Positions 1 to 64,000 of a stretch of 64,000 nt of DNA are shown piece after piece. The notes below the pieces were generated by a model. That model searched no databases and had not been told where the DNA came from. It saw only the letters and a program-made list of their open reading frames with translations. Source of the DNA: Magnolia sinica (Eukaryota; Streptophyta; Magnoliopsida; Magnoliales; Magnoliaceae); contig NC_080583.1 of NCBI RefSeq assembly GCF_029962835.1, positions 71,285,158-71,349,157 of the forward strand. Reading direction: 5' to 3'. Each line of letters begins with the position of its first letter. Positions within the stretch are counted from its first letter, which is position 1. A program made the translations under genes and the position numbers.

Positions 1-345
1 CGGACAATTTCTTTCACTTCACGATCAATTCCATGACTTAACAGTCATTTACAGTCCTCAAACAAATCCACTCACGGTCAATTTCACGACATTCTCTGCC
101 AAAATGCAACACATAAGTCGGAAAATTGACCCATAACTTAGTGAAATTGGCTACAGAGTTGTTGAATTGACCGTGAGTTGACTGCTTTGACATGGAATTC
201 GTTAAAATGACCGATAATTGCTTGATATTGACATCTTTTTGACCAACAACCTTGTATAAATTTACAGACAACTTCATGAAATTAACTGATAAATGAGTGC
301 AAGAGGTCCAAAATTTGTGAAAATTCACTAATAACTCTAATACTT
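1..345. repeat. Decayed copies of the 21-bp MULE repeat
   Basis: The first about 100 bases contain recognisable plus-orientation units (TTCACTTCACGATCAATTCC, CTCACGGTCAATTTCACG). From about 118 to 340 the same word appears in reverse complement (GAATTGACCGTGAG, AAAATGACCG, GAAATTGACC). The copies are far more diverged than in the main array at 3517-5877. They sit just upstream of the DUF1985/Ulp1 pseudogene, so they look like the eroded outer subterminal region of the same Mutator-like element. The element end is not visible and may lie left of the window. Confidence 0.6.
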
Positions 346-469
346 TCATTTGGAATTCGCCAAAAACTGATTTTTTACCACAACAAGTCAACTTTCACAT
401 TATGCTTAGTTAAATATTGAATGTTAACGTTGATATAATTTCTAATTCATCTTTGCAGATTACAAACCC

Positions 470-3370
470 TTGCATAAGGGATTTGACGAGTCGACCCCCA
501 CCCTGTCATGCAGATGTTCTTTAACATGGTGGTTTGATAGCGTCAAGAGTGGGTTGGAGAAAAATAACACTAGATTAAATATATTTAGGCAGACCCCATT
601 CTCATTTTTATTACACATTCCATCATTTAGGTTTATAGGAGCTATTTTTCACTCACTTATTTACAGATATATAGGTAATCTTGTATTCGAGATACAAGGG
701 AACCGTGTAAGATTTTTTGAGATGGACTTCACCCTAATAACATGGCTTAAGACTGGTGAACTCTCCATACCCAATATCCATCGTTCAAAAAAGCCAATAA
801 GAGAAAAATACTTCAATGAATATTCTATCCTAAAGAAACATGTATAGGAGGTGTTCAATAGGATAGTTGATAGCAATAAGCACGGAGATGTCGTGAAGAT
901 AGCCCTAATATTATGTGTAGAGTGGTTTGTTAGGGGAACTGACACAAATATTATATGTTGTACAGACTTTATCGACCTTGTCGACTCATTGGAAGACTTT
1001 AATATTTACCATTGGGGTAGTTTGGCCTTTCAGACGATGACGGAAGGGATCGAGAGTGCCTTGATGGCATCACAGGGGCTTCATTACAATGTCACCGGTT
1101 GCATATTTCCCCTACAAGTAAAGATTCTTTCCTCATCTATTTTAATTCATAGCAAACTATATTTATTTAAGATCATTTTGTCATTTCATTGTAACAAATA
1201 TGGGCTCTTGAGAGAGTACTGGCTCTCCAAGAATGTATAATTTCATACGTTCCCTCCCAAATTTCACGATTCATACTATATCGGGGATGGAAGGGTTGGA
1301 GGTATAAGAAGATTCATCAAATTCTAGAGAGTAAAGATGTAAGTCAATTTCTATGAAGCTAATGGTTACTCATTCAACTATATATGTGTGTATGCGCGCG
1401 TGCGCATGTGTGTATTTTTGTACATGAAAACGAAGATGTTCTCTTGCAGACTGAGATCGTTCTTATAATGGAGCCTACCATCGAGGAACTGAAGACGAAG
1501 GCCGTTCGTTTGGTCCGTGATAGATTTGACGTAAGATGTCACAAATGTCTTCTTTTTATGTTGATATTTTATATTTAATTTGACATGTTATATAATTGAT
1601 ACATACATTGCTTCATTTTGTAGGGCACTAAAGATGAAGATGATGAAGATATGGAAGAGAGATTAAGACAAGGAAAGGGAGAAGAAGGGGGAGAGGAAGA
1701 GAGTACTAATGAGGGAGAGGGAGAGGGAGAGGGAGAGGGAGTGGGATTGTAATTGACTAGGGAGTTGAGGGAGGATAGGGAGGACCTGGAGGCACAGAGG
1801 CTTCAGTTGGAGAGGGACAGGGAAGAGTTGAAGCTTCTCGAATGCACGCTAAAAGTGAGAGAAGAATGGATGGAGAGGGAGAGAGAAATAGTACTCAAGG
1901 AGGTTGAACTAATGCTAAAATTGAAAGAAACCTTGAGGTTAGAGAATGAAGAGTTGAATGAGAGGGCGGTTTTGAAAAAGGAGAGGGAAATGCTAATAAG
2001 GGAGAAGGAAGAACTGAAGAAGGAGAGGGAAGAGTTGGAGGAGGGTAAGGCGGAGTTGAAGAAGCAGATGGAGGCGTTTCGTATAGAGAAGATTCAGTTT
2101 TGGAAGGAGAATGAGTTAGAGAATCAGAATGAAGAGTTTGAGAAGGAAGATGAGGATCCATTAGGCGTTGATATATGCGAGAAATCAATGTATTCCATTC
2201 CAGTATATAAGAGAACTAAGAGGATGGTGAAGCCGTCTGTCTACAAGTGTTCTCCATTCACTTCTATCTCTGCTATTGAAATCACTCAAAGCAACGCCAC
2301 CGACAATGGGAAACAAAAAGAATTTCCCACTTCTCCGATAACCTTTGAGCCAAGATCGATTCATTTAAGGTAATATCAGAGGACGAATTCCATGAATTAG
2401 AAAGTTGGGACAATGCAAACAAAGAATCACCAGAATTTGTTTGGTTCAAGACCATATGGGAGAAAAATGCATGAGTTGATAGTGTGGTATGTAATTCACA
2501 CACATACATATATGGTTATTGAACACTTATATTAGAGTAGAGCTTGATTTTTCATCTTTATTGATTAGGCTATTGACAGGTACGTCGATTTCTTAGAGAG
2601 AAGGCATCGATCATTTCTTACTTTATATACAAAGGATTACAAGTTGTCCCACATTTTTTTTCTAGTAACTGTATGAATTGGATCATGGTTATTATCTTGT
2701 GTCATTATATGATATATGTTCTAATTTGGTATGTTGTCTGTAATAGACATGTATCGGCATGCAAATATTGACATTGACAATGTATCGGGATGCTGACAGT
2801 GATGAAGCGTGTTCATTAATAGAAGTAGAGAAACTCAATGTTCACAGCATTGATAAACCTCGTGAAGGGCAGAAGCCCATGTGACATTATGAAGAGGTAA
2901 TGGCGTCATTACAAGTTATCAACGCTAGGTGTACCCATTTCTATAATTTTTGGATATTGATATCTTATCTTCCCAAACATGGACAGGCATACGTACCAGT
3001 CAATCACGCCAACAGTCATTTGTATCTGATGGTCATCCATCCTCGAGACTGAGAAGTCATTATACTTGACAGTTTATACTCAAGGGCACTCAGTCGATAT
3101 AGGGAACATATCAAGCTGATGAAAGAGGCCTTGCCTATATTATTCTATGCCATAGGAGATATGTCTATATTTGAAGGAAATGCTTGAACTGTCAGAGAAG
3201 AGACTTCTATACCAAAGCAGGCGAATGGATATGATTGTGGCATTTTTGTCATGAAATATATCGACATTTTGTGCAGCGATCAAATTTTGTCGGGGAGAGA
3301 CTTGTAGCAATTCACTTCCAGCTTTAAGAAGTCAATAGCCTATGATTGCCTGAGTGACCTCAAAATATGA
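470..3370 (+). pseudogene. DUF1985 / coiled-coil / Ulp1-like (C48) protease gene of a Mutator-like element, broken
   Basis: The first part (470-1117) reads like a plant DUF1985 domain: FRQTPFSFLLHIPSFRFIG, a VRFFEMDFTLITWLKTGE block, then DVVKIALILCVEWFV and DLVDSLEDFNIYHWGSLAF. DUF1985 continues after a probable intron (about 1118-1201) to a GT donor at 1339. A short exon (1450-1530) and a Glu/Lys/Arg-rich coiled coil (1624-2369) follow; the coiled coil begins with a (GAGAGG)n tract. The C-terminal part is an Ulp1-like cysteine protease: PVNHANSHLYLMVI with candidate catalytic His at 3017-3019, LDS Asp at 3068-3070, Gln at 3218-3220 and Cys in NGYDCGIF at 3236-3238. In-frame stops at 845, 1750, 3050, 3185 and 3305 and a frameshift near 2365 show it is dead. 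Genes of this type are known passengers or partners in plant Kaonashi-type and VANDAL MULEs. The family and pseudogene status are secure; exon limits are approximate. Confidence 0.85.
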
Positions 3371-3516
3371 TATATTTGTCTTACGCATGAGAAGAATCAG
3401 AAAATTTTGTGAAATGTTGTAAATTATTGTAAATGATGTCTTGTAAAACATTTATGGTGAAATGATGTAAATGATGTATTGTATATTTTGTCAAAATTTT
3501 GTAGTAAATGATGTCT
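3371..3516 (+). other. Spacer between the Ulp1 pseudogene and the array, with a short direct repeat
   Basis: This AT-rich 3' flank of the protease pseudogene contains several near copies of the word GTAAATGATGT between about 3430 and 3511, directly before the first 21-bp repeat unit. It is probably the 3' untranslated region of the element gene. No coding signal was seen. Confidence 0.45.
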
Positions 3517-5877
3517 TCCATGTATTTCACGGTCAATTTCATGCATTTCACGATCAATTCCGGTGATTTGGCTTCACTTCATGATTATTTCCATGCATTT
3601 CACGGTTAATTCCTTTCACTTCACGGTCAATTCCGTGCATTTCACAGTCAATTACGACGACTCCGCTTCACTTCACGGTCAATTCCATGCATTTCACGGT
3701 CAATTCCCTTCACTTCACGATCAATTCCATGCATTTCATGGTCAATTCCGGCAATTCCGCTTCACTTTACAGTCAATTCCCTTCACTTCACGGTCATTTC
3801 CATGCATTTCACGGTTAATTGTAGCGATTTCGCTTCACTTCACAATCATTTCCATGCATTTCACAGTTAATTCCCTTCACTTCACGGTGAATTTCATGCA
3901 TTTCACGGTCAATTCCATGCATTTCACAGTCAATTCCGGCAAATCCGCTTCACTTCGCGGTTAATTCCATGCATTTCACGGTTAATTCCCTTCACTTCAT
4001 GGTCAATTCCGTGCATTTCACGGTCAATTACAACAATTTCGCTTCACTTCACGGTCAATTCCATGCATTTCACGGTCAATTCCCTTCACTTCACGGATAA
4101 TTCGATGCATTTCACGGTCAATTCCCTTCACTTCACGGCCATTTTCATGCATGTAACGGTTAATAAAGGCGATTCCACTTCACTTCAGAATAATTTCCAT
4201 GCATTTCACGGTCAATTCCCTTCACTTCATGGTCAATTCCATGCATTTCACGATCAATTCCATGCATTTCACGGTCAATTCCGGCAAATCCGCTTCAGGT
4301 CACAGTTAATTCCATGCATTTCACAGTAAACTCCCTTCACTTCACGGCCAGTTCCATGCATTTCACGGTCAATTCTCTTCACTTCACGGTCAATTCCATG
4401 CATTTCACGGTCAATTCCCTTCACTTCACAGTCAATTCAATGCACTTCACGGTCAATTCCCTTTACTTCACGGTCAATTCGGCTTCACTTCATCGTCATT
4501 TCTATGCATTTCACGGTCAATTCCGCTTCACTTCATGGTCATTTCTATGCATTTCACGGTCAATTCCCTTCATTTCACGGCCAATTCCATGCATTTCACG
4601 GTCAATTTCCTTTTCTTCACGGTCAATTCCATGCATTTCACAGTCAATTTCGGCAAATCCACTTCACTTCACGGTCAATTCCATGCATTTCACAGTCAAC
4701 TCTCTTCACTTCACGGTCAATTCCATGCATTTCACAGTCAATTTCCTTCACTTCACGGTCAATTCCATGCATTTCACGGCCAATTCCAGCGATTCCGCTT
4801 CACTTCATAGTCAATTCCATGCATTTCACATTCAATTCCCTTCACTTCACGATCAATTCCATGCATTTCATGGTCAATTCCGGCAATTCCGCTTCACTTC
4901 ACGGTCAATTCCCTCACTTCATGGTCAATTTCATGCATTTCACGGTCAAGTCCATGCATTTCACAGTCAATTCCGGCAAATCCGCTTCACTTCGCGGTTA
5001 ATTCCATGCATTTCACAGTTAATTCCCTTCACTTCATGGTCAATTCTGTGCATTTCACGGTCAATTACAATAATTTCGCTTCACTTCGCAGTCAATTCCA
5101 TGCATTTCGCGGTCAATTCCCTTCACTTCACAGTCAATTCTATGCATTTCATGGTCAATTCCGGCGATTTCGCTTCACTTCACGGCCAATTCCATGCATT
5201 TCACGTTCAATTCCCTTCATTTCACGTTCAATTCCATGCACTTCACGGTCAATTCCCTTCACTTCACGGTCAATTCCATGCATTTCACGATCAATTCTGG
5301 CAAATCCACTTCACTTCACAGTTAATTCCATGCATTTCATAGTAAACTCCCTTCACTTCATGGTCAATTCCATGCATTTCACGGTCAATTCCCTTCACTT
5401 CACGTCAATTCCATGCATTTCACGGTCAATTCCCTTCACTTCACGGTCAATTCAATGCACTTCACGGTCAATTCCCTTTACTTCACGGTCAATTCCGCTT
5501 CACTTCATGGTCATTTCTATGCATTTCACGGTCAATTCCCTTCATTTCACGGTCAATTCCATGCATTTCACGGTCAATTCCCTTTACTTCACGGTCAATT
5601 CCATGCATTTCACAGTCAATTCCGGTAAATCCGCTTCACTTCACGATCAATTCCATGCATTTCACAGTCAACTCCCTTCACTTCACGGTCAATTTCTTTC
5701 ACTTCACGGTCAATTCCATGCATTTCACAGTCAATTTCCTTCACTTCACGGTCAATTCCATGCATTTCACGGTCAATTCCAGCGATTACGCTTCACGTTC
5801 ATTTCCATGCATTTCACGGTTCACTTCATGGTAAATTCCATGCATTTCACGGTCAATTCCCTTCACTTCACGGTCAC
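3517..5877 (+). repeat. Large 21-bp tandem array (42-bp dimer), plus orientation
   Basis: About 112 units of 21 bp run over 2.36 kb. The two alternating monomers share TTCACGGTCAATTCC and differ in the remainder, CATGCATTTCACGG versus CTTCACTTCACGG, giving a 42-bp higher-order period. Variant units (TCCGGCAAATCCGCTTCAC, TCCGGCGATTTCGC) recur about every several hundred bases, which suggests a longer secondary period. Because 21 is a multiple of three and the unit has no stop, long open frames appear in several registers, reading as MHFTVNS / LHFTVNS heptads. These are a by-product of the repeat and are not annotated as genes. The array ends abruptly at TCACGGTCACC. The same unit in inverted orientation forms the arrays at 14783 and 19335. 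Confidence 0.95.
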
Positions 5878-6858
5878 CATTCGCATCATGCAAGAAGGGA
5901 TTCTTGGGGAGTGGCCTATCTGTGATTGAGCCACAAGATACACAAATTGGACCACTGGTGGTTGGACCCCACCCATATTAGCTGCTGGGATGAATTAAAA
6001 GCACCATCTGGTTCAGTTGAGGATCACATGCTACCTTCCATAGAGACTTATCTTTACATCTCAATTCTTGCCTTGCTTTGTCGTGCTTTAGGTGAAATCT
6101 GAACAGGAAAAAAGATCAGTATATCATACGTAACACTTACACTAGCAATTAAGATGCGACAATCAAATTACATTACTCCGATCTTCTTTAGAGCCTACCA
6201 TCAGTTTCATCTTCTGAAGCTCGCCAATGTCGATTTGCTTCTTTGCAGGACCTAACTCAATCCCTATTCAATGTTGGGCAGGCAATCATAGCCATCCCAT
6301 CCATGGCTTGGGAAAAGGATGGTATAGAAAACAAGGCCAAAACAAGAATGGATTGGACCGATTTGTGAAATTCTTTCATGGTAGTCTATAAAATGTGTTT
6401 TCGACTTCTTTTTTTAAGAGAAGATTTTTTTTTTTTTGTTTGGCCTTGATATACAATTCAGATAGAACAAATGGAATCTCCAAGTGAACCAATGCAATAA
6501 AGAGCACTATAACTTAATAGTGCTTCGAGTGCGCTTGAGCATTTCTATTAGAAAATATCCGTTTAATAAGCTTTCACCAAAAGAGATCTTTCAAGGCTGG
6601 GATGAAAAAGAAAAAGAACTGTTATATTCATAGATGTTTCCTTTATATCCTTTAAATCACATATGGTAATGGTGGCCTTCTACAATGACACTGTGCATGT
6701 GAATATATAGATTATCATACTTTGTCAGGCATGGTTCCTTTTTGCTAAGGAATGATATCATTGTATGCAAATGAAGCACATCTGGTTGGCACACATCGAA
6801 GGGGCTCTCCAGATGAAGGCGCAAGAGTCAACATGATGACCGAATAAAGTACGTAAAT
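5878..6858. other. Non-coding stretch
   Basis: No gene is supported. The stretch is ordinary AT-rich DNA with a short poly-T run near 6427-6439. Confidence 0.5.
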
Positions 6859-7036
6859 CATAAGGGACCCAACCCGGTCGACCCTGACTCTCTATCCCAC
6901 TGACCGGTCGACCGGGTCCCAACTCAATTGACCCTAACTGCCTGCCCAACATTGAATCGGGGTCGACCGGGGCCCAACCCGATCGACCAGGTCTGTGGAC
7001 AGAGAGTCAGGGTCGACCGGGTTGGGTCCATTATGA
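6859..7036. repeat. Long inverted repeat with GGTCGACC palindromes (foldback or MITE-like)
   Basis: Arms at 6859-6900 and 6995-7036 are near-perfect reverse complements. The core ACCCAACCCGGTCGACC plus its continuation into CTGACTCTCT is identical over 27 bp between 6867-6893 and 7001-7027. The roughly 95-bp loop contains further GGTCGACC / GATCGACC words, so the whole transcript could fold into a long GC-rich hairpin. A 16-bp copy of ACCCGGTCGACCGGGT also occurs at 14446-14461. No open frame was recognised. It could be a foldback element or a hairpin small-RNA source. Confidence 0.8.
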
Positions 7037-8235
7037 GGGGGCCCTGCTTAGTCCTTAGGTCCACATAGATGTAGGCATTCACATGTATCCTCATAGCATC
7101 CCACTGAATTCATGCAACATTATCACAGTCTATCATCATCACATACATGTACTACTATAGCAATCGTAGATGGTCGCAAATCCACAAGTGAACCATATCG
7201 ATATGTTGTCGCATGCGTCTATGACATGTCCAATACTCCACTTGAATAGGCCGATTGGTGGGTCACCAACCCATACTTTGGCTTATAAGGTGGCCCATTG
7301 ATCGCCATAATCAGTCCATTCAAGGGCCCATTCATCATCATTTGATAAGTCCTAAGCATTAATTGGCCTAAATAGGACTACCACTAATGGGCTCACAAGG
7401 CATGCACTCAAGGTGGACCTAAGGCTAGTGAGCCACCACTCAATTGCCCTTGTGAACATGGTAGTGGGGTCCATAAGTAGGCCCAATATGGTCCACAAGG
7501 TGTGGTCCACAATGGCCTCGTGAATGGACAGATTTGGATGTAAATCAAACATTACAGTGGCTGGAAGGGTTTTCAACGATGGCCATTCAAACAAGGCTAT
7601 TTTATGTGGCGAAAACAGTCCTAAGAGCTTGCACTAAAATTTGCATCAATTTTCATGAAATTTGCACCAGATTGTCCACAATTGGGCCAATTACTGGCCA
7701 ATAATCTTCCCCAGTCAACCCCACTCCAGCCTTGGAAGTTGTCCACAAATTTCAGCCAATACCAACCATAATTTTCAACCCTAATCCTAGCCCCCACTTC
7801 AGTCTAACTGCATCCCTTCCACCTGCCTCATAATGGTCCTATTATAGCGATCTTTACAACCTATGACAATCCTAATATATCTCATACTTACACCTGGAAC
7901 CAACCCATAAAGTGTATTTGAACTTGTCTCTAAATCCAGCCATTTCAATTACTTGTTATTTAGATGTCTACATGCAATCATTCTTGCACATCTCACTGCA
8001 GTTCCAATCTACATTTGCATGCCTATTACAACCATTCAAATGCATCTTCCTATGCTCATTAAGCCAATCCCTATCTATCTTCCTACGATTACTATGATGG
8101 TCCTATTTTGGATGTTGTTTACATGCCTATTACAGCCTACATTTGCTCATTCCTATTTTAGATGTCTACATGCAGCTAATTCCCATGCTCATTAAGCCAA
8201 TCACTGTAGTTCCAATCTACATTTACATGCTTATT
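7037..8235. other. Non-coding stretch with a partial local duplication
   Basis: No gene is supported. Segments around 7957-8071 and 8153-8235 share TTTAGATGTCTACATGCA, CTCATTAAGCCAATC and GTTCCAATCTACATTT, i.e. a diverged duplication about 190 bp apart. The solo LTR that follows is inserted at the right edge of the second copy. Confidence 0.5.
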
Positions 8236-11200
8236 TGTAATGCCCCGTATTTCAAGGGCCGAGTAGGAACTCAGCTCCCGAATTCTCGGGTGCCACGTAT
8301 GCCCTAATGAGTTCCAGATTCCAATGCATTTGGGTTTATTATTAAGCAATGACGGGTTTAGCAAACCATAAGCATGAGAATATCATAAAATGTAAATAAG
8401 GGCCGTTAAACATATAAGATATCCAAAATACAGTACTAAGAAAATCCAAACTGGGAACTAGACCCACCCAGATAAATACCCCAGATGACTAGAGCCCTAA
8501 CCCATGTCCCACGACCATCCAACCATAAACTAGAAGAAACCGCTAAAGTCTGGGAGTGCGTTCGCTCCTCCTCGTCGTCATCTGCACCGACATCGTTCAG
8601 CGCGTCCCACTCCAAGGTACCTTCATATATACCGGATTCTAATTCGTGTTTTAGAACACCATCCTAAAGTGGGAGTGAGTAGCTAACTCAGTAGTACCAT
8701 TAACAATAGGCTACATAAATTATCATGCATGGAATATGTTTAATGAATAGTAAACATCATAGAAACCTATATACTATTGTTAATGCAAATGCATGGTTAT
8801 AATATGATGCATGTTCCTCACCACCAACGCTCCCTCAAGAGACAACATCTTACGTTCGCAATGAACAACACTCCCTTAATTTGCGACCTCGACTGCATAA
8901 TCACCACAATAATAATGCAATGTCGTGAAATATGTTAGCCTAGTTGGTTAATTAGGTTCATTCATCCAGTAGGTTGGGAAAACCGGAATACCCTTAGTAG
9001 AGTTATTGCCCTAACTCGATCACGCGGCTCAGGAGTCGTGGTCATGCAACTCTCGCGACCCTTAGCCCTATATGGGGTCATCAATCCCGAAAAGAAGTAT
9101 AATCACCAACATAAACAATTGGGACTTAATGTCCTACTCGCAGTCACTATGGGGATGTCGTCACCCCAGCATAGGCCGACAACACGGGCACAGTGTCCTA
9201 TGCCACCGTCCCCGTGTTACAAGTCTAGGTGCTCACTAGTCACTACGGGGAGGCTCGTCATCCCAGCGTAGGCCGACAGCACCGATATAGTATCTCATAC
9301 CACCATCCTCGGCTCCTGATTCTTGTGGGCTACAAATTATAATTAGTAGTGGGCGCAAAGATTTTAGGGTATTTCGGGTTCATACAGGCGTGATCAAACA
9401 TGGTTAATGTACAAGGATGGCCGACCTAAGAGTCAATATGCCCCCACAAGTTAAACCTTAAACTAAACGGCCTGAATCAATTTACAACTTAACTAATCGG
9501 GCCGAATTTACCCATGGGCTGATCCAACGATGGGATTCCCAAATTATTTCTGGTTATCGGCCAATCCATGAGAGGACAAGTTCACAGATGGATAACATAC
9601 ATTCAGTAAATTTAGGAATGATTTCACAAATGGCAACAAAATTCAGCATTTTAAGTATATGGATAACAATATACCAATCTTCACCAAACTACGAGGATCA
9701 TGTTCAACATATTTCAACAATTATAACAAGATGGATAGCAACATGTAAAGCTCCACCCAAATTTACAAATTATGCATATCATAATCCAGCCTATACATCA
9801 CATGGACAGTCATATAACAATACACTGAAGTATCTCTTCCATAGATCAACATGAATCACTCAATTCGGCTGTACATTGAATACTAAGGCCAGTAACTCAA
9901 CCAATCAACCAATTTGCAACATTTCTTACCTTCACTCAAACATAATTAATCATATAATCAGAAATCAATCACTAATAACCAATTTACAGCAATCCATGTT
10001 ATCATTTGAAGCATAGTTAACACCAATTCAAGGAATCAACAATCAACTAGCAGTAATTTGGGGAAATTTAAGTATTTACACCCTACATGAGCATGCAAAT
10101 GCATAAGTCACGTATTTGGGGTATTGGGGCCAAATTCCTTCCCATAATTTTAATAATTCCTAGTCCATTATCCTATATATGCAGTCCAAATGAAAATTCA
10201 GCCACATGCACTAATTCACCAAACAAATTCATTAAGCCTACGCTAGGCGTGATAATCGGCCACCTAAAGGTAATGGTCCGCACCTATTGTCGACCGGAAG
10301 CCTTTGCAAGCATCCTAACATCGTCGGGTCCACAAACTTGACGTGTCGGGCCCTGAATTATAAGAAAATGGCGGTAGGATGCATGTATGTGGCTGATCAT
10401 TAGGAAAAATGGGCTGACATTTGATTCTTACCTTAGATCGGGCGTAGCTCGGTTCTACAGCGGTAGGATCAACATTTCAAAGTTGAAAGGGTGATAAGTG
10501 CAGGGAGTTGCGATCTTTAAGCACCAAGGTGCAATCCTCCACCCTCACTTCCCACTCACTCTCTCTCTCTCTCTCTCTCTGAATTTCAGCTGCTAAAATC
10601 TCAACAAATGAGGGAGAGAGGGCTGAACTTTATATGCCCAAAATTATTTCAGTTGACCCTACAGTTTGGTGTAATTCCCCCTATGGCCCTGTGGGCCCAT
10701 TTTTTTAATCATTAGGGCTACCCTGATAGGCCCTTGGCCCATCTAATTCATGGAATAGGTGCCACATGACTTGATGAAGGGCTGGGTAAAGTTTGACGGC
10801 AAACGGATGCGGGATTTTGCCGGAATGGCCCGATTGCGATCAATGGTCACCGATCCTCGATCAACGGTCAGATTTTGTGGACAAGTGCAAAGAAATATCT
10901 TCAACCCATGGTGCAAATTTGGGTGGAATCCGACGGCTGAAATGTCCTAATTTATTACCCTAAGTAGCGGGGCCATTTGTTTTAAGATTCAAATTTTTAG
11001 CTAATACTTGGGAGAGTTGCATTTTACAGGTGTTGATTGGACGACACAAATCGTCTATTTTAATGCGTCTTTTGGGTCCATTTCCTACGATGGACCACAA
11101 GCCCAGTGAGATGGACATTACTCTATAATTTCAAAACTAGCGGCCCATTAACAAGCGGTCCAGAGCTTGTTTGGGTAATCGGGGCACTTCTAGAATAAAT

Positions 11201-11677
11201 TGGGTTGAGAAATTTCTTTGGTGCAGTGGTTGAGGCATGGATTAACTAAGTTCACGGTATGGCCTATTTGAAATTAGCGAAAATGGTGATTCGGTCATGA
11301 TCACTTTAAACCGTCAATTTTAGGCTAAAAGAGTAACTGGATTGATTTGGTTTATTAATTAAGATTCGACCCATAGCTGGCTCGGGTATGGGTAAATCTC
11401 TAGTTAAGTTACGGTAGTTTGATTAGTCGGTGGTAGGTCGGTTAGATTTAGGCCCTATGTGAACAGATTATGGGCTGAACTCGATGTTCAAGTAATCGGT
11501 TAGATTCATTGGTCTTCTATGGTCGATCAATCTTATTTATACAGTTTTTATCGGTATCAACCGTGTAGAAGCCCATCTCGAGTGTTAAGGGTCAGTAAGT
11601 GATGACGTGGCTAGTTATAAAAAGAAAATTTTAAGGATTTTTGGTAATTCAAAATAGCGAAAATTTAGGGTGTTACA
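8236..11677 (-). mobile_element. Solo LTR of a Tekay/Del-type Ty3/gypsy element
   Basis: The 3,442-bp segment starts TGTAATGCCCC and ends GGGTGTTACA, so the minus strand begins TGTAACACCCTAAATTTTCG, a start typical of Tekay/Del LTRs. It is flanked by TTATT (8231-8235) and CTATT (11678-11682), a 5-bp target duplication with one mismatch. No primer-binding site, polypurine tract or coding region adjoins it, so it is a solo LTR left by LTR-LTR recombination. Orientation comes from similarity to the LTR at 61697, whose PBS fixes its direction: both hold a block with CCCAGCGTAGGCCGAC and GTATC(T/C)CAT. That block is tandemly duplicated here (9144 and 9240, period 96 bp). A (CT)n run lies at 10557-10580. 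Confidence 0.8.
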
Positions 11678-12879
11678 CTATTGCAACCTTGTTTCTATTA
11701 ATTTCCTAAGAGAATAATTTTAGATGTTGCAATATGTGTAAAATTTTTAAAGCACTTCATTTCCATGTAAAAGTTTCAAAAATAACATTTGATTTATAGA
11801 AGCTTCCACAATCAATCAATTGAAAAGATTATGGTTGACCTACTAGAAAAGCATTAACATTGTCAAACTTGATAAGTGCAGAGAAAAAGCTTGGGAAAAT
11901 GAGAAGTAAAATTCTCACTGTCTATGGCTCAGAAGTGGAAGAATTGAATGTTTTGAGAGAGAAGGACCACCTGTTTCTTTGTTGAATGTGTGTGTATTTG
12001 TTAGGTCTAGACAAGTTCTAGTGCAGGATCAGGGCCATCCCTTAGATACACCATGTTATGAAATTACCATCATCATTATCTAAGCCTTTTCCCAGCTATT
12101 TGGGGTAGGCATGTCATGAAATTACCTAGGCCCTAAAATCAAGCATGTCCATTCATCAAGTGGGCCATCCTTCAAAAAAATTCATCATGTGGGCCTTAAT
12201 TTTAAGAGAAATCTGAGTTCCCAACAGGCGTAGTTACATACAATAGCACCCGTGGGTAAAAAATGAGGGGAGAAATTGGTTTTGGGTGTCACCAAAGTAG
12301 GCCCTAATGTTCTCAGACCTTAAATCAAGCATTTCTTTGTAGCTCAAATACAGAACTCAACTTTGTAGCTCAAAAACGCGTTAAAGCTGCTTCAAGAACT
12401 AAAGCTTTTCAAGCTTGACCAAATTTCGCTTTTCTTTGTATTGTTTTTAAGAGTCTCATTTTCTGGATATGCCAAATCTGTAGATTTATGAGGGTATAGA
12501 TTTGGGAAATCCACAGATTTAGCAAATTCCCAATAAAAGAAAGAACATGGGAGATTTTAAATATGTGGATTTCGCAAATCCCTGCCCCAAATCCCTCACC
12601 CAAACAGCCCATAAATTTCAGAAACCAGAATGGACTGAAAAGATCAAATTGAGTTTGGTCACAAGCAACTGACTATCTGACCTGACCCATCCATAAACAA
12701 AAGGCAAAACCATTAGGTCAAATATATGGATTCCACCAATTTGGCTGGTGAAGCATAGAAAATAAACATATAACCACAATTAGGCAAAAAATAACCAGTC
12801 AAGCATAATCTCAAATCCAAACAAACAAAATAAAAACTAGTGTTCCACAATCACTAACACAGCTCCAAACAAACAAAAC
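11678..12879. other. Non-coding stretch with an RTE-LINE tail fragment
   Basis: No gene is supported. Bases 12068-12106 (ATCATCATTATCTAAGCC ... TATTTGGGGT) match the inverted 3' tail of a plant RTE-type LINE, also seen at 26663 and 28550. Around 12450-12610 there are short inverted words (AAATCTGTAGATTT) ending in CCAAACAGCCC, which resembles the right end of a MITE; its left end was not found. Confidence 0.45.
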
Positions 12880-14206
12880 AAAAACAGATGATGATGGATC
12901 TGTAAGCTCTTTAGCTCCTTGCTTCTTCAAGTATCTCAAGGACTGGTCTACTGGATTAAGGATCTCAATCATCCAGTTTTTGAATCAGTCGGATGCAGCA
13001 CTGCTCCATCCTTTTGAACACAGCATAATAGATCCTTCAGGGTACGGAAGATCTTCTAGTTCCATTGCTCCTGTTCGGTCCTTTGGGTCTTCATGTCAAC
13101 CCTCATATTAGTTAATTCAGACCGAAGTTCCTCTTCCACCCGACTGAAGCGCTCATGTATAAGCAGGGGGGCATAAAATCTTCATCGATGTCTTCATCAT
13201 TATTTTCCTCCTTCTCCCCTTCTTCTTCCTCAAATTCTTCTCCTCTTTTAACCTCTTCTTGCTCATTCAATTTCATCCTTTTAATAGTATTGGCGTCAAT
13301 GAATTCTTGCGGCTCAAGCCTCGCATTAAGGATGAAACTAAACCCACAGTCTTTGGCCATCTTACAGACCAACCGTCCGAAGGGTAAGGAGAGATTGGTT
13401 TTAGTAGTGGTGGCATTTAAGATGTGGCACATTACAATAGATGGATAGCAAACCTTCTTGCCCGTACCTAGTAAATACAAAACCTCCAACATATATTGTG
13501 TTACTTGTGTATGATTTCCCAATTTAGGATATACATTGTACATGAAGACAAGGTGGAGGAACCTGTAAACTGGAAGCATCCTTGCTAACTCTAAACAATT
13601 ATCATCCTGTATCCACTGCTTACGTTCACCACAGATATGAACAGTCCTCTCGTCCCTGTACCTGGACCTCTTCGCATCCTTATATGGAACAATCACTGTC
13701 CCGCATGACACACTAGTAATCCTCCCAATGTCAGACACTTTAAATTTTTTTAAGGAATTACCGATTACTACATCGAAGGTCAGTGACTGTAGACAAGGAT
13801 TCTGAATTGAAGCATAGAAATGTCGCATAGTCTCGACATTGACATTGTTGTAGGGTGTGAAGATGAGATTCTACCCAATCGTGGCAAGCCACTTGAGCTC
13901 TTGGGTATCGACGAACAAGTCCTTGTTCACATACCGCTCAAAGGTTATCTTGCGTTTGGCGAATCTTCCCAAATCCACGGCTTGTTCCGCCTTGACTCCC
14001 TGGCTATGAGTTGTTGACGGTCCCACCCAAGACGTGGATGGATCCGTGCGAGGTCTCGAGACCACTCTCTTAGCCCAGGTAGCGCCGACCGCTGAGGTTA
14101 ACGCTCCAATGTCCTCTCTTCGCTTGGAACGGCGATTATAATCTTGTTCATTCACTTCTTGTGCGTCACGCTTCTTAGCCACAAGCCTCACCATTAATGG
14201 GAGCAA
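12880..14206 (-). pseudogene. 'Putative plant transposon protein' domain gene, broken
   Basis: The minus-strand frame from 14206 reads through a basic segment (RRSKRRED) into FERYVNKDLFVDTQELKWLATIG, an in-frame TAG (13871-13873), then NLIFTPYNNVNVETMRHFYA. It continues for 238 codons through SCGTVIVPY, a HLVFMYNVYPKLGNHTQV block and LPFGRLVCKMAK. This order matches the plant 'putative plant transposon protein' family found near MULE and gypsy elements. An acidic run (EEEEGEKEENNDEDIDEDF) is followed by a frameshift near 13155, after which another frame reads ERFSRVEEELRSELTNMRVDM, the expected coiled-coil end. One nonsense codon and one frameshift over about 1.3 kb indicate a fairly young pseudogene. 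Its biochemical function is unknown. It lies close to a 21-bp array, so it may belong to the same element. Confidence 0.75.
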
Positions 14207-14782
14207 TAGTCATAAAGAAACAAGAATAAGGAATGCCCCCATTGGAAAGGAAAATGTGTTTTAAGAATCTGGAAAAAAATAAGGTTTTGAGAATCTTTCT
14301 CAATGGAGGTAGAGAAAGATTTGTTTTGGGATTGTGGAAGAAGATGGGAAAAGGAGAAATAGAAGTGGAATCAGATGAAATGAATTTAAATAAGATGAAA
14401 TAGGGTTTTGGCCCAATGGCCTCGGGCCATGGGAGAGCGAGACCCGGTCGACCGGGTAAGTGGACATATGGTGGGCCCCAAAATCCCAAAATCTCTGCCA
14501 TTGGATAATCTCATATGTGAGGAATGAGGGATTTCCCACTTCCTTTTTGTCTTCTCTAGCATTACTGACGTGTAGGGCCCCTTATTTGGAAATCCGGACC
14601 GTTTTTCTGTTGTGCCCCACCTTAGGATCGACGAAGCCTTCAATTAACGTCTGTAAAATAACCTTGGACTTTGTATTTGTGGCTTACTGATAGAGGGCTG
14701 AGAAGAGAAATGTTATCATGGTCTGAAAATGCTAGTCGATTGAAATTTTCAATGTGAGAGATTTTTGGGGCATGGTTCATTG
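14207..14782. other. Upstream region of the transposon-protein pseudogene
   Basis: No gene is supported. The region contains the palindrome ACCCGGTCGACCGGGT (14446-14461), shared with the inverted repeat at 6859, and a perfect 21-bp direct repeat containing GAAAATGCTAGTCGATTG at 14724-14744 and 14781-14801. The second copy runs straight into the 21-bp array. Confidence 0.55.
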
Positions 14783-15890
14783 AAAATGCTAGTCGATTGA
14801 ATTGACCGTGAAGTGAAGGGAATTGACTGTGAAATGCATGGAAATGACCGTGAAGTGAAGGGAATTGACCGTGAAATGCATTGAAATGACCGTGAAGTGA
14901 AGTGAAATGACCGTGAAGTGCATTGAATTAACCATGAGGTGAAGGGAATTGACCGTGAAATGCATGGAATTGACCGTGAAGTGAAGGGGATAAAAAATGA
15001 AATGCATGGAAATGATCGTGAAGTGAAGCAAAATGACCGTGAAGTGCATTGAATTGACCGTGAAGTGAAGGGAATTGACCATGAAATGCATGGAATTGAC
15101 CATGAAGTGAAGGGAATTGCCCGTGAAATGCATGGGATTGACCGTGAAATGAAGGGAATTGACTGTGAAATACATTGAGTTAACCGTGAAATGCATTGAG
15201 TTGACCGTGAAGTGAAGGGAATTGACTGTGAAATGCATTAAATTGACCGTGAAGTGAAGGGGATAAAAAATGAAATGCATGGAAATGACTGTGAAGTGAA
15301 GCGAAATAATCGTGAAGTGCATTGAATTGACCGTGAAATGAAGGGAATTGACCGTGAAATGCATTGAATTGACTGTGAAGTGAAGGAAATTAACCGTGAA
15401 ATGAAGGGAACTGACCGTGAAATGCATTGAATTGACTGTGAAGTGAAGGGAATTGACTGTAAAATGCATTGAATTGACCGTCAATTGAAGGGAATTGACT
15501 ATGAAATGCATGGAAATGATCGTGAAATGAAGGAATTGACCGTTAAATGCATTGAATTGACCATGAAGTGAAGGGAATTGACCGTGAAATGCATTAAATT
15601 AACCGTGAAATGCATGGAAATGACCGTGAAGTGAAGAAAATTGACCGTGAAATGCATGGAATTGACCGTGAAGTGAAGGGGATTGACCATGAAATGCATG
15701 GAAATGAAAGTGAAGTGAAGCGAAAAGCCCGTGAAGTGCATTGAATTGACCGTGAAGTGAAGGGAATTGACCGTGAAATGCATGGAATTGACTGTGAAAT
15801 GCACGAAATTGACCGTGAAGTGAAGGGAATTGACCGTGAAATGCATGAAAATGACCGTGAAGTGAAGGGAATTGACCGTGAAGTGAATGT
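14783..15890 (-). repeat. 21-bp tandem array, inverted orientation
   Basis: About 52 units of the repeat seen at 3517-5877 appear here as GAATTGACCGTGAAATGCAT alternating with GGGAATTGACCGTGAAGTGAA. Minus-strand frames therefore read MHFTVNSLHFTVNS. Occasional units carry GGGGATAAAAAATGAAATGC. The array lies immediately 3' of the minus-strand MULE transposase pseudogene, the mirror image of the left-hand array lying 3' of the Ulp1 pseudogene. Confidence 0.93.
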
Positions 15891-15994
15891 CTTATTGGAA
15901 ATTTGGATCGAAGTGGTAAGAAATTCGCAATTTCAAAGAAAGCAACAAATGTATTCAATATATAACATTCACAATCGTATTTAAAAAATGCACT
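15885..15994 (-). repeat. Array-border module, copy 1
   Basis: GAATGTCTTATTGGAAATTTG, AAATTCGCAATTT, AAGCAACAAATGTATT and ATATATAACATTCACA occur in this order directly beside the array. The same module in the same order borders the right side of the array at 19335-19765 (copy 2 at 19757-19900). It is therefore a fixed part of the repeat family's end structure. Confidence 0.75.
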
Positions 15995-18459
15995 TCAAAT
16001 TACATTATTGCGGAGGTATTGAAAATTTGCAACTCTGACAATTATGCCCTGTTTATTTGCAACGTTTGCATGTTTTTGTTGTTCGTTCCTCTTCAAGGGA
16101 AAGAATCCGTGCCTTCTTCGGTCTTCCAGCTGACCTCGTCTATAGCAGGGACTTAATACTCGAACAATACTCCTTGAATCTAGAAGAAATTTTCCATTGA
16201 CTCTTGTCTCGTACTGGGTAGACGTAATCTTCATACATGATTTGGTAATTCCTCACCATGTATAACGGGTAACAATACTAATAATGAGGAAGATTATAGT
16301 TTACACATGCTGAAAGAACAAGAAAACAAGGCAATCCATTTACTTCAAACTCGCGACATGTACAAGAAAGCTCGTTGAGCTTGACGATATCATTGTAGTC
16401 TCCCACAATATAATATTCATCCTGAGAAATTGTGTGGCAACGAACATCTCCTGCCTTCGGTACGTATGAGATCCTTTAATTGTTTCTCGGCCCACGGTGT
16501 CAATGGTCCAATGAATAATAATGCTGATTCTCTTCTCTTATAGAACATCTCTTGAATTTTCATTTTGACGGTCTCTATCAACATAGTCATAGGATATTCT
16601 CGTGCTTCTTTAAATAGAGCATTAATACACTTAGCTATGTTTGTAGTGACCAAATTAATTTTTTTTCCTGGAAAGTGTGAAGATGCCCACTTTTCATACC
16701 CTATTTTCCTCAGCCATGCATGTACCGGGGGGTTGGCAAGTTCGATATCATGGATTAACTTTTCGAACTCAGCCCTCCTACAAGTCTTTACAGCTTGCCA
16801 GTAACAGATTTCTAACGACTTGTCTTTGAACATGTCCACCAAGTTTCGGTATATATGGTACGCGCGGTAGCCATGGATTGCTGCTTGGAAGACATGGGGA
16901 ACTTCTTTTATTAGACCTTTATGTCAGTTTGATATGATCACAAGACCAGCGCAATCCCTTAACGGATCGCTGAGGTAGGTAAGGAACCAATTTCAACTGA
17001 TGTTGTTCTCTGATTCTCCGATACTAAAAACGATTGAAAAGATATGATTGTCACCATCCAAAGCCGTAACAACGAACAAAACACCCTTTTACTTACCTTT
17101 TAGATGTGTCCCATTAATGGTTAAGACCTTTCACATAGATGTTTGAAAACTTTTGATACACTATCCGAGTGCAACAAAGCATCTCTCGAACCTCATCGTC
17201 TGTTGATTCACAAGAAGGGCAGTCACTATCCCTAGGTTCGCCATCCTCAACTCATGCAAGTACATCGAGAGTTCTTTGTAAGAGTCTTCATAAGACCCCA
17301 TTACGCGATCGATTGTAATCTCTTTAGTGTGCCATGCCTTCTTATACCTAATAAGAATATTATACTTCTCTTACATTGCGAATATAATGTCCTTTGGCCT
17401 TAACCCCAGGCGCTGCTCAATGTGATTGACAACCAGTTCACTGGCCAACTTACTGCTTGCTTGCCGATGATCGCTCTTCATTCATGACATTCCATATGTA
17501 TGTATGGACCTATAAGTCTTAATCTTGAATATCCCCGCTTCATTCATCCTAGATACTTGTACCCTTCATTCACGCTTATCTTTCATACACGTCATGGTGA
17601 ATTTCTTGGATGTGGAATATAGGACCTTACATTGAAAGTTATTACGAATTGTAAATTGGTTCAAAACATACTTACATCGGCTCTTATCCTTAAATGTTTG
17701 GCCAACGACTATATCAATCAGGTCATCAAGTGGATATAAATACAGTGAAAGGTCTATATTGGTGAAACCAACATCCTCGAAAGGCACAATGGGAAGCCTG
17801 CTGGTGAAGTCCGATGTTCGAGCTTATTCAGGCAATGGAATGCCGCTTCCACTTACGTTTCTGTCGTTGGATGTTGAGGGCAAGTCTACTCTTGTAAATG
17901 AAGGTGATGTCGTATATTCATTTCTGAGATTCACGTCAGCCGACGTCCTCACTTGACTTGTCATGAAGTTTGATGTCTGAGCCGGCTCGGGTATTAGAGT
18001 GTTGCTTAGAGGAACCTGTGAAGGTGATGTCATATATTCATATTTCCATCCATGTTCCTCACCCAAACTTACAACAGCTGGGGCGTCATGTTCGAAAGCA
18101 CTGCAAGCCACCGGGTCTTCGAGTATTGCTTTATTAGCGCGCTGTGTTGTCTCGATGAATTGAGGGATGTAGTGATCTAGATGCTTCAGTTGTGCTGCCA
18201 GGAACAATCTCACATCTTCATCGTCTTCAATTATAGCTGGAGGGGCTGATTCATTTGTGCAAGGGTACAGTATTTTCAACCTTATATCGTAATGCTCAGG
18301 TCTAGTCTTCGTAACTCTGTGCATTTTCGATACAAGCTGTTCATATGTAGTGTCAACTCCCACGGTAGTAGGTTTTGAGTAACCACCCTTGTAAATGTAT
18401 CCATTATTTTCGCTAACTAACTCCCTACCATATGAGCATATGATTATTACCGAAGCCAT
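15995..18459 (-). pseudogene. MULE (MuDR-type) transposase, multiply broken
   Basis: The minus-strand reading starts at Met 18459 with an N-terminal MULE segment (PB1-like, IRLKILYP and an acidic DDEDVRLFL), then meets a stop at 17824-17826. A MuDR DNA-binding segment follows (DIVVGQTFKDKS ... FTIRNNFQCKV). The catalytic region retains LTINGTHLKGK, VVTALDGDNHIFSIVFSIGESEN, HKGLIKEVPHVFQAA and KWASSHFPGKK / INALFKEAREYPM. Two positions where the family has catalytic Asp are Asn here (17113-17115 and 16927-16929). The C-terminal part has a degenerate SWIM zinc finger (ELSCTCREFEVNGLPC, 16300-16440) and a zinc knuckle (TCKRCK*TGHNCQSC, about 16010-16080). Stops and frame changes occur throughout. 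The usual role, transposition of MULEs by a DDE reaction, is lost in this copy. Confidence 0.88.
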
Positions 18460-18876
18460 TTTTTAAAAACAAACACAATAATATAATTCGTTTAGTATTC
18501 ACATGTATAAAGTGAATTTGACCGAGTAGTAAGAAATCCACCATTGTACTATCTTAAATATGATCAACTTTGCGGTTAGATTTTCAAAGTTCTCAAATAT
18601 ACCACTCAGTTCGCGATGATTTTCACTCACTTCGTAGTCAATTTCACTCACATCTAGGGCAGGTTAACTCACTTTCACATTGAATTTCACTCACTTCTCG
18701 GTCCTGAAGTGATTGAAAATGAGTGCAAAGTAAGTGCCTGTCTGATTTTTGGGCTCAACTGTAATTAACATGTAAATGGGTAACAATTATTCACCTAGGT
18801 AATTACCACATCTTTCCCAATATAGAAGTGACAACTTACTTTTTTAACACTTAAATCGAGAAATTTACAAAATCAA
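18460..18876. other. Upstream flank of the transposase with decayed repeat words
   Basis: Around 18600-18720 words such as TTTCACTCACTTCGTAGTCAA and GAATTTCACTCACTTCTCGG are recognisable relatives of the 21-bp unit, now in plus orientation and strongly diverged. This could be the element's promoter-proximal region. No gene is supported. Confidence 0.45.
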
Positions 18877-19310
18877 TGTGGGGCCCACCGTGATGTATGT
18901 GATGTATCCACACTGCTCATTTGTTATGCTACCTGAATTTAGGGCATGAGCAAAAAAAAGGGACAGATCCAAAGCTCAAGTGGACCACACCATAAGAAAC
19001 AACGGGAATCGAACACCTACCATTAAAAACTTTTTGGGGCCTTTAAAAGTTTTGCATATAGCTAATATTTGTGTTTTCCCCTTATCCATGTTTATGTGAC
19101 CCTATGAACAGGTTACATGATGAAAACACCTCAATGTGGGCCCAGTTAAGGAAATAACTTTTAACGGTATAAGAATTAAGGTCATTGTTTCCTTTCGTGT
19201 GAGTCATTTGAGTGTTTGATCAGCCTCATTTTTGGTCTAATGCCTCAAAATGTTATAATTGAATAGATGGACGGTGTGGATATATCATATACATTACAAT
19301 GGGGTCCACA
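18877..19310. mobile_element. MITE with about 38-bp terminal inverted repeats
   Basis: The left end TGTGGGGCCCACCGTGATG continues to GTATCCACACTG. The right end, read in reverse complement, is TGTGGACCCCATTGTAATG continuing to ATATCCACACCG, so the termini are imperfect inverted repeats about 38 bp long. The interior has no coding capacity. A second, more eroded member in the same orientation is at about 21056-21468, sharing CAAGTGGACCACAC, ATATTTGTGTTTTCC and TATGAACAG. No clean target duplication could be read. It separates the transposase pseudogene from the next 21-bp array. Confidence 0.75.
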
Positions 19311-19334
19311 TATTCCATTCCATACTTTTTTTTG

Positions 19335-19765
19335 GTGAAGGGAATTGGCTATGAAATGCATGGAAATGACCGCGAAGTGAAGGGGAATTGATCGTGAAAT
19401 GCATTGAAATGACCGTGAAGTGAAGGGAATTGACCGTGAAATGCATGGAATTGACCATGAAGTGAAGGGGAATCGCTGGAATTGATCGTGAAATGCATGT
19501 AATTGATTGTGAAATGAAGAGCATTGATAGTTAAATGCATGGAATTGACCGTGAAGTGAAAAGAATTGACCGTGAAATGTATGGAATTGACCGTGAAGTG
19601 AAGGGATTGACCATGAAATGAATTGAATTGGCCGTGAAGTGCAGGGGATTCACATGAAATTAACCGTAAAATGCATGGAATTGACCGTGAAATGAAGTGA
19701 ATTGACCGTGAAATGCATAAAATTGACCGTGAAATGAAAAGAATTGACTGTGAAATGAATGTCTT
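19335..19765 (-). repeat. 21-bp tandem array, second inverted copy
   Basis: About 20 units of GAATTGACCGTGAAATGCAT / GGGAATTGACCGTGAAGTGA are present in the same orientation as the 14783-15890 array. The units are more diverged and include short deletions. The array is followed by the module GAATGTCTTATTGGAAATTTG, as at 15885. Confidence 0.9.
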
Positions 19766-19900
19766 ATTGGAAATTTGAATCGTAATGGTAAAAAATTCGC
19801 AATTTAAAAAAAAAGCAACAAATGTATTTAATATATAACATTCACAGTCGTATTACAAAAAAATGTACTACAAATTCACAGTCGTATTACAAAAATGCAC
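19757..19900 (-). repeat. Array-border module, copy 2
   Basis: This is the second copy of the module described at 15885-15994. It has an extra internal duplication of TTCACAGTCGTATTACAAAAA (about 19842-19862 and 19876-19895). Its position outside the 5' side of the transposase pseudogene, whereas copy 1 lies on the 3' side, suggests a direct duplication of element ends or a second, mostly deleted element. Confidence 0.7.
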
Positions 19901-20160
19901 TACAATTTGACTGGTAAAATGTATGAAATTGACCTAGTAGTGCATGAAGTTGATCGATCAATTGATTATATTGAACAGGAACTAAGTGAAATTGACTGCG
20001 AAACTTCGTTAAATTGACTGCGAACTTCTTCGAGTTTATTGGATAGCCACATAAAATTAACTTGGCAATGCATGAAATTGACCACAAACTTCTAGGTAAA
20101 CACTTAAGAATTTACCTAGAATTTAAACTTCAAGGTAATTGATCGCGAACTCCAATCACT
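19901..20160 (-). repeat. Decayed 21-bp repeat relatives
   Basis: Words such as ATGAAATTGACC, TGAAGTTGATCG, GTGAAATTGACTGCGAA and TTAAATTGACTGCGAACTTC continue the periodic GAAATTGACnGnGAA theme without the regular 21-bp spacing. Together with bases 1-345 they mark the outer limits at which the repeat family is recognisable. Confidence 0.55.
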
Positions 20161-21055
20161 CCCTAACACTTCGTGAAATCCGTGTCCGAGAAAAAGAATA
20201 AGAGTGTGTTAATATGAAACATGTTCTTCGGAGAAAGGTCTTCAAGATTTCACGTTTACCAATGCATTGGCGTTCTCTTGGATAAAGAATGCACATAGAC
20301 TTGAGTAGTATGCAACATGGAAGATGTAATGCGATAGTATGATGGAGATTATATGGAGATTTAGTGAAGAAAATGTGTGAAAATAAGAAATAGGGATGAT
20401 ACTGGTGAGTCCGGACGTGTTTTTGGGCGTAAAGGAGAGAGTTGAGTGAAATTGATATAGAAGGGCATTTTTAACCTTTGGCAAGACATCCGTACGATAT
20501 GAGGCTTATTCTCTCGGGGGTGGGTGGATTTAAAAACAAGTGGGCCTAAAAAGGTAAATGAGCCATAAATGGGTCGTATGGTTGGAAATTTCTCCCGGCA
20601 CGTACATGAATCCGGGCTTAACAGGGTATCTCAGCCAGAATTAGCAAGAAAGAAACTTTGATACTGCGGCAGAGCGTGATCGATCATACGCACGCACTTT
20701 GTAATTTCTTAGAAATTGTATATGTGAAACATAAATTTATTTAAATTAAACCATGGAAACAATGAGCCTCGCTTTAGATGTATCAAGAAACAAAAAAGTT
20801 ATATTTATTAGGTTTTCTAATCATTGGACTGGTGGACATTTATTGGACAGTTAACAATAAAAGTACCCAATCATCCTATTCCAATAAATAAGTTTCCGCC
20901 AATCAGAGGTTAGGATTGTTCTACAAATCATATTTTGGAACCGCGACGGTTGATTCTGTTTGATTTCAGCGAATGAATGCTGCATGTACAACTCAATTGC
21001 CTACCTATCAAGTGCCATACTTTGCCAGAGTATCAAATAACTGGAAACCGATAAT
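20161..21055. other. Non-coding stretch; possible MULE end
   Basis: No gene is supported. GAAGGGCATTTTTAACCTTTGG at about 20460 resembles the GGGCATTTT-type ends of some plant MULEs, but no partner inverted repeat is in the window and no target duplication was found. The remainder is plain AT-rich DNA. Confidence 0.35.
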
Positions 21056-21468
21056 TCAGGTGTATTATCAACACCGTCCATACATTTTATGAGATAATTC
21101 TAGGGTATGATACAACAATTTAAGGATATAAAAATCTCAAGTGGACCACACAAAATGAAACAGCGTGAATTGAAGGCCTACAATTGAAAACTTCTATGGG
21201 GCCACACAAGTTTTGGATCAAGCTGATATTTGTGTTTTCCCTTCATCTATGTCTTTGTGACATTATGAACAGATTGGATCATAAATAAACATCATCGTGG
21301 GCCCCGAGAATGTTTCAACGGTGGACGTTACACGTTCCCACTATTTCCTGTTGTGTAGTCCATTTTAGCTCTATATATGCTTCAATTGTGGGCTCATGCT
21401 TTAAAATCTTTTTTAAAAACGGATGGACGGCGTGGATATGACATATACATCTACGGTGGGCCCCACAG
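21056..21468. mobile_element. MITE, second member of the 18877 family
   Basis: The right end (GCGTGGATATGACATATACA then GGTGGGCCCCACA) is well preserved. The left end is eroded to GTGTATTATCAACACCGTCC. The interior shares GTGGACCACACAAAATGAAA, GGGGCCACACAAGTTTTGG, ATATTTGTGTTTTCCCTTCAT and TATGAACAGATT in order with the element at 18877-19310. It is non-coding and lies about 360 bp upstream of the UBP24-like gene's TATA box. Confidence 0.65.
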
Positions 21469-21829
21469 AGCTTACTCAAAACGCTGGTGAGTGAGTACGA
21501 ATCCGCTTCCCACAAAACTCCTCAATTAGCAATCCCCGCCTTCTGTTTTCCACGACTCCTATGTGATCGCCACCACTCGGCCTCGGCTCCAAAGCACAAT
21601 GCTTCGGCATCCGAACCTCTTTGCTTCGGGAGACGTAACTAAGCCTCGGTAGAACAGACCCTTTATCTTGCTCGCCCTGTTCCGAAAAAACCCTTTTCCT
21701 CCAGCAACTCAAACTCACCCAAAAAAAAAAAAAAAAAAAAAAGCAAAAAAATAAAAAGAAGGGTTTTTCCTTCTCGTACTCAAACCCAAACTCTAAAACC
21801 CTAGAATCGGGAGGAATCGATCGGGCTGC

Positions 21830-21837
21830 TATATAAG
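21830..21837 (+). promoter_or_regulatory. TATA box of the UBP24-like gene
   Basis: TATATAAG lies about 220 bp upstream of the proposed ATG at 22058, in a pyrimidine-rich setting. A telo-box-like AAACCCTAG is at 21796-21804, just upstream; such boxes are common in promoters of housekeeping plant genes. Transcription would start near 21860-21870. The transcript start is inferred. Confidence 0.65.
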
Positions 21838-22057
21838 GGGCCATTCGATGCTCCCCAAACGCCCAAGCATCTCAGCCCCTCATACAAGTGAGGAGCTTCG
21901 ATTTAAATGCTCCTCTCCTTCTTATACTTCTCTTATCGTTTCATGCCTGGAATCAAAGGTTCTCTCCGTTCTCCGCTCAAAAACGGGGTTTTTGCATATC
22001 GGATTTGTGGAAAAACGAAGTTTGGTTTGAGGATTCAAAGCTCGAGGGTTTGCAGTC

Positions 22058-25000
22058 ATGGGAGAGATGAGTAATCAGGTGAGTGGCTCTTTTTGTAATT
22101 TTAATGTGATTGGAGGGTTTTTATTAGGGGAAGTCTAGAAGTTTTTATATATATATATTTGGTTTTTTTTTTTTTTTTTCTTGGAAGAGATTTTGTGTAT
22201 GCAGTTTGTAGTGATGGTCGTCAGTCTCCTGCCGATTACTGGTAGTGGGCGGAACTCTATCCGCTGGATCGAGATGAGTTTTGGGAGAACCCCGTTTTGG
22301 ATTTGTGTTGGGATTTGGTGGTGATGTTCTGTGGGTGGTGGGGTTTCGAACACGTAAGCCAACGAGTCCACAGAGCCATCCCTTCGTGGTCCTGCTGTGA
22401 TTGGACGGTTGGATTGTGTGATTGTTGTTGTTTTCGGACAATGGCCCACCTTTGATGGGGTTTTGAAGGAAATCCGTTTTGGGTTAGTGTGGGATTGGGT
22501 GTGTGCCATGGACGGCAGTGGGTTGGTGAGTTCAGACATTTGTGGCTTCTACCATGTGGATGTCCCTTTTAGGTCTTCTTAAGTTTTCTGATTGGATGGT
22601 TAGGGGATTTTGAATGATTGGCATGATTTTTTCGGACAATGGCCCATGTGCAATTGGGCCTGCCTGATGAATGGCCTTTATATCTTGGTTTAACTTATTA
22701 TGTTTGTGCTTTGTGGGATAAATCTTCTATAAAGGTTTCTTTTGATTTTATTGTTTTGTTTTTGTTTTTTGTTTTAATGGTTCAGTGATGATAAAAGACT
22801 ATCTTTATGTTTTCCCCTTTATACTTCGATAGCAAAATTCATGCTAGAAAAGAAGTAAAAACTGCTCGTTTCGCAGTAGTGTTCAGCATGAGCATGGGAG
22901 TTGTGATTCGGGCCAGCATCCCATTATATAAGTGGGACTCACATTTTGGGTTTTCTGCATGACTAGTTATGCAACCCATAGGCCCCACAATTTAATTACC
23001 ATTGATCGCATCCAACTAATCATCAGACTGGTGATTTGGTCAACCTGAATGATAGTATTGATCAGATTTAGATCAACCAGCTTCTATTTATTTATTTATT
23101 TATTGAAAAGGTAACAATAACTCTATTAAAGAAAGGAAGTGACAAGCTGGCGCGATAACTACACAAGGCAAAAACAAACACGCCCCCAAAAAAAAAAAAA
23201 TTATAAAGGTGGGACTCACATTTTAGTTTTTTTTGCACTAGTTAGTGATGCAACCCATAGGCTGAGAATTAAATGACTGTTGATTGCATCCAACTTTGTT
23301 GAAATGACCCGTAACGGCACTGTACTGGACCTTTATAGGGCTGATGTATGTTTTTTCAGTTTGTTTTTTCAATACAAAAAAAGAGGCCGTAATAGCTCTT
23401 TTAACGGCTGTTACACCCCGTATTGTAAAGGTAGTGGTGGTGGCCGTTATGGCCACCGTTACTGTTATAGAATACCTTGAGTATGAGTCAAGCTATAGGT
23501 TCTAACAATATTGCTCTGCGCAATCGGGAACAAGAGGAACAAACAACCTCCAATGGGACTATTCAAATTATCCTATATGAGCCTTAATTTTTTTTTTTTA
23601 TCCTATATGAGGGCGGGATGTTCACATTGTGGATTCCGCCAAGCATGTCAAGATTGAGATTCCGGATTACGATGGTAATATGATCCCAATGTGTTTAATG
23701 GCTGGCTAAAGCCAAGTGGAAGAAACTATCAATCTATATTTTGTTGCCCTGAAACCTAAGGGCGCAGCCAAATACTGGCGGTACACTATTGAAGAAGACT
23801 TGCATTGATGTGGCTTTGAAGGTGGGACTGAAAGGGTTTTTGTTGCTGGATTATGGGATAACTTCCTTCTAGAAGCTTCTTACACCGCGGCAAGGCAATC
23901 TGATTGGGGAAGAATACACAATGTTATTATAAACTGGTTATTAGCTGCCACCTAACAACGGAGATGGGAAAGCAACAACTGACACGTTATTGCAATGGAC
24001 TAAGGTTCAATATTAAAAGGGAACTGGTCACTATTTGGCTCAATAGTGTGGACAAAGTGATTTAGAGGATGATGATCAGGAACGTAATGACGACATCGAT
24101 GCCTCAAGGAAAATTAGTTATCATTGGTGTGGTTAGGAGGATTCTCACAACATCAAAAGAGAAGGCCCAAGAAGACTGGTTGATAACTGATATCTTCCAT
24201 ATGAACATGGCCTCGCAAACTGTGGTGGGCAAGTTGAAGCTGAAGACTTGAAAGCATCCCTAACCATTAAGATTGCGTGGGTGAATGACACGTTTATCCC
24301 TACGACCAAGCGGTGCTTAGTGAACTTCCCCCTGCATCGTTACGAAGATTCACTTTGGTGTAAACATTATTCAAATGAAAGTAACATGCACACACACATA
24401 ATATTAGGGTGTCGATGGATATATGATAGTGTTTTGACTCATAAGGGTCACAAAAATATGTATAGCTTTGCATACAAAGGAAATCCCATCACTCTCAACC
24501 CTATGAGAGATGACGAACCCAAAGAGGCAAAGCCAGCTTCCACGGTGTTGAGTATTGCCTGATTCATGGAAAATATCTTTGTGCTAGGGAATCATTATTA
24601 TTAGATTTTCATATTTGAGCTTATTTTTTTTTGTTTTGTTTTGTTTTGTTTTTTATTTTTTATTTTTGAGATCTTGACTGGCAATGAATTCTATTTTTAG
24701 GTCGAGTTGGGGAGAAAGGGGAAAGATGAAAGGGAATTATTAAGATGAGGAAATTGGCTTGTTTCAGTTTCTTAAGAGCAAAACTTGTTCTGATACCAAA
24801 ATAGTGCAACTCGATCAACGAGGCAACTAAATGTAGTGAAATTCATAGTACCATATTGGAAGTTCTAATCACACGAGAAAAGATGCAATGATCGTGAGCA
24901 AGCTCGACGGTCCTCTAGTCTTATACTAGAGATCACCACTTTCCTCCCCCCGACATACTACCATAGGGAAATAAGAGAACTTGCTTAAAGAAAATATCAT

Positions 25001-28000
25001 TCAACTGTCTTATTCCACAGAGCCTATGCCTTATTTATAATGAGTGTTTACAAGGTATTTATAGCGAGTGTTTACAAGGTTTACTCTTTGGAAAAAGCTC
25101 TAGCATAATCCAAGGAATCTAAAAATAGAATTCCTTGCTAGTCTCTAAAATAAGAAAAGTCCTTAAACACAAAAATTTAATAATACTTCTTTCATAGCAT
25201 AGAGATATTTTCCTAACATATAAATATGAAAATAAATTAGGAACAAGTTAAAAAAGAAAATTGGGCCTTTTCTTATGCACAGTTGTGGAGCGGACACGGG
25301 TGGGACTGTGTGTGATCGTATTAATTAGTTTGGTGGGACCTAGTATGGATGGATGGTGGACCTAAAAATCTCCTTCAGTCGATTCCAATTTCCATCTATC
25401 TGACAGGTGGGCTTTAAATCTCCAATGGATCCCATCTGTCTGATAGGTGGGCTTTCTCCTTTTGCATATCGACCGTCGACTGTATTTTATCATTAAGCAT
25501 CCACATATGGACCATCGATTGTATTTTATCACTAAGCATCTGCATATGGAGCATTGACTGTGTTTTATCATCAAGCATCCATATGGAGCCAGCCATTGTA
25601 TGGCCAGGTATTCCTGCATTACTGCCCATTCATGAAGTCCCTCCCACTGGGCAGCTGATCTTGAAGGCCGGAGTCCACCTGCACTATTAATTGCTTCCCC
25701 AAACCAAAAGGTTGCTAGTTGGGTTGGGCATTGTAAATTCCATCTGAATTTGAACCATGCAAGGAAAACTGAAACTGCGTGAAAATTTTAAGCCCAATGA
25801 GAGATGCTCTCATTGTAGCACACAACTTGATTGCTGAGTGAGGATACTGTGAAGGTATTGGGAATTTAGGGTTTATGGTTTTGTGATTTTTGACAAACTA
25901 CTTTTGTTTGCTGAGCTTGGATAAACAGGGTGTCATTAATTGCGTTGTGTCTTTTCTGGGCCTTTCCAAGGTTGAATTGTCTTGGAGCTGCTTGGCAAGT
26001 GTTGCTATAGCTTGCCTATGAAGTTTGTTATGGTATTCTATTGAAGATGATAATAAGCAATTTTGTACCGGCTTATGGTTCCACATGAAAGGTGAATGAA
26101 GGGATCGTTTGATGATTGCTTGTAGTTGTTGAATGATCAACTGATATATTGTTGTCCATAGTACGGATGACGAATTATATGATCCTGGACCCAAGATATA
26201 CACGGCATACCTTGGTTCGTTTTAGGTTGTTGAGCCACGTTTTAGTGATCCAGAGCATTGCTGTGTTAGGCCCACTGGTGGATGGACCATGTCTGCGAGC
26301 TCTCCCAGAGTGGAAGCTCCAAGTCACTGATCATGTGCTTATTATCAGTTGAATCATGAATGTTGACCATTGTTGCATTTCTCTTCTTAACCATTCACTT
26401 CAAAGCCACAAATTTAAAGGTCGGCGTTGTTCTATTTAGAAGATTTATGGGGCATGGTCCACCAATGGTGGGATCCAGCATGCCAATGGTTTGGGTCACA
26501 GAACATCACTGCCCACTTGTACATGGTAAAATCCTGAGTATACTGTGCACATCCTCATTCAAGGATCATTTGATTTGCCACGAAATATATACAAAATATA
26601 AATCCAGATGCAATAACTTTGTTACAGTGAACTATTCATAGATTGTTTGATTCCATAAAAACATCACTATCATCATCATCATCTAAGCCTTATTCCAATT
26701 ATTTGGGGTTTGGTACATGAATCCTATTCCACCCTTCCACTCTATAAAGGCCTGTAACTTTATTTTAATATTTTAGGATAAAAATGCTTTATCCTAATCC
26801 CTAGGAGTGTTATGCACCTGACATGACTGACTGATACATGATGTTAACTCAGTCAGTTAAGCTTTGCCAATGATGGGTGACAATCAATAAAGGCATTTTG
26901 TTTTCTGCTGGTATCTGTATTTCATAGAAGCCTCTTCCTGTTTTTGACAATATTTTTGCTTCAGTTGTTTATTTTGATTTGTACTCGCTTAAACAGGTTG
27001 TTCTATTTGGGTCATTCAGTGAAGATGAAACTAGGTTATTCCAAAGGAAGTCACGGGTAAATGCTGTGCAGCCTTTGGAAAAGAAAGAGCTGCAATTTGG
27101 CTCTTTGGACTATGCTACTATAAGTTCACTAGGAAGTCGCAAGGTTCAACCCCAACAGAATGATTCTTCTTCACAGGGAACAGAAGTTCACCTGCCATCG
27201 AAGCCGGTTATGAAGGACAAAACCTTAAAGAATGAAAAAGCAACGATAGGTGAAGATTTGCAAGGGGTTTCAGGAAATGCAAAATCAAATGGGAGTATTA
27301 AGGATTGCTCTCATGATGTTCCCCCAACTGATGGGATTACTGAAAATGACAAGCCCGGTTTAGACTTGAGTTCTTTGTGTATATCTCAGAATAAAAGTGG
27401 CCCTGCAAAGCTACCAGCAAAGCCAGAACTGTATGTCATTGAGGGTGGAAATTCAGCAGAGAAAAATTTGCTCGTGGAGGGAAACTCTGTTCAGAATGAG
27501 TTCCTTGCTGATTCAACTACATTTGCATCTTTCAAAGAGACTGTTGGCAAAACAATTACCGAGCAAGATATGGCTATTAAAAATCTACTGCCACGAGGCC
27601 TAATCAACTCGGGGAATCTATGCTTCCTTAATGCAACATTGCAGGCACTTCTGTCCTGCTCGCCATTTGTTCAACTTCTGCAGGAACTAAGAACTCGTAA
27701 TATTCCCAAGGTTTCTATCTGGATGATTTCTGTTTTCCCATCTTACCTTATGTCATGAAATCTGATACATGCAATAAAATGTTAATTGATTTACCCTCCT
27801 GAGGCTCTGTATCATCTATGTCTCATCTAATTCTTGTTATGAACTTTGATTTCCTTTTTAGATTGGCTATCCAACGTTACGTGCATTTGTTGAGTTTATC
27901 TCTGACTTTGACATGCACACTGATTCAAGCTCGAAGAAGAATGAGACAGTGGTTCTTCAGTCTGGCAGACCTTTCAGCCCTGTCATGTTTGAGCCTGTTT

Positions 28001-31000
28001 TGAAAAATTTCACTCCAGACCTACCGAGTAGCATATCTGGCAGGCCAAGGTTTGTGTTTATTTTATACCATGGATTTTAAGTGCTCAGTTTTTAAAAGCA
28101 TTGTTCTTGACTTTGATGTGAAATACTTGCCATTTCATGGAATGCTTCTTAAAAGTTCTTTCTTGTACTAAAATAATATAAGATTGGCTGCAGGATTGAA
28201 CTTTTTCCAGTTCTCACTAAAACCTTGTGTTGGGGAATATCCACCATCCTGTTGATCTTCCAGTAGTCTGTTAGCTATCTAACTGCAAAATACACCACCG
28301 GCCTGTACTGGTTGAAAAATGTATAGAGGAACACTAGTGTGCAGGTGCATGCGTCATGGGGTTCCATGATGCATGTGCCAAAAACAGTTTGAATTTTGTG
28401 GAGATTTCTCCATGTCAATTCCATAATAAATCATTGCCATCCATTGTACAAGGTCTTTATGTACGTGCTCTCTCCTTTTTTTTTTTTTTTTTTTGTGGTA
28501 AAATGGCCCTTAGTAGAGAGGAATGGCAGAACAGAATTCAGGTAGTTGACCCCAAGTAATTGGGTAAGGCTTAGATAATGGTGATGATTGACAAATTTTG
28601 GTGAGGCATGATGTCATTGTCGTTGTTAGTTATTCGAGCAATAGAATTTTTGCCAAGCAATAATGAGAATCCTAGTTTGAAATATACAAAACAGGATTCT
28701 TAAAGCCAATCCTAATTAGCTGGGACAAGACCATGCTGCTATTGATGACAATAATTATGATTTAATACATGAAGAAGCTGACTCCAGATAGCTTGAACAA
28801 GGCTGTGATAATCGTGATGGTTAGATGGAAAAAAAGAGCTTAATGAATGTTATTGGGCAACACATGGAGGCTTTAATACGCACAATTATGCTGATTATGG
28901 ACATGAGCCCAACCGCACACGATTCTCAAAACTTTTATACACATGCACATGCGGTGCTATTGCTATTACATGTTTTTTTTTTTTTAATTATTATTTTTCA
29001 TGTTCTAGATGTCCTGTTGATTGCTTTAGAGTCTTACTTGACGTGGCATTATTACATTTGATGATAACTATTTTACCTGTACTGGATGTTTTGTCACCAA
29101 AATCCCAGTCCTGCTGTTTGAAATATACAAGGTTATGCATATGGCTAAAGGATTTTGTACTGAGATTACTTTCAACTAAGAGTCTCTATCTCACCAAAAA
29201 CATCTTTCAGCCTAAAATTCTTGCTATAGTGGATGATGGCATCATGGCATCCTATTCCTTTACAGACAAGAAGATGCTCAGGAGTTTCTAAGTTTTGTCA
29301 TGGACCAAATGCATGATGAATTACTGAAGTTTGAAGGTCAATTTTCGAGCTTGAATGGGGGCAAACCGTCTTTAATTTCATCTGTAGAAGATGATGATTG
29401 GGAGACTGTTGGGCCAAAGAACAAGTCTGCAGTGACAAGAACACAGACCTTCATGCCATCAGAATTAAGTAACATTTTTGGAGGACAACTAAGAAGTGTT
29501 GTAAAGGCAAGAGGTAGGCCTTTTTATATATGCATGATATCATATAAGAGTTGTGATGTATTTTTGACTGAGTTCATTTGGTTTGGTTTACTTAATCAAT
29601 TTTGTTGTGTAATTACTTTTTAATATTTGGTTTGACTTTCTTATCTATCTTTTGTGATATTTGTCAAAATAAATTTGGAGATGTAGTTGTACCATAGAGA
29701 TGTTGTCTAGCTGTTGTGGACATGGAAATTTTCAATTAATCATTGGGTCATTGGCAGGATGACCATTCAACTTGTCAGATTGGTGAGTTATACTCTCCGT
29801 TATGTATGCTTCTTCCTATAAATGGTATTGTTTTCTACCCAAGCTGAGAAACTTGGGCCAATTGCTTGAGAGTCGGAACCCTTTGATGACCAAATGTAAG
29901 TTGATAAGTACTTTCTTACACTTGCACTGCATGCGTTGCAGATTTTGAGCCGTTGATATGTAGGCAGAAACATTGATCCGGAATGCTCAAATGACTGTTG
30001 GATCTATCTGAGATGATCTTGCAAATTCTCTGTTGAGATTTGAGAGTGATTTCCTCAAATTGTCTGATGGGCCCAGAAGATAGGATTTCAGCTTTTGGGG
30101 AATAATTATGTGTTAATATGAATATGCACCTCCTATCTCCTTTTTAGATGGATATCCTAAGTTGGCGGATTTATGAAATCACATCATAAAACTACAAGAC
30201 GCATTGAATTGTGAAATAGGATAAACTATAGGCATTTAAAGAGCAAACCGCAATCTAGGTAACCTTGTTTGCGTTGAGATGTGTTTAAATTCAGAAAGGA
30301 GGGCCCACTCAAAAGCCAAAGAGGCAATTGAGCACTTAAAGAGTATCAATAGAGACCAATTTTCTCTAAAAAAGTTCTATCATTCCTATCCTGCTGAATG
30401 CCCCACAAAATATCAAATGGGAATAGATTCCAGACAAATTTTCCCCAAGTCGGAAAAGGCCCCCTCAGATCACTCAGTGATCACATCTAATACTGACCTG
30501 TTGAGAACCCATTGAACCTTGAAAATCAGAAAAAGATGCTCCCACATTGCGTTAGCTGTGTGACAATGGAGCATTTAATGGTCTGCAGCTTATTCATTTT
30601 CCCTGGGCATAACACATTCGGGATGGTAATGTTCTTCCTTTTGAGGTTATCAACTGTGAGAATTTTGTTTGCTGTGGCATTCTTCACAAATGCATGAACT
30701 GTAGGAGGAATACGAGCTTTCCACACTTTAGCACACAGATAGAGAGGGTTGATACTAGCGCAAATCCTTGGCAAAAGAGATTTGCAAGAGCAGCACCCAC
30801 TAGACTCCCACATCCAATTCTTTCTATCTTCCCTAGTTGAATCCATTTTTGTCTCATGGTACTCGTACATGAGCAAAACATGCTTACACGTCATCATAAG
30901 GTTCCTTCAAAGATCCATATTTCACGCTTTCTATCCTGCTATGATCTCCTTGTAGCATTTGACCTTAGCACCAGGGTTCGTTTCCAACGAAAATAAGATG

Positions 31001-34000
31001 CTTACAACTTAGGGAAGCAGTAGATGCTTAGAAGTTCTTCATGTTGATTGCCCTAGCAATGTATTTTTTGTGCTGTTATTTTTTAAGCATCTTTTGGTGA
31101 TTTGTTACACTTGCACTTTGTTCAGGTAACAAGCCTTCAGCTACAGTTCAGCCGTTCCTTCTGCTCCACCTTGATATTTTCCCAGAAGCTGTCCATACTA
31201 TTGAAGATGCACTTCGTCGGTTTTCTGCTCCAGAGACACTTGAAGGTTACAGAACATCACCTGGGAAGGTAATGTTTGAGATCTACCTAGTACTTAACTC
31301 TGTGTGTTTAATTCTGAGGGAAAAGTTGTAAGATGATATTTTATTCTGTATTTAATATGTTTATGAGTGGAGAGGTTGGTGAGAGAGCCAATACATTTGG
31401 AAAAGCATGAAATAATTGGCATCTGCTACAGTAAGGCCCCGTTTTGGTAGATGCCTAAAAATTGGTTCTTCTCATTTTTTTTTAGCTAACAGCAATTAGG
31501 CATTAGAAATCTTGATCTCCAATACATAATGAGTTCATGTTAGCGGTAATTAATTATCGATGAGAGATCAATATCTCTACTACATAATTACTATTAACTA
31601 AGGCCCGTTGGGATTTGTGAAAAGCATGGGAAATGAAAGTGTTTCTCAGGAAAAAACCTTATTTCCAGCATACTGTAGGGTGCATGAGAAGATAGATGGT
31701 AGCATATGTGAGGTGCCTTGCACATGTAGGTTGCACGTGTGGGGTGCAAAAGAAATGGATGGTGGTATGATGAACTCATTTTTAGGCTTCTCTACCAAAC
31801 AGGGCCTCAAAATTCCTCTAGACTCCAAGCCATTCAAAATGGTTCTGAATGTACCTGCAAAATGTCGGCATCTTTTTCATTACCATACATTGCCTGACCT
31901 AATCTGCTTCATGCTTTCACATCTTCATAAAGCTTAAAGGCTTTTCCATCAGCTTAGAATTCAATGATTCAGGACCATGTCATTTTCTGTTTCTCCTATA
32001 ACAGGAAGTCCTTAAAGACTCAAAACCAATTCAAAGCAGTTCTTGACTTCCCTACCTAATCATTTCACCAAGATGTTATAATCCCTTGGGTAGAAGAAGA
32101 TGCTTGTTGTCACATTATCCTGAAGCAATTTCCCACATGTACAAATTGGAAGAGGCATTTGAGTTTTATTAAGAGGAAACATCTTTTCACAAATGGATTC
32201 TAGTGCCTAAAGGACCTCTGATTCTTGGTATGTAAAGGCAGAGAAGTTAACAGAGGAAGACCTCAATAATGGTTTGGTAGGTTTAAGTGGTGTGGATCTT
32301 GGAACATATTCTAAGGATAGGTTGGCCTTTACGTAAAATTGATGGGCAAGGAAGGATATTGTGAAGGTACAAAATCTAGGGATAATTTTAATGTTCCAAA
32401 AAAAATAAGAAAAAGAAAATCTAGGGCTAATTTAGATGAGGGAGGTTCGACGTTGGTGTTAGAGTAATAAAGTCCCTCAATATACATTGATACACCACAC
32501 TCTGACAGCTTAAGCTTTTGGAGTAAATGGTTGTTTGACATGGTATCAGAGCAGAAAGTCATATGTTCGAATCTCAAGAGCAGCAAATATGCCTCGCTAA
32601 TATTTTATTCTCCCACGGGGGTCAGGAAAAATCAGGTCCGGCCCAGGGACCGGGAAATCAAGCCCGGCCTATTTATGGTGTGACTGTCCCTCCACCCTTC
32701 TCAATATGTTCCCGTGCGGAGTTCCCACCCCGCACGTGCAGGGGGTGTTAGAGTAATAAAGTCTCTCAATATACATTGATACACCACACTCTGACAGCTT
32801 AAGCTTTTGGAGTAAATGGTTGTTTGACAGTTGGCACCTTAAGGGCAAGTCAACACCCAAGTCCTTTGGGAACTTTTAACCTCAGATGCAGAGGATCCTT
32901 TGTCTCCATCTTCTCCGAGGGCCCATTTGGATCGTAAGTTGCTTATGATAAATTACTTATGCCTTAAGTAACTTAGTTTCTACTTATTAAGAACATAAGT
33001 TTGTTTGGTAAACAACCTACTTATCAGCTTCTCCTCTCTTTGGTCTCTCCTATGCCTCTCTTCAGCCACTTATGAAAAGTAGAAAAGCTAAAAAATTTAA
33101 CTGAAGTGATTAAGTACTTTTAAGTAAAAAATTTAACTTATTACTAATCATAAAACAAACTTGACTGAAATAAGTTTCTTATCTACCACTGTAAGTAGAA
33201 AAAGTAACTTATTTGGCGGTATCCAAATGGGCCCTTAGTGTCAGGCTGGGCAACTGATCGAGTGGTCTCCATTGTTGTCGATGAACAGATCCAATAACTG
33301 GGTAGGTCGATGATGTCGCTGTACCAGACATTTGTCCTAGCATGACACCTTTGAAAATTATCTCATAACTGGGAATGCTTAGACTGTTGATATATCTTAG
33401 CTAGCCAGCTCAAAGGCAATTGCTTGTAACAGGGATCTGTGGTCATTGCTTTGTCTTGGTTTTTTTTTTTTTTTTTCATGACAAAAAAGAGATTTGTTAC
33501 TAAAATATCATTGGCTTAAACATTTGTAGCACGTACTCTTTTAAAATAAATTGCATGGGACACCCATGCTTCTCTTGTTTTTAAATCTATGTTTATTTTC
33601 TGTGGATCACAGCAATGGAGTTGGCTATGCCGGGTTTTATGTTTCTTGTGAGGAATTGTATGATCCAGGTGCATCAGTAGTGTCCCGATGCTGTCATTTT
33701 GGCTATTCAGACCATTTATCTTTTGGACCATACCCCCATGGATAGGGGTTGCCCCAAGAATCCCTAGATCAGAAGATCCTAACCCTTTGTTCACTAGATG
33801 GCAAAGAAAAAAAAAAGGATACAGCAATGACCTGAAAAAAGCGAAAGACTGGATGGATGGCTAGGATGGGTACCATTTGATTCACTAGATGGTCAAGAGA
33901 AAAAAGAATAACCTGAAAAAAGTGAAAGACTAGATGGCTAGGATGGGTTTCATTAGGTAGTAGTTGGATCATCAAACCATGGACTCCCTGCATGTTTGCA

Positions 34001-34538
34001 ATGGTGTCTCATTCATTACAGTATACAAGTCTTTGTGCATTAGGAATCCTTATTTCCTTTTTGGGGGTTTTCCATGTGCCTTTTTCTTTTCTTTGATGCA
34101 TCCGATCAACGCTGATTGGGAGATACTGAAGGCTCCTAGTAGTTGAGGATTTTGCCTGCTGCTCTTGGGTATTAATTATCGTTGATGATGATTATTCTGT
34201 GTAGGCTGGGGTGGTGAGTGCTAGCAAGTCTGTGACGATACAGAAGCTCTCCAATATGATGATACTGCACCTGATGCGATTTGGATATGGAAGCAAAGGA
34301 AGCACCAAACTGCATAAACCTGTCCGCTTTCCCCTTGAACTGGTCCTGGGCCGTGAGTTGCTTGTCTCTCCATCTTCGGAGGTGAGATTCCATTTTACGT
34401 GCTTCTTTTCCCCACTTCTTTCTTAAATTATAAGCAAGGTATTCCATAACGATAACATTGGTTGTAACAGCCACCACCGTTATTGTTACGGTACTGGTGT
34501 AACTGCTGTTATGCTTTTTTTTTTTTAAAAAAATAAAT

Positions 34539-34597
<59 letters not shown>

Positions 34598-35608
34598 TTG
34601 ATATTTGAAAAAATCTGTCTCGGCTCCGTCACAGGCCATTTTTCTATAATAGCCGTTACAGCTGTTTTGGCCACAGAATGCATACCAGTTACCACTGTTA
34701 CCGTGACGTGACCGTTTTGGCATACCATGTTTATTAGGTGCTCATTTATCTCTATTGATGGTCTAAAGTTGGATCCGAGGAGTCCAACCACCAATGGTTG
34801 GATTCCAAATAAGCTCTAGTTTTTCTACTTTATCTGCTGTAAAGTTCTACTTTGAAGATCTGGACAAGAATAGATTGAAGACAATGATTTGCAGAACAGG
34901 TGGCAACCTGAATCTGTATGCCTGCAAGATCTAGGCTGTTCATCAGGCAGGGCTCTCATTCTACTCTGTGGCCCAAAAAATAAGCCTGTCCTCTCCATCA
35001 AGTGTGCAGCGTGTTTGAGGAAAAAATGGATAATTGGCAACTCTTACACCTCTGGGCTGCCTTACTTTTGTTGATGGGATGCTCATGTTGGGTCCCACCT
35101 GATGAAATGTCCTGGATCTCGCACTAGTGTCCATGTTGGATCTTGTGCTGTGATTCCACCGGACAATTGCATCCAATGGACAATCTGCCAGAGTGGTGGT
35201 TGAATGCAAATGGGCTGGAAAAAAAAATCCCTATCTAGAATGGCAAAGATTTCCTGGCGGGGAAGATTTAGGGCCTCAGATGAGCAGTCTTGATTACTGG
35301 ATGGCAGGCCCACCCTACACATGCAGTACTTGATGCATGTCTTCCTTGGAAGCTTACTTAAAAGAAATAAGATCCAAGTTAGGACATTTCATGAACCAGT
35401 TTTTTTTTTTTTTTCACAGGGTCGCAGATATGAGCTTGTTGCCACTATCACACACCATGGTAGGGAGCCCTCAAAGGGGCATTACACAGCTGATGCCAGG
35501 TACTCTGACGGCCAGTGGCTTCGATTCGATGATGCATCTGTCTCTGCCGTGGGCATTGGGAAAGTGTTGCATGATCAGGCATATGTTCTCTTCTACAGGC
35601 AGCTGTAG
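22058..35608 (+). CDS. UBP24: Ubiquitin-specific protease, UBP24/USP10 type (7 coding exons)
   Basis: Predicted join: 22058-22078, 26997-27710, 27862-28049, 29266-29513, 31126-31268, 34205-34381, 35420-35608. All introns are GT-AG and the phases agree, giving 559 codons with no frame break; Arabidopsis UBP24 is about 550. The first exon encodes only MGEMSNQ and joins [15 protein letters not shown]. The USP fold begins near residue 200: Cys box [19 protein letters not shown] with catalytic Cys216, [32 protein letters not shown], His box [15 protein letters not shown] with His518, and FDD with Asp535; it ends YVLFYRQL. The residues before about 200 are low-complexity and likely disordered. The enzyme cleaves ubiquitin from conjugates; the Arabidopsis homologue has been linked to abscisic-acid responses. 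The family is certain. The tiny first exon is the least certain part, although frame and homology support it. Confidence 0.95.
23300..23475. mobile_element. MITE fragment of the GTAACGG family
   Basis: The segment holds CCCGTAACGGCAC near the left and GGCCGTTATGGCCACCGTTACTGTTATAGAATACC at the right end (given here as the joined words of 23440-23475). The same vocabulary (GCCGTTACAGCTGTTTTGGCC, GCATACCAG, CCACTGTTACCG) forms the element at 34437-34729 in intron 6. It is non-coding. Boundaries are approximate. Confidence 0.5.
23610..24562 (+). pseudogene. Ty3/gypsy gag-protease fragment in intron 1
   Basis: Plus-strand pieces read KIEIPDYDG, then [22 protein letters not shown], a gag-like arrangement. 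After a degenerate stretch come [15 protein letters not shown] (24200-24247) and, in another frame, [31 protein letters not shown] and [19 protein letters not shown] (24270-24510). These match the aspartic-protease and spacer region of plant Ty3/gypsy polyproteins. Frames change repeatedly, stops are frequent and no LTR was found, so it is an old fragment. It is co-oriented with the host gene. Confidence 0.7.
25396..25590. repeat. 39-bp minisatellite in intron 1
   Basis: Units beginning CATATCGACCGTCGACTG (25465), CATATGGACCATCGATTG (25504) and CATATGGAGCATTGACTG (25543) each continue through GT(A/G)TTTTATCAnnAAGCAT. The period is 39 bp and a partial fourth unit starts at 25580. To the left, GACAGGTGGGCTTTAAATC and GATAGGTGGGCTTTCTCC form another short duplication about 42 bp apart. 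Being a multiple of three, it creates a spurious minus-strand frame. Confidence 0.8.
26663..26709 (-). mobile_element. RTE-type LINE 3' tail fragment
   Basis: ATCACTATCATCATCATCATC is followed by TAAGCCTTATTCCAATTATTTGGGGT. In reverse complement this reads as the end of a plant RTE LINE followed by its trinucleotide tail. Only the tail is present. Other copies are at 12068-12106 (-) and 28490-28590 (+). Confidence 0.55.
27711..27861 (+). other. UBP24-like intron 2
   Basis: This 151-bp GT-AG intron (GTTTCT ... TTTTTAG) is the only one of normal plant size in the gene. It is phase 0 and no inserted element was seen. Confidence 0.9.
28050..29265 (+). other. UBP24-like intron 3
   Basis: A 1.2-kb intron, GTTTGT ... 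CTTTACAG, phase 2. It contains a poly-T run (28477-28494), an RTE-LINE tail and its degenerate repeats (28490-28830). The rest is AT-rich with no gene. Confidence 0.85.
28490..28830 (+). mobile_element. RTE-type LINE 3' end with repeated tails
   Basis: The plus frame at about 28500-28560 reads [19 protein letters not shown]. This resembles the conserved C-terminal end of plant RTE reverse transcriptases, where a basic R-E-W motif precedes a V(A/V)DP ending. The trinucleotide-type tail GGCTTAGATAATGGTGATGAT follows. Two further degenerate tail-like copies (AGCTGGGACAAGACCATGC near 28715 and TAGCTTGAACAAGGCTGTG near 28790) follow. Only the last few codons of the LINE remain. Confidence 0.6.
29514..31125 (+). 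other. UBP24-like intron 4
   Basis: A 1.6-kb intron, GTAGGC ... TTGTTCAG, phase 1. Its central part is an antisense L1 fragment (30240-30960). No other element was recognised. Confidence 0.85.
30240..30960 (-). pseudogene. L1-type LINE fragment (zf-RVT region), antisense in intron 4
   Basis: The minus frame reads [15 protein letters not shown] and [19 protein letters not shown], typical of the zinc-finger RVT segment at the C-terminal end of plant L1 reverse-transcriptase polyproteins. The next residues lose the Cys-His pattern. Further on, in other frames, [13 protein letters not shown] and [12 protein letters not shown] echo the family's closing part. It is heavily mutated, lacks the RT core, and is opposite in direction to the host gene. 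Confidence 0.7.
31435..31806. mobile_element. MITE with about 27-bp terminal inverted repeats
   Basis: The left end GGCCCCGTTTTGGTAGATGC then CTAAAAA is matched by the right end TTTTTAGGCTTCTCTACCAAAC then AGGGCC in reverse complement. The interior repeats a second GGCCCGTTGGGA start near 31602, so it may be composite. It has no coding capacity. The GGCCC-GTTTGG start is of the hAT or PIF/Harbinger MITE style. No target duplication was readable. Confidence 0.65.
32457..32829 (+). mobile_element. Intact TRIM (terminal-repeat retrotransposon in miniature)
   Basis: Two 84-bp direct repeats, 32457-32540 and 32746-32829, start TGTTAGAGTAATAAAG, end GTTGTTTGACA and differ at one base (CCC/CTC at about position 19). 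Directly after the first is TGGTATCAGAGC (32541-32552), the initiator-Met-tRNA primer-binding site. Directly before the second is a GCAGGGGG polypurine tract. A perfect 5-bp target duplication GTTGG flanks the element (32452-32456 and 32830-32834). The 205-bp interior has no coding capacity, so the element depended on another element's enzymes. Near-identical repeats suggest a recent insertion, in host-gene orientation. Confidence 0.95.
32918..33235. mobile_element. MITE with 15-bp perfect terminal inverted repeats
   Basis: AGGGCCCATTTGGAT (32918-32932) and ATCCAAATGGGCCCT (33221-33235) are exact reverse complements. The 318-bp element is non-coding and internally rich in AAGTAACTT / TAAGTAG words that can fold. 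GGGCCC-TTTGG termini are seen in PIF/Harbinger- and hAT-type MITEs; no convincing target duplication distinguishes them. Confidence 0.8.
34382..35419 (+). other. UBP24-like intron 6
   Basis: A 1.0-kb intron, GTGAGA ... TTTCACAG, phase 0. A MITE with an internal (TA)n occupies 34437-34729. The remainder has no gene, and a long poly-T precedes the acceptor. Confidence 0.85.
34437..34729. mobile_element. MITE of the GTAACGG family containing a (TA)n microsatellite
   Basis: The left end GGTATTCCATAACGATAAC and the right end, in reverse complement GGTATGCCAAAACGGTCAC, are imperfect inverted repeats. Both are followed by GTAACAG. The middle is poly-T/A plus an uninterrupted (TA)25 at 34544-34593. 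Its sequence vocabulary is shared with 23300-23475. It is non-coding. Confidence 0.6.
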
Positions 35609-36291
35609 CAAAACAACTCGCTGTTGTAATTGATGTTTTTTTCCGCGATGAGATTGCTTAGGAGGACGAATGGGTGGCTTGTTGGGATGCATTCATTTTC
35701 AAGGCACATATTGTGGCCCATGCGAGGGGAGTGCAGCATCCAAAGGGTGAGATTTTTCGGGCTCAAAGAGCAGGCAGGCCATTAACCATTAACTTGCAAG
35801 AATTTGGCCCAAGATATGAGGTATTTACTTTCATTTATTTTAAGGCCTCACTGATTAAAGATAGTCTTTCTTATTCTACTTCTTCTATCATGTCAAGAGA
35901 TGCAGAAATGTCTCTCACCTTTTTGTCTGTGTATAAGATCTATCTGAAACACAATCTGAAACCAAACGCCTTCGAATAGTAGTTTTCCAACCTTGTATAT
36001 GCAACTTCTTTCGATTGTTGTCTTGGATGGAGACAACGTCGATCATGATGGCCCTTGCACTTGTCATGTATAGTTTTCCTTTAAACTTGTATTCACTCCT
36101 TGCGCCCATGCCCTACCTGCACAGGGCTGTCGATGGAGTACCTGATTAACCGGACCTGATACAGATGGGTCCAGGTCCAATTTTCTGGAACGGTTTAGTA
36201 ATCAGGACGAGATCAGGTTTTCCATTGGATCAAGTTTTATCACTAATACATGGACAAGCACATATAAGTTATGCTCAAATACAACTAGTTG
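35609..36291 (+). other. 3' flank and probable 3' UTR of the UBP24-like gene
   Basis: T-rich sequence follows the TAG at 35606-35608 (GTTGTAATTGATGTTTTTTTC). No canonical AATAAA was identified nearby, so the polyadenylation site is uncertain. No further gene is supported. Confidence 0.5.
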
Positions 36292-36600
36292 AGTGAGGCC
36301 CACCATGGTGTTTGCATAATATCCAACCCTCCTATCAAGGTAGGCTCAACATGTTAAAAAAAAAAGATAAGAAAAAGGTAGGCCCACTGTGAAAATGAGA
36401 TGCCCCAAAAATTAGGTCGATCCCACTCAGGTGGGCCACACCATAGAAAATAATGAACAACCATCCAAAACCTCCATGTTCATATGGGTTCCATCTAATG
36501 GTTGGATTAGCCTGCGTTTTAGGGCATCCTATTTTCATTGCGAGGTACCATAGTGGATGGGTGGGATGTCATACAAACACCCCGATTGGATCCCACACAC
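36292..36600. mobile_element. Probable MITE
   Basis: The left GAGGCCCACCATGGTGTTTG continues to CATAATATCCAAC. The right end, reverse-complemented, gives GTGGGATCCAATCGGGGTGTTTGTATGACATCCCAC, which is related over about 33 bp with several mismatches. The interior is non-coding. The termini are old and the limits approximate. Confidence 0.5.
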
Positions 36601-38809
36601 CAACCAGTTTGGATGTACAACGTGTGCGAGCGTTCCTGTATGTGTGCCTGTGTTAATTAGTCTAGTCTAGCAATGGGTTGGCTTGCTAATGTTTGCGTCC
36701 CAGAGGCATGTCTGTGTGCAATCTAATCCATCTGTTGGGTTGTCTACACCATGTAAATGGACATCTTTGACCCTGACCCAACTCGAAACCGTGGTCCAAA
36801 GAATGAGGCTGGACCAGGACCCGGATCCAGTAAGACCCAAACCAGCTGAGCTGGGTATGGGCACTCCAGAACCCGACCAGTTGATAGCCCCAAGCCGCAT
36901 GCCACAGGCAACCGATCTGAGCATCAGATGGGGAACACTATCTAGACGTTGCCCAAAACAGTCATCTGGTGTGTAACTAGTTTGGGTTGAACGTGGACTG
37001 CTGGCAGTCTTGTTAAACTGTCCGTTGTTGTTGTACACACGCCAGGCATGCATGAGTTGAGTGGCCTGATTTTTGGCTCAACTCATCAGTACATGGTGGG
37101 GCCCACTTGATGCAAGGCTCAGATGTTCCACATGGTTTTTTTTTTTTTTTTTGAGAGAGAGATACGCCCTTGTTTAAGATTTGTTTATGGTGCCTTAAGA
37201 AGAGTGCTGATTAGGGGAATGTTATAATGTGGTTTGCTCGAATGCATTCCGACGTATGTATAGTAGGACTTTTAGCCTTTGAATATTTCAACCGTTTGAT
37301 GGCTCGTTGCTTTGAACATGAACGATAACTGTAATCTTTGTTTAATCAAGGGGTTAGATATTCAATCTGTGAGTTCTTTTTGGGAGCCTTTTCAAATGAC
37401 CTGGTTGTGTCATTATAAAAAAGCTTTAATCCAACGCAAGAAGCATTCTCTTTTGGCCCATATAATCGCTATTTTGTTTCGACAAGAAACGAATGTATTT
37501 TGATAAGAGAATTATCATTCAACATTAACAAAGAATAAGAGAGAACATTCATAATCAATTATATTTTATTAATTATAAAGATCATTTATATCCTCATATA
37601 TTCCTTGATTCTAACATAAAGTATAGTGTTAAGTACAGATCATGTGAAATAATTCAAATGATAATTTCGACAGCATTCCGGTTTGCGATGCATTCATCTC
37701 AACAAGAGAATTGTTGTGCGGATCCAAACACCTTTCATTCTCCTTTTTTACTTATCCAGAACGACTTCTCTTGTAGACTAATGGCTGAGTATTAAGATGA
37801 ATTGTAGAAGATGTGGAAATCTGGCAACATGTTTGCTATGTATATTGTTGGCGCGCAACGGAGCCTTGTTGTGTGGGCCGGCGCAATAGGACTCTGTTGT
37901 GCAGTCTGATGCAACAGGCCTCTGGCCATTCGTTCTTTCTTTATTCTCTCTCTCATAATACTTCTTAGAGGTATTTAGAAATCTTTCTCCGGAAGCTTTG
38001 ATCTTGCATGTGTTTCAAATGAAACTTGACATTGTGAGAGAGAGAGAGGAAGTAAGTCAGGGCCTATTTGGGTGCTACTAAAAATGTGTTTTAATGTGTT
38101 TGTGTTTTTGTTGATGGTGGCGTGCATGGCACATGTTTGGCATGTGTGAGAGGCTATCCATTAACATCTTCTCTAAATGCGTTTCTTAAAAAAATGAGAA
38201 TAATTCAAAGGACGATTTCAGGTGTTTTGACAATGTGTAAAGCTTTGTGGTCTTGACAGATAACTTGTAGGACAGAATGTAAGTGATGGTGGCAGGGGTC
38301 CCAAGGAAACTCTAAAAGACTGCACCATGCATACTACAACAGGGGCATTTTGAGAAGATGTGTATATGCCATGCAAACTGTTCATAAGGCGACATGGATG
38401 CAGGGAAACACAAATGTTGGCGTTTAGCTCAAATTCGGTTGTTTGCGATATATGTGCGTGCCAGAGCTAAATGCAGCTTTAGTTAAATCAAACGCCTTGT
38501 GAGCCCAGATGTCAAAATAGACTGATTAAAACTGAATTTGTGCAAATCAATCATTTATCCAACCATCAATTATAAAGAATCGGCGATTTGCAAAGGGGAG
38601 AGTTCATCCTTCTTTTTGCCTATGGACAAAATGACTTTCAATTAAATGCGTAATGGCTTACACCATTCAATAATGAGTCAATATGTATTAAAAATAAAAA
38701 TGAGGTTGAAGCCAATAATTTAAATGTTGTTGTATGTGTAACTACAACAGGCTCTTTTTTTTTTTTTTTTTTAAAATTTTAAATTTTAAATTTAAATTTT
38801 AAGGATGAC
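36601..38809. other. Intergenic stretch
   Basis: No gene is supported. Poly-T runs occur at 37137-37152 and 38756-38773. AGGGCCTATTTGGGTGCTA at about 38059 resembles a MITE left end, but no matching right end was found. Confidence 0.45.
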
Positions 38810-39490
38810 TAACGGTAGTTCATTCGTTGCCTAGTAAGATACTAGACATCATAAGTAAGATGGTTGTCGGTCATAAAGGGTGGTTCTTCGTAGGTAAGAT
38901 GGTTGTCAGGAACGGCGGTCCGTTTGTCACATGCCTGGGCTTCATTAAACGAGATAATCGTGGTTAATAGGAATGGTCGTCTGTTTGTCACTTGGCTGTT
39001 TTCGTGGCAAGGCTGTTGGGGATGACTGCCTATTTATTACTCAAAACCATGTTCCATGTCGAGGAGGTTGATGGTGGGTGGATTTTCGACAATATGTTTG
39101 TCAAACAACTAGGCTTCGCAGCATGACGATCATTAGAAATGTCAATCTATTCGTTACGCCACACGACTAGGCTTCTTGGACAAGACGGTCGTAGTTAGAC
39201 AATCAATTGTTCCATATTTGGCCCGTAATTCATAAGTGAGAAGGACGGTGTGGTGATAATTTATTCATCACTTGGAATCAAACCTCATATGCAAGATAGT
39301 CATAGCACAAGTATATGTTCATTGCTTGAGAACCCTACTTCGTAGGCAAGACTGTTATGATTTAACAACTTGCTCGCCGTTTGAATCTAATTCTGTAGAG
39401 AGACACCCGTAGTTAGTGACGGTCTATTCGTTGTTTGCATCAAACCCTGTGGCTAGACAGTTGACAAAATCTCTAAGCACGTAAGCAAGA
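38810..39490. repeat. Strongly decayed tandem repeat of about 53-63 bp
   Basis: About eleven units can be lined up by eye. Each starts near (C/T)AAGA(C/T)GGTTGT or a variant (CAAGACGGTCGTAGTTAG, CAAGATAGTCATAGCAC, CAAGACTGTTATGATTT, CGAGATAATCGTGGTTA). Each has a middle TCTATTCGTTGC / GTCTGTTTGTCAC and ends in GGCTTCGTAGG / CCTCATATG / CCCTGTGGC. Spacing is 53-63 bp and similarity is low, so this is an ancient minisatellite. No coding potential was seen. Confidence 0.6.
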
Positions 39491-39982
39491 AACCCCTACT
39501 AGCCTTCTGTTTGAAACTTAGACATGTTCCTGGTGGTCATGCGGCATGACATAGACATGTGATGGCAAGCTAATTAATTCTAATATAATCAATTTGGGTT
39601 CGTGTACAACACTGAGCTGGCTAACAGTGAATGAGTCAGATTAAATAAAACTAATATAAGTGTTCATGGTGGATGAAAGATTGGCAACGTTGCGCTGAAA
39701 GATTAGTGTTGTGTTGGAGTGGCATGGGCTTGGAGCTTTTCATTCATGTGGAATAGAAGAAGAAGAAAACAAGATATCCACTTGGAATTAATTAAGAAAG
39801 AAGAAGAAGAAACTGAAAAGGAAGCTACCAACTCAAACTCATTTTCGAGAGAATGAAATACATTTTACAACATGTTTTCCTCCACTAGAATTTGGAATTG
39901 ACTTTGAGGGAATGATGGCGAGGCGGTTCTTCTGAATAATCAGACAGATCTCTCAACCCAGGTATTTTCTTTCTGTATTTCT

Positions 39983-40016
39983 AGAGAGAGAGAGAGAGAG
40001 AGTGTGTGTGTGTGTG
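39983..40016. repeat. (AG)n(TG)n microsatellite
   Basis: An AGAGAG run passes into TGTGTG and directly abuts the TGTAACAC start of the LTR at 40015. This hides any target-site duplication at that end. Confidence 0.9.
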
Positions 40017-41785
40017 TAACACTCGGCCCAACCAGAACAGTGTCTTGAGGTGCCCACGCGTGAATTGCCATAGGACCGCACGATTCGATCACTCGCGTGA
40101 GGCTTACCACTAACAAATTAACTCGGGTTATGCCACTAATATGGTTGAGTCCGATTATGTTCAGGCTGAGCGCGGGCCGTAGAGCCGGTCTGCCTATCTG
40201 TATTTGGCGACTGTTTGTACGGGTTGTGCAACGCCCAAGGAAGGGTAGAAAAATCTAAAACTTTGGGAGGCCATGGACCTCACTGGGCTTGTGGTCCATC
40301 ACGGACTACGGACTCAGCGACGCCAGGAAACGGACAATTCGCGCCGTCCAGTCAGCACTTGCCAAGTGTGAATTGCCTTAGCCTCCCTCCCGATGGTTCT
40401 GATCGACAAATGACCACGCATGGGGCCAATCCAATCCTAGGGACAGACTGATGGTGACCTGGTCCATCAGAAAAGCAATTTTTCAGGCCCTATGGGGTCC
40501 ATCTTGTGATTGGGTTCAAGTGGTTATAAAGAGAAGATGAGAGAGCCATTAACGGCAACTCCCTAACTATGGTATAATCCTAAGATCTGGTCCATTTGGA
40601 CGGACTAGATGAGGTTTCTCATAAATGTGGGTCCACTTTTTGGATCCCAAACGTTAGTTTGGGAAGATCTCACGAGATCTTCAAGTTCTCACCACTCCTT
40701 CTCGTGAGATGGAGTATTTCTCCCCAAAATCTCTTTTAGCTTTACAGAGGATGGTCGAGATTCCTCCACGTGGCCAGGGGACGGCTGAAATCATGTTAGC
40801 ACCTGCTTTCCTGGAGAGGAAAGTCTCTTCCCTTGCTTTTCCATGTGCAGGCCTTGCCTGGCCATTTCTGGAAAAGAGAGCACAACTCTCTCACTGGCAA
40901 TGGACGGATGGGATAGCTTGATCAGGGCGATCACGGGCCATCCATGGAGTCCAAGATGGGTCCCACCTTATGGATATTCGCCATGTGCAACACATTAGAC
41001 GGTTGCAATTTATCTCCTTCGTCCCTTTACATGGGTTTAAAAGCCTATACCGTTTTGGTCAGACGAACCCCATGAGCTTAATGAACGGTTTAGATCTTTT
41101 GGGAAGTGCCCAGGGTGGGCCACTTTGGAGCCCAAAGACCGTCAGATTCAAATGACCCATCGGCGGGAAGAATTATAGGAATTTTTTTTGTTTTGGTTCG
41201 GTCAAAGTGTGTTTGAACCAACAACGGGCGTCCATTGCATTTTGTGCACTAGCACTAGGGTGCACGTGCACACTGGTTTGGGGTCCCACTATGACCCTGG
41301 TACTTAATCTACACTGTCCAATCGCATTCAGGGCCAGACATAGGGTTCCGGCCCAGTTTTGGGCAGGGCCGAGGCCCATGTGGGTCATATTGTACATCTA
41401 CATCCTCTGTTTGGCCAACATACCTTGATCCCAAGGTTAGATTGTTTTGAAAGCGGGTTTCAAAGGTCAAAATGGGGTCCGAGTCATGATGAGGGCTTGA
41501 TTTGTCACTAACTCTCAAGAGTTGGTTGTAGGAGCGTTGTCCCTAATATGATTCAATTAAATGACACAGAGCCTCTATAAGTTGGGGGTTTTTGGTCGAT
41601 CTTACCTTCCCGGCTGTCATGGAGTTCGTCTCAGCTCCTAGGGCCCCTGATGGATGACTTTAATGCTGATTGGAACTCGCATCTTGCATATGTTGAGTTC
41701 AAACTATCTAATTAATCCATTCTGATTTTGGTTGATGCAGGTTTAAAAGGGTAACACCCGTGTACCAGAGGTACTAGGTGTTACA
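40015..41785 (-). mobile_element. 3' LTR of a Tekay-type chromovirus
   Basis: The 1,771-bp segment starts TGTAACACTCGG and ends AGGTGTTACA. The adjacent internal sequence, read on the minus strand, is a T-run then AGGGGGTTAGAC, a polypurine tract of the form usual before Tekay 3' LTRs. The right terminus contains a near-palindrome (41750-41785: GGTAACACC...GTACC...GGTAC...GGTGTTAC). No gene is inside. Its left end does not match the inner end of the LTR at 61697. Confidence 0.75.
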
Positions 41786-41787
41786 GT

Positions 41788-41970
41788 CTAACCCCCTAAA
41801 AAAAAATTCACCCTCAAAATTACCTGCAAGGTGCCACTGAACAGGTGAGGGTACTTCTCCATAACTTTTGCTTCCCGTTCCCAAGTCGCCTCTTCTTCTC
41901 CATGATGTGACCAAAGAACCTTGACTAATGGCATCGTCTTTATCTGTAGAACCTGCTCCTTGTGGTCCAA
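41788..41970 (-). pseudogene. Chromodomain at the integrase C-terminus
   Basis: The minus frame reads DHKEQVLQIKTMPLVKVLW then EEEATWE and EKYPHLF, the short Tekay-type chromodomain with its W and EATWE motif. Chromodomains direct chromovirus integration to marked chromatin. This places the element in the Tekay (Del) clade. It is the last coding piece before the polypurine tract. Confidence 0.85.
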
Positions 41971-42981
41971 GATGCGGATAGGCTCCTCGGTATAAGAGGC
42001 GTCGTCTGTAAGCTCGATCTGCTCCTAGCTAACGATGTGCGACTTGTCTGGCGTGTACTTCTTTAACATGGATATGTGAAAGACGTCGTGAATATCCGCT
42101 AGTGCAGTAGCTAACGCAAGGCGGTATGCTACAGTTCCCACACGATCCAGAACCTCAAAATGTCCAATGAAACGAGGTGCTAGCTTCCCTTTCTATCCAA
42201 ACCGCATCAAACCCTTCATATGTGACACCTTCAGGAACACATGATCGCCAGTCGCAAACTCTTAGTCGCGTCGTCGATTATCTGCATAGCTCTTCTGTCT
42301 GCTCTGGCTAGTGCGCAATCATTTTAATTTGGACCACGTCAATGACCTGGGTAGTAGCTTGAACAAGCTTGGGCCCTAACAAGCTTCTTTCTTAGACTTC
42401 TGCCCAACACTGAGGGGCTCGGCAAGGGCAACCATAGAGAGCCTCATATGGTCCCATGCCTATGCTGGACTAGAAGCTGTTGTTGTATGCAAATTCTGCC
42501 AGAGCTAAGTGATCGTCCCAATTGCCCTGAAAGTCCAGAACACATGCTCTCAGCATATCCTCCAAAATCTAATTCACCCTCTTAGTCTGTCCGTCCGTCT
42601 GAGGGTGGAATGCTGTGCTGAACTTGAGCTCTGTGCCCATCTCTTCCTGCAGCATCTTCCAAAAGGAGAAGTAAATCTGGAGTCTTAATTTGATATAATC
42701 TCTTGTGGAACTCCATAGGGTCGCACGACTTCCTGGAGGTATAACTTTTCCAAACTATCGGTGGAATTTGTCGTGCGGATCAGGAGGAATCGGGCAGCCT
42801 TGGTCAACCTGTCGACGATAACCCAGATCGAGTTGTGCTTTTTTTGCGTCTTAGGAAGGCCAGATATAAAGTCCATAGAGATGTTGTCACACTTCCATTC
42901 AACTAGTGGCAGCGGCTGAAGGAGGCCAATCAGCTTGTGATGTTTGGCCTTGATCTTCTGACACACCATGCATTTCGCCAC
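41971..42981 (-). pseudogene. Integrase of the Tekay element, broken
   Basis: 42685-42981 reads CMVCQKIKAKHHKLIGLLQPLP, the end of the zinc-binding domain, then ISMDFISGLPKT with the first catalytic Asp and VIVDRLTKAARFL. The rest of the core (about 42050-42680) is interrupted by stops and frame changes, but pieces such as [18 protein letters not shown] and LLGPKLVQ remain in scattered frames. Integrase joins the retrotransposon DNA to the host chromosome; this copy cannot. Confidence 0.8.
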
Positions 42982-43020
42982 AAAATCTGCTATATTCCTC
43001 TTCGTATTGCCCCACCAGTA

Positions 43021-43740
43021 CTATCTCTTGACGTCGTTGTACATCTTGGTGCTACCCAGGTGGATAGCTAATTTGGAATGGTGGGCCTCTATCATAACTT
43101 CCTTCCTCAAATCGGCGTTATTTGGAACGCATACTTGCCCTTGATATCGAAGACCGCCGTTGCTACCAACCCTTCGATCGGGCATTTCCTCGACCTTACA
43201 CCTCTCTTTCATCTTAACAAGCCACACATCTTGGTCCTGGGCAGCGATTACTTGTCGAACTAGGGTGGGCCCCGCAATCAAAAGAGCTATGTACGCATCT
43301 GGCTCATCGAGCGTAAGCTGGATGTTGAAGTCCTGGACAAACTCCATCATCTCCCATTCGTTGATCATTAGAGTGGCTACCAGCTCATGCTTCTTCTTCC
43401 GACTTAGAGCATCGGCCACTGAGTTCGCCTTGCCAAGGTGGTATGAGATATGAAAGTGGAAGTCCTTAAGTGTCTCTATCCACCGACACTGGCGCATATT
43501 CAAATTCTTCTGCGTGAATATATATTTCAGACTCTTGTGGTCATAGAATAACTGAAAATTCTCTCCGTAGAGGTAATGCCTCCATATCTTTAGGGCGAAG
43601 ACCACAGTTGCCAACTCTAGGTTATTAGTCGGGTAATTCTCGTCGTGTTTCTTTAGCTGGCAAGAAGCATAAGCGATCGCCTTGTCGTTCTGCATCAGAA
43701 CACAATTGAGGCCCAACTTCGAAGCATCGCTATACACCAC
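43021..43740 (-). pseudogene. RNase H domain of the Tekay element
   Basis: A 239-codon open frame reads VYSDASKLGLNCVLMQ, YASCQLKKHDENYPTNNLEL, FYDHKSLKYIFTQKNLN and YHLGKANSVADALSRK. These are the RNase H motifs with Asp and Glu residues in expected places. It then continues through the linker toward the integrase zinc finger (HLGSTKMYNDVKR). This is the longest intact piece of the pol gene here. Confidence 0.88.
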
Positions 43741-43755
43741 GAACTTCTCCCTTTC

Positions 43756-44478
43756 TTATGGGAGAGTGAGCACTGATGTGGAAGTCAGTCTCATCTTTAG
43801 CTCTTGGAAAGTTGCTTCTGTATTTTCATCCCATGTGAACCAGGCCTTCTTATTTGTCAGTTGAGTGAGTGGTCGCACGATTCTACAGAATTCCTTGATA
43901 AAACGCTTATAGTATCCGGCCATGCTTAGAAAACTCTGAACCTCAGTCACGGTAGTGGGCTGCTCCCATTTAGAAATTGCTTCCACTTTAGCCGAATCGA
44001 CCGCTATTCCCTCCACTTTCACTACATGCCCCAGGAATTTCACTTCCTCTTCCTAGAATTCACACTTGCTCAGTTTGGCGTATAGATTTTCCTTCAGAGT
44101 ACTCAAGACTGTGCACAGGTGTAGTTCGTGCTCTTCCCGACTCTTCGAGTAGACCAGAATATCGTCGATAAATACAATCACGAACCGGTCTAGGTATGGC
44201 ATGAATACTCGATTCATTAGGTCCATAAACACGGCTGGGGCATTGGTGAGACCGAACGACATCACCAAGAACTCGTAGTGTCCGTAACGAGTCCTGAAAG
44301 CCGTCTTTGGGATATCCTCATCCTTGATCCTCAACTGGTGGTACTTCGTGCGCAAATCTATCTTGGAGAAATACTTGGCATCCTTCAGCTGATTGAATAG
44401 ATCATCGATGCATGGAAGGGGGTATCTATTCTTTATTATTACATCATTTAGCCTTCTGTAGTCTATATAGAGGTGCAT
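43756..44478 (-). pseudogene. Reverse transcriptase of the Tekay element
   Basis: The frame 44053-44478 holds [49 protein letters not shown] and the catalytic FIDDILVYS (FIDD at 44161-44172). After a stop the thumb continues as FLGHVVKVEGIAVDSAKVEA and LSMAGYYKRFIKEF (43756-44043). An in-frame TAG at 44518-44520, where the family has Trp in SPWGAP, separates it from the protease, and one more stop splits the RT. Confidence 0.9.
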
Positions 44479-44517
44479 GGACCCATCCTTCTTCTTTACA
44501 AAGAGAATCGGTGCTCC

Positions 44518-45177
44518 CTAAGGAGAAACGTTGGGGCAGCTGAAACCCTGAGCTAGCAGCTCGTCAATCTGGCTCCTTAGATCTTCCATCTCGCAAGGAG
44601 GCATGCGAAATGGAGGAAGTGATATAGGGGCGGTTCCTAGTTTCATATCGATACAAAAATCTACCGCACGCCTAGGTGGTAGCTCTAGTATCTCTTGAAG
44701 CACTTCGAAAAAGTCTTGAACTACTAGTATTCGCCCAATGGTGGCTTCCACTGTCTCAGCTTCATTTAGAGCCTGCAAGCTCACGAACTCTTGGCGTCTG
44801 CCCTTCCCTTTCAAAGTGAAAGAGGCTTGCCCTAGGACGGATATAGTAACTGTTTTGTCGCGACAATCCATGACTGCACACACTAACGTGAGCAAGTCCA
44901 TCCCAAGGATGATGTCAAACTGTCTGACGGGTATGACAATTAGGTCCACAGTCACCTCGCGATTTGCGAGGGTGATAGGACATGCCCCGCATATCTTATC
45001 TGTTTCCACAAATTGGCCCATAGGGGATGCTACAACTAAGGGGACATGCATCCGAGTTCTGTTCAGTTCTAATCTAGATACAATAACAGAATTAATAAAA
45101 GATAAAGTTGCACCAGAATCGAATAAGGTGAGTACGGGGGTACCGTTAATGTGGGTGGTACCATGGATAGTTTGCAA
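44518..45177 (-). pseudogene. Aspartic protease and N-terminal RT segment of the Tekay element
   Basis: The 219-codon frame has the protease active site LFDSGATLSFI (DSG at 45109-45120), VIPVRQFDIILGMDLL and the following RT lead-in PPFRMPPCEMEDLRSQIDELL. It stops at the TAG that interrupts SPWGAP. The protease would process the Gag-Pol polyprotein. Confidence 0.88.
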
Positions 45178-45184
45178 GGGGTCC

Positions 45185-46220
45185 TGCTCGGCCTCTGTAG
45201 CGACAACTGCATATACTCGGGCCTGGGGAGCCCTCTGCTGAGCTGGGGGTCCCTGTTTAGGCTGCTGGGGCCTGGGCGCTGCCTTAGCTGCTGCTCGGTT
45301 CTACTGGGGGCAGTTTTCTAGTGGCACGCTGCCCTCGTTGACTCTCCTCCTATAATATCGGGCAGTGTGGCCATCCCGTCTGCAGTATTAGCAAAACATC
45401 CTCGGGGGTGTGAGTGGGGCACCTACAGGCTGGGCTCTAAACCTCCCTATTGGAACAGGTGGGTAGGGAGGTGCCTTTCTTGACCTGACTAGGGCGTCTC
45501 GTGCTGGAAGACGGGAGCGGATGGTGTGCTCGAAGTCTTTCTCTACTCGCATAGCCTTGTCCACAAATTCCCTCCTTAAACTTCTCCAACTTATACTCCT
45601 CGTCTTCGAGGGCTTTGGGTACATACTGAGACAACTCGTCAAACTTCGCATCATACTGGGCGACCATCAGGTTTCCCTGTTCCAAATTTAGGAACTATGC
45701 GATCTTCTTGCTCCGGAATGACCGCAGAAAAATATTTCTCCAGGAACCTCATCTTGAAGCCAGTCCACGTCCAGGCATACCCAGCTAGCACGCCTCTTTG
45801 CATGCTGTTCCACCAATTTTTGGCCTCTCCTTCCAATAGATATGTGGCCAAACTGACCTTCTGAGCATCGGAGCACTCTAGGGGCCCCATCACCTTGGCG
45901 ATCCTCACCAACTAATGCTCATTCTGAACCGGGTCAGGCGCTCCTCTGAAAGTCAGTGGACGAAGCCTCATGAAACGATCGAACATGTCGGCGCCTCTCA
46001 CCTCTGCATTGCACGACGTCCCTCCACGGCTTCGCAGGGTATCCATCATGAGAGCGTGCGAATCCTACTATTACTGTATGAAGGTAGCCTGGTGCTGTTG
46101 CATGGTCGCGCCATTTGCGCAAAGGCTGCGAAGGTGGCAGCTCCCGTCAGTGTGTTTGTGTAAGCGGTAGCTGAAGGTTCAGCTGAAGGTGTCCGTCGCT
46201 CGAAATACTGTGATGGCAAC
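45185..46220 (-). pseudogene. Gag of the Tekay element, interrupted by a solo LTR
   Basis: 45651-45911 reads VRIAKVMGPLECSDAQKVS, YLLEGEAKNWWNSMQ and FKMRFLEKYFSAVIPEQE, a Ty3/gypsy retrotransposon gag core. Upstream in another frame is MFDRFMRLRPLTFRGAPDP. The C-terminal part has a degraded zinc knuckle (C*YCRRDGHTARYY near 45350-45400). On the minus strand the N-terminal part begins in 61119-61290 and resumes after the inserted LTR with PSQYFERRTPSAEPSATA (46120-46220). Frameshifts and stops are present. Confidence 0.8.
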
Positions 46221-47528
46221 TATGAGACCCGACCTGAGTTTACATGTGTGCATGTGTGTATGTGAGTATGCATCTCATTCATTTTGGTCCCACGGTCCTA
46301 CCGGTCAAATTCCGCCGACCTGTGACCTTCGGGTAGTGTTTGCGGTCATCCTTAAGTTCGATCAAGTAGACCTGACTCGGATTGATCCAAGACCTATGCC
46401 ATTACGACCGCATCATCGCTGTGGTTCCAACACCACATCTCGTGCATAAATCCAATGTGTACATCAAAAGATGTAGGTTGCGCTCTTTTTGGACCGTTGA
46501 TCACATTTTGATGGGACCCACCTGACTTGCACAATTTTCCATGTACAATTTCCCATACAATCCATGACATCATTACCTAGAAAACCTAGCCCCTATAGCT
46601 AGCCTAGGCTCTAGTTCCTAGACCCCTAGCACATTGGTTTCTCCTCCCAAACTCATCATGAGTTTCTCTTGCCAAGGCAAGCATGCCTTCTCTTTTCTAT
46701 GAAACTCATCATTTCCCTCTTGCTACATCTGTCTCCCTTCTCTCTTTTCTTTTCATTTTCTCTCATTCTCCTTGCTAGAATACCCAAAAATGTCCCACCT
46801 TGGTAGAAAATTTCAGCACCTTCTCCTTCATCTCCCTCCTCATCCAACACTCTACTTTCAATCTTAACCCTACATCCATGATCCTTGGAGTCTAAAGAGT
46901 CCAATGCTACAAGAACCTTGAAGATCCATTAAGGTGGGTGCACTTAACTTAATATTTTCTGATTTTCTTGTGGTAGATTCCCCTTCATCTCATCCTTAGG
47001 AACTTGTGGGGCCCATCAAGTGATGATGGAGGTCCCCCATGTTTCCATGATTGAGGCTAATGGTCTATTCCTTTGCATGCAAGTTCCATGGATGGGGCCA
47101 TTCTTCATGGACCCCATCATGGCATTTTTCCTTGATGCATGTCTTTTAGGGTCATCTAGACCATAAATTTAGGTGGGAAAGACATTTCCACCATTGGATT
47201 GATTCCTAACTCCGTGCATGTGCTAGATATAGATTGTATATGATCTAATGGACGACATGAATGTGTTGTAATGAAGGGAGGACCTCAATAGTGGCGGAGA
47301 TCCTCTCCTGTGGCTGGACCTTCATTTTTCCCTTATTCTATCTTTCATTTCTGATATGTGTGGCCCACTTGAGAGCCCTGGAATATCCAGACCGTCCAAG
47401 CAAGGTGGACGCCCATGGCTGTCCATTCCTTGGACGTTGGCACCCTAATTGCTTCATAGCGGATGTATGATATGGGTTTTATGTAGGGGAATTGGTCTGG
47501 ATGTTTGTGGGGCCCACTGAGGTAAACT
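46221..47528 (+). mobile_element. Left part of a plus-strand solo LTR (split by Athila)
   Basis: It begins TATGAGACCCGACCTGAG, probably TGTGAGACCCG with one substitution, preceded by GCAAC (46216-46220). The matching right part is 57620-61118, ending GGGCATGACA and followed by ACAAC (61119-61123), a target duplication with one mismatch. No gene lies inside. The sequence is GGGCCCAC-rich and contains TTCCATGGATGGGGCC-type words. Confidence 0.65.
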
Positions 47529-48825
47529 CGATTGTTTGCCTCCAAGTGCAGGGGTTCATAAGTAATATCCTGTGAATACAGGGTCGATCCCACAGGGAGA
47601 CGAATTGCGAGAAGGAAAAAATCAAATGCAAAACAAACTAAGTAATAAAAACTAAACTGATGATTTGATTTTGGAATTTTTGAATGGATGTAATTCAACT
47701 GAATAAAATAACACCCAAGCTTCAAAGTTCCACACATAGGTTAATGTTCCAAAATCATGATGACTTGGATAACACAACTAGGATCTGAGCACTATGGTCA
47801 GCCTAATCAGAAAATAAAACAGTTTAAATATTTAATAAATGATATAAAAGATTAGAAAATAATGGATCTGCACCATTGACATATATTCTTAAGCGCCAGT
47901 GATTTTAAGTATTCAATATCTATAGGATAATGAATATCAAAGAAATATAACAGGTTGAGAACATCTCCTATCTAGGAAATCTGATTAATCTAGGGTAAGC
48001 CTATCCATCAATGTGGATCTCATATGATGGAAACATATGGATCTCACAAGAGGATAAAAAAACAAAACCTAAATAATAGATAACATGCATACACCATTCT
48101 TCTTATCATTTAAAACAATCAATCATCATAATCTTAAAGAAATATTAAACCCTTGTGCTTCCCTTCTAGCTTGTGCTAGAGGGAACTTAGAAAAACATAA
48201 TTAAATTGCAGAAATAAAAAGCAACAAGAAAGAAAGAAGAAAAAAAATGCAAATAGAAAAGATCTAAAAAACAACTTTTAAAGCTTTAATAAAACTAAAA
48301 CTTCATTAAAAACCCTAAATATTACTCTTGAATGCTTCTAATAATATTTAAGAATGTCCTAGGAAGCCCTATTTTAAGTAGGGAACTCCAATTTTCGTAC
48401 AAAGTTGAAAAACTCTAGAAAACGCCTCAAATATACGTATTTTTTCAAAATAGACTTCTCACTGCATAGTTCGTTTAAAACAGACTTCTTGCTGCGCAGT
48501 TTTTCAAAATAGACTTCAGAGCTTCATAATACACTTTTCAGGACGATTTCAGGATTCTTCACTTCAAATCTTCGATTCTCTTCATTCCTCGCTTGGTTTT
48601 CTTGGATCTTTGGCATGTGAATTCTTCAATCTTGATCTCCTAAGATCCATCCCTTGCCTTGGTGATTTTTGAGCATCAAATTCTTACTTTTTAGCACCCT
48701 TTTTCAATCTAAGCTCTTAAATTCACCTTGCAACACATACATGAGTAAAATAGAATATTAAGATGATTATGTTCATAAAATTAAGATATAAATGAAAAAA
48801 ATTATGCAATATTTGAGTCTCAACA
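47529..48825 (-). mobile_element. Athila 3' LTR (left copy)
   Basis: This 1,297-bp LTR is nearly identical to 56334-57619 along its whole length (for example GTTCATAAGTAATATCCTG and CAATCATCATAATCTTAAAG). It starts CGATTG where the other copy has TGATTG and ends GAGTCTCAACA. It is followed by CACCCCCCAAGCAGCAT, the complement of the polypurine tract. On the minus strand it begins TGTTGAGACTC. Confidence 0.93.
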
Positions 48826-50184
48826 CACCCCCCAAGCAGCATTTTACTAGTCCCGAGCAAAATAAGCGAAGAAAAATAAAAATAAAAATAAAAATTAATT
48901 TTAAAAATAAAATTAAAATGAAAAAAATTCTAACTACACCACTTTCGCAGGTAATCTCGATTGCATTTAGCATATGCAACAAGCCTTTAAACCCCTAGGT
49001 TTCCCCTAGTGGACGAGTTATAGTCTCGTGAGGGTTTCCAGAAATGTTACCCACAAACATTGAAAATAAGAAAAATATTTCAACACTAAAAAATTTATAC
49101 AATTATGCCCCCATTCATCATATGAATTCCAAAACAAAACAATACTTAACCTAAGTTTGAAGTTAGTTAGAATCTCAATTTTCTAATCCATTACATCCTT
49201 GAGTTCAGAGACTTAATCAAAATTTAGAATAGTTATAACCCAATATCCTTAGGTGCTTCGTGACACTAGTCTAACTTTGAGAAATATGCATATTCCCTAT
49301 CCTAACTCCTTTCAATCATCCCAAGAATATGAAATCTCTAGTTATCTTATTTTTTTAATGACATTTCTTCTTTTATCATCATATCCTCATTATTATAGAC
49401 CACCCTTAAATGAAGATTCCCACCGGATTTGCTTCATAACCTAAGGTATTGTACTTGTAATGGTAACAGTAATGGATACTTAGGTATCCTTACTCCGGAT
49501 TACTGACACGATTGTTATGGCCATTGCATTCATGCTCTATAATAAAAATTTCTTTTTTTCATCACTTTTTTTCCTTCAATATTCTCTCTTTTAAGCATAT
49601 ATCAATAGTACTAGTTCATTCAATCTTGTTTGAATAAAAAATTGTTATTCTAGTTCATATATCATATTCTCACTTAGTTAGCTAGGGTGTATTGTGAATT
49701 CAGTATATCAATTACAACTCGATCACTTTAAACTAGTGATTAGATAATTGAACTCAAGTTTATATATTTTCAGTTATCAGATTTCTGACTACTATCACCC
49801 TAGACTAAGTATTAACTTTGCCTTTGGAATTCGCATAATATCATGTTCACATTCCTGTATATAAACATATTATTTTGAAAATGTTGAAAAAAATTCCCAT
49901 AAACCTTAAAAAAAACTGAAACGTAAAAATAAAAAAATAAAAATAAAATAATAATAATAAATAAACTGAAACCAATAAAAAAAAACTTTCACATGGATGA
50001 CTATCCACACCCCCCAACCTAAAATCTACATTGTCCCCAATGTAATAATAATGTAATACAGAGAATAATAAAAATAAAAGAAAGTGTGGATAGTACCTGC
50101 CATGAAAAACTCGCCTGCTATGTGACACTAAAAAAATTGAATATGATACAAATCCTACACAAATGCTCCGTCAGACCAGGAGCA
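48826..50184 (-). other. Athila 3' non-coding region
   Basis: The stretch between pol and the 3' LTR is AT-rich, with (AAATAA)n-like runs at 48880-48930 and 49925-49965. Many Athila elements carry an envelope-like frame here. None is recognisable, so it is lost or absent. Confidence 0.7.
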
Positions 50185-50721
50185 TCAATCTGAATATTCT
50201 GGCTCATGAAGAGGGAAGGACTCCTCTCCCAAATGAAAGTTTTTCACATAAGGCTTCAATCTCTGACTATTAACCTTGTATACATTGCCATTACATGGAT
50301 TCTCAATTTCAATAGCCCCATGAGTATAAACATTCTTCACAATGAAGGGGCCTGTCCATCTTGATCTTAACTTTTCCAAAAAGAACTGGAGACGATAATT
50401 ATACAATAAGACTTTTTGCTGAGGTTTAAAATTCTTCCTCAGGATGTTTTTGTCATGAAAAGCTTTGGTCCTCTCTTTGTAGATTTTTGAATTTTTATAG
50501 GAGTCTCTCCTCAACTCCTCTAATTCATTCAACTCTAATTTCTTTTGTCCACTTGCTTTATTCATATCAAAGTTTAATTTCTTTATTGCCCATTAGGCTT
50601 TATGTTCTAATTCCATAAGCAAGTGACAAGCCTTCCCATACACCAATCAGTATGGAGACATTCCAATTGGGTTCTTATAAGTAATCCAATAAGCCCATTA
50701 AGTGTCGGATAGTCTGAGGAA
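50185..50721 (-). pseudogene. Athila integrase C-terminal domain
   Basis: The 126-codon frame 50185-50565 reads LNELEELRRDSYKNSKIYKE, FHDKNILRKNFKPQQKVLLY and LRSRWTGPFIVKNVY, the GPF/Y-type C-terminal integrase domain, then KVNSQRLKPYV. The bridge to the integrase core (50566-50721) has stops but retains NPIGMSPY-like and LVYGKACHLLMELEHKA-like text. Confidence 0.85.
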
Positions 50722-51909
50722 TCAATCCTTCCTATCTGGCCTTATAGTTTTCTCTAAAATGTGTTTGATTTCCCAATTAGAAATCTCAGCTTGCCCACTC
50801 GTTTGTGGGTTGTATGGGGTGCTCATTTTGTGCTTGATGTCATATTTCTTCATCAGAGCCTCAAATGTTCTATTACAAAAGTTAGACCCGCCATCACTAA
50901 TGATGGCCTTTGGAGTTCCAAATCTAGAAAAAATATTTTCCTTGAAGAATCGTATGACCACTTTGTTGTCATTGGTCCTACTTGGAACTGCCTCAATCCA
51001 CTTTGAAACATAGTCCATACCAACTAATATATAAAGAAATACAAAAGAAGATGAAAATGGGCCAATAAAATCAATACCCCAATAATCAAATATCTCCAAT
51101 GGTAAAATTGGGGATAAAGGCATCATGTTGTGCCAAGACACTCTTCCCAACCTTTGACATTTATCACGAGCAACACAGAAAGCATGTGTGTCTTTAAACA
51201 TGGTAGGCCAGTAAAAACCACACTGCAGGATTTTTGCAGTGGTTTTCTTAGCAGAAAAATGGCCACCACATGCTTCCATGTGACAAAAAGAAATAACACT
51301 TCGAACTTCATCCTCTGGGACACAACGTCTAAAAATTTGATCAGTCCCATATTTATATAAATACGGGTCATCCCAGAAGAAGTTCCTAACCTCGGTTTCA
51401 AAACGCTTCCTATCTTGTGACTTCCAATGATATGGCATTTTTCCCGTTACAAGATAGTTCACTATATCCGCATACCAAGGCAATTTGGAGATCACAAATA
51501 ATTGTTCATCAGGGAAAGTGTCCTGGATATGTATCTCCTCAGTGGAATCATCTAACACCAATCTAGAAAGGTGATCGGCCACTACGTTTTCTACTCCTTT
51601 CTTATCTTTTATCTCTAAGTCAAATTCTTGGAGTAGGAGGATCCATCTCAAAAGTCTCGGCTTTGCATCCTTCTTAGATAACAAATATTTCAAAGTCGAG
51701 TGGTCCGTGAAAATGACCACTTTGGATCCCAGCAAGTAGGACCTAAACTTATCCAAAGCAAAAACTACTGCAAGTAACTCTTTTTCAGTTGTTGAGTAGT
51801 TCACTTGGGCCGAGTTTAGAGTTCTACTCGCATAGTGAATAACGTAGGGCCGTTTATCTTTCCTTTGGCCCAAAACAACCCCTATGGCATAATCACTTGC
51901 ATCGCACAT
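50722..51909 (-). pseudogene. Athila RNase H and integrase core
   Basis: A 395-codon frame has RNase H motifs ([55 protein letters not shown]). The integrase zinc finger is degraded near [20 protein letters not shown]. Catalytic positions are GIDFIGPF (Asp), [12 protein letters not shown] (Asp) and SGQAEISN (Glu). It is open over this long segment, but bounded by stops on both sides. Confidence 0.9.
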
Positions 51910-52171
51910 TAGTTCAAAAGGAAGTGTCCAATCTGGTGGACGTATAATAGGTGCAGTGGTAAGGGATGATTTAATTTTATTAAAGGCAATTGCACACTCA
52001 TCTGTCTAATTAAATGGAACATCCTTTTGGAAAAGATTAGTCAAGGGTCTAGTAATGACACTAAAGTTCTTGATGAACTTCTATAAAAACTAGCATGCCC
52101 TAGAAGTGATCTAATATCTCTAACAGTTCAGGGAATAGGTAGATTAGTTATAATGTCCAGGTTTGACCGAT

Positions 52172-53563
52172 CTACCTCAATTCCGTTTTTAGAATAACAT
52201 GACCCAAAACAATTCCTTTTTGAACCATGAAATGACATTTCTTCCAATTTAAGACAAGGTGTTTCTCTTCACACCTAGATAAGACAAGAGATAAATTGTT
52301 GAGGCATTCCTCAAAACTACTCTCAAATACAAAGAAGTCATCCATGAAAACCATAAGAAACTTCCCAACCATATTTGAAAAAATACTTAACATACACCGT
52401 TGGAAAGTTGCTGGGGCATTACATAATCCAAATAACATCCGTTTAAAAGCAAACGTGCCAAATGGACAAGTGAACATGGTTTTCTCTTGGTCTTCCAGGG
52501 CTATCTCTATTTGGTTATATTTGGAATATCCATCAAGAAAACTATAGAATGAGTGACCTGCTACCCTCTCTAAAACTTGATCAATGAATGGTAAAGGGAA
52601 AGGGTCCTTCTTTGTGACCTGGTTCAATTTTCTATAGTCAATGCAAACACGCCAACCAGTGGTGACACGTGTTGGTATGAGTTCATTATTAGAATTCTGC
52701 ATAATAGTTATTCCGGATTTCTTTGGGACTACTTGAGTTGGACTCACCCAAACACTATCGGATATTGGGTAGATGATTCCCACATCCAATAATTTGATCA
52801 CCTCATTTTTTACAACTTCCATCATGTTTGGATTGAGACACCTTTGAGGTTGTCTAATTGGTTTGGCGTCCTCATCGAGGTGGATCCGATGGGTGCATAT
52901 AGAAGGGCTTATACCCTTGATGTCAGAAATGGTCCAGCCCAAGGCTCCTTTGTGGTCCCTTAGAACTTTCAACAATTTAATCTCTTGATCCTTCTCTAAA
53001 AATGAAGAGATCACCACAGGATAAGTTTTATTTTCACCTAAGTATACATACTTAAGCTCATTTGGTAGTGGTTTTAAATCAAGCTTTGGAACATTGGTTG
53101 GTGATGGCAGAGGTCGCAAGTCCTCGATAGATAGGATTTGAGTGCGCGGTCTCCATTGGTACATACCAATGTCCTGGGTGGTAGTGCTCTCATTATCATC
53201 AGAAATTTCAGCAAGCACTTTTTCTAAATCAGAAATTTTCAAGTCTCCAATGACTTGAATCAATTCCTCAGTCAGACTAGGTTCTAATTCCTCTTCTTCT
53301 ATCAAGCAGTCCATGAAATTCAACTCATGGATCTCATTATTATCAATGGGCTGCTTACATAGATTGAAAATATTTAGCTCTAGAGTCATGTTACCAAAAG
53401 ACAAGTTCATCATTCCATTCCTGCAATTTATGATTGCATTTGAAGTTGCTAGGAATGGGCGGCCTAAAATGATGGGAACTTGAGCGCTAGCATTTACACA
53501 TGGTTCAGTGTCTAGTACAATAAAATCCACGGGGAAGTAGAATTTCTCCACTTGGACTAGCAC
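52172..53563 (-). pseudogene. Athila protease C-terminus and reverse transcriptase
   Basis: A 463-codon frame begins VQVEKFYFPVDFIVLD and VPIILGRPFLATSNAIINC, the end of the protease. An acidic linker follows, then the RT: WVSPTQVVPKKSG, VCIDYRKLNQVTKKDPFPLPF, TCPFGTFAFKRMLFGLCNAP and the catalytic FMDDF (about 52334-52348). A frame break at its end leaves 51910-52171 in other frames, which still show FKLM-type text joining to the RNase H. Reverse transcriptase copies the element RNA into DNA. Confidence 0.92.
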
Positions 53564-53639
53564 GTCCTCTAAAATTCTCCTTGATCAGCGAGTTAGAGTG
53601 TAATCGTGGTTGGTTTAAGCTCGCCTAACCCCATTTGTT

Positions 53640-54104
53640 TTAAACCGAATAAGGTACTAAGTTGACACTTGCACCCAAATCTAGCAAAGCATGCTCAATT
53701 TGGAAATTTCCAATAATACAAGGAATAGTGGGACTTCCCGGGTCTTTGTATTTGGGTACAACCCTTTGTTGAATGATAGCGCTCACTTTCTCAGTAAGGA
53801 AGGCCTTTTTGTGCACATTTAATTTTCTCTTTACAGTGCACAAGTCCTTGAGATATTTAGCATATGATGGAATTTGTCTAATGGCATCAAGCAGAGGAAT
53901 ATTGACAGTAACCTTTTGGAGCACATCCAACACCTCTTGATATTTCATGGGGACAGTTGGATTCCGAAGTCTAGATGGGAACAGAACTGGAGGCTCATAT
54001 GACTTAGTCTCTTTATCCTTTTGTTGTTGCGACTCTTGAACCATAGCCAGTTCATCATTCTCTTGAGAGAGTGGCTCATCCTCTGGTATTTCTACCAGTT
54101 GCAT
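53640..54104 (-). pseudogene. Athila gag-end and protease N-terminus
   Basis: The 154-codon frame reads PSRLRNPTVPMKYQEVLDVL, VNIPLLDAIRQIPSYAKYLK, KEL/CTVKRKLN-type text and IPCIIGNFQIEHALLDLGAS. This contains the Athila-type protease site D-L-G-A and NLVPYSV. A stop and frame change before 53563 separate it from the protease end. Confidence 0.88.
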
Positions 54105-54155
54105 TATCTTGTTATCAATCTCTTTTCCACTTCTCTAGGTAATGATGGCCTTAGC

Positions 54156-55703
54156 TTATTCATGATGTAGCTCACTTGGATTTGAGTCTCCAATGAAATG
54201 TGTGTTTCTAGGGTTTGGCACAGGTTGAGAAGGAAGGGTGCCTTTTTCCCTAGCATTTAGTTGAGTCTCAATCCTAGCCACAACTATCTTTAATTCCTGA
54301 TTTGATTGGATTAGAGACTGATTCATTTGAGCTTGAGAGTTCATGAATGCGGTCAATGCATCCTCCACAGATGATCGCTTTGGCAGGGGCACATATGGTG
54401 CATTGTTAGGTGCCCCAAAGAAGTTATTTTGTGGAGGCATTTGAGGTGCATTGGGCGCATTAATTTGTGGTCCATTCCTCCAACTAAGATTAGGATGGTT
54501 ACGCCAATTTGGATTATACGTGTTTCCCATTGGTTGCATAACTGACCTTTGGTAGTTATTTATAGCATTTGCTTGATCATGCTCATGCGTGATATTTTGT
54601 ACAACTAAGATTATTGGACAATCCTTTGTGTCATGGTCTGTACCACCACAAATGCTACAAAAATTACCTAAGAAAGTGTTTGCTTTAACCATATCAACCT
54701 TCCTAATTTCTAAGGCTTCGACCTTTCTAGCTAATATAACAAATTTTGCATTAAGGTCGTCTTCTTCTCTTAGGACATAAATCACTGCTTTCTCTCTAGG
54801 AATGGGTCTAGTTTGGTCTGGTTTAATAGAGATATCTCATGTCTGCGTATTCTCTACTAACATATCTAGAAAATCCTGAGCCTTATTATGATCTTTGTAA
54901 AGAAAGGTTCCACCACACATCATCTCTATGAACTAACAGGTATCCATGGTAAGCCTCTTTCGGAATGTATCAATCACGTGTCATGGTTCATAACCATGAT
55001 GTAAACAAGTAATTAGAAGGTTTTTGAAGTGCTCCCAAGCTTGAAAAAACAGTTCATTCCCCTTTTGGGAGAATGATATGATTTCTTATTTTAGTGCATT
55101 TGTCTTGTGCTCGGGAAAGAACTGTTTCAAAAACTCTCTACTTAAGGCTTGCCATGTAGTGATGGTATTAGGTCTTAGAGAGTTGAGCCATGCTTTGGCC
55201 CGATCCTTTAGAGAAAATGAGAATAACCTAAGCTTAAGTACATCCCTATTGCCATTGTTTACTTGTAATGTTGCAATTACTTCCTCAAAGTCCTTGAGGT
55301 GCAAGTAGGGGCTTTCAAAATCTAAGCCATGAAATTTAGGAATTAATTGAATCACACCTGGTTTAAAATCAATGTTCCCTGTGTGAGCAGGGAACACTAT
55401 GCAAGATGGTAAAGTTGATCTCTCAGGGTGTAAATGTTCACGTAAAGTCCGTGGTTGGTTTAACACATTCTTACGAACTTCATTTTCATCCTCAAGAGGA
55501 GGATTATTTTGATTTATAGTTGGACCTGGCAGATTTGGATTTAGATTATCAATTGAGTCTGCCATGAAATCCAAGTGATGTTGAGTGCATCTTCTAAGTG
55601 AATGATCAAGGCCTGGAACTAGTCCCCCTTTAGAGGAGAGGAGATTGTTTTGATCCCTACTCCAACGGGACATAAACCATCCACACCTCAAAACAAATAC
55701 CAC
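54156..55703 (-). pseudogene. Athila gag
   Basis: 55086-55703 carries the Athila gag core: IDFKPGVIQLIPKFHGLDFE, SPYLHLKDFEEVIATLQ, LRLFSFSLKDRAKAWLNSL, TITTWQALSREFLKQFFPE. After a stop at 55086-55088 the text continues with KGNELFFQAWEHFKNLL and MMCGGTFLYKDHNKAQDFL in broken frame. The frame 54156-54785 has the zinc knuckle CSICGGTDHDTKDC (54617-54662) and an Asn/Pro-rich tail. At least three stops are present. Gag would form the particle that packages the RNA. Confidence 0.9.
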
Positions 55704-55740
55704 TAATTCAAATAGTAAGTATGATACTTAAAATAAAAAC

Positions 55741-55975
55741 TTAACCAACAACCCAGGCAGTAAGGCCGACCATGAGGGTTCAATCCACAAAGCAAAATAA
55801 ATCAATAATCTAGGCGGCAGGGCTGACCATGAGGGTTCAATCTACAAAAAAAATCAACAACCCAGGTGGCAGGGGCGATTATGAGGGTTCAATCCAAAAG
55901 TAAAAAAAATCAACAACCCAGGAGGCAGGGCCGACCATGAGTGTTCAATCTACAAAGCAAAAAAATAAATAAATA
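55741..55975 (-). repeat. Tandem repeat of about 52-56 bp in the Athila leader
   Basis: Four units share CAACAACCCAGGnGGCAGGG then CCGACCATGAGGGTTCAAT, followed by A-rich spacers of varying length that end in (AAAT)n. They sit between the primer-binding site and gag. No function is known. Confidence 0.85.
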
Positions 55976-56305
55976 AACAAATAAATAAATAAATCAACAA
56001 AGTAAAACTAATGCAGAAATTAAACTATGCTAATTTGAAAAATAGATTCAGCGGATGATCTTTGTGATCAAACAGCAACTGTAGGACAACCATAGCACTT
56101 GGGTGATAAAATCCCAAGCAGGGCAACCTTATGTCATAGTTAGTGCTTGAAAGACCCAACTGAATTTATTTTCAAAGAAAAAGAAAAGAAGAAAGAAAAA
56201 TAAAAATAAAATAAAATAAAATAAAATAAAAAAATCTACAGAAAATCTGGAGGGTTTAGAAGAAAACTTACCTTAGCTATCTTGCACAGATCTGATCTAT
56301 CTCAG

Positions 56306-56333
56306 TCTCTCCCCGGCAACGGCGCCAAAAACT
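56306..56333 (-). other. Athila primer-binding site region
   Basis: On the minus strand, directly inside the 5' LTR, the sequence reads TTTTTGGCGCCGTTGCCGGG, the hallmark start of Athila internal regions. It is reported to pair with the 3' end of a tRNA (tRNA-Asp in the literature, as I recall). It fixes the element's direction as minus. Confidence 0.85.
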
Positions 56334-57619
56334 TGATTGCTTGCCTCCAAGTGCAGAGGTTCATAAGTAATATCCTGTGAATACAGGGTTGATCCCACAG
56401 GGAGATGAATTGCGAGAAGGAAAAAATCAAACGTAAAACAAAGTAACAAAAATTAAATTAATGATTTGATTTTGGGATTTTTAAATGGATGTAATTCAAC
56501 TGAATAAAATAACACCCAAGCTTCAAAGTTCCACACATAGGTTAATGTTCCAAAATCATGATGACTTGGATAACACAACTAGGATCTGAGCACTATGGTC
56601 AGCCTAATCGGAAAATAAAACAGTTTAAATATTTAATAAATGATATAAAAGATTAGAAAATAATGGATCTGCACCATTGACATATATTCTCAAGCGCCAG
56701 TGATTTTAAGTATTCAATATCTATAGGATAATGAATATCAAAGAAATATAACAGGTTGAGAACATCTCCTATCTAGGAAATCTGATTAATCTAGGGTAAG
56801 CCTATCCATCAATGTGGATCTCATATGATGGAAACATATGGATCTCACAAGAGGATAAAAAAATAAAACCTAAATAATAGATAACATGCATACACCATTC
56901 TTCTCATCATTAAAACAATCAATCATCATAATCTTAAAGAAATATTAAACCCATGTGCTTCCCTTCTAGCTTGGGCTAGAGGGAACTTAGAAAAACATAA
57001 TTAAATTGCAGAAATAAAAAGCAACAAGAAAGAAAGAAGAAAAAAATGCAAATAGAAAAGATCTAAAATTAAAAAACAACAACTTATAAAGCTTTAATAA
57101 AACTAAAAACTCTTTAAAAACCCTAAATATTGCTCTTGAATGCTTCTAATGATGTTTAAGAATGCCCTAGGAGGCCCTATTTATAAGTAGGGAACTCCAA
57201 TTTTCGTACAAAGTTGAAAACCCTAGAAAACGCCTCAAATATTCGACTTCTCGCTGTATAGTTAGTTTAAAACAGACTTCCTACTGTGCAGTTTTTTAAA
57301 ATAAACTTCACAGCTTCATAATACACTTTTTCAGGACGATTTCAGGATTCTTCACTTCAAATCTTCGATTCTCTTCATTCCTCGCTTAGTTTTCTTGGAT
57401 CTTTGGCATGTGAATTCTTCAATCTTGATCTCCTAAGATCCATCCCTTGCCTTGGTGATTTTTTAGCATCAAATTCTTACTTTTTAGCACCATTTTTCAA
57501 TCCAAGCTCTTAAATTCACCTTGCAACACATACATGAGTAAAATAGAATATTAAGATGATTTATGTTCATAAAATCAAGATATAAATGGAGAAAATTATG
57601 CAATATTTGAGTCTCAACA
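56334..57619 (-). mobile_element. Athila 5' LTR (right copy)
   Basis: This 1,286-bp LTR starts TGATTGCTTGCC and ends GAGTCTCAACA on the plus strand, so the minus strand has TGTTGAGACTC...AATCA. It is nearly identical to 47529-48825 apart from scattered substitutions and small indels, pointing to a moderately recent insertion. Flanks AAACT (left) and TTCAC (right) do not form a target duplication. Confidence 0.93.
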
Positions 57620-60600
57620 TTCACATTAAGATGTTCGATGGGGTATACTCTAACTGGTTTCCATGCTCAGTTGATTTCATACATATGTTGCTGTCCAGAA
57701 ATTTTCTGGACAATTGATGGATGGTTTTTGGGTCAAGATTATGGACTGATAAGAGGGATGTTTCACCCCTATTGATTAATGATTCTTGGAGGTGTGGACC
57801 CCACCTTGATGTGTGTTGAATCCCACCTCCATCCGCCCTTGATTGATCACCCAAAAAGGTGGGCCAAGAAGGTTGGTCAGTCCAGATTTTCTGGACTGTC
57901 TAGCCACTTTGCATGTTGCAAAAACATAAATATCAGCTTGTTTTTGAAATGGTGGGCCACCTTTGTGGACCCCACCTTGTTGTATACTTGTACAGGGATG
58001 TTGGCCCTATATTTTTCCAAATTTTAGCAGACTTGGGCCCACTCTAATGAGGTGCACAAGTTAGGGGTTGCAGCATTGTTTCAGCAGGAATTATTTCTGG
58101 ACCTTGCTGTCCATAATTTGTGTGAATTGAATAAAATACTTATACTACCTCAAAAATTTTAAAATTTTTCTGAGAGATGGCCCACCCATGTTAGGACCCA
58201 CCTACAAAATTTGGGGGCCAATGGACACTTGTACACACCATGGTGGTGGCTGGACCGGCCCACTATATTGTGGTGTCCAGATCAGGCAGTATCTCCAGGA
58301 CAGATTATTTTCTTAAAATAAATTAAAATATCTTTAGATGTCTAAAAATCTTAAAATTTTGTGGAGATATTTTTCACCCATGCTAGGACCTACCTACCAA
58401 TTTTTGGGGCCAAAGGACTCCTGTGCACACCGTGGAAAGGGCTGGACCAGCCCATCACGTTGGGACGTCCAGGTCAGTCCGATTTTCTGGACAGATTGCT
58501 TTATTTAAATTAATTAAAATATTTTTAGATATCCAAAAATTTTAAAATTTTGTGAAGATGTGGAACACCCATGGAAGTATCACCCTGAAAAATTTTAAAG
58601 CTATCAGGCCCTTGTACTGCCCTCGGTATGGAGTGGAGTGGCCCACCAGGCAGGGACACCCAGGCTGGGGCATCCAGCCTGCTTTGTAGGCCCACCTAGA
58701 CGTATTGTATATCCCATCATCTATCCATGTGGGGTCCTTAAGGGACTTGATCATCTTCTCCTTCAGTAGTTTCTAATTGAGGCCCATTTGGATGAGATTC
58801 TGGGCTAAATACCCGGGCCCATAGGGCTGCTTACACATGAGGCATCCCTGTCTTGGGTCGCTGCTAGGCCTGCACTCCAACGGCATGACCCACTTGATAT
58901 ATGAGTTATATGCCCCCCCTCTCATCTGGTGGGACCCACTGTTATATATGTGGGCCATCAGGAATTTCATTTACTATAAAATAATTTTTTTGTTGTTGGA
59001 TTCCAACCAACCTAGAAAAAAAATGGGTGGGCTGGAATTTAGCAATGCGCCCAATAATTGTTGTCTATAAATGTTGTTTTGGGGCAGTATGACCCACTAG
59101 ATTTGAGGAGGATTTAAGTCAGTTATCTTACCATTTTAATTTTATTTTTGGGCTTAATTAGTGCATGATTAAAGGCCCATTCCAATTAGATTCTTCTTGG
59201 GCTAGTCTTCTAGTTAATTAATGGGCCTTATCGCTTTGGTTGGGCTGGAGCTTTTGATAAGCCCGTTGGACCCTTGGGCCCTATATTTACCATGCCATTG
59301 TGATGGGTCTTATGGGTCAAATACTCAAGTAGTTGGGCCTTGCTTGCTCACTATAATAAATCCATACTTGGGCCGAGATGTGAGGCCCAACTTACTTGTG
59401 TTAAATATAAAGATTTCCTATATGTTGGGATAATGGGCTACCCATTAGGCCCACCACAAAGACTGAACCCATGACCCTTATGGTTGGGCCCTAACCTTGC
59501 TTAAGGGCCCACCGGGTTGCCTATGTATTGGGCTTAGTGTATGGCCCACTAGGCAATGGATTGATTGGGCCTTGGACTTTTCTTTACATACGTAGCAAGC
59601 TACCTTTTTGGGACCCAGTTGAGATTAGATGTCCTCCTTGGTGGCCCTAAGGTAGGCCCATAAGGACCTTATAGGTGGTTGAAGGCCCACCTTGGACCTT
59701 GTTAGGCCCGTTTCCTTTTTAAGGCTTTAGGACTCCCCTAGCTCGTGGGTCATCCCGAACCGTTGGGCTCCCACTAAGAGAACTTCGTTTCTCCTTAGAG
59801 TACTTGTCTATATATATATATATATATATATCTTGTCATTGTCCCTCATTGGGAAGGATGAATACATATTCTATAGGTAGCACACTTATGTCATTGTGAC
59901 CCATACGGATCATTTGTGTGAATTAATTGCAGTGTACGGTGGTCATGGAGGGGCGGAGTTTCTCCCATTGTACACGTTGAGTGCCTGAAGCTTGTGCATG
60001 ATCTGTATGTGTGACTCATGCATTGACATCACATTTCATGATGATACCGCCTTTGCTTTATCAGGGCCTTGCCTCCACAGAGATATTCGTGAATGGCTGG
60101 ATGTGTGGACACCGAAAATATTACTTGAGCATACCGGGTTGATAGGATGCTCATGAGTGAAATTTTTAAAACTTCCATGGTACCAAGGATCTGCCCCAAC
60201 TCCATGACCAAGTGGAAACTATGAGCGCACGAGGGCCTTATACTGCTAGGCTGTGACTCCCATTGTCGTATAGTCGATTGGGTAGGGTGTGGCCTTACCT
60301 GCCTGGTGTGAGGAGGCATTGCTAGGCTAAGTCTGGCCAGCTCATAAATGGGTCCGCTGCCGTCGAGCCCTGTTGGTGATTGGCTGTCCACAGGCGAGTA
60401 GTGAGGTCTCTTATGCTCGTTTGACTGTGTGGGTCTGTAGAACGACAGTCATTCTGCAGTGTAATGGACCCCGATGATTTCCTTATGATTGGAAATGTAC
60501 TTGATATGTGGATTGGATATGAGCACTGATATTACTCGCATCGCATTCGCATCAGCTGTATAAGCCCTTTCATGCATCGCCTTGGTATGGCGCCCAATAC

Positions 60601-61118
60601 TCATTGCATCGTGTTCATGATAAGCTTCGGTAAGGCTAGTGATATTGTCATTGAGCATGTTCCTCTTCCTATTCTTCTGTGCACCGTTATCACACACTTT
60701 CACCACCCTCTAAGCTTCTATAAGCTTATGTACGATTGATGCGTGCAGGTGATCCTAGGCAGGTTCCGTAAAGCGGCAGAGCGTGGATTAGAGTTGAGTT
60801 TGAGGATCCAGTGTTGCTGACTTTCTCCCCTTTTTCTATTATCTTATGTATGTCCTTTTGGACCTGATGTAAACTTGTAAAAGTTTAAATTCATAGTGGA
60901 TTTTGTGATGTGTGCCTTGTTATTCTCAGACATACTTGCTGTGATCATGGGTTATGCTCGTATTGGAATTGATCATATTGTTATGGAAACCCTCCTTGTA
61001 GGATCCTAGGATCGGAACCTGCCTCAGGAGTCGATAATGGGGTACTACGGAGGCTGTTGCGGGTAGAACCGACCATTGGGTTCCTTGTGAGTCCGGTTAT
61101 CGAATCTTGGGCATGACA
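57620..61118 (+). mobile_element. Right part of the plus-strand solo LTR, with internal tandem repeats
   Basis: This continues the LTR begun at 46221 and ends GGGCATGACA. Bases about 58130-58680 are three diverged tandem copies of a roughly 185-bp unit (AAAATTTTAAAATTTT, then GGCCCACCCATG, then GACCAGCCCA, then a TTTCTGGACAGATT segment). More eroded copies reach back to about 57880. A (TA)n run at 59812-59831 could act as the TATA element of the LTR promoter. The end region has TTGTAAAAGTTTAAATTCATA-type text usual near LTR ends. No genes were seen. Total LTR length without Athila is about 4.8 kb. Confidence 0.65.
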
Positions 61119-61693
61119 ACAACCCTGATGTGAATATATGGGGAGAGGAATCCCCTATAACTTCTGACCTGGTGTCCCCGTTTGCCACCCCAGGCAGAAG
61201 GCCTAGCGTGTAGACGGGACTGTGCTCCCGTTGACATTCCGTTGATGGAATATGGTGTATATCAACTGTATGCATCCTCTGTGACTGCAATACGGGTGGT
61301 ATGATTTCCTGCAGAATTAGAAATTACAAAGTCAGAGATCTTGCCGGTTGCATGGCAAGGGAGTTTAGCTTCTAAATGTTATCCCTGGTTAAATTTTCAA
61401 GGGGACTAGGGTTTCTGTTTCTAAGTTCAGACGACCAATTTGCCATTTCCCAAGGGATTCTAGGTTCTTTCCTAGGTGATTCATACTCTAAGTTCTTTCT
61501 AACTACTGGGGATTCCTTTTTAAGTTCAAATGTGCATTCTGCTAATATCTAAGGGGCCTAAGTGTATTGTCCTTAAGTTCACTCATCCTTCCTACTCCCT
61601 AAGGGAAATGTCTAAGTTTTGTCTAAGTAAATCCCTTAAGGTTTTGTATGTTAATCCCACAGCTAGGCTATCTCATACTCCGATTTGATACCA
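61119..61693 (-). mobile_element. Leader, gag start and primer-binding site of the Tekay element
   Basis: The complement of TGGTATCAAATCGG (61680-61693), a variant initiator-Met-tRNA primer-binding site, lies 3 bp inside the LTR end at 61697. About 400 bp of leader follow on the minus strand, then gag-like text (QSRLHARPSAWGGKRGH; in another frame DSSPHIFTSGL). It breaks at the solo LTR and resumes at 46220 as PSQYFERRTPSAEP. This shows the split element was continuous before the insertion. Confidence 0.7.
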
Positions 61694-61696
61694 ACT

Positions 61697-64000
61697 TGTA
61701 ACACCCCGGTTTTCGGGACCCGAGTATACAACTCATTTCTGAAAACCCCGGTGTTAACTGATGCTCAAAAAGATAGTTAAACCAAGCCAAAGTGTGATTA
61801 ATGGAGAATTAAGTGTAATATAAAAGTAAACCAACCCAAAGCAATATCCCGGGCCACTTAGCTGGGGCCCATATATAAAACTTCAAATCTTAAAATGTAC
61901 TGAAATGGACATGAGTAAATAGTCTACTAATTTAATCTAAAAAAAGCAGGCACCTCCTGTTGCGGCTCCTCATCATAGAACTCTTCCTCGATCGCAGCTG
62001 CCTCCGGGTCCGCTGTGTATCCATTTGCCCCTGTATCTGCACCATCTGTACGATTGAACATTGATGAATGAGTGGCTAGTCAGTGTGATTTTCCCTTAAG
62101 ATTACACACCGCCGCCCTGGGCAAGAAATAACATGAAAGTGATAAGGCATACAAAATAATACAAGATGCAGTCTTATTAAATGCGTGGATGTATGAGTGC
62201 AGATCAACTGGGGATGTTCATCCTGTTGACGTTTGGGCAGCACCCATAAAATGCGGCTGGTCACCAGCGAAAGTACACAGTACGAGCATAGTGCCATATC
62301 ATCATTATGGCCGGCCACCAGCGAAAGCACATAGTGCATGTGTAGTGGCAAACTTGCCAACGTAACCGATCACCAACGAAAGTACATAGTATGCGCGTAG
62401 TGCAAAAAACCCACCAATGTGACCAAGTACTATGTATGATTAGCCCAACCATTATTAATCTATTATAACCAGGAAGTTTAATCGAGCTCAAGGTCACTAC
62501 GGGGAGCTCATAGCCCAGCGTAGGCCGACGGCTTGGGCATAGTATCCCATGACCACCATCCCCGGTCCATGAGTCTACCGCGTTAGGGTGTGTGTAGGAC
62601 TCATCACCACGTGGTCAATCAATTCTTCATATATGGGAAACTACCATCGTAAGCCGACTAGGAATGAATATCGAAAACATTAAATAGAGCAACTAAAGTG
62701 AGACGGGATGTATTATTCAATAGCGAGTAAACAACAGTAATGACAAATGTGAAAAAGGCCATTTCATAGTCAGTTAGATGGGACCACTCCATAAGTGGTA
62801 CATCCCATGAATTTAAACTACCATTATCCATAACTACCATGTTGAGGGCCTAATCTTACTACAATCTGTCCCATTACACCCTAAGCACGGACTCTCTTTA
62901 AATAGAGGTTTCCATAAAGCGATTTCAGCTGATATGTGACTTACAACCAATGCAACCATATCAAGATTCAGGCATGCTTCAACATTCAAAGTAAAGTTCA
63001 AATATACAAATAGTTCGAGAGTCATGTGTTCATAGCATGTTAATTTCTAAGGCATATATCTCAAAGAAAGCAATCCAAGTGACTCCTATACATGAGTAAT
63101 CAGTAAGATAATTCTTAGAACATGTGCCCAAGTAAACAAAACGAGGTATCTCCACTTAGTCTGCCAGTCGAGCTATGGATCTAGGTGTTCTAGGACATTT
63201 AGTTAAGTACGCTAACTAAACATCCTACTAAGTGTTAAGTGAACTAAACAAGTAGTTTATTTCCATGACATGTAATGAACTAACTACACAATTATTCTTA
63301 ACCAATTCTAAGCAAGTCTAAGGCATGAATTAGATTATTCAAGTATCCAAATAAGTCCTAAATCATACTTCCAAGTAAACCGACCAAGTGTTAACCTACT
63401 TATAAAGCATAGATTTCAACAACTGCCCGAATGATTCACCGGCGTTCAATTTTACTATAAAGCTATCCTTAGCCTAACTTGGAGGTGGAAAGCCCAAGGG
63501 AAAGAAAATCATCACTAAAAAAGTCGTATTCCTTCCCTTAGTGCGAGTGATCGTGAGTATCTCGCTACCCAATATCACGTAAGTAGCTTCCTGAAGTCAC
63601 TCCCAATACAGTAACTTGTGTTAGAAGGCATTCCCACCCTTGGAATGAATAGGATTTGTAAGGACTTGATGATTAAGGGAACATGGGCCTGATTCAAAGT
63701 GGCTAGGCTCACCTACCATGACCCGATCAATGGGCTTGGGCGTGGCTCCAATTTGCTTCTTATTAAGGCCCACCAGCTTATATGGTGAGGCCCACCGCAA
63801 CTTAAGTGAGGCCTACTGTATACACAGTGCAACCCATTTGCAAATACAACCCAAGGCTAGTTGGGCTAGCTGTCTTAGGCCTAAAGCTCATGGTCTAGCT
63901 AATCTTGGGCCCGCCCCATGTCCTGAGGGCGGCCCACCTGCACCATGCGAGGTGCGGTCCCTCTACGATTCAAAAGAGGCGCGACCCACCTATGTTTCAC
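61697..64000 (-). mobile_element. 5' LTR of a Tekay-type element (runs off the window)
   Basis: It starts TGTAACACCCCGG beside the primer-binding site, so its minus-strand 3' end is GGGGTGTTACA. It shares the block CACTACGGGGAG / CCCAGCGTAGGCCGACGG / CATAGTATCCCATGACC (62490-62570) with the solo LTR at 8236. A tandem repeat of about 54 bp occurs at 62262-62425. The outer end is beyond base 64000. No gene was found inside. Confidence 0.75.
62262..62425. repeat. 54-bp tandem repeat in the LTR, three copies
   Basis: CACCAGCGAAAGTACACAGT (62262), CACCAGCGAAAGCACATAGT (62316) and CACCAACGAAAGTACATAGT (62371) start three units, each followed by a GnGnGTAGTG(C/G) segment and a variable CCA(C/A)-rich end. 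Confidence 0.85.

Follow-up and report, generated by a model that had tools for sequence, protein, structure and literature searches.

Organization of the element

The stretch of Magnolia sinica DNA analysed here (64,000 bp, hereafter the window) contains a decayed Mutator-like element (MULE) of 23,158 bp that spans window positions -2563 to 20594. In this element, a pseudogene encoding a DUF1985 domain, a coil-like linker and an Ulp1-like protease domain faces a MULE transposase pseudogene, and arrays of a 21-bp unit lie around both. The element has terminal inverted repeats and a 9-bp target duplication whose two copies are equal at 8/9 positions, its two ends being flanked by CCGGCACAT and CCGGCACGT. 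Matches to the element end sequence were found at -2563 (+) and 20594 (-) alone across 84 kb. The original prediction placed the element at 1..20160; its true span is longer, since the left end lies 2.56 kb beyond the window and the right end at 20594. The features are the following.

-1832 to -1652, minus strand: short 21-bp array ahead of the one that precedes the DUF1985 gene, outside the window
1..20594, no strand: in-window part of the decayed MULE, the left end being in L010, outside the window
1..83, plus strand: end of the array that precedes the DUF1985 gene (full array -1565 to 83)
446..1120, plus strand: DUF1985 exon of the pseudogene, with an in-frame stop inside; intron start probably at about 1120, judging from the annotated relative P0001
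1624..2370, plus strand: charged, coil-like linker of the same pseudogene, with an in-frame stop; homologous stretches in L019 and E1
2885..3304, plus strand: Ulp1-like protease domain (Peptidase_C48) of the same pseudogene, with in-frame stops; homologous stretches in L019, E1 and E2
3526..5858, plus strand: 21-bp array, 76 cores (core scan)
13112..14209, minus strand: open frames related to Pfam Transposase_32, between two arrays (41.8 bits, cut-off 45)
14800..15882, minus strand: 21-bp array downstream of the transposase gene, 39 cores (core scan)
16143..18462, minus strand: MULE transposase pseudogene in several frames, with DBD_Tnp_Mut and SWIM domains; relatives found
19386..19754, minus strand: 21-bp array upstream of the transposase gene, 13 cores (core scan)
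20459..20594, minus strand: right terminal inverted repeat (end-sequence match)
20595..20603, no strand: right copy of the 9-bp target duplication, 8/9 equal to the left copy

Both genes that had been predicted were identified by their domains and relatives, but as pseudogenes disrupted by in-frame stops and shifts of frame; in its decayed state the window copy would, as read from its frames, yield no intact protein. The transposase pieces reach 31 bits for DBD_Tnp_Mut and 25.5 bits for SWIM, both above the cut-offs, and the open frame of the relative E2 reaches 72.8 (MULE), 55.8 (DBD_Tnp_Mut), 50.3 (Transposase_mut) and 25.1 bits (SWIM). The DUF1985 pieces of the window score 13.3 and 22.1 bits, under the Pfam cut-off of 35.1 that P0001 exceeds (45.3 bits); a search by sequence, up to E 1, found no relative of solved structure for this domain. 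The Ulp1 domain scores 30.5 bits at 3188-3304 (cut-off 20.7) and is opposite in orientation to the transposase in the window, L019, E1 and E2. Damage to this domain is seen in each of the four copies read at the DNA level. Its catalytic His, Asp and Cys are kept in P0009, P0010 and P0011, P0010 having Arg for Gln, these three proteins being considered apart from any DUF1985 neighbourhood.

Most of the stretch between 5.9 and 14.7 kb is without counterpart in the 18 array loci sampled elsewhere in the genome and is therefore probably inserted in, or private to, this copy. The Transposase_32-like frames at 13112..14209, which also lack a counterpart among these loci, are probably a separate insertion, outside the common plan of the element.

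The 21-bp arrays

The core TTCACGGTCAATT (at most one mismatch) occurs 131 times in the window versus 0.06 expected in shuffled sequences, which rules out a chance motif. A count inside and outside the whole window element found 183 cores within it and none in the 60,842 flanking bases examined.

The 21-bp unit has a conserved CpG at one fixed place. Where this conserved CpG has been replaced, the non-CG form is TG or CA in 829 of 1,118 cases, as expected of formerly methylated DNA.

The arrays might be mere by-products, expanded by slippage or unequal exchange within a transposon lineage and drifting along with it, with no dedicated reader. The higher-order repeats found inside them would fit such an origin. 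However, among neighbouring cores of class A (one of two main motif classes, see below) at 15-27 bp steps, the step is exactly 21 in 1,681 of 1,732 cases, in an ungapped scan that gives an upper view, despite units that differ from their consensus by 3.7 bases; end-to-end alignments, by contrast, give 53 gaps per 423 mismatches.

In addition to multiples of 21, class A displays spacings of 31, 52, 73 and 94 bp, with a mean resultant of 0.84 at 10.5 bp (n=308), whereas class B is devoid of such steps (n=11, resultant 0.07, five steps of 45 bp); classes A' and B' provide six and three spacings, respectively. As the odd class A steps are probably related by duplication and are absent from class B, helical phasing of every spacing was dropped as a claim, which is limited to the 21-bp period.

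Relatives with and without genes

The mirrored layout that had been predicted, with a DUF1985/Ulp1 gene on the plus strand, a transposase gene on the minus strand and inverted arrays, is supported, and convergent DUF1985 and transposase genes recur across the genome. With window-type queries, 38/38 DUF1985/transposase pairs within 50 kb are convergent (150 DUF1985 hits; 1.2 neighbours expected by chance), as are 47/48 with E2-type queries.

Motif A has 1,897 + 1,928 exact copies in the genome and motif B 1,108 + 1,132, while reversed controls have none. The 3,825 exact copies of motif A, together with the lack of any element-gene match in the 10 kb examined at each of 13 of the 18 sampled loci, could suggest an unrelated genomic satellite lying in the window element by chance. 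Such arrays without genes had been named beforehand as an observation that would speak against the model, and they do occur. However, the element end sequence is present at 14/18 of these loci, and several of them hold a complete element that lacks genes but has both ends, a 9-bp duplication and mirrored arrays; the gene-less loci are therefore non-autonomous relatives, as judged from their ends and target duplications. With the core-free flanks of the window element, these observations lead to rejection of the satellite, the other outcome that had been named, for the sampled loci, and make it highly improbable overall.

Among nine elements with both ends seen, the target duplication is perfect (9/9) in L028 and L045 and equal at 8/9 positions in the window element, L021/L047, L027, L046 and the C2 element (L048/L049); L011 and L026 display none. 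The ends are conserved over about 120-130 bp (BLAST); in L011, the two sides match over about 1.3 kb. A-type ends carry a conserved terminal sequence separate from the arrays. Conservation of the ends was considered as a means of telling a transposase reader of the arrays from a DUF1985 reader: no A-like end was found in E2, and at two places on C1 a single A'-type copy is located some 1.27 kb internal to A-like ends, observations that favour neither protein.

The arrays form a large share of the small gene-less elements and recur around both genes in several copies, which argues against by-products of slippage or unequal exchange.

Motif class and DUF1985 lineage

The arrays upstream of 15 DUF1985 copies were compared with the DUF1985 tree. 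The best period is 21 bp in 14 of these 15 regions versus 2/26 control pieces; the only copy lacking an array, in the 1.6 kb read upstream, is L040. At this constant period, the motif differs by DUF1985 lineage (TTCACGGTCAATT, TTCGCGGTCAATT, CTCGGTCAATT, TTTGCCTCGCT and TTTGCCCCGCT). The two main classes are mutually exclusive across the DUF1985 upstream regions, and A and B arrays adjoin at two of the 18 sampled loci (L018 and L022). Motif class tracks the DUF1985 tree, with a Mantel r of 0.85 (p 0.0001, n=14, using the in-frame piece of L039) and of 0.73 once the array-less L040 is included. An initial placement of L039 (B' array) beside L037 (A'' array) was discarded, half of the L039 reading being out of frame; the in-frame piece places between A'' and the other B loci and raises the Mantel value from 0.72 to 0.85.

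Shared descent of whole elements would give the same correlation between motif and DUF1985, and the fact that common descent by itself predicts a correlation of DUF1985 and array distances speaks for by-products. Nevertheless, the 21-bp period survives several motif changes, and by-products devoid of a reader are considered improbable.

Furthermore, the N-terminal part of the transposase also diverges between clades (44-52% identity between the window and E2), about as much as DUF1985, so that motif/lineage matching alone is insufficient to tell which protein reads the arrays. The reader could thus be the transposase, which would use the arrays as subterminal sites and possibly have a demethylating effect of its own, like maize MURA and Spm TnpA, the DUF1985-Ulp1 protein having another task. 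Gene-less elements bearing arrays must indeed be moved by transposase, and MURA and TnpA, which are encoded by their elements, are reported to lower methylation of their own element families (PMC10398659). However, in the long elements, arrays are found as far as many kilobases from the ends, flanking both genes, the A-type ends offer their separate terminal sequence, and the documented precedent for fast-changing tandem motifs is VANC, a DUF1985 protein (PMC5735166). A transposase reader is therefore viewed as unlikely, albeit less so than arrays without any reader.

Relationship with known systems

The VANC proteins of Arabidopsis, which bear DUF1985, bind to short motifs repeated in tandem in noncoding DNA, and the motif differs among related VANCs (PMC5735166). 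Like VANDAL21 and VANDAL6, which encode VANC21 and VANC6, the Magnolia elements are MULEs that combine a transposase, a second protein bearing DUF1985 and tandem noncoding motifs differing by lineage (PMC5735166). However, the VANDAL21 and VANDAL6 motifs are YAGTATTAY and AGTTGTCC/AGTTGTAC, whereas the Magnolia arrays use others; unlike these elements, those of Magnolia have an Ulp1 domain, a strict 21-bp period and a magnoliid host, and their terminal inverted repeats appear clearer. The inverted repeats of the VANDAL clade are absent, or short and degenerate (46-174 bp; PMC6446971). Binding and demethylation, which have been tested for Arabidopsis VANC, are predictions for the Magnolia system.

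In MULEs of grapevine, melon and rice, an Ulp1 gene is reverse in orientation to the transposase (PMC2528002), and the Magnolia elements share this orientation with KAONASHI (KI/KIU) and the other ULP-bearing MULEs (PMC2528002). KI-MULEs are called non-TIR elements, whereas those of Magnolia have such repeats. According to a review, KIU genes are Ulp1-carrying VANC genes acting on KIU motifs, and Ulp1 capture dates to the separation of monocots and eudicots (PMC13317346); an Ulp1 carrier in a magnoliid raises the question of an earlier capture. MURA and TnpA are other proteins, and the part of PMC10398659 that deals with them mentions no DUF1985-Ulp1 gene.

The proposal of a VANDAL-like MULE is supported in part, for the type of element, its mirrored layout and a VANC-like logic in which motifs change with DUF1985 lineage. 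A VANC-type protein bearing Ulp1 is not new in itself, having already been described (PMC13317346). MULEs of the DUF1985/Ulp1 kind whose motifs turn over have been published before; what appears to be new is the magnoliid host, the retention of the 21-bp phase when motifs change and the CpG at a fixed place of the unit. Among the papers searched, none dealt with both DUF1985 and MULE, nor with Magnolia, Mutator and VANDAL together.

Proposed mechanism and implications

The reading preferred here, with a probability of roughly 0.6, is that of a KAONASHI/VANDAL-like MULE whose DUF1985-Ulp1 protein would read the 21-mer of its own lineage and counter silencing; we infer the DNA binding, the anti-silencing and any role of Ulp1. 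The element would encode, facing its transposase, a DUF1985-coil-Ulp1 protein acting like VANC, which would recognize the own-lineage motif phased around both genes and in gene-less derivatives. It would occupy these arrays in register, with two helical turns for each unit, so as to prevent or reverse silencing there, perhaps through removal of SUMO from silencing factors. Because motifs differ between the lineages of a genome, a given protein would release from silencing only elements of its own lineage. Counting against this reading, besides the divergence of the transposase, are the array-less L040, the damage to Ulp1 in the four copies and the adjoining A and B arrays of L018 and L022.

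A more specific version is offered tentatively and is clearly less probable. It supposes a phased lattice in which DUF1985-Ulp1 proteins would sit on one face of the DNA at 21-bp intervals, or two helical turns, around a CpG that can be methylated, and would remove silencing that depends on SUMO. Several private motif codes would share this fixed spacing, clans would not free each other and, the host being a magnoliid, the system would perhaps be as old as early flowering plants.

Constancy of the 21-bp spacing through motif changes leads to a structural prediction, namely same-face, in-register binding. If the preferred reading is true, one Magnolia genome would provide a natural ladder of protein/motif pairs, several of them with open reading frames, for mapping DUF1985 recognition, and these pairs might be developed into tools that remove methylation from selected sites. 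Sequence-specific anti-silencing by transposons would also occur outside the eudicots, to which the title of the main comparative paper refers, and escape from silencing by individual lineages would appear to reach far past Arabidopsis.

Extent and organization of the element

In the window, the core TTCACGGTCAATT of the 21-bp unit is present in 131 copies at ≤1 mismatch, versus 0.06 expected, and reading 20 kb upstream revealed more arrays at -1832 to 83 (negative positions lie upstream of the window start). Compact array loci of the 1.84-Gb genome searched, that of the magnoliid Magnolia sinica, share an end sequence, GAGAAATTTACCACTGTACGACCCATTTATGG, which occurs genome-wide 741 times in forward and 756 times in reverse orientation at ≤3 mismatches (reversed control: 0). 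Only two matches are found in the 84 kb comprising the upstream stretch and the window, at -2563 (+) and 20594 (-), with flanks CCGGCACAT and CCGGCACGT. Therefore, the element is 23,158 bp long; the original prediction, which had placed it at 1..20160, located it correctly but not its limits. The core is clustered in the element, with 183 copies inside versus 0 in the remaining 60,842 bases. The genes are arranged as follows.

446 to about 1120, + strand: DUF1985 part of the left gene
1624-2370, + strand: charged linker of the left gene
2885-3304, + strand: Ulp1 domain of the left gene
right side of the element, - strand: MULE transposase gene

In the window copy, stops and frame changes disrupt both genes. 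The window DUF1985 pieces alone fall under the Pfam cut-off; an annotated relative, P0001, scores above it. Another DUF1985 protein, P0006 (236 aa, 970-bp contig), displays 46-55% identity to the Magnolia ones and has a longer N-terminal part. Stops interrupt Ulp1 in all four copies read at the DNA level; the active-site cysteine is altered in the array locus L019 and in the relative element E2, and the histidine in the relative element E1. The histidine, aspartate and cysteine, which we take to be catalytic, are kept in two Magnolia protein records (P0009 and P0010) and in P0011, from a 1,226-bp contig, and P0009 can be aligned with yeast Ulp1 (1euv) across these three positions.

Frames related to Transposase_32 (Pfam score 41.8 bits, against a cut-off of 45) lie between the two facing arrays at 13112-14209 and have no match among the sampled array loci. 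Elsewhere in the window, an open frame (26928-27758) presumably resembles a host ubiquitin-specific protease, judging from a 19-residue motif, and open frames at 43021-45300 and 50722-55727 look like two Gypsy-type LTR retrotransposons, a call made by eye on gag, protease, reverse transcriptase, RNase H and integrase features.

Convergent gene pairs and gene-less elements

The predicted mirrored layout recurs independently in L019, which carries in the same order coil and Ulp1 (+), array (+), spacer, array (-) and transposase (-), and in convergent pairs genome-wide. Among the best 150 of 1,088 candidates scored with the window DUF1985 query, 38 have a match to the transposase piece (best 150 of 1,009 candidates) within 50 kb, all downstream and on the opposite strand; about 1.2 such neighbours are expected by chance. 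Within 100 kb, 41 are paired, 39 of them downstream on the opposite strand and 2 upstream. With the E2 DUF1985 query (best 150 of 1,312 candidates, a list overlapping the former at some places), 48 of the 150 are paired within 50 kb, 47 of them downstream and convergent.

Arrays were sampled at 18 ten-kb loci drawn, with a few clusters left out, from the first 100 listed exact-21-mer places, all on one contig (C1). The original prediction had tied the arrays to the genes; gene pieces have no match at E 0.001 within the ten-kb stretch of 13 of these loci (the others being L016, L019, L022, L025 and L026), yet 14 of the 18 carry the element's end sequence. A 40-mer scan detected this sequence in 13 loci, and L013 was recognised through a short inner BLAST match alone; none was found in the ten-kb stretches of L012, L019, L024 and L025. 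An exact 9-bp duplication, CTAAATTTG, flanks L045, a complete element of 2,990 bp that carries 16 plus then 33 minus cores at ≤2 mismatches and in which the B motif was not found. Duplications match at 8/9 positions for L046, L021/L047, L027 and an element of contig C2 (L048/L049), and at 9/9 for L028, where the sequence is T-rich; no duplication was visible at L011 and L026, which do have both ends. Gene pieces have no match in L021, L027, L028, L045, L046, L048 and L049 (for the C2 element, in its outer 2 kb per side). Since such gene-less elements with ends and duplications carry arrays, the arrays are a cis part travelling with the transposon family.

Array motifs and DUF1985 lineages

Upstream regions of 1.6-2.2 kb were read for 15 DUF1985 copies: the window, E1, E2 and 12 others (L033-L044), picked non-randomly to cover the identity range of window-query matches. 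The window motif (class A) accompanies DUF1985 copies with 84-88% identity, A' (AGTTCGCGGTCAATTTCACTC) those with 66-71%, A'' (CTCGGTCAATTTCATGTAATG) those with 60-62%, B' (GTTTGCCTCGCTGAATTTCAT) L039 (56%) and L041 (53%), and B (GTTTGCCCCGCTCAATTTCAT) those with 49-50%. E1 (about 80%) has a mixed TTCACGGTCATT/TTCGCGGTCA variant in 136-bp higher-order repeats, and the upstream region of L040 (53%) has no array motif. At about 25-438 of E2 (L031+L032, reverse-complemented), degenerate CCTAAA repeats resembling telomeric ones adjoin its B-motif arrays. Genome-wide, exact motif A occurs 1,897+1,928 times, exact motif B 1,108+1,132 times and A' 283+323 times at ≤1 mismatch, with 0 for each reversed control.

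Counts of class 16-mers at ≤3 mismatches give class A 63 times in the window, 43 in L034, 23 in L033 and 10 in E1. None of the eight A-side loci has B or B' 16-mers, and the six B-side loci have 17-36 B', 16-35 B, 0-1 A, 0-6 A'' and at most 1 A'. Only the A and B sides are cleanly separated, because classes overlap within the A side (window: A 63, A' 36, A'' 17) and between B' and B. The tree of the in-frame DUF1985 piece gives the order A, A', A'', B' (L039), then L040, L041 and B; thus, motif classes follow the DUF1985 tree. DUF1985 and array distances are correlated for this piece (Mantel r 0.85, p 0.0001, n=14 without L040; 0.73 with L040; 0.72 with a longer, partly out-of-frame reading), a correlation that common descent alone would also produce.

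The best lag is 21 in 14/15 upstream regions versus 2/26 control pieces, and the period-21 signal exceeds the maximum of the 26 control pieces in 14/15. Class-A neighbour steps of 15-27 bp (cores at ≤3 mismatches) are exactly 21 in 1,681 of 1,732 cases, in an ungapped scan that misses cores with internal indels. Mean divergence from the consensus is 3.7 bases across 2,247 class-A units, with 53 gap openings per 423 mismatches in two-flank alignments of six sampled array loci. This suggests that class-A spacing has been held despite unit divergence; homogenisation may have contributed. As 21 bp corresponds to two turns of B-DNA, we infer binding on the same DNA face along the arrays.

A CpG lies at the same place in every class consensus. 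It is kept in 1,328 of 2,446 class-A units, in half or more of B, B' and A' units, and in only 5/20 A'' units. CpG deamination yields TG and CA; one of these two stands at this place in 829 of the other 1,118 class-A units, which fits past CG methylation.

A putative reader of the arrays

In the excerpts of the cited papers, Arabidopsis VANC proteins, which bear DUF1985, bind short tandem-repeat motifs in noncoding VANDAL regions and cause local CG methylation loss, the motifs differing among lineages (PMC5735166); VANC-bound regions are also RdDM targets (PMC10398659). According to a review, the VANC gene of KIU VANDALs includes Ulp1 and these elements act on KIU VANDAL motifs; the review dates the Ulp1 capture to the monocot/eudicot separation (PMC13317346).

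The transposase is a possible reader of the arrays: its N-terminal part is about as divergent as DUF1985, with 44-52% identity between the window and E2 (77% for the transposase core), and in maize, MURA reportedly causes hypomethylation (PMC10398659, excerpt). By analogy with VANC, the DUF1985-Ulp1 protein most probably reads the 21-mer of its own lineage and would counter silencing.

The DUF1985-Ulp1 element type is already known. The magnoliid host, the exact 21-bp period through the motif classes and the one-place CpG per unit are undescribed in the parts of the literature examined; the main comparative paper (Sasaki et al. 2022, EMBO J) may contain some of these features. At 2 of the 18 array loci (L018, 327-6501; L022, 4499-6169), A- and B-motif arrays adjoin, probably through nested insertions, which would permit relative dating of the clades.
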